Shown here in pieces: positions 1 through 64,000 of a DNA stretch of 64,000 nucleotides (positions are counted from its first letter, which is position 1; every line of letters begins with the position of its first letter). The DNA is from Tomocerus qinae (taxonomy: Eukaryota > Arthropoda > Collembola > Entomobryomorpha > Tomoceridae). A program made the translations under genes and the position numbers. The stretch covers positions 48,174,001-48,238,000 of the forward strand of contig CM034546.1 in NCBI GenBank assembly GCA_020055645.1, read 5' to 3'. The notes below the pieces were generated by a model. The model was not told the DNA's origin. It did no database searches and saw nothing but the letters and a program-made list of their open reading frames with translations.

Positions 1-280
1 TACATCAGAATTGCATTTCCGTCATACAAGTATAGGAAAAACCAGAATATTCCATTCCATGCGGATATCTGCTACAAAAAATTCACATAACATGACGACA
101 TGGTAATTTATTTCTCCGTAAATGATAACCTAGTTTGGTAGCCTATCTGTATATAGAACAGATAGAACAGAGACTTTTTCGCTCTTTTGGTATGTTTCCA
201 TTTAAATTATTTATGTTTGACTTTCCGGATGTGAACATTGTCGCTCGGAAGTCCGTTGTGTCTCAGCAGGATTAACGTCA

Positions 281-290
281 TATAAAAAGG
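281..290 (+). promoter_or_regulatory. TATA box upstream of IR-like gene 1
   Basis: The stretch tataaaaagg lies 56 bases before the ATG at 346. It is the only clear TATA-like match in the upstream 300 bases. A start site about 30 bases downstream (near 310-320) would leave a short leader of about 30 bases. The spacing fits an arthropod core promoter; no initiator motif was certain. The rest of 1-280 shows nothing recognisable. Confidence 0.5.
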
Positions 291-345
291 AGTTTCTTTC
301 AATTGAACACACACCACTCACATTATAGCAGCGTAGAGAAAAAGA

Positions 346-2359
346 ATGAATTTAATAAAGTTATACAGGTTTTGTTTTTTATTTTTGTCTTCTGTTAAGA
401 CAATTACAGGCATCCGAAATTTGTCATTTTATAGAAATTGCGATTTTAATTTGGTAGTAGCTAAAAATTCTATCTGGGCGACGAGTTTTCTATTATCCAA
501 TCAAAATTCACAACCATGGACAGTGGCTTCATTCGACTACAACCCAGCACTACTCGCGCGGTCGATATCCTAGAAACCCACGAGATATATCTAATAATTT
601 CTGTAGTGTCAACATTCTCATCGAACCAAATGTCTGGCCTAAGCGTCTACTATCTGAGTGTTTTGGACAACAAGTCAATCGTCTCTCTTCTACATTCTTA
701 ATTGTCCACGAAAGAAGAAAACTGAATCCTCTTGATGAAAAGTGGCATATAGAAATCAGAAAGGAATTATCCACTCCATTTTTTACATTACTGATTGACA
801 ATGAGACACATCATTCAGTAATGACGGGGAGTTTGTACAAAGGAAGAAGATTCGTTGCAAATACAGAAATCGAAGGTGAAGATTGGGAAAGAGTTTGGTA
901 CTCTTTGAATAAAGATCTTTATGGCATCAAAATTGGAGCGGTTAATTCTTTCTTCTTTTCTAATTTCAAATTCAAGACCCTTGAGGATTATTGTAAAATT
1001 TCCGCCTATTCTGCAGTGAAAACAGGTTATAATATTTGTCCACACGAATTCAGAGCAGTAGAAGCAAAGGCCAATGCCTTAAATTTCACTGCACATCATG
1101 CATCACAGAATAACATGGATGATTTAATGTTATCAAACCCTTGTGGATATATTCAAATGCTGGAGAATCATGTATTGGTTTACAAATATTCATGTTATGT
1201 TAATCGTTTCATTGAATACTTTGAGGAGACAATCCCTTATTATTGCGAAGCATCACCGAATTTCACAGACGTTCACCTGTCGGTGTTAGTTCAGAATACA
1301 TTTGATGATTATTGCTGGTTCCTCATCTTCTCTCTTTTTCCACTCTCGTTTGTAATTTTAGTTTTCAGTTCGACGAATTTCTCAGCTAAGAAACTAGAAT
1401 GGATTTTGATCTCCTTGTCAGCTGTTCTTTTAGATCAGGGAATCGTTTATAACAGAAAAAGGAATCTGTTCTTGGTGGTAGCAACCACAGGATTTGTAAT
1501 CACTACTCTTTATCAAACTTGGATAACAAGTGAAATTATTGCACCACCAGACAAAAAAATATTCAAAGATTTCAAGGAACTCATTATGAATGATTACAAG
1601 TTACTACAGTTAAAAGACGACCGAATTAAATTGAATGAGAATAAATCTGACTTATTTGCTAAGTATAAAATGTTGGAAAAGATTAATTCGAGTACTTATG
1701 TATATGAAATAAAAACTGAAGGAAGATATGATACTAACCTATTGGCCTACAAAATGCTGACTAACTACTCCATGAAAATATTTACATTGGCAAGACGATT
1801 ACAAGTACATGGCAAATATATGGTGTCAGCAATACCAAAGTTAGTACCATCTGGCGGACAATGCATGACCACCAAGGAAATTGCAAGTTCAATCCCATAT
1901 TCTTATTTATTTCTTGGATGCTCTCGACACAAATTCTTAGAGTATTTCAACATAATGCAGGAAAAAGGATTTTTAACTATTTGGAAGGAACAATATGAGC
2001 ATTTTGACTATCTGTCAGATAGAAAGTCCATTTCGAAAAAAGATTATGACGACAGTCAGCCTGTGGGAATCAACTTACAAATGAAAATTCATACGCTTTT
2101 ATTTCTGTGCGGATATTTATTGTTTGGGCTTTTCATATCATTTTGTCTTGAACTGCTTTGTGGTAAAATAATTCCTTCCTTTCCTATCCAAAATTATTAT
2201 CAATGTTTTTCTACTGGAATTCAAAATGTAATAAGCAAACTCAAATATTTAGGGACTGTGGTAATGAAATTATCCTGTGATAAATTGCAATTTCGAAAAA
2301 TTTCGAAATCAAGGGTCAATGAAGGTATACACGTTCGTATCCAGGAATTTCATCAATAA
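346..2359 (+). pseudogene. IR-like ligand-gated channel gene, single exon, one frameshift
   Basis: This is a divergent ionotropic-receptor-like membrane protein, probably chemosensory, close to the intact 669-aa gene at 14074-16083. Frame 1 runs from the ATG at 346 through a signal-peptide-like start to about 545 and stops at 573. The homologous reading continues one frame over from about 545 to the stop at 2359, with no further stops. The second part holds the extracellular ligand-binding region, a first membrane segment (CWFLIFSLFPLSFVILVF), a pore-like segment ending LLDQG, a second membrane segment leading into LYQTWITSEIIAPP, a long S2-like loop and a last membrane segment near 2090-2155. 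The span of 2014 bases is one base over a whole number of codons, so a single indel separates it from an open gene. It may be a young pseudogene or an assembly error. The IR-like call rests on the membrane layout. Confidence 0.75.
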
Positions 2360-3239
2360 TTACAATAATTAACTGGAAAACGATTAAAAATAGGTGCTTG
2401 CCGGGTTACATCGACGTGTCTGTGTTTACAGTCTTCAATAAATGTCTACGTATAAAAATGTCATATAAGTAAAATAGAAAACCACTGCTTTCAGATCAGA
2501 GACATTTTGTACATGAAAATTATTTACATACAATGTACATTTTTTACATTTCGGCAAAATATTCTATTTTTATTGAAGTTACTCAATTATAGTAAAAGTT
2601 AATACAATAAAAATGCTATTAGTATTCCAGACATACTCAGAGTCCGAGTGTCGTCGGAGGCATGATTATTATGTGTGAATATGAATGTTGATTTGTAAGT
2701 GATAACCTTTCATTTAACCTTCAGAGCTGTGCAAATTATTATTATTATCATATCAAAAGTGAAGATAAAACGTAATCGAGCATTGCCGCAGTTGCTGCAG
2801 TGATATTGGTGAATGAGATAATTTTGCTCTTGAAATGCACTCCATTTGTATAAGATTTAATTACGTGTCCATGTCTTTACAATACACGTTATTTTAATTG
2901 ATTGTGGTTAATAGTATAAGATTTACTATTTCCGCTTGTTTTTATATTAATTCAATCGCATAATGCATTTTTAACTATTTATTGCTGAAAGTGATAAGTC
3001 AAATGGATTCATAAAACATTGCCACATTTTTAACAACAGTGCACTCCCTTGCCGATATTCCTGCACAAGTACCTGGTGTTGACGTATTTGAAATTTATTG
3101 GAAGTAATCTCTACAGGTAACAAAAAATTTCTATGAACGTAAAATTGCTTCTGGGTATATACAACCATATATAAATAAGTATATGTAAAATTCAAATACT
3201 GTATTATATTTATATGATTTGTGGTTATGAAGGCATAAA
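2360..3239. other. Intergenic, nothing recognised
   Basis: AT-rich sequence between the first IR-like gene and the E2 gene. No convincing ORF, repeat or RNA gene was seen. Short TATA-like stretches occur just before 3240 but none is distinctive in this base composition. Confidence 0.5.
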
Positions 3240-3854
3240 ATGGCAAAAATTTCTGCAAACAAAAGATTGCAGCAAGACTTAAGAAAGATCATCCGAGATC
3301 CTCCTCCGGGAATTAGTGCTCATCCTTCGGAGGCAAATATTCTGGATTGGCGGGCAATTATATGTGGACCAGAGGACACTCCATTTGAAGGTGGGACTTT
3401 TCGGTTGAGATTGAAGTTTTCTCCCGAATACCCACAAGTAGCTCCAGTTGTTTGGTTCTACTCCAAAATGTTTCACCCGAATGTTTACAAAGATGGAAAG
3501 ATTTGTCTGGACATTCTGGAGGAGCAGGAGAAATGGCTACCTGACTATGACGTGTCTTCCGTCCTCTGCGCCATTCAATCTCTTCTCGGAGATCCTAATC
3601 CTAACTCTCCCGCCAACGGAGCTGCCAACGGCTTGTTCATCCGAGATGTGCCATTGTACGAGAAAACAGTCAGACAATTTGTAGCCATGTCCAACTCGGA
3701 AGAATTTGACGATGACGACATCAACTGCAATGAAATAGGAGACAAAGAAGAAGGCAGTGTTGAAGATATAGAGGCCAATATTGCGGCTTTAGATTTAAAT
3801 GAATATAATGAAGAAGAGAAAAGGGGCATTTTGGAGTTTTTAAAACTGGCTTGA
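3240..3854 (+). CDS. Rad6/UBE2A-like ubiquitin-conjugating enzyme E2, single exon
   Basis: A ubiquitin-conjugating enzyme that would take an activated modifier from an E1 as a cysteine thioester and pass it to a substrate with an E3. The UBC fold covers residues 1 to about 155. It shows the N-terminal helix, the YPQVAP loop, the HPN motif at 79-81, the catalytic cysteine at 89 in GKICLDIL, and the DPNPNSPAN segment, all typical of the Rad6/UBE2A/B group. Compared with Rad6 there is a two-residue insertion after the active site (EEQEKW), many core substitutions, and an acidic C-terminal extension (about 160-204) ending EEEKRGILEFLKLA. The protein has 204 residues where UBE2A has about 150. The absence of introns suggests an old retrocopy. 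It is the first gene of a ubiquitin-related cluster. The E2 identity is secure; its modifier partner is unknown. Confidence 0.92.
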   Translation: MAKISANKRLQQDLRKIIRDPPPGISAHPSEANILDWRAIICGPEDTPFEGGTFRLRLKFSPEYPQVAPVVWFYSKMFHPNVYKDGKICLDILEEQEKWLPDYDVSSVLCAIQSLLGDPNPNSPANGAANGLFIRDVPLYEKTVRQFVAMSNSEEFDDDDINCNEIGDKEEGSVEDIEANIAALDLNEYNEEEKRGILEFLKLA

Positions 3855-5564
3855 TTACCAATATACAATTCATTATCTTTATAAGGTCGCCCTGCATATA
3901 TAATCAAATGCAAGTGGAAGTAAGGCAGCCGCTGCACAAAAAAGGGCAGATTTAAAGTAATTAGTTTCAGCAGGATTCATTTCAGAATTAAATATGCCTG
4001 TGTTTTAGACAAAAATGGTAAAAACTGTACTGGATTTATTCCTGAGTCATCTTTGATACCTGGGTATGAATTTTATTGAGCTCAACTCAATGAAAATAGA
4101 AATAGTAGGAAGTCTAGTACTTACTTGGGTGCAGGGTGCAGGTCAGTCTTAATTCGAAATAATATAAGATAATATGTAGTTATTATAAGTAGATTATAAA
4201 TTATTTTCCTAATTTTAAGTGTGTGGAAACAGTCTTGATAATCTAGCAACCGGAGCCGAAACCAGTGAACAACTTTCAGGGATAGAGGACTCCAGAATAA
4301 AGTTAAAAATAGTTTTTTTCCGAGCAAATAAATAAATTTTTATGAATTTTATGATTTGTTCGTGACGATAATAAAATGACAAACGTGATTTGATTTTCTC
4401 AATCCGACTAATTTTAATTAAGCATTAAAAATTCAAGCCTTCCTCTAAGTCTGAACATTTGCGGTGTGTACATAACAAAACCATTTACCTTAAACGTACC
4501 AAACAAAGGCCTACTATCTAACTATTAAATACATTGCCAGAACTCTGGCTTGTCTGGCTATATTATTTATTATGCAGAGGTGTGTTATACACAGTATACT
4601 AGATTAATTTGTCTGTACATTATATAAATATTTCGTTTTGTTCCATAATAACGCCGTGTAATATTCCACTGTCCATTTCGCGGTAATTTTTATGGAAGAG
4701 ACTGTCAATGGTGTTTATTAAACAGATAAGGAAGCATTAGTTATCTGTTTACGGACAGCAAGCATAAGTGGTCGATTAATGTACTGACACTGACTCATCA
4801 ACATGAATATCAATTTGACTTTCCAAGGTTTCGAATGGGGAACGTAATATATTATGCCACTACATTATTTCCCTGTACTTTTATTTATCATTTTCAACTT
4901 TCCAATGTTCCAATTATTCCTACAATATTAGACATGACATGCCTTGCACATCCGAAATTTTCGTGGAGAAAATAAACTATAAGCCTCATCACTCATTCAG
5001 TTGTCAAGCTTTTGGTTGTATGTGTTGTTGGTGCTTGGAAAATGATTTTGATACATATTATGTTTTATTTCTGCCCGAAAAGGGTTTCTGGACAGAAATT
5101 GCCCTCCCCCGTGATTTTTGAAAACATTATTTTTTTGAAAAATTATATAATACCTACTTGTTGTGAGAGATAAATTTATGGCTAAGCAAACACCCATGGT
5201 TTTTTGAGTACGTCTAATTTATTTTTCGGAAAACATATTTTTTTCGGTGAATTAAATCTGGTGCCATAAAAATATTCTTTTATTTGACAAACATTGTACC
5301 TTGTTAATAATGAAAATTCGCAGGTTCCGCAGTTTGTGTATACATTAAACTGCACACAGGACGTGACGTGTGACTGTGACGTTGAGTTAACTTTTTCATG
5401 AAGACCCATCATTTAGACGGCCATAGCCTTTGTTGAGAAAAAAGGGTTGTAATGATATCTAATGATCAATTTTGCTGTATAGACATCTTGTTGTATTAAT
5501 TGTATTGTTTGTTCAGCCTGCATAAACTTCGATGTTTATCTGATTCAAATTTACGGAACTAAAA
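3855..5564. other. Intergenic, nothing recognised
   Basis: About 1.7 kb between the E2 gene and the RBR ligase gene. Only short open frames without domain signals are present on either strand. No inverted repeats or target duplications were noticed. Confidence 0.5.
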
Positions 5565-7804
5565 ATGTCTTGTTCATCTTGCAAGATAAATGTTGAAGAA
5601 GTTGGATGCGGAGGATCCACTTCCAATTGTAACCATTTGTTTTGCTCGTAAGTTGTTTGTATACTAATTTCTTTAGATTTTTGATTGTAACCTTTTATTG
5701 GATATTAACGATTTTATCATGAATACTATGTCAATAAAGTCGGCTACTTATTTTCAGCCCTTGCATTGAGAACAAAGTGAAAATCGGTACGATTGTTGAT
5801 GGTGAAATTGGATGCTCAATTGAATACCCCGATGGCTCTATTTGTCGAGGTTACTTCACCATCAAAGAAATTAAATCTGTAAGTAACCTCAGTTACAATT
5901 TTAAGTAAAATAACTAGACAATCAAATATTTAATAGGAAGCTTAATATTTTGCTTGTATTAAACTTTTTATTTGTCCTCTAAGTTAATAGACGAAAAAGT
6001 ATTTGAAAACTTCTGTTCACTGCCAAACAACGAAAAGATTATTGACAGCGAGGAGGAAGACAGTGATGAAGATGAACAAGAAGGAGAAGACTCAGATAGT
6101 GCAATTAAAATCAATGTTATTTTACTTACGAAACAATACTTACGCAATATTATTTTGTAATAATGCCGAAATGCATTTCCCTTATAGGAGGAGGATATCC
6201 CAGGTGGCCTTGTCGAGAGGCATGTTCCGGAGGAACAGCTGTTGTTATCGTTTGAAGAGAAGAACACTTCTTGGGGTCAGTTAGCTCAAAAGATAAAGGA
6301 ATTGATGGATTCGGGGTCTTCTTATGCTCAAGCGACAGAGATTATTGACAAGATACCCGTCTGGGTTACTAATCAAGAGATTTCGTGTATAATTTGCAGT
6401 GAAGAGAAAGTCCCGGTGAGACAAGGAATAATACTTAAAGACTGTCTCCACGCATTCTGCAGGTTTGAATTATAATGAAGAAAGTATGTGTGAGAAATTG
6501 CACGTTGCTTGTTTTGTCCTTTGTTTTGACCTGTTAACAGATTCGTTAAAAATTTTCTAAATCACCCTGACATTAATAATTTTTATCCCCGATTTCATTA
6601 TGACCGCTTTTTTGTAAAGCTTATCGGAAGAATATTATTGATAATTGGCAAATCTCTACTGAATTATAATTTTATAAAACGAAAAGATATTCATTATAAT
6701 GTATATTTTGAATTTACTCCAGAACTTGTCTTGGAACTCATATTAAATACGCGGATACTTCGGTGGAGGTCGGATGTCCATTTGTCGAAGGCGACTACAA
6801 ATGTGACTCAGTTCTAAAGCCAAAAGAACTTAAACTCGTAAGCCTTTTAACAATTTTGTTTGTAATTTTGTGTTTTATTTATTTTTAGCTGTGACTTATA
6901 TAACCATAGGCTCTGACTATTTTAATCCCAATAGTTATCATCTGAAGCAGAGTACAAGAAGCATTACGAAGACCTTTCCATAAGGGAGTTGGAGTCACTT
7001 CCCAATGTATACAATTGCCGAACTCCTAATTGTGGATACAAATGCATTGTTGATCAAGACGAGTTTGGGGCTTCGGCTGTCAAGTTTAGATGTCCTAAGT
7101 GCAGGAAAAACAATTGCACAATATGCAAGGTGATTTGATTATGTCTACACTACGATATACATCAACGTCAAACTTATTATTATCGCTGTTACGTTTACGA
7201 GTTGGTTAAACAAGTATTCAACGGACAAACAAAATTTTCAAGTATAATACTGATTGCAATTTACAAAAATTCTAATTTCATGAAGGTAATTCACGAGAAG
7301 GGATGCCAAGAATATTGGCAACGTATTGAAGATGAGGAAAAGGAAAGGATACGTTTGGCTAATGAACTGATGATGCGAGAAGAAAAGGAAAAAAGAGATC
7401 GATTGAATAAACTGGAACAAGAACGACTGGAGCGTGTTAGCGAGGCTGAAATACAAGTAACTTAAGAATTCCATTATAGTATTTTCTATTTAAAACATTT
7501 TTTAAGTTGCCAACAAAAATTACCCCAGAAAATTTTGTTCTAATATAATTCTTGACTGCAGAAAATCTTATTGATATAAAATACAATAAGGTTCTGGTGC
7601 ATTTCAAAATAATAACATTAATTATGACTTTTATTTATATAGGCGGGCCTTAACAGTGGAATTTACGAGAAATGTCCTAACTGCGCCTACTTGTGTCACA
7701 AATACACTGGCTGCAATCACGTTGTATGCTCTAAATGCAAACATAAGTTTAACTGGGGAGGACAGCCATCTGGAATATTGGGATTATTTGGTATTGGTCG
7801 ATGA
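5565..7804 (+). CDS. HOIL-1-like RBR E3 ubiquitin ligase, 8 exons, 417 aa
   Basis: Exons: 5565-5647, 5758-5878, 5984-6115, 6188-6462, 6723-6837, 6935-7129, 7286-7456, 7643-7804. All introns can be read as GT-AG and phases match; the donor at 6116 is weak. RING1 has C179, C182, C198, H200, C203, C206, C222 and C231. The IBR has C270, C275, C295, C298, C303, C306, H310 and C314, followed by a charged helix (about 315-362) as in HOIL-1. RING2 has C375, C378, C388, C393 and C396; C393 (GCNHVVC) lines up with the catalytic cysteine of RBR ligases. RING1 (CLHAFCRTC) and the sequence after the IBR (IHEKGCQEYW) resemble HOIL-1/RBCK1 most. The UBL and NZF domains of vertebrate HOIL-1 are absent. Instead residues 3-57 form an extra RING-like module (C3, C6, C15, C22, H24, C27, C30, C47, C57), followed by an acidic linker. 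It would transfer a modifier through C393. The gene is convergent with the CYLD-like gene. Confidence 0.88.
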
Positions 7805-7948
7805 AGCTAAATATTATTTTAATTTTGTCGATCTACCGATAAAAATTCGATAATTGAAAAGTTTTTAAACAATAAATTTATGATTGCAATTATTACAATT
7901 ATTCACAACTCTTCCATGATTGGCATTATTAAAAATTAGACAACGAAT

Positions 7949-10900
7949 TCAAATATAAATGCAAATGTAGGCGGTGGACATTAAATGCTGTGCAAATTCA
8001 TTTCTGCTCTTCAAATATCGTTCCAGTTTGAATTCATTGTGCTGTGAAATTTTCATTTTTAAGTCTTCCAAAAAATCCGTTAGATCGGGAACGTGGACCA
8101 CCTATATACATAAATCAAGATATTTATCAATTACTACAGCTAAACGAACAATAAATGTATTGTTCGTTATTTTAACAAAGTGTTAGCAACGTTAGAAAAT
8201 AAACATTTTGGTTCATTTTTAGGTGTAGGAAATCAAGAGGGGGTTTATCTTAACAATTTTGAACCCTTCACTAGCTTAATTTTTAACCTTTGGACTCATT
8301 TTTGTTGGATTCGAATCATAAAAGCACCAATTATTTCCAGCCTTGACGAAACAAGTAAAATGGCTGTCCTTTAGACAGATGACGGAAAACAAATCCATGG
8401 AGGTCCTACCTGTTGAGTACATATTCAATTTAATTATTAAAAATTAACACAAATTACGGGAAATGGAATTGGAAGTAGAAAATGACATTTCACCCCGATC
8501 TGGACGTTTGAGAATGTGTCCCAGGTCTAGTTTTAATTCTGGAAGGATGTATTTGCAGTTCATAAGTTTCCCTCCGCAAACAGGTAACTTTATTACAAAT
8601 CCTGGATGGGGAACATCTTCTAGTTGAACTTGGGATGTGTTAAAACTTTCGTTGACCATCTGCTGTAAAAGGTTGACCTCTTTGAACGTCGGCTTCTCTT
8701 CATATTGGGACAACATAATCTGATGGATGTAATCACTGTAGTCCTTGTCATATCGGAAAAATCCTGGGACACCGAGAATTGTTTCGAAGAGGCAGAGCAT
8801 GAAATCTTCAACATCTATATAAAAAGAAACAAGATTATGAAAATAAAAATATAGATTCTATATTCATAATTAGTTAGAATATTCGTTGATAAAATGCAAT
8901 GAAAATTAATTTTGAGAGCGAGAACTTGACCACATTTGATTATAAGCCTATGAAAATCAAACGAAACGGGGACCTGAGGTCCTTCATGACCTTCTTGGGC
9001 AGCAAAAATGACTTTTTTATTGTTTAATTTTCAAATAATCGGTAAAAATCAAAATAATAATTTAGGTAATCACGGCTAAATGTGAATTGACCCAGCATAA
9101 TCTAAAATAAAGCATGATAACGAATAGATACGTTTTTGTGACAAAGGAATGTGTCAATTCTTCATTCTGAGTTGTTTATAATTCACAATTTTGTTTTTAG
9201 AATTAAATTTGGCTATCAAAATTAACTTGGCACTTACCCATATGATTTTTTTCAAATTCTGGATTTACTTTACTCATTTCCCTGCGCAAACGGAAGATGT
9301 TTTCTTTAGGAACATAAAAATCTTTTCTCAATGGACCAATTATTAATTGTTTGAGGACATGGACTGTGTTCATGAGAATTAATTCTTCGTTGCTATCAGC
9401 AGCAGAAGCTTCATCCTTTAATTTATGATTGACTTTTACAATAGAATCAAAAACATCCGTAAAAGCAAAAAGTGCAAATAGCGTAGTGTCAGCATAACAG
9501 GAATTATTCCATCCCTGGAATCCCCACCTTTCTACAGAAAAAAATACACAATTTACATTGGCTATTGCCAATCCGTTTAGTAATTGGGACAAAGAATGAA
9601 TATACGAAAAAGTGGTATAAGTCTCCACACAAACGAAGGTATGGAAGTCAAAATTGGAGACTACTATCTCGAAAAGAAGGTGGCCAACTTATGGAGTACA
9701 CAACTGATTTAGTTAAAATTTAATACCTGAATATTCTAAACGAACTGCTGCTGTGGAGTGAAATTGACATGGAGGTGGGATCTCGGTAAAATCCTCGTTT
9801 GAAACCTCTGGCATTTTTTCGTCATTTTGTTCTTCGTCTTCCTCATTTTGTTCTTCGTCTTGGCCATTTTGTTCTGATGTTCGCAATATGTTAAACATAT
9901 TTTCATATTTTAAATCATCCACAGAAATAAGCAAGCGGTCGTTTTCTTTGCAATCACGAGAACTGCAATACACGGTGTGGATAACCTTAAATCTGCCACT
10001 AAATCCTACAGATGACCCCTACATATGCAAAAAGTGATAAAGCGTTTGCAAGAACTTGTAATATTATTGATATCGAACATTTTTGAATGCACACACATAT
10101 ATATAGTCTGCTTAACATTACAATGTGACATACCAAATTATCATGACCGCTACATAGTTAAAAACCATGTGGTAAGTCACAAAAGTATTTTTTTCACATT
10201 GTCATTGTCGTGGTCATATTAAAATGATTTGTTACTTTGTAGCGGCCATGATAATTTTGTTGTGTCAATTGTAATGTTAAGCAGACGATATACCGTCTGC
10301 TTAATATTACAACGTAACAAACCAAATTATCATGGCTGCTACAAAGTAACAAGCCATATTGTATCATAACAAACCTAAGTCCTGATACAATGGTTTGTTA
10401 TATTGTCGCAGTCATGATAAAATGGATTGTTACTTAGTAATGTTAAGCAGACGATATGCCTCTCAACAAATTGTAAGTAAAACCCAAATAAAAATCTTAC
10501 AAAACGTATTTCAGCGTAAACCTCTCCTTGCAGGTACGGATAGTTTTTGATTCCAGCATTTCCAACCCACAAGATTTCACCGATAATGGGTTCTGGGTCT
10601 TCCTGTCGTCGATACACCACAGTACATGCAGTAGTAATACTATCATCTATATAGAAAAATTACAATGAAATGTGGTAGGTTAACAATTTGCAATTGTTTT
10701 CTACTTTAAACTAATATTATTATTCATCATCATTGAGTCCATCAAATCAGCTAAAATCGAATTCAGTTACGAAGAATATAAAAAAGCGTACGTTTCAAAT
10801 CACATTTGTTTTCAACACAGCAGGTAGCAAAAAATGTTTTGCGTTGGTATTCGTAGTAATTTTCTCCGTATCTACTATTTTCAGTCGTGTGAGCATTCCC

Positions 10901-12266
10901 TCGTCTCTTGTCACCATAAGTAACTATTTTCCACTCATTATCATAAGTTTTATCTTTAGTACTGTGTCTATAGTTAGATTGTCCATTTACTTTCGGCCCC
11001 ATTGTACTCTCTTTAGCTAAACCTTCTGCTGTACCTGTTTATATATACAATAAACCTCATACCCATTATTAACATTAAGATCTGTAAATGCTCTGTGTGG
11101 TTGTACAAGTTAAAACTAAATTTCTGAAAATGTGTACAAACCTTGACAATGGTTAAGATTCTTAATTACATTATCTCGCATTGCTTGTTCTGGGCCAGGA
11201 GGCATTTGAAATTTCATTAAGTATTCTTCCAATTCTATTAGTTCTTCATACGGAATACAATAGCGGAACAGAATTCCTTTGTCTTTGCAACACACACGTG
11301 CAATGAAGTAGTCATTAAAGTCGCGTGCTGGGATTTGCTGATCCACCTGTAAAAATAAATGCTTTATAACTATTCAAATTATTAATTATCGTTTTTCCGT
11401 CCTGTTCCCGTTGACGAAATTAAATTTTTCTTAATAAATAAAATTGCTTACAAAGTCAACACAAACTCGAACGGTGGATTTTTTTAATAGTAGATCTATA
11501 CGATAAGCGAAGTACGCTACAGTGCCAATTGGGTTTGTCTCTTGGTTGGAAGATTTATTCCAGAATACATCGCACCCTAACTCAAGGCTTCTATCAATGC
11601 CGTCACCACATTGAAATTTCAAGGTAAATTTTGATTTTGTTGTTTCGTATTCCGATCCCTGAAAACGAAGTATTGTAGGTATGTCTGTTGAGGGCTTGAT
11701 GAAATCTGTAAACGCATCATTTCGGGTATTTCTTTGGGCAGGTTTGACATCGGTGAGTATATGCAGGAAGTTGATTGGTATTCGTATTCTATCATCGTCT
11801 CCAGTAATCGTATTCCAGAACTTTGAAAATATTCCAGTCTTCTTTTTTGATTTTTCCTAATTTTTATTACAAAAATATTATTCCACATCTTTATAGACTA
11901 AAAAAGGTTCTGATAGTCATATATTTCGAAGAGAACAGAAAGCTGTAGAGCGCCCCGGAAATCAAAGAAAACAACAAGCAATTTGTTTAAAATGCAAAAT
12001 TTTTATATTCGAATGAACAGTCATTTTATGGCATCGTTTAATATTTCCCCTTTGATCAAATTTTGTGTTCTATGATTGAATCTATGATTCTGGTTTAAGG
12101 TACAAACTGACTGATTGTAAATGCTGTATATTTTACTTACCAATTGAATCACAGCAATTATTGTTTTATTTCTTGCTTCGGCGATGCCTTTAATGACACC
12201 AATGCTGTCATGTCCGTTATGTCTAAAAGCAACAGGTTGGTTTATTAATTTTAAGGCTTCCTCCAT
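7949..12266 (-). CDS. CYLD-like deubiquitinase, 10 exons, 721 aa
   Basis: Exons on the minus strand: 12266-12141, 11658-11452, 11346-11142, 11034-10771 (or ending 10792), 10646-10501, 10018-9727, 9531-9238, 8814-8458, 8409-8288, 8101-7949. They sum to 722 codons and every junction keeps phase. A CAP-Gly-like segment spans exons 5-6 (GEILWVGNAG to GFSGRFK, residues about 288-330), followed by an acidic Q/E/N-rich stretch. The USP domain has the Cys box GFQGWNNSCYADTTLF (C425) and the His box MDLFSVICLKDSHFTCFVK (H646), with Asp near 661 (FYDSNP). These match CYLD, which removes Met1- and Lys63-linked ubiquitin chains. The C-terminal exon (AYICIYI) also matches the CYLD end. The B-box zinc insertion that CYLD carries before the His box is missing. 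The protein is shorter than human CYLD (about 950 aa). The N-terminal 200 residues are hard to assign. Confidence 0.88.
10105..10287. mobile_element. Palindromic MITE copy 1 in a CYLD-like intron
   Basis: The ends form inverted repeats, gtctgcttaacattacaa on the left and its complement ttgtaatgttaagcagac on the right. The inner parts (accaaattatcatgac / gccatgataattttgt) are also complementary, so the element can fold nearly end to end. It lies in the intron 10019-10500. The target duplication is not clear in the AT-rich flank. Confidence 0.7.
10294..10453. mobile_element. Palindromic MITE copy 2, directly after copy 1
   Basis: Same terminal repeats (cgtctgcttaatattacaa left, gtaatgttaagcagacg right) and related interior as the copy ending at 10287, with only six bases between them. 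Two members of one foldback family therefore sit side by side in one intron, and the second has lost part of its interior. Confidence 0.7.
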
Positions 12267-13170
12267 TTTCCCTTTAGCCGCCTATCTAATTAATTACTGG
12301 TCTCCTTCCACTTTCAGGACTCCTTTTGATATTTGCAAGATAGTTTATTTGTAGTGAATCGTATTTATTTTTGTCGTTGCCAAAGTCAAATCGCCCAAGC
12401 CATATCTAATCATTGCTATCGGCCGTTTGATAAATACAGTACGTTGAAATAATATTATAAGCTCAAATAAATTACCATGTTCAATAAATAATGCACGCAG
12501 CAAATGCAACATAATATCATAGTTAATATTATTCGTGAGTTCAACTCAATACAGAGCTGTGCACATTTCATATTTATTTATACATACATTACATACATAG
12601 GTATGAATAATAAAATAAACTTATACGCTCAAATGGCTGTAAAAAAGGTAGCATTTTGTTCTCCAATGTATGAGTAGAAATGGAAAAAAAGTCAAGATGT
12701 GGGTAGACTTACTATTAGAAAAATTCTGCCTATCTGTACTTACAATGCGATATTAAATTAATAAAATGTAGTAGTAATTAGATATGCACTTCGCAATTTA
12801 ATTGGGAAACAATCCACAAAAAAGAGACGATATGTATACAACTGTATAATATAATTGTATAAAACTTCAAACAGTTATATAGGATTTATTAACGCGTTGA
12901 AGTGCAACCCTGACTTCTATGGCGTTTGTATGCTTACACCGAGAGTCGACTAATTCCCTGATGAATCATCATTCATCATGCAGATAACAAACATTCTGCA
13001 ATTAAGAGTTATCTTTATTGAGTACATACTCTGCTGATGTAATCAGTAATTGCGGTGGCAATTCTTGAAATCCTTGCTTTGAAATATACTTTTGTTGCTC
13101 TAGAATTTGAAATTTCACCGTTTGTTACCAATTATTCTGAATACCTTAGTTATTTTATTTTCAGTTCAAA
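12267..13170. other. Intergenic region between CYLD-like and ubiquitin-like genes
   Basis: About 900 bases separating the two divergent start codons (minus-strand gene at 12266, plus-strand gene at 13171). It should contain both promoters. No TATA box at a standard distance was certain. A short tacatacat run lies near 12590. Confidence 0.5.
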
Positions 13171-13527
13171 ATGGAGTCTAAAGAGGATGCTAGGAAATTT
13201 GTTAATGTGAGAACTTTGGATGGAAAGACTGATAAAATCCCCGTGTTCCCCGACTGGACAGTTCAACGACTCAAAGAGGAGTTTGGCAAATACCGAGGAC
13301 AAGACTTTTCAAAAATAAATATGCACTACAAAGCCAAAAGATTAAACGACAGAGCTCTGTTAAGCACATACAACATCGAACCAGGTAAAGAGTCATGTAA
13401 ATTCTGTTTGAGATTGTGGAATCATTTAATAAATTATAATATTTATTATTTAGATGGATTTGTTCAAGCAAACATTAGAAGTCTCGGAGGAATGTCACCT
13501 CAGTCACCTGCCTGTACCCCCCAATAA
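13171..13527 (+). CDS. Ubiquitin-like protein with C-terminal Gly-Gly plus tail, 2 exons, 95 aa
   Basis: Exons 13171-13384 and 13454-13527. The spliced product has a ubiquitin fold at residues 8-84 (VRTLDGKT near the start, LNDRALLSTYNIEP in the second half) ending in IRSLGG, followed by an 11-residue tail. The layout matches ubiquitin-family precursors that a protease trims to expose Gly-Gly. R80 corresponds to Arg72 of ubiquitin, K56 to Lys48 and K19 to Lys11. Lys63 is replaced by Pro71, and an 8-residue N-terminal extension replaces Met1. The Ile44 patch is not kept: positions matching Ile44 and Val70 are His52 and Asn78. The 69-base intron is a multiple of three and has no stop, so retention would give a 118-aa form. 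The poly(A) signal aataaa at 13523-13528 overlaps the stop codon. That it is a conjugated modifier is inference. Confidence 0.85.
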   Translation: MESKEDARKFVNVRTLDGKTDKIPVFPDWTVQRLKEEFGKYRGQDFSKINMHYKAKRLNDRALLSTYNIEPGKESCKFCLRLWNHLINYNIYYLDGFVQANIRSLGGMSPQSPACTPQ

Positions 13528-13528
13528 A
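13523..13528 (+). terminator. Poly(A) signal overlapping the stop codon of the ubiquitin-like gene
   Basis: The hexamer aataaa contains the TAA stop at 13525-13527. If used, it would give a 3' UTR of only about 10-30 bases. Chance hexamers are common in AT-rich DNA, so use is unproven. Confidence 0.4.
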
Positions 13529-14073
13529 TACTAAATCATACTAAACCTTCAATTGTAATAATTTTTAATCAATGCTCAGAAAAATAACAAAATACAAAAT
13601 ATCGTTGTAATTTGTAATACAGTAATATGATTGAAGCTTAAAGCAAGGTTGTTGTACCAACTAACTTTAAAGTAAAATCAATTTTAATTAAAAAGTCATA
13701 AGTTAATAAGACCACTGATTCCTTACTGCTTATATACAGAGATACTGTAGTGACATTACTAGTCCAATAATATGGGTTGTCTAATATTATAATAGTTCTT
13801 TAGAACTTTACATTACTTTGTTTCACAACCCGTCCATGAGAGTTAACAACTGGTGGTCATGGATTCAAGAGTACTACATTTCTCAAACTATATAGAGCAC
13901 AATTGTAAAGTTCACGCACGTTATAAAGTGACAATTTGGAATAAATGGAAATGTAGAGCAGTGGATATACCCTAACCTATACTATTTTAAATACTCATTT
14001 ACCTTACATATATTATTATAAACTTTATTCCTATCACAATATGACTATTTAACAATATCAGCTATATTGTCCC
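13528..14073. other. Intergenic between convergent genes, nothing recognised
   Basis: Spacer between the ubiquitin-like gene and the 3' end of the minus-strand IR-like gene. AT-rich with no clear ORF or repeat. Confidence 0.5.
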
Positions 14074-16083
14074 TTATTTCATAAAAGGTGTTACCTTCGT
14101 GTAGGATTTCCTTCGATACCATTCCACCATTGTGTAACAGATGCTTCGACATTTTATTATACCATGAAATAATGAGAGCAACCTGCTCTCTAAGTATCTA
14201 AGTGTGTTTATCGTTGTTTGAATTGCAGAAAAGAAACATTGGAGACAATTTTGAATAGAAAATGATGTTTTATGACAAAACAGTTCCAGAAGGAATGAGA
14301 GGAGAATGCCAAAAGATAAATATGCACACAAAATAAAAATAGTTTTTATTTTCATCTGTAGATTGATAGCCACAGGCTGACTCTCTTCAGCCATTAGGTT
14401 TAAGTACGATCGTTTAGATGATTCAAACGCAAAGTAGATATTTTGTTCTTTCCAAAATATTAAAAGCCCTTTTTCTAGCATCCTTTGGAAAAACATTTGG
14501 AAATTATGACGATTACATCCGTCAAATAAATGAGAACGCGAGCTTGTTTCCACAATACTTTTGGTCATTACACAATGCCCATTAGTTGTCCTTTTTGGGA
14601 TACTTGCCACGTAATATTGTCCCGATTGTGTAGAAATAAGTTGAAATATTTTCAAGGAATAATTAGTTACTAATTTCGTCACAATTTCAGTACTGTCATA
14701 ATCTAAATAATCTTCAGTAGAAGGTTTTTCGATTTGCACGTCATAAATGTAAACACTTAAGTTCATTTTATCCAACATTTTGTGTCTAACAAATAAGTCA
14801 GTTCTGTTGTCATCCATCCCAATGCGACTGTCTTTTCTCCACAGTAGTTTATAGTTGTTGTCGACGAGTTCCGTGAAGTCATTGAATATTTTCTTGTCTG
14901 GAGGTGCAACTATTTCGCTGGTTATCCACGTTTGATAGAGAGTTGTAATTGCGAATCCCGTGGTTGCTACTACCACAAATAGACTTTTCTTTCTGTTATA
15001 AACAACTCCCTGATCTAAAAGAATAGCTGCCAAGGAAATCAAAATCCAACCTAAATTCTTCGTAGTGGAATCCGTCGTTCCATAAACTAAAATTACAAAT
15101 GAGAGTGGAAAAAGAGAGAAGATAAGGAGCCAACATGGGCCATCAAATGTATTCTGAATCAACACTGACAATTTTACATCTTGGAAATTCGGAGATGGTT
15201 CGCAGTAGAAAGGGACCATATCGTAAAAGCGTTCAATGATTATCTTTCTGTACCAAATGTAATTGCCAAATGCTTTCTCTATTTGAATCATTCCACAAAA
15301 TTTTCCAAAATGTTCTCTTTCTAAAATTTCTTCATGTCTAGCATAAATGGCAGTAAAATTTAATTTGTCGGCCATAGCTTCAACAACTCTGAGTGAAGAG
15401 TAACATTGTACTTGGCCTTTTCTAATCGACGAGTAAACCGAATCTTTGCATTCTGGCGCTGAAGAAGCTGAAGATGAATACCAACGATCATAAATTACTC
15501 CGATCCCAATACCATGCAGATGTCCATTTAAAGATTGCCACACTCTTTCCCAATTTTCATCTACAATTTCTGTATCTGCTACGAAATGTAATTGTTTGTA
15601 AAGATGGCCAGTGTATACTGAAATTTCAGTCGAATGTTTAATCACCAATACAAAAAGTGGACTGGCCAACTCAAATCTGAAAGATGGTGACAATGGTCGA
15701 TGAGGGTGAAATTTATTTTCCCACACAATTATAAATGTAGACGTGAGGCGACTTATTTCTCTACCGACAATCGGGCTAAGAGCGATAGGCAAGATGTACA
15801 CGTGTGGTTCCATCAAAATATTGACGCTGCACAAACTCTTAGACAGATCCCGTGTCTTGTAATAATGTCGATTGAAACGGCTTAAGTCATAAGGGAAAGA
15901 CATCACAGTCCAAGTCTGTAGATGCTGATTAGACAAAAGAAATGATGTCGGCCAAACAGAACCAGGAAATATAATCATGTTAAAATTGCAATTTCTGTAA
16001 ACCGACAGATATCGAAATCCGTTGGCTATCCCAAACAAAATCATAAAAGACGAAAAGAAATTGCAAATTAATTTGGAATCCAT
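14074..16083 (-). CDS. IR-like ligand-gated channel, single exon, 669 aa
   Basis: An intact membrane protein with the layout of ionotropic receptors. It has a hydrophobic signal-like start (about 5-20), an extracellular region to about 315, a first membrane segment (about 317-335, CWLLIFSLFPLSFVILVYG), a pore-like segment (about 346-360), a second membrane segment (about 367-390) running into LYQTWITSEIVAPPDKKIFNDF, an S2-like loop to about 578, and a last membrane segment (about 580-600). The motif Y..W.TSE.VAPP followed by F.ELV corresponds to the helix after the pore in iGluR/IR proteins. It is a close paralog of the broken gene at 346-2359 and points towards it. Such single-exon IR-like genes form large chemosensory families in springtails and other arthropods. 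The ligand cannot be told. Confidence 0.8.
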   Translation of the reverse strand: MDSKLICNFFSSFMILFGIANGFRYLSVYRNCNFNMIIFPGSVWPTSFLLSNQHLQTWTVMSFPYDLSRFNRHYYKTRDLSKSLCSVNILMEPHVYILPIALSPIVGREISRLTSTFIIVWENKFHPHRPLSPSFRFELASPLFVLVIKHSTEISVYTGHLYKQLHFVADTEIVDENWERVWQSLNGHLHGIGIGVIYDRWYSSSASSAPECKDSVYSSIRKGQVQCYSSLRVVEAMADKLNFTAIYARHEEILEREHFGKFCGMIQIEKAFGNYIWYRKIIIERFYDMVPFYCEPSPNFQDVKLSVLIQNTFDGPCWLLIFSLFPLSFVILVYGTTDSTTKNLGWILISLAAILLDQGVVYNRKKSLFVVVATTGFAITTLYQTWITSEIVAPPDKKIFNDFTELVDNNYKLLWRKDSRIGMDDNRTDLFVRHKMLDKMNLSVYIYDVQIEKPSTEDYLDYDSTEIVTKLVTNYSLKIFQLISTQSGQYYVASIPKRTTNGHCVMTKSIVETSSRSHLFDGCNRHNFQMFFQRMLEKGLLIFWKEQNIYFAFESSKRSYLNLMAEESQPVAINLQMKIKTIFILCAYLSFGILLSFLLELFCHKTSFSIQNCLQCFFSAIQTTINTLRYLESRLLSLFHGIIKCRSICYTMVEWYRRKSYTKVTPFMK

Positions 16084-17388
16084 TTTTTTGTGTTTGGATC
16101 AAATGTAAATGTACTAGGGCAAAGTAGACGGTGGATTGGAATAACTTGTTTTCTCTAGCAATGAACGATGAATGAAAAGCCTGTTTTGGTTGTTCTGCTG
16201 TCCACAGTAACCAATTCTAAACACAATTCCTATAGACTTACACCATGAAGCACAAAAGCGATCCTCCACTTTAAGTACTTGGGTGGACTATCAAGTTCTG
16301 AAATCTCTGAAATCTGAAAACAATGGATTTTGATATTTAAAATATAAATATCAAATTCAAATAGCATAGCAAATAATTTCAGTTTAGGAGTTTATTTGAC
16401 TCCACTACGCTTTAAAAAAATTTCTAATCGTCATTCTCAAAGTGGGACGGGACAGAAACACCTATCAAGGTAATTATTTTGCTGGTGATATCAAAGGATT
16501 TATCACCCAAGCTAACGATCACGTCAGTATAATTCTATACAAAATATTCATGCTCTATAGCGCACAAAATACTCAGAATCTCTCTTGGTATTTGGTACGT
16601 AAGTAGATCAAAGGTGTCCACAAAACATAGTCACGACAAACTCTTCCAGGTAATCTACCCAATAAAAGTCAGGGTTTGTCATTTTATAAGCACTTTTTAA
16701 TTCTGCTTTGACATTGCTTAAAGTTAGATTGAGATGACATTGACGTATTGTTTCTACTGGGAAATTTTAGCAGTTCTCATAGACCAGGGTTGATGGTCAG
16801 ATTTTTATACGTGTTGGAATGTTTTGATTGACACAAAATCCGACCTACCTACCTCACTTATACATAGGGCTTTTCTACCAGGTTACGATGACGATAGTGT
16901 GCCTGTGCCTTCAACGTAAGTAAAATCTAGATATATAAAATACAGTAATTTCCTTGTACCAATTCTATTAAAAAATGTAATTTTTAATAAAAAAATATTA
17001 AAACATGAAAATAAAATTCTGACCAGTTGCAGCCTAGCTGCCTTCACTATTTATATGATAACAATAAATATTTGTTGTCACTAAAGTAAAACAGTTGACG
17101 GTTTTAAAGCAAGAAATGGATGTAGTCTCAGAAATTGTCATTAGAAATTTGTCTAACAGAATAAAAAAACAAATCTCATTCATTTTTCCTCAATTTTATT
17201 GCGAAGAAGGCTTTATTGCCATCGGAGAAGGAATTATTACGTTAACATTAGGTAATCACACTACCATCATAATTACCACATCGCCAGGGCCACATGAGAC
17301 TACTGAGAATCATGTGAAAATTCTGTGAATGCTTAATTGTGTAATAAAATATGATTATGACAATCTTTTTTTACAAGGCTTGATAACA
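16084..17388. other. Intergenic, nothing recognised
   Basis: Upstream region of the minus-strand IR-like gene. A 77-codon open frame at 17095-17328 has no domain signal and is not called a gene. No repeat structure was noticed. Confidence 0.45.
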
Positions 17389-17390
17389 TA

Positions 17391-17771
17391 CAGGGTTAGT
17401 CATTTAAGACTCTATAGGATATTTACAAGTACTTTAATTTTACAAATGTTCTATATGACAAAGGGTAAGAGAATTTCTCTTACGTTTCTCTTTCTGTTAT
17501 TGGGCCAGAGGATGGAAAAGACAGTTTTTGACAATTGACATTTTTTCTTTCGGGCTATCTTAAGTCAAGCATTAACAAAACCAGGCTGTAAGACGTTGCT
17601 GAACTGAAACCAAGAATTGTTACCGAGGCGCAAAAATTACTTCTAAGCAACTGTTTGAAGTTCGACTAACTGGGAAGACCGAATGAGTAGTAGGATGTAA
17701 CATTAAGCATTTTTAAAATTTATGAAATTGAAGTGCATGTAAATATCCCATGTATTAAATGACTAACCCTG
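17391..17771. mobile_element. Tc1/mariner-type MITE with TA target duplication
   Basis: A perfect 17-bp terminal inverted repeat (cagggttagtcatttaa) lies at both ends and is flanked by TA at 17389-17390 and 17772-17773. The 381-bp interior has no transposase ORF. The TA flank and size fit a non-autonomous Tc1/mariner element. Confidence 0.85.
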
Positions 17772-17773
17772 TA

Positions 17774-18094
17774 CAATTATGACATTTTCCCCTTTATTTA
17801 GTCGTTTAAATATATGTTGCTGTATACGCATTTAGTAAATAGTATGGCATTGACTCATAGATAGGCATTGCCGGTAGATAAGCCAAATGATAACATTTTG
17901 TATTTGACATATTATGCCACAGTTCCAAAGTCGTATTAATATTCAACGAAGAAAAAGTTTCAAATCGCATTTAACAGCATTTTAGTGTCTAATAAAACCC
18001 AATTAAAAGATTAACTGTAACTTCATGACGAATAAAAGAATTTTCCAAATTTAGTAAACTATATTTGTATTTTCACCTTTAAAGTGGCAATAGA
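17774..18094. other. Intergenic leader of the CARD-kinase gene
   Basis: About 320 bases between the MITE and the ATG at 18095. It presumably holds the promoter. No distinct core element was recognised. Confidence 0.4.
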
Positions 18095-21000
18095 ATGTCA
18101 GACTACGTGAGCCGTAGGGCCGAGGAATACAGAAAAGAAATACAACTGAATAATTGGAATCAGGAACATTTCAAACATTCCATTAACACTTTAATTCCCC
18201 ATTTGGTTGAAGGTACTACTGAAGCGTGTCTGTCGACTTTATGTCTTCATATGTTATCTACACAAAATTTAATAACGAATGATATAGAGTGCATTGTAAG
18301 TCACTTTTAATTATCCCGTCGTCGCTTATTTGAATATTAAAAAAACGATTGTTTATAGGATGTTGGCTTTAAACCCGTATATAATAAATATAGAATTCAG
18401 AACGGACATTGTTTAAAAGAAATACAAGATTTTACACAACTTTTTCGACAAAATCTATTGAAGACGTTTTACCATTCTTACTTTCTGTACTGGAAGAAAA
18501 TGCAGCTGGAAACTTGGCAAAGCAAATGCTGAACATCTTCCGAGGACCGGGTAATAATTTATTTTGTATTTTAAGAATTAATAGTCTCTTAACGATATAG
18601 GAAAAGCCTCCATCCACTTTCATATTGATCGTAGAAAAGCCAATATCCATTTTTTTGTTTGGTACAGGGAGACATTCTTATTTCAAAAACTTTTTCTTGA
18701 AAAATGAAATATTTGAAATAAATGAATTAAATACAATGCGCTATGTACACGCATGCGCATTTATTGCAATTATTGAAATTTTTGAAATAATTGCAATATA
18801 CTGCATTTATTAATTTTATTTCAAATATTTCATTTGTCAAGGAAAGTGAGGGCAATTTGAAATTCGAAACTTGACTGTGATGACTACTTGTGTAACTAAT
18901 GTGACTACTGACTACCAACAAAACCTATTAGGTGCCAATATATTTCCATAAAGTAGCAACTCGGTACCCAATGATAAGCATAATTTTAATAAATAGTGTA
19001 TTGCTACATACTATGTGCATATTCAATTGATATTTGACAATTTCAAAAATGACAATTGTAGTTGAAATATTTTTGCTCGCATGGTTACCAATTTTATAAA
19101 GAAAACATTGAACTGTTTGTGATACCTGAAAAGAAAGATAGTGAAAGACAATTCAGAAATTGTATTTAAACGAAAATTTGCATTATCTCGTTGGCGTCCC
19201 CCTCAGATTTGCATGAAAGCTTTCAACGAAGATAAATATTTAATGCTAGGGAAGATTTAGAAAGATTTAGAGTGGAACAATCAAAATAAAAATTTTTATA
19301 AATATTTTAGTAGAAGAAAGGCATACTTATAAACATTTTGGGGTACTGTGAGACTCGATGCTTAAACTTTGCCCTTGAGGATTCTAGTAGTTACTACCAA
19401 CAGAAGCGGAAAAGCAGGGCAAAAAGACAACCAAAAAGGCAAAGGGGAACCCTTTTGCCTTTTATTGGTTATTTTTAATGGTTAAATACATTGGGTCAGG
19501 GCAAGGCAAGGTAATAGAATTATAAAAAAGATAGAAGGGACTTTCAGTATCTGTCTGTGTTATAGCCAAAGAGGTTCTAATAATATTAAGGAAATAGAGT
19601 TAAAGTGAAGAATATTTTCTTTATAACATTGATGAAGAGCTCCGCCGTAAAACGGCGCGAAAATTTACCGATACCTACTAATGCATAATCGAAGACAATA
19701 GGGATTGATTTTTGTACCATTGAAAAGCATTACGGGTCTGGCTCTACAGTTTATAACCTCTTTAGTTATATATTTTTCATCGTGTGCCTTGTTTTAACCT
19801 TGTAAGAATTTACAAGGATGTAAAAGTAGGGCCCGCAGGCGCGGGAATATGAATATCTGCAATTCCCATCACAAATATTAATATCCCCGCGTCTGTGGGC
19901 TATACCTTAACCTCATGGTTTATACTTTCAAGGATAAAACAAAGTCTTATGTGCTGGTTTATTATGTGCTGGAGCGTGTCTTCTCTATTCCTACTATCTT
20001 ATCTCCATTGGCAAGGTTAAGTCAGACAAAGTTAAAGATCGTAGGAAAAATCCGCCTCAGTACGTTATTTACCATCCCAGAACAACAATATCTTCGTTAC
20101 TATTGTACATGCATTGGGCATCGTTTATTTACAGGTACTGATAACTTTGTCATTGAGCGTTGGAGTTACACAACAAATGAAGTGCTGGGTAGCGGATCTT
20201 TTGGAGGGGTTATTTCTGCAACAGACACTATTGATAATCTGATTTACGCTATGAAACTCATTCCAAATCGAAAAGTTCGCTTTGGGGACACTGATGATAT
20301 ATTACGAGAGGTGAGGAATCAAGCAAAACTTGATCATCTGAATGTGGTCAAGTACAAATCATCTGAAAAATTTTCATTATCTAGTAGTCATATTTAGGAA
20401 ATACTTCAATGGAATAGCACCAACAAAATTTCAACCTACACGCGTGAGTTTTTCGAAGCTTCTTTTCATTCTGCTAATAATGGAATAGTTACTGGTTTTG
20501 TCATAAAAATGGAACTTTGTGGTGAAACTTTGAGAGAACCTTTGCATCAGAACAATCAACCAATAATGTCTGAATGCAAAGAAATTGGACAGGCAATAGC
20601 CGACGGTTTATTTTACATACATAACCAAGGGCTAATTCATAGAGACTTGAGACCTGATAATATTTATTTTTCGAAAAAATACTTTGTTAATCCCGTCAAA
20701 ATTGGAGACTTTGGCCTATCAATTTCTAGCAAAATCTACGAGGATCAAACAATGTCAATAGCAGTATGGAACACACAATATCGAGCACCTGAAATGGAGG
20801 AAGAATATAAGGGTGGCAAGGCAAAATATGGTCAACACGCAGATTTATTCTCATTTGGACTAATTTTATCTGAAATCTTTGACCCTACAAGGGAAATCAA
20901 TTTGACAAAGAAATTTGCGGAAATTAAATATTTAAGAAAAACTGGCAAAAGACTTCAAGGTATATCGTGGTTGAATTCGTTGATACTGCAACTAACGGAA

Positions 21001-23330
21001 GAGGAACCAAACAAACGGACTGGAGTTGGAGACTCTGCTGCTGATGAAACACCTTTAAAACTTAGTTTTACATCTCAGGTAAGTTAAAAAAACTAATGGT
21101 TTAATGTATCAAAAATGAATACCTTCAATCAACACTTTTTTCATGGCAAGATTTGAAAATGATTCAAAATGAAAATGGTTAAAAAATAATATGAATTTGT
21201 ATTCCGTAATGTGTGCACACGCACAGTATCTTATACACCCCTTTTTAACATTTTTCTTTTCTTAAGGAAATTCCAATCAAATCTGATGATGATCACAAAA
21301 AAAGAATCAATCCAATTCATTTGGCTTTTGATGTGTACAAGGAATACACTAAAAGAAAGGCCAGTGGTGTTTTAAGTATCAAACATGTGGAAGTAGTACG
21401 AAGGAGCTCTGAAGGAGGCCGTTTGTTATTTACGGGAAGCAATACAAAATCATTCGATGTTAACATGGCGACGGTGGAGATAGAGGCTCAATTTCATGCA
21501 ATGGTTAAGGACTATTACCCAAATAGAGGAGACCCTAGCAAAAATAAAAAATGTACAAGAGTCTGTGAATAAGCAAACAAATGAAATTGAGACTGTGCAA
21601 CATTATAAATTGAATTCCGCTCGTTCAAGCGCTATTGAATCGTACGAGCGAAGGATGGCCATTGAACAAAAGGAAAAATCCATTGCAGTCCAGAAATCTC
21701 TAAAAGAAAACCATAGCGCAGATTTGGACCAAATCGATTTAGGCCATCTAGTTTACGAAGATTGTAAAATGGTAGTTCATGCAAAAGACCTTCAATCGGC
21801 TTTAGTCAATGATATATTATCTCAATTGATGGACAGAAGCAGCAATGAAAGGATGGAACAGACAATAAAACGGTTTGAAACCGCACTAAACACAGCTGTA
21901 CACCTTTATAATCAAGATTTAGAAAACATTGCAAATGAATTGCAACAGTCAGATTTTGCCATTTGGATAAGCGAGTTGGAGGAGAAAATTCGAAGTCAGT
22001 TTTTGGCTCAGTTCGAAAAGAAACCAAATGGTGCTTCAAAAGAATTTAAAAGAAAATTAAATTCAGTTCTTACTCAGCATAGCGCATCCATCGTTCAAAA
22101 ATTTGAGCAGCAAGGAAAGGCGAAAGATACGTATGTACTTTACAAGCATTAATAATAATTATTACAATAATTTTCCTTCTCTCTTGTATACGCGATCTTA
22201 AGATCCTATTCACCTTGTTCGAAGTATCTATTGGAATTTGGTATGAATTCGATCTATTTAAAGTAACTTGTATTGTAGAAATATGGATTTTGAGGTTTAA
22301 AATGTAACGTTGATAGTGTCAGTAGAAATTACTACGGTTTTTCCAAAATTTTAGTAATTAGTTATAATAATATATTTTATATTTCATGATCCTCAGGTAA
22401 AAAGGATTAGTTAATGAATGGTGGCCCAGAGAACTTTAATGAAACTTAATGTATGACCTGTAATTCAACGTTCTTTCTGGGCCACCCTGGACTATTCGTC
22501 CTTTAGGACAACTATACATCTCTATTTTGAATTACAGAAACCTGCATGAGAAAGAACTAAAACTATCTACTCCTGCACGTCGGATTCAGATCTTCGACAA
22601 AATTGTCAATTTATTTTCCGATTTCACTCTAGATATAGAATATGTTGCGAGTGACTTCAACGGTCATTACAAATGGACAACGTAAATGGCATTTATTTAT
22701 TTCATTAATCAGCAAAAAATGCATTACAATAAACTACTTATACATAATATTATTCGAATGTGACATAACTAATTACCAAAAATATTAAATTTAGTTTCTA
22801 TATCAATGGGCATGAGAGAGACGTGCCAATTTACCTTAAAGGAATAGGATTTGCAGGGAGACCATCAAAACGTACTGAGAAAATCACCATGAAAATTAAA
22901 ATAACTCAAGGTAAACCCGGTGAAAAATCTTTATCTGAAATGGAAACAAGTTATACTGCAATATCTAACAAAATGACAATGATTGATTTGAAAAAGTCAG
23001 TTAAAATTGCTCCTAACAAGCAACACTGGGTGTGCATCAGCTTAATTGTTGTAAGTAACAGCATTGAAGTTCTCGAAAGAGTAAAGTTTAATTCTTTAAT
23101 CTGAATCTGCATTACACATCAATTGAGTCATGTCAACATTTATACAAACCTAAATTAGAATGGATTAATGCTAATATGAATAATTTCAGGGTGGCCTGGC
23201 CCAATGGAAAAATTTGAACAGAGATATCATTTTGTACAATAAAATGGATGGCCCCTCAAGACCAATCAATTTGACAGTCAACACTTCCTATAATTCTGTA
23301 TACTCTTTGAAATTTTCTCCCTTCGAGTAA
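18095..23330 (+). CDS. CARD-like domain, PKR-like kinase, coiled coil and PHR-like protein, about 861 aa
   Basis: Proposed exons: 18095-18295, 18394-18550, 20135-20351, 20418-21078, 21267-21473, 21529-22130, 22538-22681, 22795-23050, 23190-23330; phases match throughout. Residues 1-119 look like a CARD (LPFLLSVLEENAAGNLAKQML). The kinase has P-loop GSGSFGG (138-144), Lys160, HRDLRPDN (Asp268; Arg replaces the usual Lys270), DFG (289-291) and YRAPE, and most resembles the eIF2alpha-kinase/PKR group with an insert before VIKMELC. A charged helical region follows, then a beta-rich end (YLKGIGFAG to WVCISLIVGG) like the PHR domain of Highwire/BTBD proteins. Two steps are less sure: a TAG at 20395 needs the 66-bp intron 20352-20417 (or a 54-bp one), and a frame change near 21528 needs a 55-bp intron. 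Otherwise these are lesions. It would be a signalling kinase assembled through the death fold. Confidence 0.65.
18702..18835. repeat. Nested palindrome in the large CARD-kinase intron
   Basis: The arms aaatgaaatatttgaaataaa (left, one base trimmed in places) and tttatttcaaatatttcattt (right) are complementary. An inner pair tgcaattatt / aataattgca continues the fold. It resembles a foldback element or MITE remnant; no target duplication was found. Confidence 0.55.
19429..19470. repeat. Short hairpin in intron
   Basis: The segment accaaaaaggcaaagggg is followed three bases later by its near complement cccttttgccttttattggt. It is a strong stem-loop within the large intron 18551-20134. Its function is unknown. 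Confidence 0.5.
19831..19900. repeat. GC-rich inverted repeat in intron
   Basis: The arms gcccgcaggcgcgggaatat and atatccccgcgtctgtgggc match at about 16 of 20 positions. The GC-rich stem stands out from the AT-rich surroundings. It is probably a remnant of a foldback element. Confidence 0.5.
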
Positions 23331-23618
23331 AGGCACAAAAATTCAAATTCTTTTAAAAATTGAAACTGATATAATATGACAAATATTGAGTTTCATATAT
23401 ACTAAACCCTAAACTAAACTAAGTAAATAGCACTAAATTTTGGATATACGAATCAATTAAATAAAATTAATAATCAATCAATTAAATATAAAGTAAAAAA
23501 TAATCAATTTTTCTTCGGAATGCAGTTAATATTAATCACTTGTAAAGGGTACGTATTTAAAACTAAAACTACGTATATTCATGGTGTGCATTTTTAGAAA
23601 GTGTACTTGGATAATGAC

Positions 23619-23825
23619 CAGTGAACAAAAAAGGTAATCCTTTTTTACAAAAAAGGTTAAAGGTACTTACTACTTTTTACCTTATTTAGATGTAAAGTGG
23701 AAGTAAATGGGGCACGCTGCTACTACATCAAAAAAGGTTAAAAAGCAAAAAAAGGACTGTTTAAAAAATATCTTACTCCTGCCTTTTATATAAAAAAGGC
23801 AATAAACATCCTTTTTTGTTCCCCG
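23619..23825. mobile_element. hAT-like MITE, 207 bp, 8-bp target duplication
   Basis: The ends cagtgaacaaaaaagg and (complement of the right end) cggggaacaaaaaagg form an imperfect terminal inverted repeat. The 8-bp sequence ataatgac lies directly outside both ends (23611-23618 and 23826-23833). The 8-bp duplication and CAGNG-like left end fit the hAT superfamily. There is no ORF inside. Confidence 0.75.
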
Positions 23826-24289
23826 ATAATGACTAATGACTGTCAAAGTCTCACTGCATATTAATCAGGGATGCATACAAGAAGGATTAATAGTGTTATG
23901 ATGTTAATCTTAAACTTTCATATCAATAGCAGATGTGTTTTATTTGAATAATGGTGTACTATGCCGTTTATTTTATGCAAGTTTTCTTGTGAATATTTTA
24001 TTCCACGAATTACTTTTAAACATGCTTGTTCTGTTCAATGGCATAGTATTTACATTTACTCCTTGTACATTTATTTAATTATTATATGTTATGTTACAAC
24101 GAATCGACTTTAAATCCATAATTAATCAACCACGAACTATTTGCTAAAACTTTTTCATGTTTTAATAATTTTTTTTGAAATGCTTCATAGAACTTTTTTG
24201 TGAATCAACTTTATGTAATTTTCACATATTATTATATTATTATAATGGTAACAATGGTAATGCTAATTTTTTCCTTAAATATTGTTTGT

Positions 24290-25885
24290 TTATTTGTTAA
24301 ATAAACCTGTTAGGTTTAGTGAATTTATGCTTGCCGATGGTGTGAATAAAATACCATCATCACGGTCCACTAATTTCTGATTGGCCAATAAATCTATCTT
24401 CTTAGAAAGATCCGTTACGTTACTTCTGATGACATTTAGATGATTCAAAACAAGTTCCTCAAAAGCTATTAAAATTGATTACGAGAGTTACTATATAATT
24501 AAAATTTAAAAAATAATTCACAATCCCGACAGAAAGCATAGCGCCATAACGAAAATTAAACTAGTAATTAATTGTAAAGCATAATATTATTATGATTGTC
24601 TTGCTTACAATGAATGAAAGTGGAACTTACTTGGTGGTTTCACATATATTTATCGACAATAATATATATTGTAGCATCGGAAGCCATTTGTACTGGTCCA
24701 TTATTCTTAACACAAATCATGAAATGGTGAAATATTTTAGAAAATTAAAAACTTATTAACATTAATTGGTGGATGTGTAGCTATACTGTTAACGTAGATA
24801 CGTTCTGTCATTAAAGCAGGAAACTCTGCTGTAATAAAATTGTGTAGCTCACCTCAGCCCGAATGGTAAGATTGTATACTTTGTTGATTGTAACGTTGAG
24901 TGGATAGTTAAGTTTAATATCAGCCCACATATTGTTATTTTCGTCTTGTCGTTGTTGAAGGTAGAATGCTGCGTCCTTATTTGTCCCAACAGTTGAGCCA
25001 CGTAGAATACGGAAGAATACAGTTGGGTTACCATTAATACCAGAGCTAAATTATATTCATATTATACACATTTAAAATATTTATATCATTAGAATAGTTA
25101 ATTTGTTTAACACTAGCAGGTTGTGTGTTATGGTAATATAAAGTGTGTCGAGTACATAGGGTTGTTAACTTATCATGAAATTGGAATACGCATGAATGGA
25201 GGAAGACAAATATTTTAATACTAATGTTTTATACATTTGGTTGTGTTTAGTAGCTGACTAAAAACCAACCTTGCTTTAACTGAAATAACTCTGGTCCCCA
25301 ATTTTATGTTTTCCTTTAAAAGCAACGGCCCATAATTTGTTGCGTCCCAAATTGGTCTTCCGTTTCTGTTGAAAGGGGAAAAACAACAAACGTTGAAATA
25401 ATAATTATAGGTTTTTCCCGGTTTAAACATAAAATGCTTTTATTCCGATTTCAAATCATCAAAATATAGTGCCAATGGACAAACCGGAATATTTATAATG
25501 ATTGAATAATAAATAATGTGAAATCACATAGAAGTTAGAAAACTTGTCTATGCTGTGTCAGTCATTGGCACATATAGGTTGCTGACAGTGATAAGGTTAT
25601 CTGTGCGGATGGTAATTCTCATACTTATTGTTGCTCCGGTTATCGTTCAGATTTTCATCTACGTTAGCTTCCCTCTGCGAACGCCAAAATTAGAATAAGA
25701 ATTCATTCAAATGAACGTTAAATAAATTCAGTTATTCACAGGTTGTATTTATGCATTTCAATATTTAGTAGATTTATAGATTATAATTATTTAATGATTG
25801 ATATTGACAAACTCACCCGAGGAACTGCTTCAATGGAAAATAATACAAAGAATATGAGAAAAATGTAAGCGGAAATGAGAATCAT
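24290..25885 (-). CDS. Secreted cadherin-repeat-like protein, at least 6 exons
   Basis: Clear exons on the minus strand: 25885-25817 (23 residues, a signal peptide MILISAYIFLIFF...), 25674-25625, 25365-25270, 25045-24853, and 24823 to about 24770. A probable exon lies near 24710-24650, and the last exon runs 24475-24290 with the stop at 24290-24292. Joined in phase, exons 3-5 give one extracellular cadherin repeat: GPLLLKENIKLGTRVISVKA, then SGINGNPTVFFRI, then VYNLTIRAE. This resembles the ectodomain of insect Cad96Ca-type receptors. The probable exon (NNGPVQMASDATIYIIVD) looks like the end of a second repeat. The last exon is helical and hydrophilic with no membrane segment or kinase. The splice joining exon 5, the probable exon and the last exon could not be settled by eye. 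Confidence 0.55.
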
Positions 25886-26963
25886 TATACAATAGTATGT
25901 AGCTTAGTAAAATAGAGATTATAATTGCTAGATAATCAGTTTGGAGAATATTGACAATAAATAATGAGCTTAGTTTATGGTTACAGATACCAGAATTGTG
26001 AATTGTTAAAATTAGAACTTTTTAGACACAAAATTTAACTGAATTGTGATTAAAATTATTTCTTTAAATAGTTTGAGTTTACTCACGCTACTCAATAGGG
26101 AGTAGGGAAAATAATACTAGTGGATAACATTGGGTGAGTCCATGACCCCATTAATTAATAAATAATTATCCTTAGTTCAAGGAAAGGGAATCAATAATAT
26201 TTCGGGATAGTGAATATAATGTCACAGCTAATCTATCAGGTTATGGCATAACCTATTTGGCATATATTTAATTTTAATTCTTAAGACGGCATTATTATAA
26301 AGAAATAGGCAATTAAGTAGTAACGGCTTGTCTGACTAGAAATTCTAAAAGCTACAGATTACAGATCATTCAAAACTATCAGAAACAGATCAGAAATATT
26401 TTTACCTCTTTATATAATTACCTTGATTAGTACATTTTCTCTATCGTCGATTCACCTCAATTTTGCCACAACCAAATTGCAAACACTACTTATATAATGT
26501 AATTTAATTTGACCTAACTTAACCATTCTGGTGGCAATTAGGGTATTTCAGGATTATCCGCCATAATATTTGCTAAAAAAATCGTCCAATGGCAAAAGTG
26601 GAGTAGCGTTCGGATATAATTATTTTAAAAGTGCCATTCGGAATATTATGTCCAAACGTATGGTCATCACAATACTAAGAAAGACTGATGGGTTTTGAAT
26701 TTTCATTATGGTTAGTGGTGAATGGAAATGGTCAACGACTGACGACGCTTTCCGTTGTAATGGACAATGATAACAAATACACAGGCATAAAACAATAACA
26801 ACAAATGGAAAAGATTTCTTAGTTCTTCATTTTCATTGTATTATATATGATATTATTATGACAATATAAAAAGTATTCTTAAATCCTTTGGAAGACGAAG
26901 CTTAATACGCATCTACTCTACATACGAGGGAGGGATTTTCAGGTCATGGCAAAAAGTTTTTAC
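25886..26963. other. Intergenic, nothing recognised
   Basis: AT-rich sequence upstream of the cadherin-like gene. No ORF of note and no inverted repeats with target duplications were seen. Confidence 0.45.
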
Positions 26964-27150
26964 TCAAACATAAAAATGGGTTGATATAGATAAAATAAGG
27001 CTATTTCCTCGTAAAATGAAAGTTATTTTTGACGCAAACATTCAGACCATCTTCATGTTTGAGTTAAACATTCAGATCATTTTCATGTTTCAGTCAAACA
27101 CGAAAATGGGTTGATGTAGATTATAGGCTATTTTTTCGTCAAATGAGAAT
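26964..27150. repeat. Local tandem duplications
   Basis: A segment of about 50 bases (aaaatgggttgat..aga, then ggctattt and tcgt.aaatga) occurs twice, near 26970 and 27103. Between the copies a 30-base unit beginning aaacattcaga is repeated in tandem. It is not obviously a transposon. Confidence 0.55.
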
Positions 27151-27394
27151 GTAAATTTAACACGACGTATAAATTAAGACTCTTTAAAAAATTTCCATGT
27201 CAAAGCTAAAGTAATTAGTTCATGATTTCCAGACAAAAATTATGATTTACATAGTTTCTTTTACCTTAGAAATTATATTATTGGTAGACAGTTAATTATA
27301 ATGCCAGGCCAACTCCCTCTGTCAATTTAACAAATTAGTATCGTAGTAAATTATTCTACAGTATTTCATTCAACTTTCCATGCAGGCCAGGCTA

Positions 27395-27770
27395 TAATAT
27401 ATTATCTATATCAAAACTTGATTGCCACATATTTCTTGCATCTTCCTGGAGAATCTATGGACTTGTCGTGCTCGATATAGCTGCTGGAATAGAAGCCTAG
27501 GTAAGCAAAGTATATAAATAGAAACGAAGGGAACCGGAGTTGAAGTTGGATACGGAAATTGCACGGAAAATAAGATAAGGAAGCTTTGTGCATAGCATAA
27601 CATCCCTACATCGTATTCCGAAGATACGTCCGACAGTCTCAAGTCTGCAAAATGGTTTAGTAAACCAATCCATAAGGTAGACAAAGGTAAGGAATAAGTC
27701 CTTCAGCGATATTTCTGTCAACTGTAAATAATTTTGTTATTTCTTTGCTAAACTTTGTTTTTATGAAGGG
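27395..27770 (-). repeat. Repeat R, copy 1 (minus orientation)
   Basis: This copy of a window-specific repeat recurs at 38030-38170 (partial), 46690-47110 and 48180-48570, with inverted relatives at 37750-37960 and 45790-45990. In the minus strand all fuller copies keep the same open reading, with LETVGRIFGIRCRDV followed by CTKLP and SNFNS. The shared reading suggests an old coding exon spread by duplication. No family was recognised. A diverged relative may lie near 58560-58690. Confidence 0.65.
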
Positions 27771-28009
27771 TTTCCTATTTTATATTATAATATTGGAACT
27801 TTTCGTTTACGAAATTATGAATATTAGGTTTTATCTTAGAATAGCTAAAAGTAAACATATTATGCAATGCTATTATTAAGTAATGACTGTTGCAGGTAGT
27901 ACATGGGTTTGTAGTTTGTGGTATACTAGACTTCAAGTACTACACATAACTGAGTTTCGGGGGGCGGGGGGGGGGTAACATTTCATATACATAAAAAATT
28001 GACCCATCT

Positions 28010-29514
28010 ATCCTTGTATGTATGTCTGGCAGGGAGATTTTAAAAAACAAAATGTGCATGTCCACCAGGGCCGCAGTCAAAAGGGAGGAGTCTTTGGGAG
28101 GGGTCTTTGGGAGGGGTCCGATGACGAAGTGAAAACGTACATCAATTTTGGGTTTTAAGGCAAAAATTTCTTTCTTTTCATGGATTTTAGGAGGAGGACG
28201 CCTATATAGCCCCACCCCCTTGTTTCGGCTCTAATGTCCACTTCTACTAGAATATTACGTAAAGTAACTCCACTTTCTGGGTAATAATTTATCATTAACT
28301 AACTAGGACTACTACATGACAAGGAAGTGGCCCATGCGCATTGACTAATAGACAATTTTTCATAATATGCAAACTTGCGCTAACTGATACCCGTGACAAG
28401 CATCTACATTATACTTTGATGTATTTAGTATTTGGAAGTAGATCTAGAACAACATTTTAATTCCTCCTTGATTTCTTTACGCCGGTTTACTCAAACTCAA
28501 ACGCAGTACTGGAGGCCATACTTATTAATTTTATAAAACTTTTAATTAAAGTAAATTCAATAAATTCTGTAACCTTTATAACTTTTATAAGTACCAACAC
28601 CAGACCCCTAATCACCGAAAGCTTTCACGATGCTTTCTCTTTGTTTCTATTATATATAACTATGCACCATGCAGATTAAGTCAAGGCATGTATAAAAAAT
28701 CTCAAACGGAAAATTTGCGCTTTATAAATGCTTCTACTGACCTCCTTTCTACTGAATTCGTCACGAACATGCAATATACCTGTTCTATCCACCAACCAAC
28801 CATATATGACGACGTGCCCCAATACAATTAATTGGTTGAATAATTTTAATAATTATTATAATGAGAAGAAAGGACTTCAATGTCTCCAACAAAATTTGGA
28901 GTTATCAAGTTCAGCTTTATTAACGTGACATCATAGGCCCATCAATTACACCAATTGAAATCAGTAATAACATTTAAGCTAACCCTGCACTTCCCCCAAA
29001 ATTACAAATAACAAAGTAAAATCTTTGTGAAATCAAATTACAATAATTTGTATTTAATGTATTGTGAAGATCATTTCGTTTAGAGATCATTAGTTGCTCG
29101 ACACGATCGATTAGCATTTTTAGGGAGGTCTTTGTACACCCATTTGGTTGGTAACATTGCTAACTACGCCAATGCTTTCTTTCTAAATTTTAAGATAAGT
29201 AGTGAGAATTTCCTTTGTATTAATTAAAATCTGAAATATCCGACCTAGCCAACTAGTAATTATTGAAAGTGTTCAGGAATGAAATTCCTTTTAAATTAAC
29301 AAAAAGTACAATCAAAGAATATTAATATGAATTTAATCGTAATCACCAATAATACTTCAATTATGGATGCAAAATAATATGTTAAAAAGCTCAATCAACA
29401 ACGACTCTTGATCTATAAGCTTTTGTCTTTTTACTTTGATTGTGATATTATAAGAAATTATTTTTAAATGGCAAGAGTTAAATTCCCTTAAGATATAACC
29501 TACCGTGCTAACGA
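28010..29514. repeat. Left copy of the duplicated downstream flank
   Basis: The sequence from about 28010 to the end of the left IR-like copy at 29515 matches 38811-42099 in the right copy, once the right copy's insertions at 39035-40420 and 41536-41719 are set aside. The block starting tgtatgtctggcagggagat also recurs near 47757. There is no gene in it. Confidence 0.7.
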
Positions 29515-30413
29515 TTATGAATTACTTAGTCTAGAAGAACGAGTAACAAAGATGAAGTTGTAAATTAAATATATTCCGATGATGATTCTATTTTTGGTGA
29601 TTTTTGTAACTTTCCAAATGTCATAAAGAAATTTCCTCAATTTACTTTTTAGAGAAGCTGTAATTTCCCCAAAGAAAGCTATTAAAGATGCTAGTAAAAT
29701 GGATGCAGCAATTATAAATATTGTAGCGATATTGGAATTGTCAAATTTTAAAGGCCGAGGTGGATTTCTTAGCCAACATGTTCGACATCTTGTATAATTG
29801 TATAAAATGATACTGGAATAATCGAGTCTTCTTCCATTCCATGATATAAAGTTTTGAGAGGTTGAACTCCGCCACTCTCAGGATTCCAATGTGAATAATT
29901 AAGGAATCGATGCATAGTAGACGTTTGAAGAATCACTGCGGAGTTATTGCATTGTGAAATCCACTCGTAAGGAGTGATGTAAGGGAATTCAGGAGGGAAT
30001 TGAAGTTTATTGAAAATTTTAATTACAATTTCCGGGTGCGAAATGTTAAAAGGATCGAAGTAAAAGGACAAACTATAATATTCATGTATCACTTTATACA
30101 CATTTAATGATAATTTATTTTCCAAATTTCGGTATTCCAAATTATATACATCCAAAGCATCTAGGATTATACTTTTGTTACGTTTCTCAAAAAGGGGTCC
30201 GCTAATAACGTCCCGTTTGTATCCATATCCACGGAAAACGCTAAACAATACTTCATCTGATAAATGGAAAGGTTCAAACTCATTCGTGTTAACCAAAGCA
30301 CCAAAAGTAGAAATTTCAGATAAGTTTGCCAAATGTTCCACAGATTCAATTCTCTTGACTGGACGTGGCTCAACAAAATCTGTAGTGACGATTCCTTTGT
30401 AGGCATTTGTTAA

Positions 30414-31177
30414 GGTTGGTTCTACGGATCTTCATTACGTTTCGCAAAATCCTCCTACCTCCATTACCACAAGGCGTACGAACCCAAATTTGAAATTGAA
30501 GATTCTTCGACTTTTTATCTAGTGAACCTAGTCCTTAGAATTTTTTTAAACGGAAATAAAATAGTATTTTTTGATTTTTGAAAATAAAAAGTTGAGTCAT
30601 TTTCTGCAAAAGTTAATACATGCAAAAGAGCCTGTGAGACAGATACATTACATCGGTAGGCGTTACTAATGGTGTAATTGAGAAAAGTAAGCTCTAGGTT
30701 CACTAGATATTTTTCTTCTCTTTCTTTTTGGTATCTTTACAAAATCCCTAAAAGTGACCCCAAAAGGTCAAATCACGATTTTCAGTTATTAGATGAGAGG
30801 ATTGATATCATTGAGTAGGATGTCACTCTATTACCAACAGCAAATAGGAAAACCTGAAATGAAAAGTTTTGCGGCTGATTTGTGATTGCGTTTGCCAGTT
30901 ATAATACCCATAATGTTACAATATGCTTAGCATAATGTGTAATTAATAAAATAATGATCATAATGTTTTTGTAACAGGGTGGTTTTAAATTTTCAATATT
31001 CTGTGGTATAAAAAATTGATTCATTTTGTGACACGGAACAAAGAGTAGGTATTATGGTGTATAATACAATACACTACCTACTATAACATGAAATTATGGA
31101 GAGTTCATGTTTTATGTTGCTCTACGGCGCGAGAGTGGGCAGTATTTAGTAAAAGGTGAAAACCCGTAGAGCCAGCC
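30414..31177. mobile_element. TTAA-flanked non-autonomous DNA transposon, 764 bp
   Basis: The element sits between two TTAA copies (30410-30413 and 31178-31181) inside the IR-like pseudogene. The intact paralog has one TTAA at the same point (near 43116), proving an insertion. The left end ggttggttctacgg and the complement of the right end ggctggctctacgg form a 14-bp inverted repeat with two mismatches. TTAA duplications are known for piggyBac and Kolobok elements. A GG start fits Kolobok better than piggyBac, which starts with C. No transposase ORF was seen. Confidence 0.85.
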
Positions 31178-32591
31178 TTAATACAACGAACATAAGTAGG
31201 AACGGGCCGATAACTAACTTGATCCACGACTTTTTATTTGCTTGTGGTGACAGAGAGTAACTGACTTCCAACAGATATGCATAGCAGATAAGGAAGAACG
31301 GATTGCTATTGTCTCCTTCGTAGAATGAAACCCCATGGAGAAAGGTGATAACAACTAAAACAGAAATGATTATGCCAATATGAGCATGAACTTGATAAGG
31401 TCGAATGTAGCCATAGAAGGAAAGACTTTCGTCTTCTAAAATAACACAAGAAATAAAATTGAAAGAATCTTCGGTTGTTGCAATCATAAAGCTATAAGGT
31501 TCTACAGAGACTTGATAGTTGATAATTGCACTTTGGAAATTAATTTTTACCTTTACATTATCTTTTAGCAAATCAATAAGGCATATGGATTTTTTAAACT
31601 CATGAACTATTGTGGAATTTGGAAAATTATGAAATATAATTGAGGTAACTGAAACTGCAATTCCCTGGTCTGGATTGAAATATGCGTCCGTGAAATAAGC
31701 ATTACGAAGTGGTGGCCCACAATAGTTAGGAGCATTTTCATTATTGTTTTCATCCATTATTAAAGGCAATACAGTTTTTGCAACTTTGCTGCTTGCAATA
31801 AAATTTTCTATAGCCATTTTTCGCAGTTGCTTTCCATAGCAATTTATTCCAGAACATAGAGGCACCATGTTATAAGAAAATGTTTTAGTACTTTCATTTC
31901 GTAATCGTATGTATGTAAAGTCAACTGGGCACAAGAAAAACAATTCTTCATCTTCCCAAGACAATTATTATATCCCTTCATTCTCCCGCGCTCGTTGCAG
32001 CGGGATGGAAGTTCTGTTGAATTCACGGGCTGAATTTTATTTATTTTAATTATTTTTACCAACCCCTGGGGGTGAAAACTTACCGGAAACTGGTGGAAGG
32101 TATAGTAATATGGACCTCTTCAAACGGTAAGTCGAAGTTTTTGTCCTACTATACCTTTTCATTAAATTTTCCAAATATCAATTTTGGACATAGCCTTACG
32201 TATATTATTGCAGCTGTGCACTCGACATATTTACATAAAGTGTATGTTGTGTCTACAATGTATAATTATCCGTATTTCAAGTACATTTTTTCATCTTATA
32301 TTGTCATTTTTCTTGACACAAATTCAATTCATTCATTAAAAAATAATTCTAAAACTTTAATTTTTTTTAACCATTTAAACAAACCTATTGTCACTCAGGA
32401 CCGCTATTTAATTTCAATATTTACAATAACTGGGTATTTATTTATGTCATTTCTTATTGTTCTAAAAATTATTATAATAGTGCTTTCTATTTACTTTCAA
32501 ACAAAATCTCATTTTTATTCCAAATACTTCATCAGAGACACCCGCCGAATTAAAGAAACAATGAGGCGGCAGCGGAAAAAAAAAATTTCTC

Positions 32592-33821
32592 ATGCCCTGT
32601 AGCTTAACACAACACCATTTGCCAGCCATTCAAAGTAGTGCGGCGGCAATTGCTAATAATATTACAAATTCCAGAGATGGAGATACCAGCAAACTGCAAT
32701 TCTTACAGGTCAATTTGCAGCATTGTAAGGCAGCCACTGCCTTGGTCAGTAACCGTCAACTAGGCAATAATTTTGTCATTTTTATTCAGGAACCATATGC
32801 ATATAAGGGAAACGTTGTAGGCCTTTCACGAAAAGGCAAAGTACATGCCTTTGAGGGCCCTGAAAATCCAAGAGCATGTATCGTTTCATCAAATAATTTG
32901 GAAGTCTGGCCTCCTTGCTCATTTTGGAGTAGAGATTTGGTTGCCATAAAAATTAAAATCGATGATGGAGACATTGTTCTAATATCAGCATATCTACCAG
33001 ATAAGGAAAAAAATCCAATTTCAAAAGAAATTGATAGATTAGTTAACTTTTGCACCCAAAATTCATTACCCATACTTTTTGCTGGGGATGTCAATGCCCA
33101 CAATACGGTATGGGGTAGCACAAATACGAATGAACGAGGCGAGGGTTTACTCGACTTCATAGTTGAATCTAACCTTGAGATCATCAATCAAGGTCACAAA
33201 CCCACTTTTCGTGATGGTATGGGCAGAGAAGAGGTTTTGGACATCACAGTTTGCTCTGGCCGTCTTTATCAATATATCCACAACTGGAGAGTTGAAACGG
33301 ATATCACACTCTCGGATCATATGTATATTTCATACGATTTGCAAATTATGCCTCCATTGCCAGTTCAATTTAGAAATCCTAAGAAAGCTGACTGGTCCTT
33401 GTATAGCAGGACAGTCAAGAAAAGCATAAAAAATATACCTTTCACATCCATAACAACAGTTGAACAACTTGATGAACAAGTCAATTGCATCAATAAAATT
33501 ATCATTGACGCTTTTCATAAAGCCTGTCCACTGAAGACCATCAGGAGTGGTGGCAAACTTTCTCCTTGGTGGAATAAGGACCTAACTAATCTTAGGAAAA
33601 AATTAAAGGTGGCTCTTAGGAAATATAAATCTAACAGAACCTTAGAATCAAAAGAAGAGTTAAGAAATATTCGATTGCTTTTTAACAGCACTCTGCGCAA
33701 AGCTAAAAGGGACTCATGGCGAACCTTTTGCAACGAAATTGAGGAAACTCAGCAAGCATCCAAGCTCAAAATCCTCGTCAAAGCATCCAAGCCATTGCAA
33801 AAATCCTCGTCAAAGACATGA
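32592..33821 (+). pseudogene. LINE endonuclease (EEP) part of ORF2
   Basis: A 409-residue frame with an apurinic-type endonuclease domain. It shows QVNLQHCKAA near the start, IQEPYA, ISAYLP, the metal-site motif GDVNAHNTVWGS, and the final TLSDHMYI. This domain nicks the target DNA. It ends early at KSSSKT, just before the RT domain, so ORF2 is broken. Its ATG overlaps the stop of the uncertain upstream ORF (32072-32602). Confidence 0.85.
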
Positions 33822-34176
33822 ATGAATCATTAATTCATCTTCTAAAAATTCATTTTCCCAATGACCATGCTGATGGTAGCTACACTTCTGAATTTAATCA
33901 CGTTAGAATGAATCATTAATTCATCTTTTGGACCGTACAAAGCTATTTGTGACGGCCAATGACCATTCAAATGGCTAGGAGAGAATTATCTCGCTCATCT
34001 GTGCAAAATACTGAAAGCTAGTCTTGACTTTGGATATATTCCGCTCTAAACTGCAAAGTTAATCTTAGAAAAGGTCCAGAGGGCTATTAGCTAACTTTTG
34101 GCGACCTATATCACTTATATCTACTTGTATGAAAATACGGCGTCTTATGCCAGTTATGCTTGAAAACAAATGAAAG

Positions 34177-36201
34177 ATGCAGGACAGTTTGCATATTTAC
34201 GTGGTATTTCCACTCATCTGCTTCATCAATATATTGCTCGCACTGAAGCTAAGAGTAATCAAATGGCTCGGTATTTTCCTAGATATCGAAGGAGCCTTCA
34301 GTCATGCCACTTTTAATACGATTCATTCGGCTCTGGAAAGAGAGAAAATAGATGTAACCATTATTCGTTGGATAGAACGAATGTTAAGGGATCGCACCGT
34401 CAATGTAACTGTTGGTACTGCTAATCAAAGCATAAATGTTGAACGAGGGTGCCCTCAAGGGGGGGTGCTGTCGTCATTATTATGGAATCTGGTCATTCAC
34501 GAACTACTGGAGAAGCTCTCCAACGTCAGTTCCATCTACAGACAAGCATATGCAGATGATCTTGGCCTTCTTCAGGTTGGCATAGATGAAGCTACAATGA
34601 GAGCTCTGGGACAAAGAGCCCTCAGTATCATCGAAAATTGGTGCAGTCAGCGGGATCTTTCTATCCACCCTGACAAAATTGAAATTATTATATTTCATAC
34701 ACGGCATAAAAAACCCAAAATGAAACCTCTTAGATTGAGAGGTAAAGACATTGCATTTGTCAATAATGTTCGGTATCTGGGTGTCCATTTGGATAGTGGA
34801 CTGACTTGGACTATCCACTGTAATATTAAAAGCGCTAAAGCAAAAGCAGCTCTTATGCAATGCAAAAGAGCTGTTGGCCAAACATGGGGCCTGTCCCCAA
34901 AAATCACATTGGGGCTTTACACGGCAGTAGTTAGACCGGCTTTATCATATGCAGCTTGTTCGTGGTTAACAGCTGTTCACAACAAATCCAGAATGACAGC
35001 TTTGGCCAGTGTTCAACGACTGGCTTGTCTTATGACTACTAGTGCTATGCATAGTTCTCCCTCTGCAGCATTAGAATGCATAGTAGGTATTGAACCTATA
35101 GAACTATTTCTTACTAAAACTGCTATCACAACAGCGCATCGACTGCGCTGTACTGGAAAATGGCTTCCCTGGCACGGGAGAGGGAGCCTTAAAAGATTAA
35201 CTCACGTTGATCTAATTACAAATATTCTGAAACGATTGCCTGAGTTAGAATTCCCTATGGATTCAATTCCCTTAACTGCCCTCATGGGTAAGAATTTTAC
35301 TGTTTTGGACACAGAAAAACCTGTCATCCTTCAACCTTCAAACCGAAGACTAGTCTGTTACACAGACGGGTCAAAAATTGAGAACGTAGCTGGATGTGCT
35401 GCAATAATTGGTAACATTGATAGGCACATCATGATACAACAATGTTTAGGACAATATCCTACTGTGTTCCAAGCAGAACTTGTAGCTATTCTTATGGTTA
35501 TTTTAAAAATCACTGATCTGAACTGGAGGGATGAGGTTATCATCTACAGTGATTCTCTAAGTACTTTAAAAGCTCTTGAGACGAACTACACAGACTCGGC
35601 CCTGATCCTTGAATGCTTCAGAGCCTTGCATATACTTTCCGAAATGGCATCTGTTACCCTTCAATGGGTTCCCAGTCACACTGGGATCATAGGAAACGAA
35701 GAGGCAGACTCACTTGCCAAAGAATCAACAAAAATGACAGTTTTTGGTCCTGAACCAATACTGCCTTTTTCTGCACAATGCGTTAAAACTGTCATCTCAA
35801 AACATTTTAATAAATTAAACATTCAAAATTGGAAAAGACGTACAGATTGTAAAACTACTAAATTATTTTTGCCTACACCTTCAGCTACCAAAAGTAAATA
35901 TTTCACAAGTTTGAGTAGAAGAACGCTCAGGGTCTTCACTCATTTAATTACTGGTTTCTCCTCCTTGGCCAAGCATCAGAATCAATTGGGGAATCATTCG
36001 TCTCCGCTATGCCCTCTGTGCGCATTAAGCGTCGAGACGTCGGTCCACCATGCAGCTGAATGCCCAGCTTTGAGCGAGTTGAGATTCAAACACCTGAGCA
36101 AGTTTCTCATTCATGTGGATGAGTTACCGGGGTTGCCCTTGTCGTCTTTGCTTTCATTTTGTATGTCTGCAGGACGAATGAGTGGCTTCTCCGAACAGTA
36201 A
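34177..36201 (+). pseudogene. LINE reverse transcriptase and RNase H part of ORF2
   Basis: A 674-residue frame. The RT keeps FLDIEGAFSHATF (first catalytic Asp), GCPQGGVLSSLLWNLV and YADDLG (catalytic Asp pair). The RNase H domain keeps YTDGSK, AELVAIL, IYSDSLSTL and PSHTGIIGNEEAD, the four acidic positions. A C-x2-C/H/C motif (CPLCAL to HHAAECP) closes the frame. The N-terminal RT motifs are missing, and the preceding 350 bases contain a small duplication around atgaatcattaattcatctt. The copy is not functional as read. Confidence 0.88.
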
Positions 36202-36845
36202 AGCTGTTCAGGGAGTAACTGCAAGTAAGTCCTCGCGGCTTGAGCGGTAGTGTGTCTTTGCTAATCAATAGTATTGATCATACTCTCCCACTAACACACA
36301 CACTCCCAAGACAAGATAAACCATGGTCTATAGGAAATTAGGCTATTTAAAATGGATTCTTGGTTACTTTCTTCTGGCATATCGAAAAATAATTTGTTAA
36401 CATTTGACTTAACTAGATTCAAAACTTCTTTTTGGACAAGCAGGTAGATAGAAGAATGTTCTGCGTAGTTGAAGGTTACTCTGAATGAAAAAATAGACGC
36501 ATATTGAAAATGAAAGAAATCCGTTAAACCATTTGCACTAACGTCAAATATAATGTCAGTTATACACACCACACGGTTCTGCAATTTCAAAAAGATAAAG
36601 AGGTGAAAATCCGGTATTATCCAATAAGATGAATTTTTGTATTGCGGTTTTGATTTTGTAATTGAGTACGGAATATCCAATTTTTGAAGTTGCATATTCA
36701 GGACTGATTCTTGAGCTTTGTCAACACCAGATTGATTGAATAACACATTAATATAGCATTCCTTTTCAAAATCTGCTACATCCTTTATTTCCCATCCTGA
36801 GGATAATCCAACAATTAGTACAATATAAACACAAAATGTAGCCAT

Positions 36846-37749
36846 AACTGTTGAACACTAGTAGTGAATCGTTTAGATAATTAAGTCTTGAAAAATGCAG
36901 TTCCTTTCCTCGGTGAGAAATGTTTTAGAGGTTAAACCAAATTTAATTATTTTATAACTATTGATTTAAAATCTATGGCTTCTTTTAAATACAACTAGAT
37001 ATTAAAATTTGTTAATGGTTTATCTTATTTAAAGTTATGTATTTTGAAGTAACTTTTTGTGTTATAAACAAAATGCTAATTGTTATATATCAGACTTCCT
37101 AAACTCGGGTTTCCTTTCCATAGAAATTTTTTGTGTGATTTTAAGATCTTTGTTCAACTGGATTGGATAACGGGATAACATTGACCAATTAGTTTGCAAA
37201 ATCAGCCATTAAACTGATAACTTTAATACTAAAATAGTCCAACGACCTGTTTTTCAGGGTATTCTTGGAAGTTTTCATGTTCCAACTTGCGTGATACTTG
37301 TGTTTACTTACACCGACATTCCTCGTATTATTCAGAAATGTCCTCGTAGAATAAAACACATTTTTACGATTGTAAACTTATCCAATTCCAATGCAACCAA
37401 ATTGTAAAACATTTTAACGCTTATTTGAAAAGTTGTTCAAATTGGGAGAATTTATTTCAATTTTTATTTCATGTTTTGAGAATTGGAACTGAATGTGTTA
37501 CATTAATAATTAAAATTACCAGTGTAAGGCCTTTAATTTAATTTTTGGCTTCAAATAATAAAATAATGACAAGTGGAAATACCCTGTTGTTTCTTAGATA
37601 TCAAACACCAACCATTTTGGCTCTTTAAAGAAGTGTATTTCTTGTAGAGTAAGCATAGATAAGGGAGAACTGGGAAACGTGGAATTGTATTGTTCACTTC
37701 CTATTCAAATTTTTGATTTATCGACCCATATTTATGCCTTTTACCATAC
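36846..37749. repeat. Left copy of the duplicated upstream flank
   Basis: This sequence upstream of the IR-like pseudogene matches 44446-45790 upstream of the intact copy, for example around cagacttcctaaactcgggtt and cgtgatacttg.gtttacttacaccgac. It should include the old promoter; no certain core elements were seen. Confidence 0.65.
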
Positions 37750-37960
37750 CTACCTACTTGACTGTCTATCAACTTCCGATTTGGGTTTGCTACTTGAGAC
37801 TTTCGGATTAATCTTCAGAATAGATTACCTGACCCGATGTCGTTCTACATTATTCAAAGTTAATTTCACATCCAGTATCTTCAGTTTGATTGCAACCCAA
37901 CTTACACTATTTATCCATACATAGACTCCAATTCCACCTTGTCCAATGACACCTGGGACA
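37750..37960 (+). repeat. Repeat R, inverted copy closing the left unit
   Basis: The plus-strand reading LLETFGLIFRID is related to LETVGRIFGIRCRD found on the minus strand of the other R copies. The copy is therefore in inverted orientation to the R at 27395-27770. The two bracket the left IR-like unit. Confidence 0.5.
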
Positions 37961-38029
37961 GGGCAGGTTGAATATAATTTTAGCCGTGCAAAATATTATG
38001 CAGAACTTGGTCCAATTAAGTTTCCTAAC

Positions 38030-38400
38030 GTCCGAAAGTCTCAAGTCTGCAAAATGGTTTAGTAAACCAATCCATAAGGTAGACAAGGGTAAGGAATAAA
38101 CTTGCTTTGCAATATTTCTGACAACTGTAAATAATTTTGTTATTGCTTTGCTAAATATTATTTTTATGAAGGGTTCCCTTTGATATTTTTTATTATAATT
38201 GTGGGACGGTTCGTCTACGAAATTATGAATATTAAATTTTATCTTAGGATAACTAAAGGTTAATACCTACAATATTAATAATTCGTGGCAGTTGCAGGTA
38301 GTACATGTCCTTGGGTTTGCGGTGTACTAGACTTCAAGATTCGGGGGGGGGGCTAACTAACTTACATAAAAAATTTACATTTTTTGACGAAAATAAATCA
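38030..38400 (-). repeat. Repeat R, truncated copy opening the right unit
   Basis: Only the end of R is kept (gtccgaaagtctcaagtctgcaaaatggttt), followed by the same flank as in the other units. A g-run (gggggggggg) near 38343 parallels the g-run near 27958. Confidence 0.55.
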
Positions 38401-38810
38401 AAATCGCAAAAAATCCTTTTTTCTGGGATTCCGTGAGGGGGAGGCCTTCAGCCCATAATCCCCGTCCTTGGTAGGCTTTAGTGATTTGTTGTGAATGGAA
38501 ATTCGGTGTATGTATCTGACTCAAATATACATGTGAAATAATGCATAGATTTCCAAGTAAACGTTTTATTTTTGGCTAAAAACGATTGGGTTTGTCCATA
38601 TTATGTCAGTTCACGCACGTAAATTGTGTTTGAAAGAAAAGTTAGAAAAATCCGAAATAAGTTGGCCGAAGGCCAAAGGTAGATTTAGCCGAAAGTAAGT
38701 TTGCCGAAGATTGAAGGTTTGTAGTTAGATTTTACAACATTTAGCACGTAGAAGAATTCTATATTATAATCACAATCTGAGATAAAGCAATAAACTTAAC
38801 TAGAGCCATG

Positions 38811-39034
38811 TCTCCTTGTACGTATGTCTGGCAGGGAGATTCTAAAAAGCAAAATGTGCATGTCCACCAGGGCCGCAGTCAGAAAAAGAGATGGGTCTTT
38901 GGGAGGGGTACGATGACGAAGTAAAAATGGACATCAATTTAGAGTTTTACGACAAAAAATTCTAAATTTTCATGGATTTCAGGAGGAGGACGCCTATATA
39001 GCTCCCCCCTTGTTTCGACTCTGATGTCCACTTA
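38811..39034. repeat. Right copy of the gcagggagat block
   Basis: Matches 28010-28240 (tgtatgtctggcagggagat, then caaaatgtgcatgtccaccag). It is interrupted at 39035 by the Helitron-like insertion, and the homology resumes at 40421. Confidence 0.7.
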
Positions 39035-39665
39035 TCTATCTAATAAAAACTTAAGGAAGAAGTTTGCATTTGGGTGATGTCCCTAAAATGAGCAATGCGC
39101 AAGTCCGTATATATGCTATGCTTTTTTAACATCAGGTTTCAAAATGCAACTTCTGTGCTAAGATCTGGTGATTATTTCAAAACTAACTACATCTTTGATT
39201 TTGATTGTGATTTGTGTTTGTAGATATTATGCATGTTTTTATTGCTTTTTGGGTATTGATTGATTGTTCATCTGTGAAGGTAAATATCTTTCTTAACTTA
39301 AAACTCGTCGACCTGGATTTTTTGCGAAACTTGCGAAACTGATTTTAAGCAACAGGACTACTCAGAAGTAGTTCCTCTTGAAAATGTGTACCAAAAAATA
39401 GATTTTGATATTAAATATCTCAGAAAGTATTGGGACTTTTTAATAAAACTTGGGAAGTATATTTGGGTAAATATGGATGACCCTTAATTTTAATATGAAT
39501 CAACTCCTTCTAGAGGGGAAGGAGATAGCCCCAGACGGGGCTTATGAGCCCCCAAAACATTTGACTGGTTCAAGATGTTTGAAATAACATTTTTACATAT
39601 CCTTAGACAGACTCAATGGATTTCAGCATTTTGAAAATTTATAGGCCTCGGAAAATTTAAAATTT

Positions 39666-39722
39666 ACACATGGTGCCTTAACAACACATGGTGCCTTAAC
39701 AACACATGGTGCCTTAACAACA
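39666..39722. repeat. Three tandem copies of an 18-bp unit
   Basis: The unit aacacatggtgccttaac is repeated three times without mismatch inside the Helitron-like insertion. Confidence 0.85.
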
Positions 39723-39844
39723 CAAATCGTGTGTATTTAACGGACGTTGTGCTGTGGGTTGGGGATTGAAATTTATAGCACAGTGAACTATCTATCTGAA
39801 TTATTACAATTTAATTCAGCCAAATGACATGAATCTAATTGTGT

Positions 39845-40160
39845 TCAGATTTTAATTGGGCAATATTTTTCTAATATTCCGTTGTTTTTAGCATAACGAA
39901 AATATGCCGTCGAAAAACTCTCGCAATCAGAGTTTAAGATATTGCTATCCGCAGTATGTTTACAAAATTTCTTGGAACAATGTTTTAACTCGTCGTGGGA
40001 CATTCCTAATGAAAAAAATATAATGGACCTAAAAATATGCTCTATGGTATTTTCTTGATGATAAATTTCTTTCAAGTTGAACATCATTTTCCCCTTCTTC
40101 AATAACTGCCTTTAGAGCAGTGGCATCGTCTATTATTTCCACAGTATATAACCGAATTGT
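39845..40160 (-). pseudogene. Possible captured gene fragment, family not recognised
   Basis: The minus strand reads VEIIDDATALKAVIEEGEND in one frame and then MSHDELKHCSKKFCKH to NNGILEKYCPIKI and a stop in a neighbouring frame, so one frameshift lies near 40075. Residue composition looks like real protein rather than a random AT-rich frame. It is probably a piece of host gene picked up by the Helitron-like element. No homolog was recognised. Confidence 0.35.
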
Positions 40161-41535
40161 TTAGCCACCTTATGAAAACTATATATCAATAACGAGTACT
40201 GAACTTTGGCACTACTTGCAGGCATTCTGGTCATACCGTATACAAAATACAATCACATGAAGGTTCGTTAAATGATTATGATTTTGTGGTAGATTGGGAG
40301 GCATATAATGGCTCTCAGACTAGACTGAGGGGGATACCTTTGGTCATAATTACATGATGCTAACTAAACGGTTTTAACTAAAGAGATGATGATGATACTA
40401 GCATCATCGGTTAAAACTAGTAGTAGAATATTACGTAAAGCAACGATAACTCCACTTTCTGGGTTATCATTTATCATTAACTACTAGGACTACTACACAA
40501 CAAAGAAGTGACCCATGCACATTGAATAATAGACAATTTATCATACTATATGCAATGGAAATTTCGCATTGCTGATACTTGGGACAAGAGTCTACATTAT
40601 ACTTTGATCTATTTGGTATTTTGAAGTAGACCTTAAAATACATTTAATTTCTCCTAGATTTCTTTGCGCCAGTTTACTCAAATGCAGTGTACTGGAGGCC
40701 ATATTAGCTAATTTTATAAAAATTTTAATTGAAATAAATTCAATAAACTCTGTAACTTTTATAACGTTTATAAGTAACAACACTCCTTAATCACCGAAAG
40801 CTATCACATTGCTTTCTCTTTGTTTCTATTATATAACTATCCACTATGCAGATTAAGTCAAGTCATGTATAAAAATGGGCATTACTTATTGTCGAAAATA
40901 CTGGCTTAGAAGGAAACAGTTAATGACTGGACTATTCACCTTCACATAATCCTATTTTAGACGGAAACTTAAAAGGCTGAAGATCCTCACGAAAATCCAA
41001 GAATTTTTTCTTAAATAACAAACATTTCGAGTGTTTGTTAGAACAAAGTCTTAATTATGTCATTTTTGACTCATTGCCGTCCGTCGAAAAATACCAAAAA
41101 TTTGCGCTTTATAAATGTTTGCCTTATGTGACCTCCTTTGTACTAAATTTCAGAATTGCTCACGAACATGCAATATACCTGTTCTATACAAAACCAACGA
41201 TATGACGACGTGCACCAACACAATTGGTTGAATAATAATATTATTATGAGAAGAAAGGACTCCCAACAAAATTTAATTCAAGTTTAGTTCAGCTTTATTA
41301 ACATGACATCATATGCCCTACAATTACTCGATATGAAATCAGTAATAAGTAATAAAAATTAAGCTACCACTGCTCTTCCCCAAAGTCACAAATGACAAGG
41401 TAAAATTTTTGCGAAATAGGAAAATACAATATTTATATTTAATACATTATGCGAAAATCATTTGGTTTAGATATCATTTTAAGTGTTTTGCACGATCGAA
41501 TGGCATTTTTATGGAGAACTTTGTACACCAATTTG

Positions 41536-41719
41536 CAGGGTTGCGGTATCCGGATAGGAAGGTGTGGACGAATTGGATAAAATGGTTTTTATCCACCGGA
41601 AGAAATTGATTTTATTCGGATGAAATTAATTGTATCTGGACAAAATGGTTGTGTTTAGTAGACGAAATGGTTTTATCCACTGGACAAAATCAATTTCATC
41701 CGGACAAAACGCAATCCTG
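41536..41719. mobile_element. hAT-like MITE, 184 bp, in the right unit
   Basis: Absent at the matching place in the left unit (near 29140). The ends cagggttgcg and (complement) caggattgcg form a terminal inverted repeat. The 8-bp flanks ccaatttg (41528-41535) and cccatttg (41720-41727) match at seven of eight positions. The interior is built of complementary tatcc/ggata motifs. Confidence 0.75.
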
Positions 41720-42099
41720 CCCATTTGGTTGGTAACATTGCTAACTACGCCAATGCTTTCTTTCTAAATTTTAAGATAAGTAGTGAGAATTTCCTTTGTA
41801 TTAATTAAAATCTGAAATAACCGATCCAGCCAACCAGTAATTATTGAAAGTGTTCAGGAATGAAATTCCTTTTAAATTAGCAAAAAGTGAAATCAAAGAA
41901 TATCATTATCAATTTAAGCGTAATTACCAATAATACTTCAATTATGGATGCAAAATAATAATAATATGTTTATAAAGCTCAATCAACAACGACTCTCGAC
42001 CTCTAAGATTTTTTTTTACTTTGATTGTGATATTATAAGAAATTATTTTTAAATGGTAAGAATTAAAATTCCTTAAGATATAATCTACCGTGCTAACGA

Positions 42100-44445
42100 T
42101 TACGAATTACTTAGTCCAGAAGTACGAGTAACAAAGATGAAGTTGTAAATTGAATGTATTCCGATGATGATTCTATATTTGGTAATTTTTATAATTTTCC
42201 AAATGTCATAAAGAAATCTCCATAAATTACTTTTTAGGGACACTGTAATTTCAGAAAGGAAAGCTAGTAAAGATATTAATAAAATAGACGCAGCAATTAC
42301 AAATATTGTAGCGATATTCGAATTATCAAATTTTAAAGGCCGAGGTGGATTTCTTAGCCAACATGTTCGACATCTTGTATAATTATATGATTTAAAATTC
42401 TCAAACCAGATATCAAAGAGCCCAGACTGACTCACAACAAATAAGTTTCGTCTTAGGCGAGGAGTGAGTAGAGGTATTTCTTCAGCACTGATTAACATAT
42501 AAAATGATACTGGAATAATCGAGTCTTCTTCCATTCCATGATATAAAGTTTTGAGAGGTTGAACTCCGCCACTCTCAGGATTCCAATGTGAATCATTAAG
42601 AAATCGATGCATAGTAGACTTTTCTAGAATCATTGCAGAGTTATTACATTGTGAAATCCACTCATAAGGAGTACTGTTAAAGGGATATCCAGGAGGGAAT
42701 TGAAGTGATTTGGCAATTTTAATTACAATTTCCGGGTGCGATATGTTAGGAGAAGTGGAGTAAAAGTGCCAACTATGATATGCACGTATCACTTTATATA
42801 CATTTACTGAATGCTTTATTAGGTTTTTCAAATTTCGATATACCAAATTATGGATTTCCAAAGCATCTTGGATTGTACTTTTGTTAAGTTCCTTAAAAAA
42901 GTGATCGTCAAGAACGACCCGTTTGTCGTAGTATATGACATATCCACGGAAAACTTTTAACAATACATCGTTTAATAAATCGAAAGGATCAAACTCATTT
43001 GTTTCAATTAAAGCACCAAAAGTAGAAATTTCAGACAAGTTTGCCAAATGTTCCATAGATTCAATTCGCTTGACGGGACGTGGCTCAACCAAATCTGTAG
43101 TGACGATTCCTTTGTAGGCATTTGTTAATACAACGAACATAAGTAGGAACGGGCCGATAACTAAAGTTATCCACGCTTTTTTATCAGCTTGAGGCGACAG
43201 AGAATAACTGACTTCCAAAATATACGCATAGAAGATAAGGAAGAACGGGTCGCTATTATCTCTTTTGTAAAATGATACCCCATGGAGAAAGATGATAACA
43301 ATAAAAACAGAAATGATTATGCCAATATAAGCATGAACTTGATAAGGTCGAATGTAGCCATAGAAAGAAAGACTTTCGTCTTCTAAAATAACACAAGAAA
43401 TAAAATTATATGAATCTTCGGTTGTTGCAATCATAAAGCTATAAGGATCTCCAGAGACATAAACATTGAGATTTGCCAGTTGGAAATCAATAGCTACCAC
43501 TACTTTATCGTTTCGCAAATCAAATTTGCCTTTGTTGTACATATACACTATTGTAGAATTTGGAAAATTATGAAATATAATTGAAGTAACTAAAACTGCA
43601 ATGCCCAGGCTTGGATTGAAATATGCGTCTGTGAAATAAGCATCACGAAGGGGTGGCCCACAATAGTCAGGAGGATTGTAATCTTTGTTTTCATCCCGTA
43701 TTAAAGGCAATACAGTTTTTGCAACTTTGCTGCTTGCAATAAAGTTTTCTATCGCCATTTTTCGCAGTTGCTTTCCGTAGCACTTTATTCCCGAACATAG
43801 AGGCACCATGTTATAAGCAAATATTTGCTTATTTATGTATTGTATGAAGTCAACTGGGCACAAAAAAAACACATCTTTATCTTTCCCTGACCAAGACAAG
43901 ATAAACCAGGGTCTATTGCCAATTAGGCTATTTAAAATGGATTCTTGCTTACTTTCTTCTGGCATATCGAAAAATAATTTGTTAACATTTGACTTCACTA
44001 AGTTCAAAACTTCTTTTTCGACAAGCATGTAGACAGAAGAATGTTCTGCATAGTTGAACCAATCATAAGCCCACCGTTCATCATCATCATTCTCTTCAAT
44101 TGAAAAATACCCACTGATATAATGAAAATAATAAAAATCTGTTAAAGCATTCTCACTAACGTCAAATACTATATTACTTATACACACCACACGGTTCTGC
44201 AATTTCAAGCTTTCAAGCTCAATGTCCGAATAATTCGTATAATTATGTTGTGGTTGTGTTATTGAGTATGGAATATCCATTTTTTGAAGTTGCTTATTCA
44301 GGACAGTCTCTTGAGCCTGGTCGAGTTCAGATTGGTCGAATAAAACATTAATGTAACATTCCTTATCAAAATTTGCTACATCTTTTATTTCCCACCCTGA
44401 GGATGCTCCAACAATTAGTGCTATATAAACACAAAATGGTGCCAT
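42100..44445 (-). CDS. IR-like ligand-gated channel, single exon, 781 aa
   Basis: The intact member of the duplicated pair. It has a signal peptide (1-17), a long N-terminal extracellular region, a first membrane segment (about 371-393), a pore-like hydrophobic stretch (about 401-417), and a second membrane segment (about 424-442) passing into LTNAYKGIVTTDLVEP, where IRs and iGluRs have their conserved gate helix. A large S2-like loop follows, then the last membrane segment (about 711-732) and a basic cytoplasmic tail. Several N-x-S/T sites lie in the extracellular parts. It is much longer than and distinct from the 669-aa type at 14074, so two IR-like subfamilies are present. A chemosensory role is inferred from the family. 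Confidence 0.8.
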   Translation of the reverse strand: MAPFCVYIALIVGASSGWEIKDVANFDKECYINVLFDQSELDQAQETVLNKQLQKMDIPYSITQPQHNYTNYSDIELESLKLQNRVVCISNIVFDVSENALTDFYYFHYISGYFSIEENDDDERWAYDWFNYAEHSSVYMLVEKEVLNLVKSNVNKLFFDMPEESKQESILNSLIGNRPWFILSWSGKDKDVFFLCPVDFIQYINKQIFAYNMVPLCSGIKCYGKQLRKMAIENFIASSKVAKTVLPLIRDENKDYNPPDYCGPPLRDAYFTDAYFNPSLGIAVLVTSIIFHNFPNSTIVYMYNKGKFDLRNDKVVVAIDFQLANLNVYVSGDPYSFMIATTEDSYNFISCVILEDESLSFYGYIRPYQVHAYIGIIISVFIVIIFLHGVSFYKRDNSDPFFLIFYAYILEVSYSLSPQADKKAWITLVIGPFLLMFVVLTNAYKGIVTTDLVEPRPVKRIESMEHLANLSEISTFGALIETNEFDPFDLLNDVLLKVFRGYVIYYDKRVVLDDHFFKELNKSTIQDALEIHNLVYRNLKNLIKHSVNVYKVIRAYHSWHFYSTSPNISHPEIVIKIAKSLQFPPGYPFNSTPYEWISQCNNSAMILEKSTMHRFLNDSHWNPESGGVQPLKTLYHGMEEDSIIPVSFYMLISAEEIPLLTPRLRRNLFVVSQSGLFDIWFENFKSYNYTRCRTCWLRNPPRPLKFDNSNIATIFVIAASILLISLLAFLSEITVSLKSNLWRFLYDIWKIIKITKYRIIIGIHSIYNFIFVTRTSGLSNS

Positions 44446-45789
44446 ATTTGTTGACCACTAGTGAATCGTTTATAATTATGTCTCGTAAAACGCAGTTTCT
44501 TTATTCAGTGCTCAGTCAGAAGTGATTGGCCAATTAATCCTAATTTAAACATTTTATAACTATTGATTTACATTTTGGGATTTGTTTTAAAGATAACTTG
44601 ATATTGTTTTGTTAATGATTTATCTTATATAAGCTTATTTTATATTTTGAAGTAACTTTTAGGGTTATGAACGTAATATTGATAGTTATATATCAGACTT
44701 CCTAAACTCGGGTTTGTTTTCCATATAAACTTTTAGTGTGATTTTAAGACCTTTGTTGTAACTGAAATGGAGAAAGGAATAACATTGATCAATTAGTTAG
44801 CGAAATCATCTTTTAGACTGATACTAAAATCTAGTCCAACGACCTGTTCTCAAATTTATTCTTGGAAGTTTTTATGTTCTAACTTGCGTGATACTTGAGT
44901 TTACTTACACCGACATTCCTCGTATTATTCGGAATCAAAACAGGGTTTCAAAAATGTCTTCGTAGAGTAAACCAGATTATTACGATTTAAACTAACCCAT
45001 TTCCAATGTAACCAAATTGTACAAAAAGTTTAACGTTTATTTGTAAAGTTGTTTAAATTGGGAGAGAATTTATTTCTATTTGTATTTCATGTTTTGAGAA
45101 TGGAAGCAGAATGTGTCACATTAATAGTAATTAAAATTACCGGTGTAAGGCAAATGTGCAGTAGGCCCATGTCCATAAGAGTTGATATTAACATAATAGG
45201 TACTTTGCGTTTCTAGGTAAATTACCATAAAATTGAACATTAACCTTAAATTTTAAGGTCCAAATCTGCTTAAGACCACGTGGTATAATTTTGCGAATTT
45301 TAAAATTTAAGGTAAAAAATTAGACACTAAATGTGACACTAAATTTTGATTTTAGTGTCCGAATTAGTGTCCGACACTATTTTGAAACTTAAGGTTTTAA
45401 GGTTTTTTTCTCTTGACACTAAAACGCAAACTACCTAATATCAGAATTACTGTAAATTTATATTTATAATTAATTACAACTTCATTTAATTGTAAATGCT
45501 AAAATCACAATTTCTGCAGAAGATGTTATAAATATAACGCACCCTTTAATTTAATTTTAGGCTTCAAATAACAATGTACTGACAAAGTGGAAATATGCCT
45601 GTATTTTCTCCGATATCAAATACCGACCATTTTGGCCGTTTAAAGAAAGGGATTGGTATTTCTTGTAGAGTAAGCAGAGATAATGGAGTGGGAAACGGGG
45701 AATTGAATTGTTCACTTCCTATTGACATTATTGGTTTATCTAACTATACTTATGTCTTACCTTTACCTACCTGCTTTACTACCTAACAA
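44446..45789. repeat. Right copy of the duplicated upstream flank
   Basis: Matches 36846-37749, with about 390 extra bases at roughly 45151-45542. It holds the promoter of the intact IR-like gene. A tataaa lies near 44468, but only about 30 bases before the ATG. Confidence 0.6.
45197..45437. mobile_element. Small terminal-inverted-repeat element
   Basis: Ends taggtactttgcgttt and (complement) taggtagtttgcgttt differ at one position. The interior repeats gtgtccgaattagtgtccgacac-like motifs. It lies in the part of the flank absent from the left unit. If the outer TA is counted as target duplication it would be Tc1/mariner-like; this is unsure. Confidence 0.55.
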
Positions 45790-45990
45790 TTTCCGATTTG
45801 GTTTTGCCTACACATAAGACTTTGGACGTATCTGGGGTGGCTGACCCGATTTCATTCTATATTTAAAGTTTCTTTCACCTCTCGTTTCTATTTCCGAGTA
45901 CAACCCAACTTACACTGTTTGCCCATATATAGACCCCGATTCCACCTTATCCAATGACTCTTGGGACAAGCAATAATAGCAATGTTGAAT
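45790..45990 (+). repeat. Repeat R, inverted copy closing the right unit
   Basis: Related to 37750-37960 (gactttggacgtatct, caacccaacttacact) and followed by the same ttgaatataattt..ccgtgca tail. Together with the copy at 38030 it brackets the right IR-like unit. Confidence 0.45.
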
Positions 45991-46379
45991 ATAATTTTAA
46001 CCGTGCATAATATTAATATGCAGAACTTGGTCCAATTAAGTTTCCTAATTTTGAAAATCAAAAGAATAATTCGATGTTTTATTACTTTATTATGTCACTG
46101 CAAATTTACAACATTCATTTACATTTGATTTTCACAATATTACTAGGTTCAAGATTTGTTTTGCGTATTTATAATTGATGATATTTCTTAGCGCAGTAAA
46201 AGAGGATAATGTTTTACTTACAAGGTATAAATTTTAATGTGCTCATCAATGTTCTTCTTCCGATAATAAATAGCCTCCTCCGAACCACTTAATTTCGTTG
46301 CTGAGTAAGGATATTTTTTTCGACTAGAAAACTTCGCTACTGTACAATTTATATACAAGTGGACAGTTTACAAAAATCT

Positions 46380-47110
46380 GTTCACTATCTTGCACAGATT
46401 GTCATTCCATATTCCATTATATGTAAATTGTCGCTTTAAATCGCGCAAACAGCTCAAGAAAGTCTTAAGTTCGAAAAGTATTTCAAGAATATCAAAGCCA
46501 AATTCCACTTTTTGTTCAAAAAACTACAAATTGGCGAAAATAAATTAGCTTCGATAAATGAAACAATCGGAGAATTTGAAGACAAAGCCAAACCACGTCT
46601 TGATACGGTGCATAATGACCATTAAGTCAATTGTCAGTGTCAACTTAGGAGATTAGAATCACAGATAGTTTCATTCTATACAATATTTCATACATTTTTC
46701 CATGCATGCGATAGTGTGGATAGGTAATATGTAACATCAAAACTTGACTGTTCTATATTTCTCGCACCTTCCTGGAGAATTTCCGTCTACGAAGAGTTTA
46801 TTGATTTGTCGTGATGGATATAGCTACTGGAATAGAAGACTAGGTATAAGGAAGGATAGTATAATATCAATAGAAATGGAAGGGACTGGAGTTGAAGTTG
46901 GATACGGAAAATGCACGGAAAATAAGATTAGGAAGCTTTGTGCATAGCACAACATCCCTACATCGTATTCCGAAGATACGTCCGACAGTCTCAAGTCTGC
47001 AAAATGGTTTACTTAACCAATCCATAAGGTAGACAAGGGTAAGGAATAAGTGCTTCTGTAATATTTCTGTCAACTGTAAATAATTTTGTTTGCTTTGCAA
47101 AATATTGTTA
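46380..47110 (-). repeat. Repeat R, copy 3, with an adjoining coding-like block
   Basis: R proper covers 46690-47110. The preceding 300 bases read on the plus strand as YFKNIKAKFHFLFKK then QIGEN..A, and are about 85 percent alike to 47915-48180 by eye. Stops are present in this copy. It looks like a duplicated exon of an unknown gene joined to R. Confidence 0.55.
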
Positions 47111-47749
47111 TTATGACGGGTTTACTTCGATATTTTTTATTATAATATTGGGACTTTTCGTCTACGAAATTATGAATATTAGATTTTATCTTTAGAATAA
47201 ATAAAAGTTAATAATATATACAATGCTATTAAGCCGTGGCAGTTGCAAGTAATACATCGGTTTTATAGTATACTAGACTTTAAATACATTCTATTGGCAT
47301 TTTTTGACGAAAATAAGTCAAAATCGCAAAAAATCTTTTTTCTGGGATTTCGTGAGGAGGAGACCTTCAGCCCGTAAACCCCGTCCTTATGGTAGGCTTT
47401 ATTGATTGTTGTGAATGGAAATTCAGTGTAGGTATCTCCGGTATCTGACTCAAATACACATATGAAATCATGCATACGGATAGACTTCCAAGTAAACGTT
47501 TTATTTTTGGCTAAAAACGATTTGGTTTGTGCATATTATGTCAGTTCACGCACGTAAATTGTGTTTGAAAGAAAAGTTGGAAAAATCCGAAATAAAATGG
47601 CCGAAGGCCAAAGGTAGATTTAGCCGAAAGTAAGTTGGCCGAAGATTGAAAGTTTGAAGTTAGATTTTACTACATTTGGCACGGAGAAGAATTCTATATT
47701 ATCAACACAATCTGAGATAACGCAATAAACTTAAGTAGACCCACGTATC

Positions 47750-48570
47750 CTTGCATGTATGTCTGGCAAAGATATTCTAAAAAGCAAAATGTGCATGTCA
47801 ACAAGGGCCTTAGTCAGAAAAAGGGAGGGGCCTTTGGGAGGGGTCCGATGACGAAATAAAAATGAAAATCAATTTTGGGTTTTAGGGCAAAAATTTCTTT
47901 CTTTGTATCTGTTATCTTTCACAGATTGTCATTCCATTATAAATTGTCGCTTTAAATTGGGGAAACAGCTCAAGAAAATTTCGAAGTGTATTTCAAGAAT
48001 ATCAAAGCCAAATTCCACTTTCTGTTCAAAAAACAACAAATTGGCGAAAATGAACTAGCTACGAAAAATAAAACAATCGGAGAAATTGAAGACAAAGCCA
48101 AACGTCTTGATGCTGTGCATAATGACTATTGGGCCAACTGCCAGTGTCAACTTAGCAGATTATTTCACAGATAGTTCCATTCTACAAATACAATATTTCA
48201 TACAACTTTCCATGCATGCGATAATATGGATAGGTAGTTATAGGTAATATTTCTCGGATTTTCCTGGAGAATCTATAGACTTGTCTTGTCATGCTGGATA
48301 TATATACTATGGAATAGGAGACTGGGTAAGCATAGTATATAAATAGAAATGAAAGGAACCGGAGTTGAAGTTGGATACAAAATATGCACGGAAAATAAGA
48401 TAAGGAAGCTTTGTGCATAGCATAACATCCCTACATCGTATTCCGAAGATACGTCCGACAGTCTCAAGTCTGCTAAATGGTTTAATAAACCAATCCATTC
48501 CATAAGGTAGACAAAGGTATAAGTGCTTCTGCAATGCTTCTGTTAACTGTAAATAATTTTATTGCTTTGC
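47750..48570 (-). repeat. Third partial unit: gcagggagat-like block, coding-like block and R copy 4
   Basis: A third, shortened array of the repeats seen at 28010 and 38811 (tgtatgtctggcaaagatat), then the YFKNIKAKFHFLFKK block, still open for 62 codons at 47986-48174, then R at 48180-48570. There is no IR-like gene here. Confidence 0.55.
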
Positions 48571-50046
48571 TAAATTGCTAAATATTGTTTTATGATAAAT
48601 AGTGTAATAATATATGTAATTGTTTTAGATAGCCATGATGTCAATTAGTTTTCGTTTATAGAAACTGATTAATTCTGACGGTATGAATTGCTAGCTAAGT
48701 TGTCGTTTATATTTGATTGAATAATAACTACATTCAATTTATTGTACGAATGAAGTTTGAAGCCACTATACCGTATATAATAATAGGTACTCCCATCCTA
48801 CTCTTACTCCCCACCTCCCTACGTTAGTTCCAAAGGTGGCTTTACATATACTTAATAAAACTTGACATAATTCCAGTGTGCATAAATTGAATTTTTGTGA
48901 CTTTACCAAATGTGTGAAATATCAAATTCGAATAAAGAAAATATGAATCCCTAATAAAATTGCCTATGATTCTGTTTATCATTAAATGTTTCATATTTTC
49001 ATGTCGATTTTTGTCCTTGGGTCGTTCCAATTCTTGTAAACAAAAATTTTCCGATGTCATTTTATTGGGAGATTTGCTCTTGCGGCTGAACTATAAGTGT
49101 GATGATGACGTTGTAATGTTTTGGAGAAGTTTATTTCTGTTAGTTAGTAATTTATTACTTTCCATGAAAAAATGTCAATCCACACGAAAACTCAAAAGCT
49201 TAGCTTATAAAGTATTTATAATCATGATGTTGGGATTATTATGCTATTTTATTTCTATGCATTCCTCTGAAATGGAGGGAGGCTACTGTGAATCTAACTT
49301 AAACATTTACCAATAAATCGTTATGACATTATATAGACAGAATGCATAGTTGAATCTTACATATCCATATACGCTTTATCAAACAGCTTATTTTCTTTTT
49401 CTTCACGAATTAAGGCTAACAAATCCTAACTGGACAGACGAATAAAGTCGAATTAGTGATGGCATATAGCTATTTAGATTGAAGATGAATCAGACGTACA
49501 TATAGCATGAACCGGTTTAGATTAGAGTAATAACCTCCGCACAGAATTTGCCACTGAGTAATAATGTACTTAATCTTTAACTGACCTTTATACAGTATAA
49601 TATTCACTGTTAACACATTCACACTTGCACTATACATACATGACGCATAATTCCGTCTGGAGCATAAATCTTTATGTTGGTTAAAAGAATGCATTACTTA
49701 GTCACTTAACAGATGATAAAAGTGGTCTATATGTATTATAATATACTATTATTGTGTATTAAAAATAACATTACAAAAATATAAGTAGAGTAATAACACA
49801 CATCTTTTAGTACCTTTACCACCATACAATATTGTAATTGTTGTACAGATATATCTATACTAAAAACGTTGCTAGCTTTTGTGTGTTTTCGTGAATTTGT
49901 TGGAAGTATAACTTTATTTTTTCTTTCGCATTACTTAACCATGAGTAATTTCAGTTCATTCGACATTTTATACGATTCTCTAACGTCGTGATAATATGAG
50001 AATCGTTTTAAATGTATATGTCTGGAATTACTCAGCAATAGTCACC
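48571..50046. other. Intergenic, nothing recognised
   Basis: About 1.5 kb between the repeat array and the GTPase promoter. Open frames at 48960-49316 and on the opposite strand show no domain signal and read like chance AT-rich frames. Confidence 0.45.
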
Positions 50047-50082
50047 TATATAAACTGGAGTGTGTGGTGTAAGTCTTCAGTT
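50047..50082 (+). promoter_or_regulatory. TATA box and initiator of the GTPase gene
   Basis: tatataaa at 50047-50054 is followed by tcagtt at 50077-50082. The spacing of about 30 bases from TATA to the initiator A is the standard arthropod core promoter. Transcription would start near 50079. A leader exon would run to the donor gtaaga at 50186, with the intron ending in ttttacag at 50678. Confidence 0.6.
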
Positions 50083-50698
50083 TACAAAAGAATCTCGTGC
50101 TGTATCAATGCAGAATTGAATCCTGGTGGAATTAACACATCCAAGTTACTACGCTTACGTTCAAATTTCATTTTCGAGATATTTGGTAAGATTTATAAAT
50201 ATTTTTTGGACAAGTTGCTTTATAATTACTAAGACCTGTATATCAAATATTGAGTACAAATCAATGTTATTGAATTTAATAACATAATTATCTTAGATAT
50301 CCCAAATCTCAACTTAATTGAATCTAAGTAAGTGTTCTTATAATATTATAGGAATTAAATATCAGTTCAAAACGTTATTTCAATCGTTTGAAAACTAGAA
50401 AAAATTTCAGTAGCTGTTTTGTGAGCGTATTTTGATTTTAATTTATAATCCAACTTTTTGGTAGTTTTATTTTTGTGTTGTATTTCCGTTTGTTAAAAAT
50501 AGGAAAAAAGGGTTAGTAAAATTAATTTCATCGGTTGAAACTTGATATTTTGTCCATGACTCAATAGGTTATCTACAGATTATCAAAAATATTTCAGTTT
50601 ATTGCAATTCTCTTGATTTGTTTTTTTTAAATTTTTACATGATGTCAGTTTTGAAGAATGTATATTTTCCTTTTACAGATTTTATCTTAAAACCAACA

Positions 50699-52543
50699 AT
50701 GGACATTACTAGAGACAGCAAAATGGAAAACAAAGAAAGCAAATCGTTTAAAAACCAGGATTTGGGTGCTAAAGAGATGAATATTCTTATTCTTGGGGCA
50801 ACTGGTGTTGGAAAATCTACTTGGATAAATGGATTTGTTAATTTTTTGAAATTCAAATCTCTCCAAGAAGCTGAAGCTAACGACTTGGTAAATTTAATTC
50901 CGACGCAATTCACTGTAACGCAGGAGGATTACAGTGAAGTGTTAGTGTCAACAGGAACGGATGTAAATGAAATGCAAGCTACAGGGCAGTCTGCAACGCA
51001 AGGGTGTAAGATTTATCCATTTGACATTGGCAACACGACAATTCGGCTTATTGATACTCCCGGAATTGGAGATACTCGAGGAATTGACCAAGACAAGGCG
51101 AACTTTCAAAATATTTTGAGCACGCTGTCGACTCTGAAAGAGATTCATGGGATTTGCATTCTTATGAAGCCAAATGATGGAAGAGTGACAGTCATGTTCA
51201 GGTTTTGCATCAAAGAACTCTTGACGTATCTTCATAAAAACGCAAGTAGAAATATTATGTTTTGCTTTACAAACAGCCGTGGTACATTTTATCGACCTGG
51301 AGATACATTGCCATCGCTTAAGGATTGCTTGAAAGAAAATGGAGAGGTCGAAATACCAATTGGTCTTGACACAATTTACTGTTATGACAGTGAAGCATAC
51401 CGTTTTTTGGCAGCAATTAAAAATAAAGCACAACCAGTGAAATTTCCAGCGAAAGAGCGTGATAACTTTTCTGATAGTTGGGAAAAATCGATAGAAGAAA
51501 CAAAAAGAATGCTACTTTACATCAGCCGTTTGCCCCCACACCCAATACAAAGCACTTTGAACTTAAACCATGCTCGAGAGTTGGTATTCAAACTTGCAAG
51601 ACCTTTAGCTGAAATTAGCAAAAATATTCAAAATATCAAACTTGTCATTGAGGAAAATACGCAGGAAATTGAAGATACTGCTGAAGATATTAAGGAACTG
51701 GAGAAAAAGAAAACTTACAAAAAACCAGATTTAAAAATTACCGAATTAGATTACCCGAAGACCGTTTGTACTAATTCAAGTTGCATCAAGATTTACGGTG
51801 GCGAAATAAAGCAAATTGCTTATACAACAATTTGTCATGATCACTGCGAGTTAGGCGATAAAGTACCCGCAGATACAAAGGGCCATCCTGGATTAATTGA
51901 TTGTTTGGCCATGGATGACGACGGAAAATGCAAAATATGTGATCACACTTACCACGAACATCTACATTGTTATTATGATTCGGAAGAAATCATGGTCGAT
52001 GTTGTAAATGAATCTGTCAAAGGAGCTTTGAACCGGAAAATCAGTGCAAAAGAAATGAAACAGCAAATGATTGATGAAAATGAAAGATTAGTCGAGGAAT
52101 ATGACAGCGAGCTAAAACAGATTGAAGATGCATCCGTCAAATTCGCTTGTTTTCTCAAACACAATGCTATTACTGTCTACAACGATGCAATGTTGGAGTA
52201 CATGGATCATCTAATCCAGGAAGAACGTGGCAAAGTTCAATGTGGAGGCTCGTCTAAAACCCTTGAGTCTCTCCAAATAGGAAGAGACACATACACAAAG
52301 AAAATTGAAATCTTGGAGAAGGAATTAAAGAAAAACGTTTCAGATAAGGTCCTCAGTCCAACTGAAGTGGAAGAAACCGTCAAAAAACTTTATGATCTGA
52401 AGCACAATGGAAAAAAACTCATGCATATTTTGAAAGCTGTTACGGAGACACAAAAGCAATCAGCCAGGTCTCAGCTCCTCTCCCAATATAAATCGCCCAC
52501 TATCAGAGCGTACCAAAAATTTATGCCTACACGATGGTTTTAA
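50699..52543 (+). CDS. AIG1-like GTPase with coiled coil and Cys/His-rich region, 614 aa
   Basis: The start at 50699 is chosen because a 3' splice site (ttttacag, 50671-50678) lies just before it; an open frame continues to 50618 without it. The G domain has G1 GATGVGKST (33-41), G3 DTPGIGD and a G4-like FTN within FCFTNSRG. This resembles AIG1/IMAP and septin-like GTPases. A helical segment follows (about residue 305-350). Then comes a Cys/His-rich region (CTNSSC, CHDHC, CKICDHTYHEHLHC) that probably binds zinc, and a long charged helix to the end. The overall layout resembles uncharacterised animal and fungal GTPases of this kind, and I know no function for them. The leader contains a tiny upstream ORF (MQN). 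It could act in membrane or immune-related scaffolding, as other AIG1 proteins do; this is a guess. Confidence 0.75.
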   Translation: MDITRDSKMENKESKSFKNQDLGAKEMNILILGATGVGKSTWINGFVNFLKFKSLQEAEANDLVNLIPTQFTVTQEDYSEVLVSTGTDVNEMQATGQSATQGCKIYPFDIGNTTIRLIDTPGIGDTRGIDQDKANFQNILSTLSTLKEIHGICILMKPNDGRVTVMFRFCIKELLTYLHKNASRNIMFCFTNSRGTFYRPGDTLPSLKDCLKENGEVEIPIGLDTIYCYDSEAYRFLAAIKNKAQPVKFPAKERDNFSDSWEKSIEETKRMLLYISRLPPHPIQSTLNLNHARELVFKLARPLAEISKNIQNIKLVIEENTQEIEDTAEDIKELEKKKTYKKPDLKITELDYPKTVCTNSSCIKIYGGEIKQIAYTTICHDHCELGDKVPADTKGHPGLIDCLAMDDDGKCKICDHTYHEHLHCYYDSEEIMVDVVNESVKGALNRKISAKEMKQQMIDENERLVEEYDSELKQIEDASVKFACFLKHNAITVYNDAMLEYMDHLIQEERGKVQCGGSSKTLESLQIGRDTYTKKIEILEKELKKNVSDKVLSPTEVEETVKKLYDLKHNGKKLMHILKAVTETQKQSARSQLLSQYKSPTIRAYQKFMPTRWF

Positions 52544-54486
52544 CTAAAATTAAAAACCAACGTCTATTTTAATTCAGAATTTTCATATTCAAAAAAATCA
52601 TGGAAATATTAATCATCCCATTGTAGACAATTTTAATTCAATAATGTAATTCAAATACGTTATGTTTAAATCAAATCAAAACTTTATCTCTATTGTGTAG
52701 TTTCTCAGATATACCAAAACATGATAAATGTTCTCCTGTTTCAGACATAAAATATAATTTGAACATTCATAGTCATATGTGGCATAAAATTTAAAACTTA
52801 ATAAAATTGTATCGGTTTCAATTATAAATAAAAAATTGTAATTGGCAGTACATGCAATTCCACTCCAAACTTCTTATCAATTTCCTAAAAAAGTTTCTAT
52901 GCTATTTAAAAAAACCGGGTGTCCATGTCATAAACATATTTAATTGCAGATTTTCGGGATGAATAGAAATGAACTAAATACAATGCAAATGACGTAAAAT
53001 GGCATTATTGGAACAATTACATCAAAAGTCAAATTTTTTGGCCTTGCATTGGATTTCACTTCTTTTGACAATGTTCCAAAATTTTGTTGATTTTCAAAAT
53101 TATCTGAGGAACTGGTTAATTTCTTATTTATTTGATTTTGTTTTGTATCGTTCTTATCAAAGTTAGTTTTCCTGAATTGGTAGAAATTCTCCCACAAGTT
53201 GTATAAACCAGATTCATACAAAAATGCATAATAATGTCAGTTATAGCGGGTTGAAAAACATTTCTTTGGATCAGCCATAGAAATTCGATTTCTAGTTACA
53301 TAATAACTATATACATGAAGTCAAGGCATGTCATAGCTATATGCGTGTACAACAATAAGAATAAGTGATGGGATAAAAATTTACAAATTGGGAATACTTA
53401 TTACTGTCAAAAATACTGGCTTAGAACAAAAAAAGTTAATGACCAGACCGTTCACCTTCGCATTATTGAATCGTAAATTGCTAGTGTTAAATCCTTTTCG
53501 GATACTGTAGCATTCAAATTAGTACATACCTAAAATTAAAATGGATCTATCTTTAAAATCTATTCAGACTTCAGCAGACAGAGTTTTTCAAGTCAAGAAG
53601 CTGTTGATTTTGATTTTTCTCTTTCCGGAACTTTGCGAGTTCTCAAAGAAGCCAATGGGAGGAAAAGCGCGTATTTTAAGCCATGGCTATATTTTGACTG
53701 GAGAATAAACATTCTGGTAAACAAATAGATGGTTATAAAGTCAAAAAGTTGGATTGAATGTGTATATAATTCATTTATTATTTCAATTAAATTATTATCT
53801 ACTCTTTCAGGTTAACGGCAACAACGTAGGTGATTAGTTGGTGACTTCGATCTCTTATCTGTTGTCAGTCAGGCGTACAGATATATTAAGGTAACAATTT
53901 TCTGAACTGAAAAGCCATTATTCATTATTTGGGAGAAAATTTCAAGAATAATATTTTCAAACTAAAGCACAGCTAGAAAGAAATTGCCATTTACGGCGAT
54001 ATTTAACCTTGCTTCAAGTCATAATTGTTAGAAATACGATTGCCCGTTATTTGTTATTTGCAAATTTAAATGAAAAGAATCATCGTACTAATAAGCACAT
54101 CATTTATGTTTTTAAACGTTTCGTTTAAAAATTAAAACAATCTAAAAATGATTAAATTATTGTAAAGGAATTGATTTTAAACTATTGATATGTATTCATT
54201 ATTGTCTCAACATTTCATTTGTGAAACAATAATTTAGAATTCGGTTTTTACAGGTAAAATCAGCCTTAATTTGGGCGGGGTTTGTTTTCTACTAATTGTT
54301 TACGACAGGAATGTACAACATTTCAATAATGATAGTAATTCTTTTATTATTTTATAGGGAAACTGGATGCCCTGTGAAGCCGTAGCAGTATTATTATCAT
54401 TAAATTTGGAAAATCTTGCCTAAACTTGACAGGGATGAAATAAGCGATGAACATTTCACTAATTAACTTTCTGTAAATTAGACAAA
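52544..54486. other. Intergenic with one possible IR-like remnant
   Basis: Mostly AT-rich sequence without genes. The only coding-like stretch is the minus-strand fragment at 52940-53221, listed separately. Confidence 0.45.
52940..53221 (-). pseudogene. Possible C-terminal remnant of an IR-like gene
   Basis: The minus strand reads YESGLYNLWENFYQFRK, a hydrophilic loop, and then NLTFDVIVPIMPFYVICIVFSSFLF and a stop. This parallels the QSGLFDIWFENF to final membrane segment part of the 781-aa gene. Stops appear immediately upstream in that frame and no other part of the gene was found. It is probably a decayed fragment; chance similarity cannot be excluded. Confidence 0.35.
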
Positions 54487-57367
54487 ATGCAGTCTAGTGC
54501 CACTCTGTCACCAGGATGCAGCAGCGATTCGAAAATCTTTATGGGAAAAAACTGTGTTTTGTGTTTGGTTGAATTACATGGAAAAAACGACAACAAATCG
54601 AATTTGTTTGAACTTTGTCGAAAATATTTACATACTGGTTTGACTCAAGAATTTTCACGAAACTTATTTGAACACAGTTGTGCATTTTGTCAAAACTGCT
54701 CAGAGTCAGCAATGAAATTAACGGATCTCTCAATACAGTTAGAATCTATTCAAAAAAGTGTGTCTGATTTAGTCATAATGTTTACTTTAGATATTCTACA
54801 TCGCCGTGGAAAAGTTATTGATGGTGAAGACAAAATTGAAAATCATTTGGGCTATTCTAAGAAGAAGCTAATTGCATTTGACGTTTCCGCCTTACCAGAT
54901 GCACATTTCTTCGGGGAGAATGAATGTATCTCAATGTCATCAGAATCAGCTTCTCAAGAAATAATTTCGGGAACTGTTCATGGAGTGCAAATTCCAGATT
55001 CATTATTTATGCATGGACTGACTGACTACGATAGCATCGTGAGTCATTTTGTAAATGAAGAAGAGGTAACATGTGATAATTGTGAGCAAGACTGGATGGG
55101 TGAAACAAGCCTTGCCGAACAAGAGATTAATACCACATCTACATTTCAAATTCAAAATGGGATAAATGAAACTGGCCTTGTCCAACAAGAGATTAACACC
55201 ACATTTCCAGTTCATAATGGGATGACTGAAAGAGGCCTTGTCCAACAAGAGACTAATCCCACATTTCAAATTCAAGATAGAGTGAATGAAACAGGCCTTG
55301 TTCAACAAGAGATTATCACTACACCTACATTTCAAATTCAAGATAGTATGAATGTAACATGCCTTGTCCAACAAGAGACTATCCCCACATTTCAAATTCA
55401 AAATGGGATGAATGAAACAAGCCTTGTCGAACAAGATATTAACACCACATCCAAATTTCAAATTCAAAATAAGATGGGTGAAACAGGCCTTGTCAGAAAA
55501 AAGACTAACAACATATTTCAAATTCAAAATAGGATGGGTGAAACAGGCCTTGTCAAAAAGAAGAACAACAACACATTTCAAATTCAAAATAAAGGTTTAA
55601 AGTCATTAAAAATATCTAAATTAGAAATAATGTACACTATGGGTCTCATAATAATGTTTCAGCTCTTTCTGATTGAATGCAAAGTGTCATTCAAGGGCTT
55701 GTGTTATAATACTTGGCTTAAACAAGTCAAGTATTAGGACACAATGAAAATATTCATTGTCCTTAGAAACATGTTACAAACCCGTCTTCTCAAATAATAA
55801 TAAAAAAGGTCACTAAATATTTCAAGGACACGAAATCATTTCCCAATATAGTATATTTTTACGTGTGGCTAACTCGGGACTAAATTTCAATACAATTTTA
55901 TATCAGCCGAACTAAATGGCCATTGTAAGATTTATTTATTTAGATGGCTCACCTTATAAACCTAATATAGGTTATAGGTGGAGCGCCACAGCTTAGGTTA
56001 GCACATTTTAATCGAATGTTATAAGCCGCTTAAAATTTGACATCCACTTCCAATTTTGAGTAAATTTTTTGGGGGACAGAAAATGGCAAATCTAAATATA
56101 TTTATGTACCAATGACCAACACTACTTTAGCTAATTTCAATTTGTTCTTTTTTATTCAACAGAACTGAATCTCTTTGGTAACGGGGATGTAAGTATTTCT
56201 GTACGGGAAGTTGTCGTGGAGAATAACAAATGTGATAGTGACAAGGACCAGAAAATGCGTTTGAACAAAGTACCATTGAGAACGTACAGAAGTGCACGAA
56301 AACTAAGAGAAAAATTTGAAAACAGGTAACTTCGTTTATTTTTTAAGACTCAGTCAGTGCCGTACAAATTAGTAAATACTTAATCAAGACTTTCCGTATT
56401 AAATTCTTAGTATTTCATAATTTTTTTGAAAATCACCTTAGTTACGACATATTTTTACTTAAAATCCCTCCTCTCCTCTTCGGAATAAATTGGCACACAA
56501 CTGTATACCCTACAATAGTTCATAGTGATAATCACTATAGAAAAATGCTTAAGTGTGCCAATTTATTCTGAAATGAAGGGGAGGGGAAAATAAGTGAAAG
56601 ATCCCAGACTAGTAAATACCTTGATTTAGAAAAATTATTTTGACGTAAGACATTCAGAAAAAAAGAATTCTTTAATTTTGTACCAGTTTTTGGTTTTAAA
56701 TTTCCTAGTTCCAAGTATGAATTAAATGTTAATATTTATTGTCTTTATTGGTTTTTATGCAATTAGTAAAGTTCAATCAAAGCCTGATGAGAATCCCATC
56801 CCAACTGAATTTCCTACTACGCAAATATCAACTGCATCTACATTGTCCATTGGTGGAGAAGAAACCGTGGCAAGTTTTTCCCAGATTCACAAGCCGGAGG
56901 AGAATCCCATCCCGACTGAATTTCCTACTACACAAATGTCAACTGCAACTACATTGTTGATTGGTAGAGAAGAAACAAGTTATTCCCAGATTCAGGAAGT
57001 AAGCCCAGACGAAGTACCCATGGCGACAGCGGAAGACGACATAGATTATGAAAAAAGTCTATTCCCTCTCATGTTTCCCTCTTTTCAAACCAACTTGATA
57101 GGGAAGGCATTCACATGTGATGTTTGTGGTAAGGACTTTAAAAGTAGAATATACTTGCTGAGACACAAAACTATTCACACTGGAGAGCTGCCGTACAAAT
57201 GCGATTTTTGTCAGAAGGGATTTAGGGACAGAAGTAATATGTCCAAGCACATTATGCTTCACACTGGGGAGAAGCCTTTTCGTTGTGACCAGTGTAACTA
57301 CGCTTCTGCTTATTATAGTAATTTGAAGTCACACAAAGTAAATAGACATTCTTATATTCCCACTTGA
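54487..57367 (+). CDS. C2H2 zinc-finger protein with ZAD-like start and internal repeats, 3 exons, 623 aa
   Basis: Exons 54487-55594, 56163-56325 and 56767-57367 join in phase. The N-terminus (CVLCLVEL to FCQNCSES, about residues 19-85) is a Cys-rich ZAD-like domain used for dimerisation in arthropod zinc-finger factors. Residues about 201-369 are eight degenerate repeats of about 20 residues around GLVQQE.N.TFQIQ. Exon 2 is basic. Exon 3 starts with a tandem duplicate containing NPIPTEFPTTQ twice. Three C2H2 fingers follow, with Cys/His at 541/544/557/561, 569/572/585/589 and 597/600/613/618, joined by HTGE(L/K)P linkers for the first two. It is a probable DNA-binding regulator. The repeat tract is the unusual part and may vary in number. 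Confidence 0.75.
56465..56587. repeat. Foldback element in an intron of the zinc-finger gene
   Basis: The left arm (cctcctctcctcttcggaat, then aaattggcacac) is complementary to the right arm (gtgtgccaattt, then attctgaaatgaaggggagg). The loop is about 60 bases. The target duplication was not resolved. Confidence 0.65.
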
Positions 57368-59154
57368 AAAATGGGTCAAAGTAAGACAGTGGTGGCATAT
57401 TTTAAAAATCGCGCCATGAAATACACAAGGCATACATACCAACACCCTTTTTCGAAGGACCTAATTAAAACTATAAACGTTGATACGTTTTTGTGCCACC
57501 TCTGACTTACTCGGACCGAAAAATGTATAACATAAGCGCCATTTTAAACTACCAATGTGTCTCAATGTTGTAACAATCGTATTTAGCTTTATTCTTCGTT
57601 AATTCCAATTACTATTTGTACCTTCATATTTTCCTAACCACTAAGTTCCTATTTTATAAATTACAATTACATTTTTATTTGTACTTTGTAATAATTTATT
57701 ACTGTTTTTTTAACTTTCAAGTTCATTTTTATCCAGATCTATGTGTGTAATATATTATATAAATGCCAAATATAATAATATAATGTTTGCGACTTTGCTT
57801 AAATGTATACCCCCTTTGTCTTCCAAGACAGGGAATACTTTTAAACTTTTCATATGACTGTAAAATGGAACCTAAAATTTTAAATTAAAAATTATAGCTT
57901 ACCATATACTCAAGACTCAAGAGTATTTTGAGAATTATCAATAGGTCTCCATCTCATGTATACTTAAATAGATATTGATGTAATGTCTTGATAATAAAAT
58001 ATTGTATTGCCATTCATAAATGTTTTATTACTAAATAAGTCTGCCACTTTACAAATTATGCATTAAAATTATATCTATATGGTTAGGTTTTTCTTAATTT
58101 TGATAAAATAGTATTATATTGTTTTAATTAAAAATAAGCATAAATTATAAACAAAACTTTAAATATTATATTTGATGCAAAAGAGAATTCTAGCCGCACA
58201 ACTAGTTAAAGTTCGTCCTGGATTTTGCTTTTTAGTAAACAGCTGAATGACACGGGCCTGGGAGTGTCGCAAAATAATTAGAATTGATTTCGACAGTGAG
58301 AGAAATAGATACATTTGCTTTCCCAATAATTCGGTGGTGAAAGTGTACGTACCTAGTTGACGTAGTAGTAGTGGATATATACAACAACATACACTTTTTC
58401 ATCTCTATCAATATAGGGACTGCTATAATGATACAATTCCAAATGGTATAGACATGCATGCGTGACCTGGAAAGCGTTTCATCTGCAAAAGACTCTTTCG
58501 TGTCTTTGATCATTTGCAATGCAATTGTGCAACTCATGCGCTTGAAACACCGAAGTGTCTATATATGGACTATAATAAAATATTAGATCTAGATCTGAGT
58601 TAGAATTAGGGATAGAAACTAGAAGAGATGGAATCTTGGAGCCGAGTATCACATCCAGGTACAGTATACGTACGTTCCGTCCGAAAGTCTCAAGTAAACA
58701 AAATCGACTTCGTAAACGTAAACGTAGCAAGACAGACAGGGCTAGACTATGCATTGTAAATAACTTGTTCTTGCACCACTCTCATAGCCTACCCGACATT
58801 TGGTAGCAAATATAGCATGCATTCTAGCTTAGGTTACTAAATTTTAAACAGCCTTCATTGTTTCTAAACTAACCTACTAATATTATACACTTAATTTTTC
58901 CATTATGACCTCAGTTAGTAAAGATGAAAATTGGCCCCAAATATTTTAAACCATGGTTAACATCGGAGTCAGTAAAAATAATATAAACTATACAAGGAAT
59001 TGTGACACTCCTCTTTACTGTTCAATCTTACTGTGAATAGGCCATCTTCTGGGCATCAAAGCCAAATTTATGGCAGAAATAAAGCTTTTAAGTAAATTGA
59101 GTTAGAACAAAACAAACAGTTCTGCTTCAATCCATTTATTTTCTTTGGCTTTGT
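57368..59154. other. Intergenic, nothing firm
   Basis: AT-rich. A stretch at about 58560-58690 reads on the minus strand as LLETFGRNVRI and may be a diverged relative of repeat R. Nothing else was recognised. Confidence 0.4.
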
Positions 59155-59752
59155 CAGTGTACAAAATTTACCACTTTTTAGCCTTTTTTACCATCACAGT
59201 GTTAAAAATGCACTTAATGGTAAAAATGCATTTAATGGTAAAAATGGTAAATTTTAGCGATTGATTAGACAGCTGAGTACAGATACACCAGACTTCCTAA
59301 AATATAAGTTATAAAACTTTATTTTCTTTGAAATATTTCCAATTAGCCCTTTAAGCAATTAAATTAATCATATTTATTTGATTGTACACCAAAAATTATA
59401 AAAAATGAAGACAAAAAGATTGTATTTGATATCGCCCATTTAAAATTGATGCTAATTTAATTGCAATTAATTTCTCAATCGGCAAGGGTTGTTAGCGCCC
59501 CCATTGGTTGAATCCTACTCTGATTGATGAACACTTATCAATGTGTGACAACAATGATCATCTGCTAAGCTATTTCATACTTTGGCACCGATTTTTTTTC
59601 AAAATTCAAACACGAAATTTAAATGAAACTATTTTTTACCATTTATACCATTTATACCACTTATCACTACTTTTTACGTAGTGGTATTTAACGTTAAATA
59701 CCATTAAAAACCACTTACCACTGGTAAGTAGTAAATTGTATTTTGTACACTG
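59155..59752. mobile_element. hAT-like MITE, 598 bp, exact 8-bp target duplication
   Basis: The ends cagtgtacaaaatttacca and (complement of the right end) cagtgtacaaaatacaattt share cagtgtacaaaat. The 8-bp ggctttgt lies directly outside both ends (59147-59154 and 59753-59760). CAGTG ends and 8-bp duplications are typical of hAT. A diverged duplicate of the flanks at about 62925-63285 lacks the element. Inside, a ggtaaaaatg.a unit is locally repeated and no ORF was found. Confidence 0.88.
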
Positions 59753-60417
59753 GGCTTTGTGCCTGCGCTGCGGCTTGGCAGAGGTACATTTATGTCATCA
59801 TCAGTAATCAGTAACTGGTGTTTAAGAAAAGGGAATTGATTAATATACCATTTAAAACCTTTTGGTAAATTAATAACATTAAAACCATCTTGGTAAATGC
59901 CATTTCTCTAAATATTCTTTCGTTGTATGTGAGGAAATTTACTGGGAGATGTATCATTTATTTGGATATCCGACTGCCCGGGCAGATATTTTTAATGGTG
60001 TAATAAAAACCAAGTCTTGATTTTCCCCCATGCTTATCGGTGTAAATTTATATGATGGCTTTTACAGACTAAAAAATATTTTTTTTTAAAAAGTCCGATG
60101 ACAGCAATAAAATAATGTTTATTATTTGAATCACTGCGAATTTTATATAGTTAAGACTTCATTTCATGTAAACAAGATGATTAAATAAAATAACATCAGT
60201 ATTTATCTTGTCACCCGTTTAAAAATTTATTTACAACAACGTTTTCTTGTATATATTAGTGTTAATCATGCAGCATATTATTATAACAAATTGTACAATA
60301 TTTTAACATTATTATTAATTATTAGATGTCAGTGATTAAATGAAACATGATTGCATAGTCATCGCAAAGGTGGAATTCCTGTAAATACTAAAAAAGCGTG
60401 ATTTTAAAGTTAATTAT
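59753..60417. repeat. Duplicated flank (copy 1), no gene
   Basis: Sequence from about 59035 to 60010, leaving out the MITE, recurs at about 62925-63285 (gaaaagggaattg, ggatatccgactg). The remainder to 60417 shows nothing recognisable. Confidence 0.6.
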
Positions 60418-61852
60418 TTAAAAAGCCATAAGAAGATTGATGGTATTCACCACCAAAACGGCTACGAAAGACATGACGGTTGTTCTTTGAAAATGAAAGA
60501 AAGGTCCGACATAAACTTTTATGGTTGGAGAGCCAATTAACCATTTCCTAGTGTATAAGTCACCTAGATAGTGCCAGTTGCTTTTAAAGTCATACGAAAT
60601 TGTGTTTATATTCGCTGCGATTGATATGATAAAGTAATAGGAAACTAAAAGGACTATACTAGTAGTAGGAAATAATAGGAAAATAGGCATTTCTACCGTT
60701 CCATACATTTTAAAGGTGCAGTAATGTGATATTAGACTCATGACAAATGCACCACCCAAACATACTGGCATCATAATGTAAACTTGTTTAGTGACCAAAG
60801 TTTCTACCAGCCGAAATATATTATAAGCTTTTCTAACGTTTACGCACGTTTCCAACTGTGGTTGTTCCATGTTCATTTTGGGATTTAGTACAATGTCGTA
60901 AGTTAAATATCGGAGCCAATATTCGAATGTGTAGAATGTAATGATGCCGAAGATATCAAAAAAGAATAGAAGGGACATCATATATAGCTCACTTAAGAGT
61001 ATTACAGCATAGCAGAGAAATTGAAAAAATAAATTGTTTTTATGTAGCGTTATAAGAAACGAGCCGAAAAACGGAGTTTCAGCCAGCAGACGGATGAAGG
61101 GTGAATCCTTATTCCACAGAAAGAAGGCAGCGGCCATTGTGCTTGCAACAATAACAAAAGGAGTAAGAAGACATAGGGAAGTGCCCAACATATCCGAATT
61201 TTTATCAACCCTTGGTTTTCTGACTTCGGAAGTAAATTTCTCTACATGACCAAAAAATATAATTTATTGTACATTAAATGCTTTCATCAATTATAAAATT
61301 TTTAGATTCAGTAATTGAAAACTAAGTTTTTAGAAACCCTAAGCTATAGATTCCGTAAGCTACGTTTCCAATAAATCCGAATTTGTTTATAAACGTGTCT
61401 ATTGAACGTAGAGTCTCTGTCTACTAAAAATGCCGATTTAATATAAGAGTAGCTTTTTATGACATAAAAAAGAGAGTTTCCATACCTTTAAAAGAATCGT
61501 CAGTTTTTATCACCAGAGTCAACAATTGAGCAAGTTCATGTTTCTGTAATATTATTGTAATGGTGCCAGTCAATGTGATCACATTAAATAGAAAGGTCAA
61601 AATATATATAACAATTTGCTGCGGTTCGAAATTCGCAACTGGGTAAAATATTTCGAAAATTAGTCTAATGGCGGTGTAGAAAGCTACGAACGAACACAAG
61701 AGAAACCCATACATGGAGTACAAAAGCTGCCATTTTGAATTAGTCACAGACACAACTTTTTTGCTTGGATTCCATTGAAAATAAAAAAACTTGTACCTAT
61801 TGAAGCAGCCAAAGAATATCGTGATGGCTAAATACATTCGTTGAGTTATCAT
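60418..61852 (-). CDS. Gustatory-receptor-like protein, 2 exons, 396 aa
   Basis: Exons on the minus strand are 61852-61486 and 61241-60418, joined in phase 1. The length and several strongly hydrophobic segments (about seven) fit arthropod gustatory receptors, which form cation channels. Segments lie around LLYSMYGFLLCSFVAFYTAI, IVIYILTFLFNVITLTGTI, LCLLTPFVIVASTMAAAFFL, FQFLCYAVILLSELYMMSLL, VYIMMPVCLGGAFVMSLI and IFLLFPTTSIVLLVSYYFII. The last is near the C-terminus (MSFVAVLVVNTINLLMAF). The classic TYhhhhhQF motif is not seen in the last helix, so assignment rests on topology. The ligand is unknown. Confidence 0.6.
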
Positions 61853-64000
61853 CTTGTTTGATGTGCAAATGGTTTGTTTAGTGACGGTAAAAACTAAGTA
61901 AAGATTTGGTAATTAGAAAACAAAATACTACAATTTCGTCAATATAAAAATTAGTAAAACTTTAAATCAGTTTGCACACTAGTGGTAGGGAATTATTTAA
62001 TACTCTGTGACTCTGCAAGAAATGAACAGCCTGAAGTAGTGGTTTAATAATAGACAATCCAAGAACATATACGCATTTTATCGTGAGTATAGCTTTCGTC
62101 GAAATAAAAGATTGCAAAATTCTTTTTCTCCACCTTCTTGTAACGAGCATATTAAATTAGCTATTTTCATAAGTTTAAAGTTGCGTCTTTTCTCTAAAAC
62201 TATGTTAGGTATAATGTTTCTGCAGAAGACAGGAGTAAAACCCTACGGCAAGCCATATCAGAAGCTCGCCTGAGTAATGGAAACATGTTCACAGTTTATA
62301 GAGATAATTGGGTAAACAAAATTTCCCTTAATTCCCATTTTTTACTCTGAATATTAAATTAAAGACAAAGTGAGCGTGCGATATCTCGACTAAACCTATT
62401 ATTACCTATTGACCGAATTGGACCTAAATCAACATAACGGTTCGTCATAGGTCCATAATCAATATTTTTGGCAATTTCTGTGGTTGAGGATCAAAAGTTA
62501 CAATTTTGGCGATCGGACGAACGGATGTACTTACGTACTGTGAGGTTCTATAAACTCTTTCCCCAGGCGAGCTAAAGCAACTTCAGAAAGCTGAAAACAT
62601 GGAAATGTTGTGGCTTCATTTATATTTAATAAAGAAGACCAGCAAACAAACTAAAATTTACCTAAATATGTCTATATTTGTTTTTACTGCCTAGTTGTGA
62701 CTATTTGCCTCTAACCAAACTGCCGCTATGAAATCCATTTAATACATATTGTATACAAATAGAAGCGACGGATTAGGTGAAAAAGAAATTCAAAGAATGT
62801 CGCATTGCAGTAATGTGGTTATATTTTCTCAATATGAATTTGCTGCATATTGAATCCATTGCTCGCATAGAAAGCTTACTAGAAGTTACTTACTTTTAAG
62901 AACATTAACTAAATAGACAATCTTTTGGACATAAACAAAGCTGAATTTATGGGAGAATAAAGCTTTTACGTAAATTGAGTTTTAGAACAAACAATTCGGC
63001 TTCATCCATTTCAGTAAATGCTTTGTGCCCATTTTGGCTGGGCAGATACATGTATGTCATCAGTAGCTGGTATCTATAAGAAAAGGGAATTGCATAATAT
63101 CATTTAAAATCACTTGGTAAATTGGTAACCTTTTAAACCAACTTTGTAAAAGCCATTTCTCTAAACATACTTTCGATGTATGTGATGAGAGGAAAATTAC
63201 TGGGAGCTGTTTCATTTATTTGGATATCCGACTGTCCGGCCGGACAGATACTTCTAATGGTCTATTAAAATGTAAGTCTTGAGAAAGCGGGTTGCTTTTT
63301 GTGCTGAATGAAACGAACACATTTATCTATGGCCTAAAACTTTATTACAAGCATTTTATGGTGATACAATTTCTACTTGCATTAATTGAATGATCTTTTT
63401 TATTAGGGGCTATAGCGATCAACGTAAAATTATTCAAATGGGAAAAAATTGTTTTGCTTAATGTCATAACGGCTATTTTTGTTAAATGGCTCAATAAGTT
63501 CAATAAACTGAGATAGTTGGCAAATTTTTTTTTTTGCTATTTAATGAAATTTAGTATATTCCACCCAAGTAGTATGGTCTGCTCGATTGCGAAAGTAAAC
63601 CTCAAGTATAATGATGTGTATTGGTTAATTTTGAAATACTATTGACCCACGGTGGCCTTAATGTTGTATGCAAGCTTTGCAAAAAAAAGCCGCAAAGTCC
63701 AGTGCTAGAAAATAGAGACTTTCACACTTGACATACGTACAGCTCTTTATTTTAGTGTATTTCAGTTTTTTATCATTTATTCAATTTTACAAAAACACGT
63801 TCCAATATCTAAGAAATAAGATTTTTCATATTCTCACAAAAACTTCGAAAAAGAACACCAAAATAGAGATTGAAGAGAAAGAAACGAAAAATAAAAATAT
63901 AAGAATGAAGTTTTGAATTGTAAATGGTTTGACAACAACTTGTGCTGCAATTTTGATTTCAGTCAACGTCTTATAAAGTGCACTGCTCTGTTGAGAGATG
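61853..64000. other. Intergenic with duplicated segment (copy 2)
   Basis: Positions 62925-63285 are a diverged copy of 59035-59154 plus 59753-60010 and represent the site without the hAT-like MITE. Short open frames at 61962-62150 (minus) and 63728-63916 (plus) have no domain signal. Nothing else was recognised up to the window end. Confidence 0.5.

Follow-up and report, generated by a model that had tools for sequence, protein, structure and literature searches.

To our knowledge, ubiquitin-like modifiers with an E2 of their own are few and mostly ancient. The vertebrate ISG15 system comprises UBA7, UBE2L6, HERC5 and USP18, and ISG15 itself has two ubiquitin-like (UBL) domains. The domains of HOIL-1 (RBCK1) include a UBL and an NZF, CYLD has CAP-Gly domains and a B-box insert in its USP domain, and RAD6-type E2s are not known as usual partners of RBR ligases. 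In the excerpts cited here, ISG15 is termed vertebrate-specific (PMC9741609), linear and K63 chains are substrates of CYLD (PMC5090701), and HOIL-1 has a C-x-W active site and a Zn2/Cys6 RING2 (PMC9834252), UbcH7 being the E2 used in studies of HOIL-1 and RNF216. The ubiquitylation operon of Caldiarchaeum, as excerpted, brings together a modifier whose Gly-Gly is followed by a short tail, an E2, a RING-type E3 and an E1, and the gene for the metalloenzyme protease Rpn11 adjoins it on the opposite strand (PMC5654768). Among the titles and abstract openings listed, with subscription papers outside the search, we found no such cluster in an animal, a weak negative.

Here we describe four intact, adjacent genes at 3240–13527 of the window (the whole 64,000-nucleotide stretch of Tomocerus qinae DNA that was analysed), which encode an E2, an RBR ligase, a CYLD-like protease and a UBL (Table 1). 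The presence of UBLs of this family beside their own E2s, joined in the window by a ligase and a protease, suggests a tagging pathway of their own rather than ordinary ubiquitin, and we give an even chance to the window carrying a copy of a ubiquitin-like modification module that is specific to the lineage.

Table 1. Features of the four-gene cluster, in window positions.
Feature	Position	Strand	Description
RAD6-derived E2 conjugating enzyme	3240..3854	+	single exon, 204 aa; Pfam UQ_con (PF00179) 1.3e-43
HOIL-1-derived RBR E3 ligase	5565..7804	+	8 exons, 417 aa; exon model, Pfam RING/IBR, RBCK1
RBR exons 1-4	5565-5647, 5758-5878, 5984-6115, 6188-6462	+	
RBR exons 5-8	6723-6837, 6935-7129, 7286-7456, 7643-7804	+	
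CYLD-like deubiquitinase	7949..12266	-	10 exons, 768 aa; exon model, Pfam UCH, CYLD catalytic-domain alignment
UBL exon 1	13171..13384	+	
UBL intron	13385..13453	.	69 bases, in frame, phase 1; position and phase common to three paralogues
UBL exon 2	13454..13527	+	RSLGG, then 11-residue tail

All four genes named in the original prediction could be rebuilt, with Pfam or PDB matches and with their catalytic residues located. The models were built from splice signals and homology, and the UBL intron is in frame, so that a transcript retaining it, with the Gly-Gly out of place, could occur. Both points leave room for models that are partly wrong, or copies that are pseudogenes, in a cluster less complete than it appears. 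We consider this very improbable, given that all 17 introns are GT-AG with consistent phases, that no model has an internal stop and that the UBL intron occupies the identical place in four paralogues. As had been claimed, no other gene was recognised between the four: the five ORFs of at least 70 aa in 3855–5560 all lack a Pfam match above the curated cut-off, and no ORF of that length lies wholly inside 12282–13149. The grouping had also been called operon-like, which in the strict sense it is not, since the CYLD-like gene lies on the minus strand and the other three on the plus strand. At a threshold of E up to 0.1, none of the four has a relative in the 30 kb preceding the window. A viral origin was considered and set aside, with no confirmed relative of any of the four proteins in viral_contigs at the sensitivity used. 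AlphaFold, run without alignments on contiguous frames, returned pLDDT 40 for the retained UBL and 37 for the E2, and both models were discarded.

The spliced UBL (two exons, 95 aa) matches PF00240 at 8.9e-10, against 3.8e-8 when read through, and its score of 38.6 bits against a cut-off of 25.4 makes it a beta-grasp ubiquitin domain by sequence. It aligns gaplessly to ubiquitin through the Gly-Gly, with 22 of 73 residues identical (30%). Removal of the intron sets the Gly-Gly at ubiquitin positions 75–76, and with the 11-residue tail behind it this would form the processable end originally proposed. The protein is not ubiquitin itself, having His at the I44 position and Asn at the V70 position, and its single PF00240 stretch lacks the two tandem domains of ISG15. 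An intron-retained form, whose beta-5-like letters resemble ubiquitin too, was rejected: the spliced form scores higher in Pfam, and the intron is present in three paralogues.

The E2 joins a UBC domain with an HPN motif and a predicted catalytic cysteine, C89, the residue already singled out, and it has RAD6/UBE2A relatives in PDB (E 1e-50). A housekeeping RAD6, the likely orthologue of RAD6/UBE2A, lies at C4:23.63 Mb; it is 85% identical to C. elegans UBC-1, against 57% for the window E2, which bears out the description of the latter as divergent from the housekeeping version. The window E2 is 55% identical to the RAD6 of its own genome, and its lower identity, separate grouping (88/100, not starred) and two-residue insertion after the active site place it outside RAD6/UBE2A orthology. 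By eye, its C-terminal tail is acidic.

The window's own genome (334 Mb, a single species) contains three further divergent RAD6-type E2s, each beside a UBL of the window UBL's family. Two of these pairs stand in tandem at C1:36.57 Mb and the third is at C1:6.23 Mb, the window pair lying at C1:48.18 Mb. Among matches of at least 54% identity, all four non-housekeeping RAD6-type E2s, the window copy included, have a UBL neighbour, although one UBL (UBL_c) was located solely by inspecting the flanks of its E2, which means that this pair is not an unbiased match. The 30 kb examined around the housekeeping RAD6 held no UBL match. The four UBLs have a common intron position in phase 1 (68–72 bases) and keep the Gly-Gly at ubiquitin position 76 in an alignment with only 12 invariant columns; two of them end directly after it. 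The two-residue insertion after the active Cys is common to the four E2s and absent in the housekeeping RAD6. In an 8-row tree these E2s group together with support of 88/100, which falls short of the level that the tool marks with a star, and clustering as good arises in 75 of 500 label shuffles. Pairing of modifier and E2 is thus well supported, through the intron and Gly-Gly shared by the UBLs, the insertion shared by the E2s and the recurrent adjacency.

In the tandem units b1 and b2, dS is similar for E2 (0.37) and UBL (0.32), as if the two had been copied as one unit; linked duplication of two old neighbours without shared function could be the source of the pairing. Between the same units dN/dS is 0.19 for the E2 and 0.65 for the UBL, the latter a weak constraint. 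A further ubiquitin-domain match, at C1:72.325 Mb, is a different kind of protein: its 281-aa frame has a single ubiquitin domain, and the Gly-Gly is internal. It was rejected as polyubiquitin or family member, and the 10 kb read there contained no E2. The weak UBL constraint would fit a locus with no dedicated pathway, in which members of expanded families are accidental neighbours, the enzymes act with ordinary ubiquitin and the UBL serves as a binding domain or is a gene in decay; so would the UBL's low identity to ubiquitin, with the His and Asn replacements, and the numbers of E2 (43) and CYLD-like (36) matches genome-wide. We regard such a locus as quite unlikely, because the Gly-Gly is kept in every one of the four UBLs despite so few invariant columns, the family's UBLs pair with a single E2 clade, and linkage among the enzyme families exceeds that in shuffles (see below).

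The RBR protein consists of an additional N-terminal RING (aa 3–42), RING1, IBR and RING2 with C388-N-H390. RING (PF00097) and IBR (PF01485) are above the Pfam cut-offs and, together with alignments, point to a RING1-IBR-RING2 ligase with C388 as putative RING2 catalytic Cys and with H390. Its best solved relative is RBCK1/HOIL-1 (E 7.5e-24), and in RING1-IBR similarity to PDB chains RBCK1 (1e-21) is followed by ARIH2 as the next RBR (0.014). C393, earlier named as the active-site residue, was probably misassigned: homology points to C388, in GC388-N-H390, as the probable catalytic cysteine, and C393 would be a putative zinc ligand. Where HOIL-1 has its C-x-W site and Zn2/Cys6 RING2, the window RBR has GCNH and FNWGG; the second zinc site of RING2 is lost, as it is in one paralogue. 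With Pfam at E up to 1, neither a UBL nor an NZF domain was found in the protein. Relatives of the RBR form a HOIL-1-like array at C2:10.99–11.03 Mb, where the 70 kb read held no notable E2 or UBL match.

Residues 472–767 of the CYLD-like protein can be aligned along the catalytic domain of CYLD (E 2.3e-24), and Cys484, His694 and Asp709 were found as the expected triad, which would make it a deubiquitinase of the CYLD-type USP class, as anticipated. The B-box insert is absent, few residues separating the LDLGHILK strand from the His box. At E up to 1, Pfam showed no CAP-Gly domain; a CAP-Gly-like stretch at about aa 340–400 was noted by eye only.

Around the other UBL–E2 pairs, where 50 kb and 30 kb were read, neither RBR nor CYLD-like genes were found, two weak CYLD matches at C1:6.23 Mb (E 0.046) being rejected, one in a long retroelement-like frame (by eye) and the other just upstream. 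Of the dedicated pathway with its own modifier that had been proposed, the UBL–E2 part has therefore gained support (recurrent pairing at three places, one E2 clade) and the RBR and CYLD-like part has not, so that the four-gene pathway is one we infer. The UBL and the RAD6-derived E2 may alone form a dedicated pair, with the RBR and CYLD-like genes landing between them by duplication and using ordinary ubiquitin. This agrees with the recurrence of pairs without the other two genes, with the RBR relatives lying in an array of their own and with a large, dispersed CYLD-like family (26 of 36 matches outside the window). We judge it unlikely, if far from negligible, because the two genes lie exactly between E2 and UBL with no other gene recognised, and because elsewhere CYLD-like genes occur in linkage with E1 and E2 genes. 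At C2:33.36 Mb, E2, divergent UBA1-class E1 and CYLD-like matches lie within 12 kb, and at C1:54.3–54.6 Mb CYLD-like genes cluster more loosely with divergent E1s and E2s; the E2 of this E1-containing cluster type is UBE2D-like, without the HPN proline. The genome search gave one housekeeping-like and two divergent UBA1-class E1s, all outside the window, which had no E1 match.

With the window excluded, members of the E2, E1, CYLD, UBL and RBR families are linked within 15 kb at two places, against about 0.11 expected, and linkage as strong arose in 3 of 1000 and 6 of 1000 shuffles under two settings; cross-family linkage is more than chance. Of the 17 IBR matches, which include that of the window itself, none is close to the E1/E2/CYLD clusters, but the scan missed the HOIL-1-like array, so its silence is weak. 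More tentatively, and somewhat short of an even chance, the lineage may have its own conjugation systems as clustered cassettes, of the types UBL+E2(+RBR, CYLD-like) and E1+E2+CYLD-like, forming a separately arisen animal counterpart of the vertebrate ISG15 system, in an arrangement reminiscent of the ubiquitin operons of bacteria and archaea.

In the module that we prefer, the UBL would start out as a precursor, be cut after Gly84, charged by a UBA1-class E1 encoded elsewhere, and passed to C89 of the RAD6-derived E2 as its dedicated partner, then to C388 of the HOIL-1-derived RBR and on to a substrate; the CYLD-like protease could trim the tail, take the tag off, or both. We infer the conjugation of the UBL, the E1 that charges it and the service of the RBR and CYLD-like proteins to it; an immune role is a guess. 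Observations counted against the module include the lack of RBR and CYLD-like matches around the other pairs, a RAD6-type E2 beside an RBR, the RING2 zinc-site loss, the b1/b2 UBL ratio and the limited support for the E2 clade. If the module is real, the birth of a new modifier system from duplicated ubiquitin genes becomes visible, and animal genomes too can acquire the clustering of such functions that archaea and bacteria are known for. A lineage-specific modifier linked to its E2, and perhaps to ligase and protease, would make enzyme–substrate pairs testable from gene order.

The cluster resembles the ISG15 system, here by sequence, in its C-terminal Gly-Gly modifier, in an E2 and an E3 that descend from enzymes of ubiquitin and in a USP-family remover, and differs in its one UBL domain, RAD6-derived E2, HOIL-1-derived RBR and adjacent genes. 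A HOIL-1-type RBR next to a CYLD-type protease recalls LUBAC and the linear ubiquitin system (HOIL-1, HOIP, CYLD), although the window RBR is without W462 and the Zn2Cys6 RING2, had no UBL or NZF found, and stands with a RAD6-type E2. Insofar as the excerpted account describes it, the Caldiarchaeum operon is similar in its tailed Gly-Gly modifier, E2, RING-type E3 and protease gene on the other strand, whereas the window genes are animal, lie on two strands, are spliced in three cases, include a cysteine protease and form a cluster with no E1. The window E2, finally, is like RAD6/UBE2A in UBC domain, HPN and putative catalytic Cys, and unlike it in its two-residue insertion, acidic tail and UBL partner gene.

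The original prediction of four neighbouring ubiquitin-type genes in the window was confirmed: once rebuilt, the genes encoding an E2, an RBR ligase, a CYLD-like protease and a ubiquitin-like protein (UBL) have complete catalytic parts, with every expected element present, and they are flanked by a pair of receptor-like paralogues, one on each side. In the CYLD-like protein the alignment to the catalytic domain of CYLD spans residues 472–767 and includes Cys484, His694 and Asp709.

Coordinates of the window genes (window positions) and of the tandem UBL–E2 units elsewhere in the same T. qinae assembly (contig C1)
Feature	Position	Strand	Structure
E2	3240–3854	+	single exon, 204 aa, HPN, C89
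RBR	5565–7804	+	8 exons, 417 aa
CYLD-like gene	7949–12266	−	10 exons, 768 aa
UBL	13171–13527	+	two exons
UBL_b1	C1:36569805–36570118	−	
E2_b1	C1:36575174–36575644	+	
UBL_b2	C1:36576383–36576700	−	
E2_b2	C1:36578683–36579156	+	

Judged from its sequence, how the UBL is read is decided by the splicing of a 69-base GT–AG intron (13385–13453). Read without splicing, the Gly-Gly falls about 20 residues later than that of ubiquitin, whereas the spliced protein aligns to ubiquitin without gaps, with Gly83-Gly84 on Gly75-Gly76 and an 11-residue tail beyond Gly84; its Pfam score is 38.6 bits spliced versus 33.4 bits read through. Ubiquitin's K48 and R72 are kept, while His stands at the I44 position and Asn at the V70 position.

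Searches of the species' own genome (334 Mb assembly, 115 contigs, with the window at C1:48174001–48238000) point, with good support from sequence and gene order, to a new family of Gly-Gly UBLs paired with its own E2 clade. The window E2 gave 43 matches including itself, among them four other RAD6-type genes (54–56% identity). One of the four, at C4:23.63 Mb, is 85% identical to C. elegans UBC-1 and represents the housekeeping RAD6. The window UBL gave five matches. Two are its own two exons and two lie at C1:36.57 Mb, the same spot as two of the RAD6-type E2s, where they form two UBL–E2 units in tandem. The fifth, at C1:72.325 Mb, is a 281-aa frame (4657–5499 of the stretch read) in which an internal LRLMGGG is followed by a long C-terminal part; it was excluded from the family, as its one ubiquitin domain is closer to ubiquitin, its Gly-Gly is internal and no E2 match occurs in the surrounding 10 kb. 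A further pair, UBL_c and E2_c, lies at C1:6.23 Mb with about 0.9 kb from the end of the UBL to the E2, UBL_c having been found solely by reading the DNA beside E2_c.

All four UBLs carry a phase-1 intron at an identical position (68, 72, 69 and 69 bases in b1, b2, the window and c, respectively). Their alignment has only 12 invariant columns, two of which are the Gly-Gly; this is the C-terminal end in two of the four, the others having tails of 11 and 8 residues. A two-residue insertion right after the active cysteine is common to all four paired E2s. At 88/100 in a tree of eight sequences, their grouping falls short of what the tool stars (95 and 80), and it was equalled in 75 of 500 label shuffles; the insertion therefore carries more weight as a sign of an E2 clade. 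Between b1 and b2, dS is similar for the E2 (0.374) and the UBL (0.319), as if the two had been copied together, while dN/dS of 0.19 versus 0.65 indicates a constrained E2 and a fast-changing UBL.

Linkage was compared with shuffles in which positions were drawn uniformly, treating gene density as even. With the window excluded, five cross-family pairs lay within 15 kb against 0.073 expected (0/2000 shuffles reached five), a count that takes in UBL_c and draws three of its pairs from one place. Excluding UBL_c as well, two places remained within 15 kb (0.11–0.12 expected; reached by 6/1000 and 3/1000 shuffles in two settings) and three within 50 kb (0.30–0.31 expected; 4/1000 in both settings).

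The CYLD-like protein gave 36 genomic matches, 10 within the window gene and others including C2:33.366–33.369 Mb, C1:54.27–54.55 Mb, C4:8.90–9.06 Mb, two places on C5, C1:91.2 Mb and C1:97.45 Mb. At C2:33357540–33369545, a UBE2D-like E2 (HAN in place of HPN), a divergent UBA1-class E1 and CYLD-like matches on both strands occur inside 12 kb and make up a ubiquitin-machinery cluster of another kind. A looser grouping spans about 380 kb (C1:54265929–54647362), with a divergent E1, many CYLD-like matches and three E2 matches, two of them HMN and HLN. By sequence score the E1 pieces of these two clusters are UBA1-class: their top match among E1 ubiquitin-activating enzymes gave 112 and 86.7 bits, their top UBA7 match 70.1 and 63.0. 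At least nine E1 matches fall at three places; the third, C5:22.33 Mb, looks by eye like the housekeeping UBA1.

The RING1–IBR part of the RBR has RBCK1/HOIL-1 as closest solved structure (E = 7.5e-24). The RBR region alone gives RBCK1 at 1e-21 and ARIH2 next at 0.014, ARIH2 being nearest for the RING2 core; an extra N-terminal RING (PF00097) scores 21.8 bits against a cut-off of 21. Among the matches listed, relatives occur solely in an array of HOIL-1-like RBR genes at C2:10.99–11.03 Mb, in which four RING2 motifs were seen, GCDW (two), GCDA and GCNHVVC; a HOIL-1-like C-terminus is readable next to one GCDW copy. The GCNHVVC copy continues with FNW and a quick stop, resembling the window RBR; the missing second zinc site is thus characteristic of a subfamily, rather than a sign of decay in the window gene alone. 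No noteworthy E2 or UBL match was seen in the 70 kb around the array (C2:10980001–11050000).

Several other features of the window were seen. The long flanking receptor-like frames (461–2359, +; 14074–16098, −) are 48% identical and in opposite orientation; they had no Pfam match and appear ionotropic-receptor-like by eye only. Within the CYLD-like gene, the longest intron contains AT-rich stretches (10040–10460), repeated and inverted, noted by eye only and perhaps a small transposon. A kinase gene (18083–23330, +) has an N-terminal helical part, a PHR-like domain slightly below cut-off (PF08005, E = 0.0001) and, by eye, an apparent one-base frame break near 18.43 kb. LINE-type retrotransposon frames (32565–36201, +) include endonuclease and reverse transcriptase by eye, and a GTPase-domain frame (50546–52540, +) matches MMR_HSR1 above cut-off and AIG1 at 25.8 bits (cut-off 27).

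A dedicated pathway with its own modifier had also been proposed. The UBL–E2 pairing supports this for those two of the four genes; that the RBR and the CYLD-like enzyme also serve the pathway is plausible, though unproven. Counting against the full pathway, neither of these two genes was found around the other UBL–E2 pairs (50 kb and 30 kb; tblastn, simple motifs, unspliced frames), and none of 17 IBR matches, the window's own included, lay near the E1/E2/CYLD clusters in a scan that also missed the C2 array copies. RAD6-type E2s are also not known as usual partners of RBRs.

Among known systems, HOIL-1 is described as having W462 in place of the usual active-site His, with its last residue, H510, acting (PMC9834252), whereas the window RBR keeps the usual His. 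Drosophila is reported to have HOIP and CYLD and to lack HOIL-1 (PMC5090701), and ISG15 is termed vertebrate-specific in one account (PMC9741609). An archaeal operon is described with modifier, E1, E2 and E3 genes and an adjoining protease gene, its modifier having a nine-residue tail past the Gly-Gly (PMC5654768).
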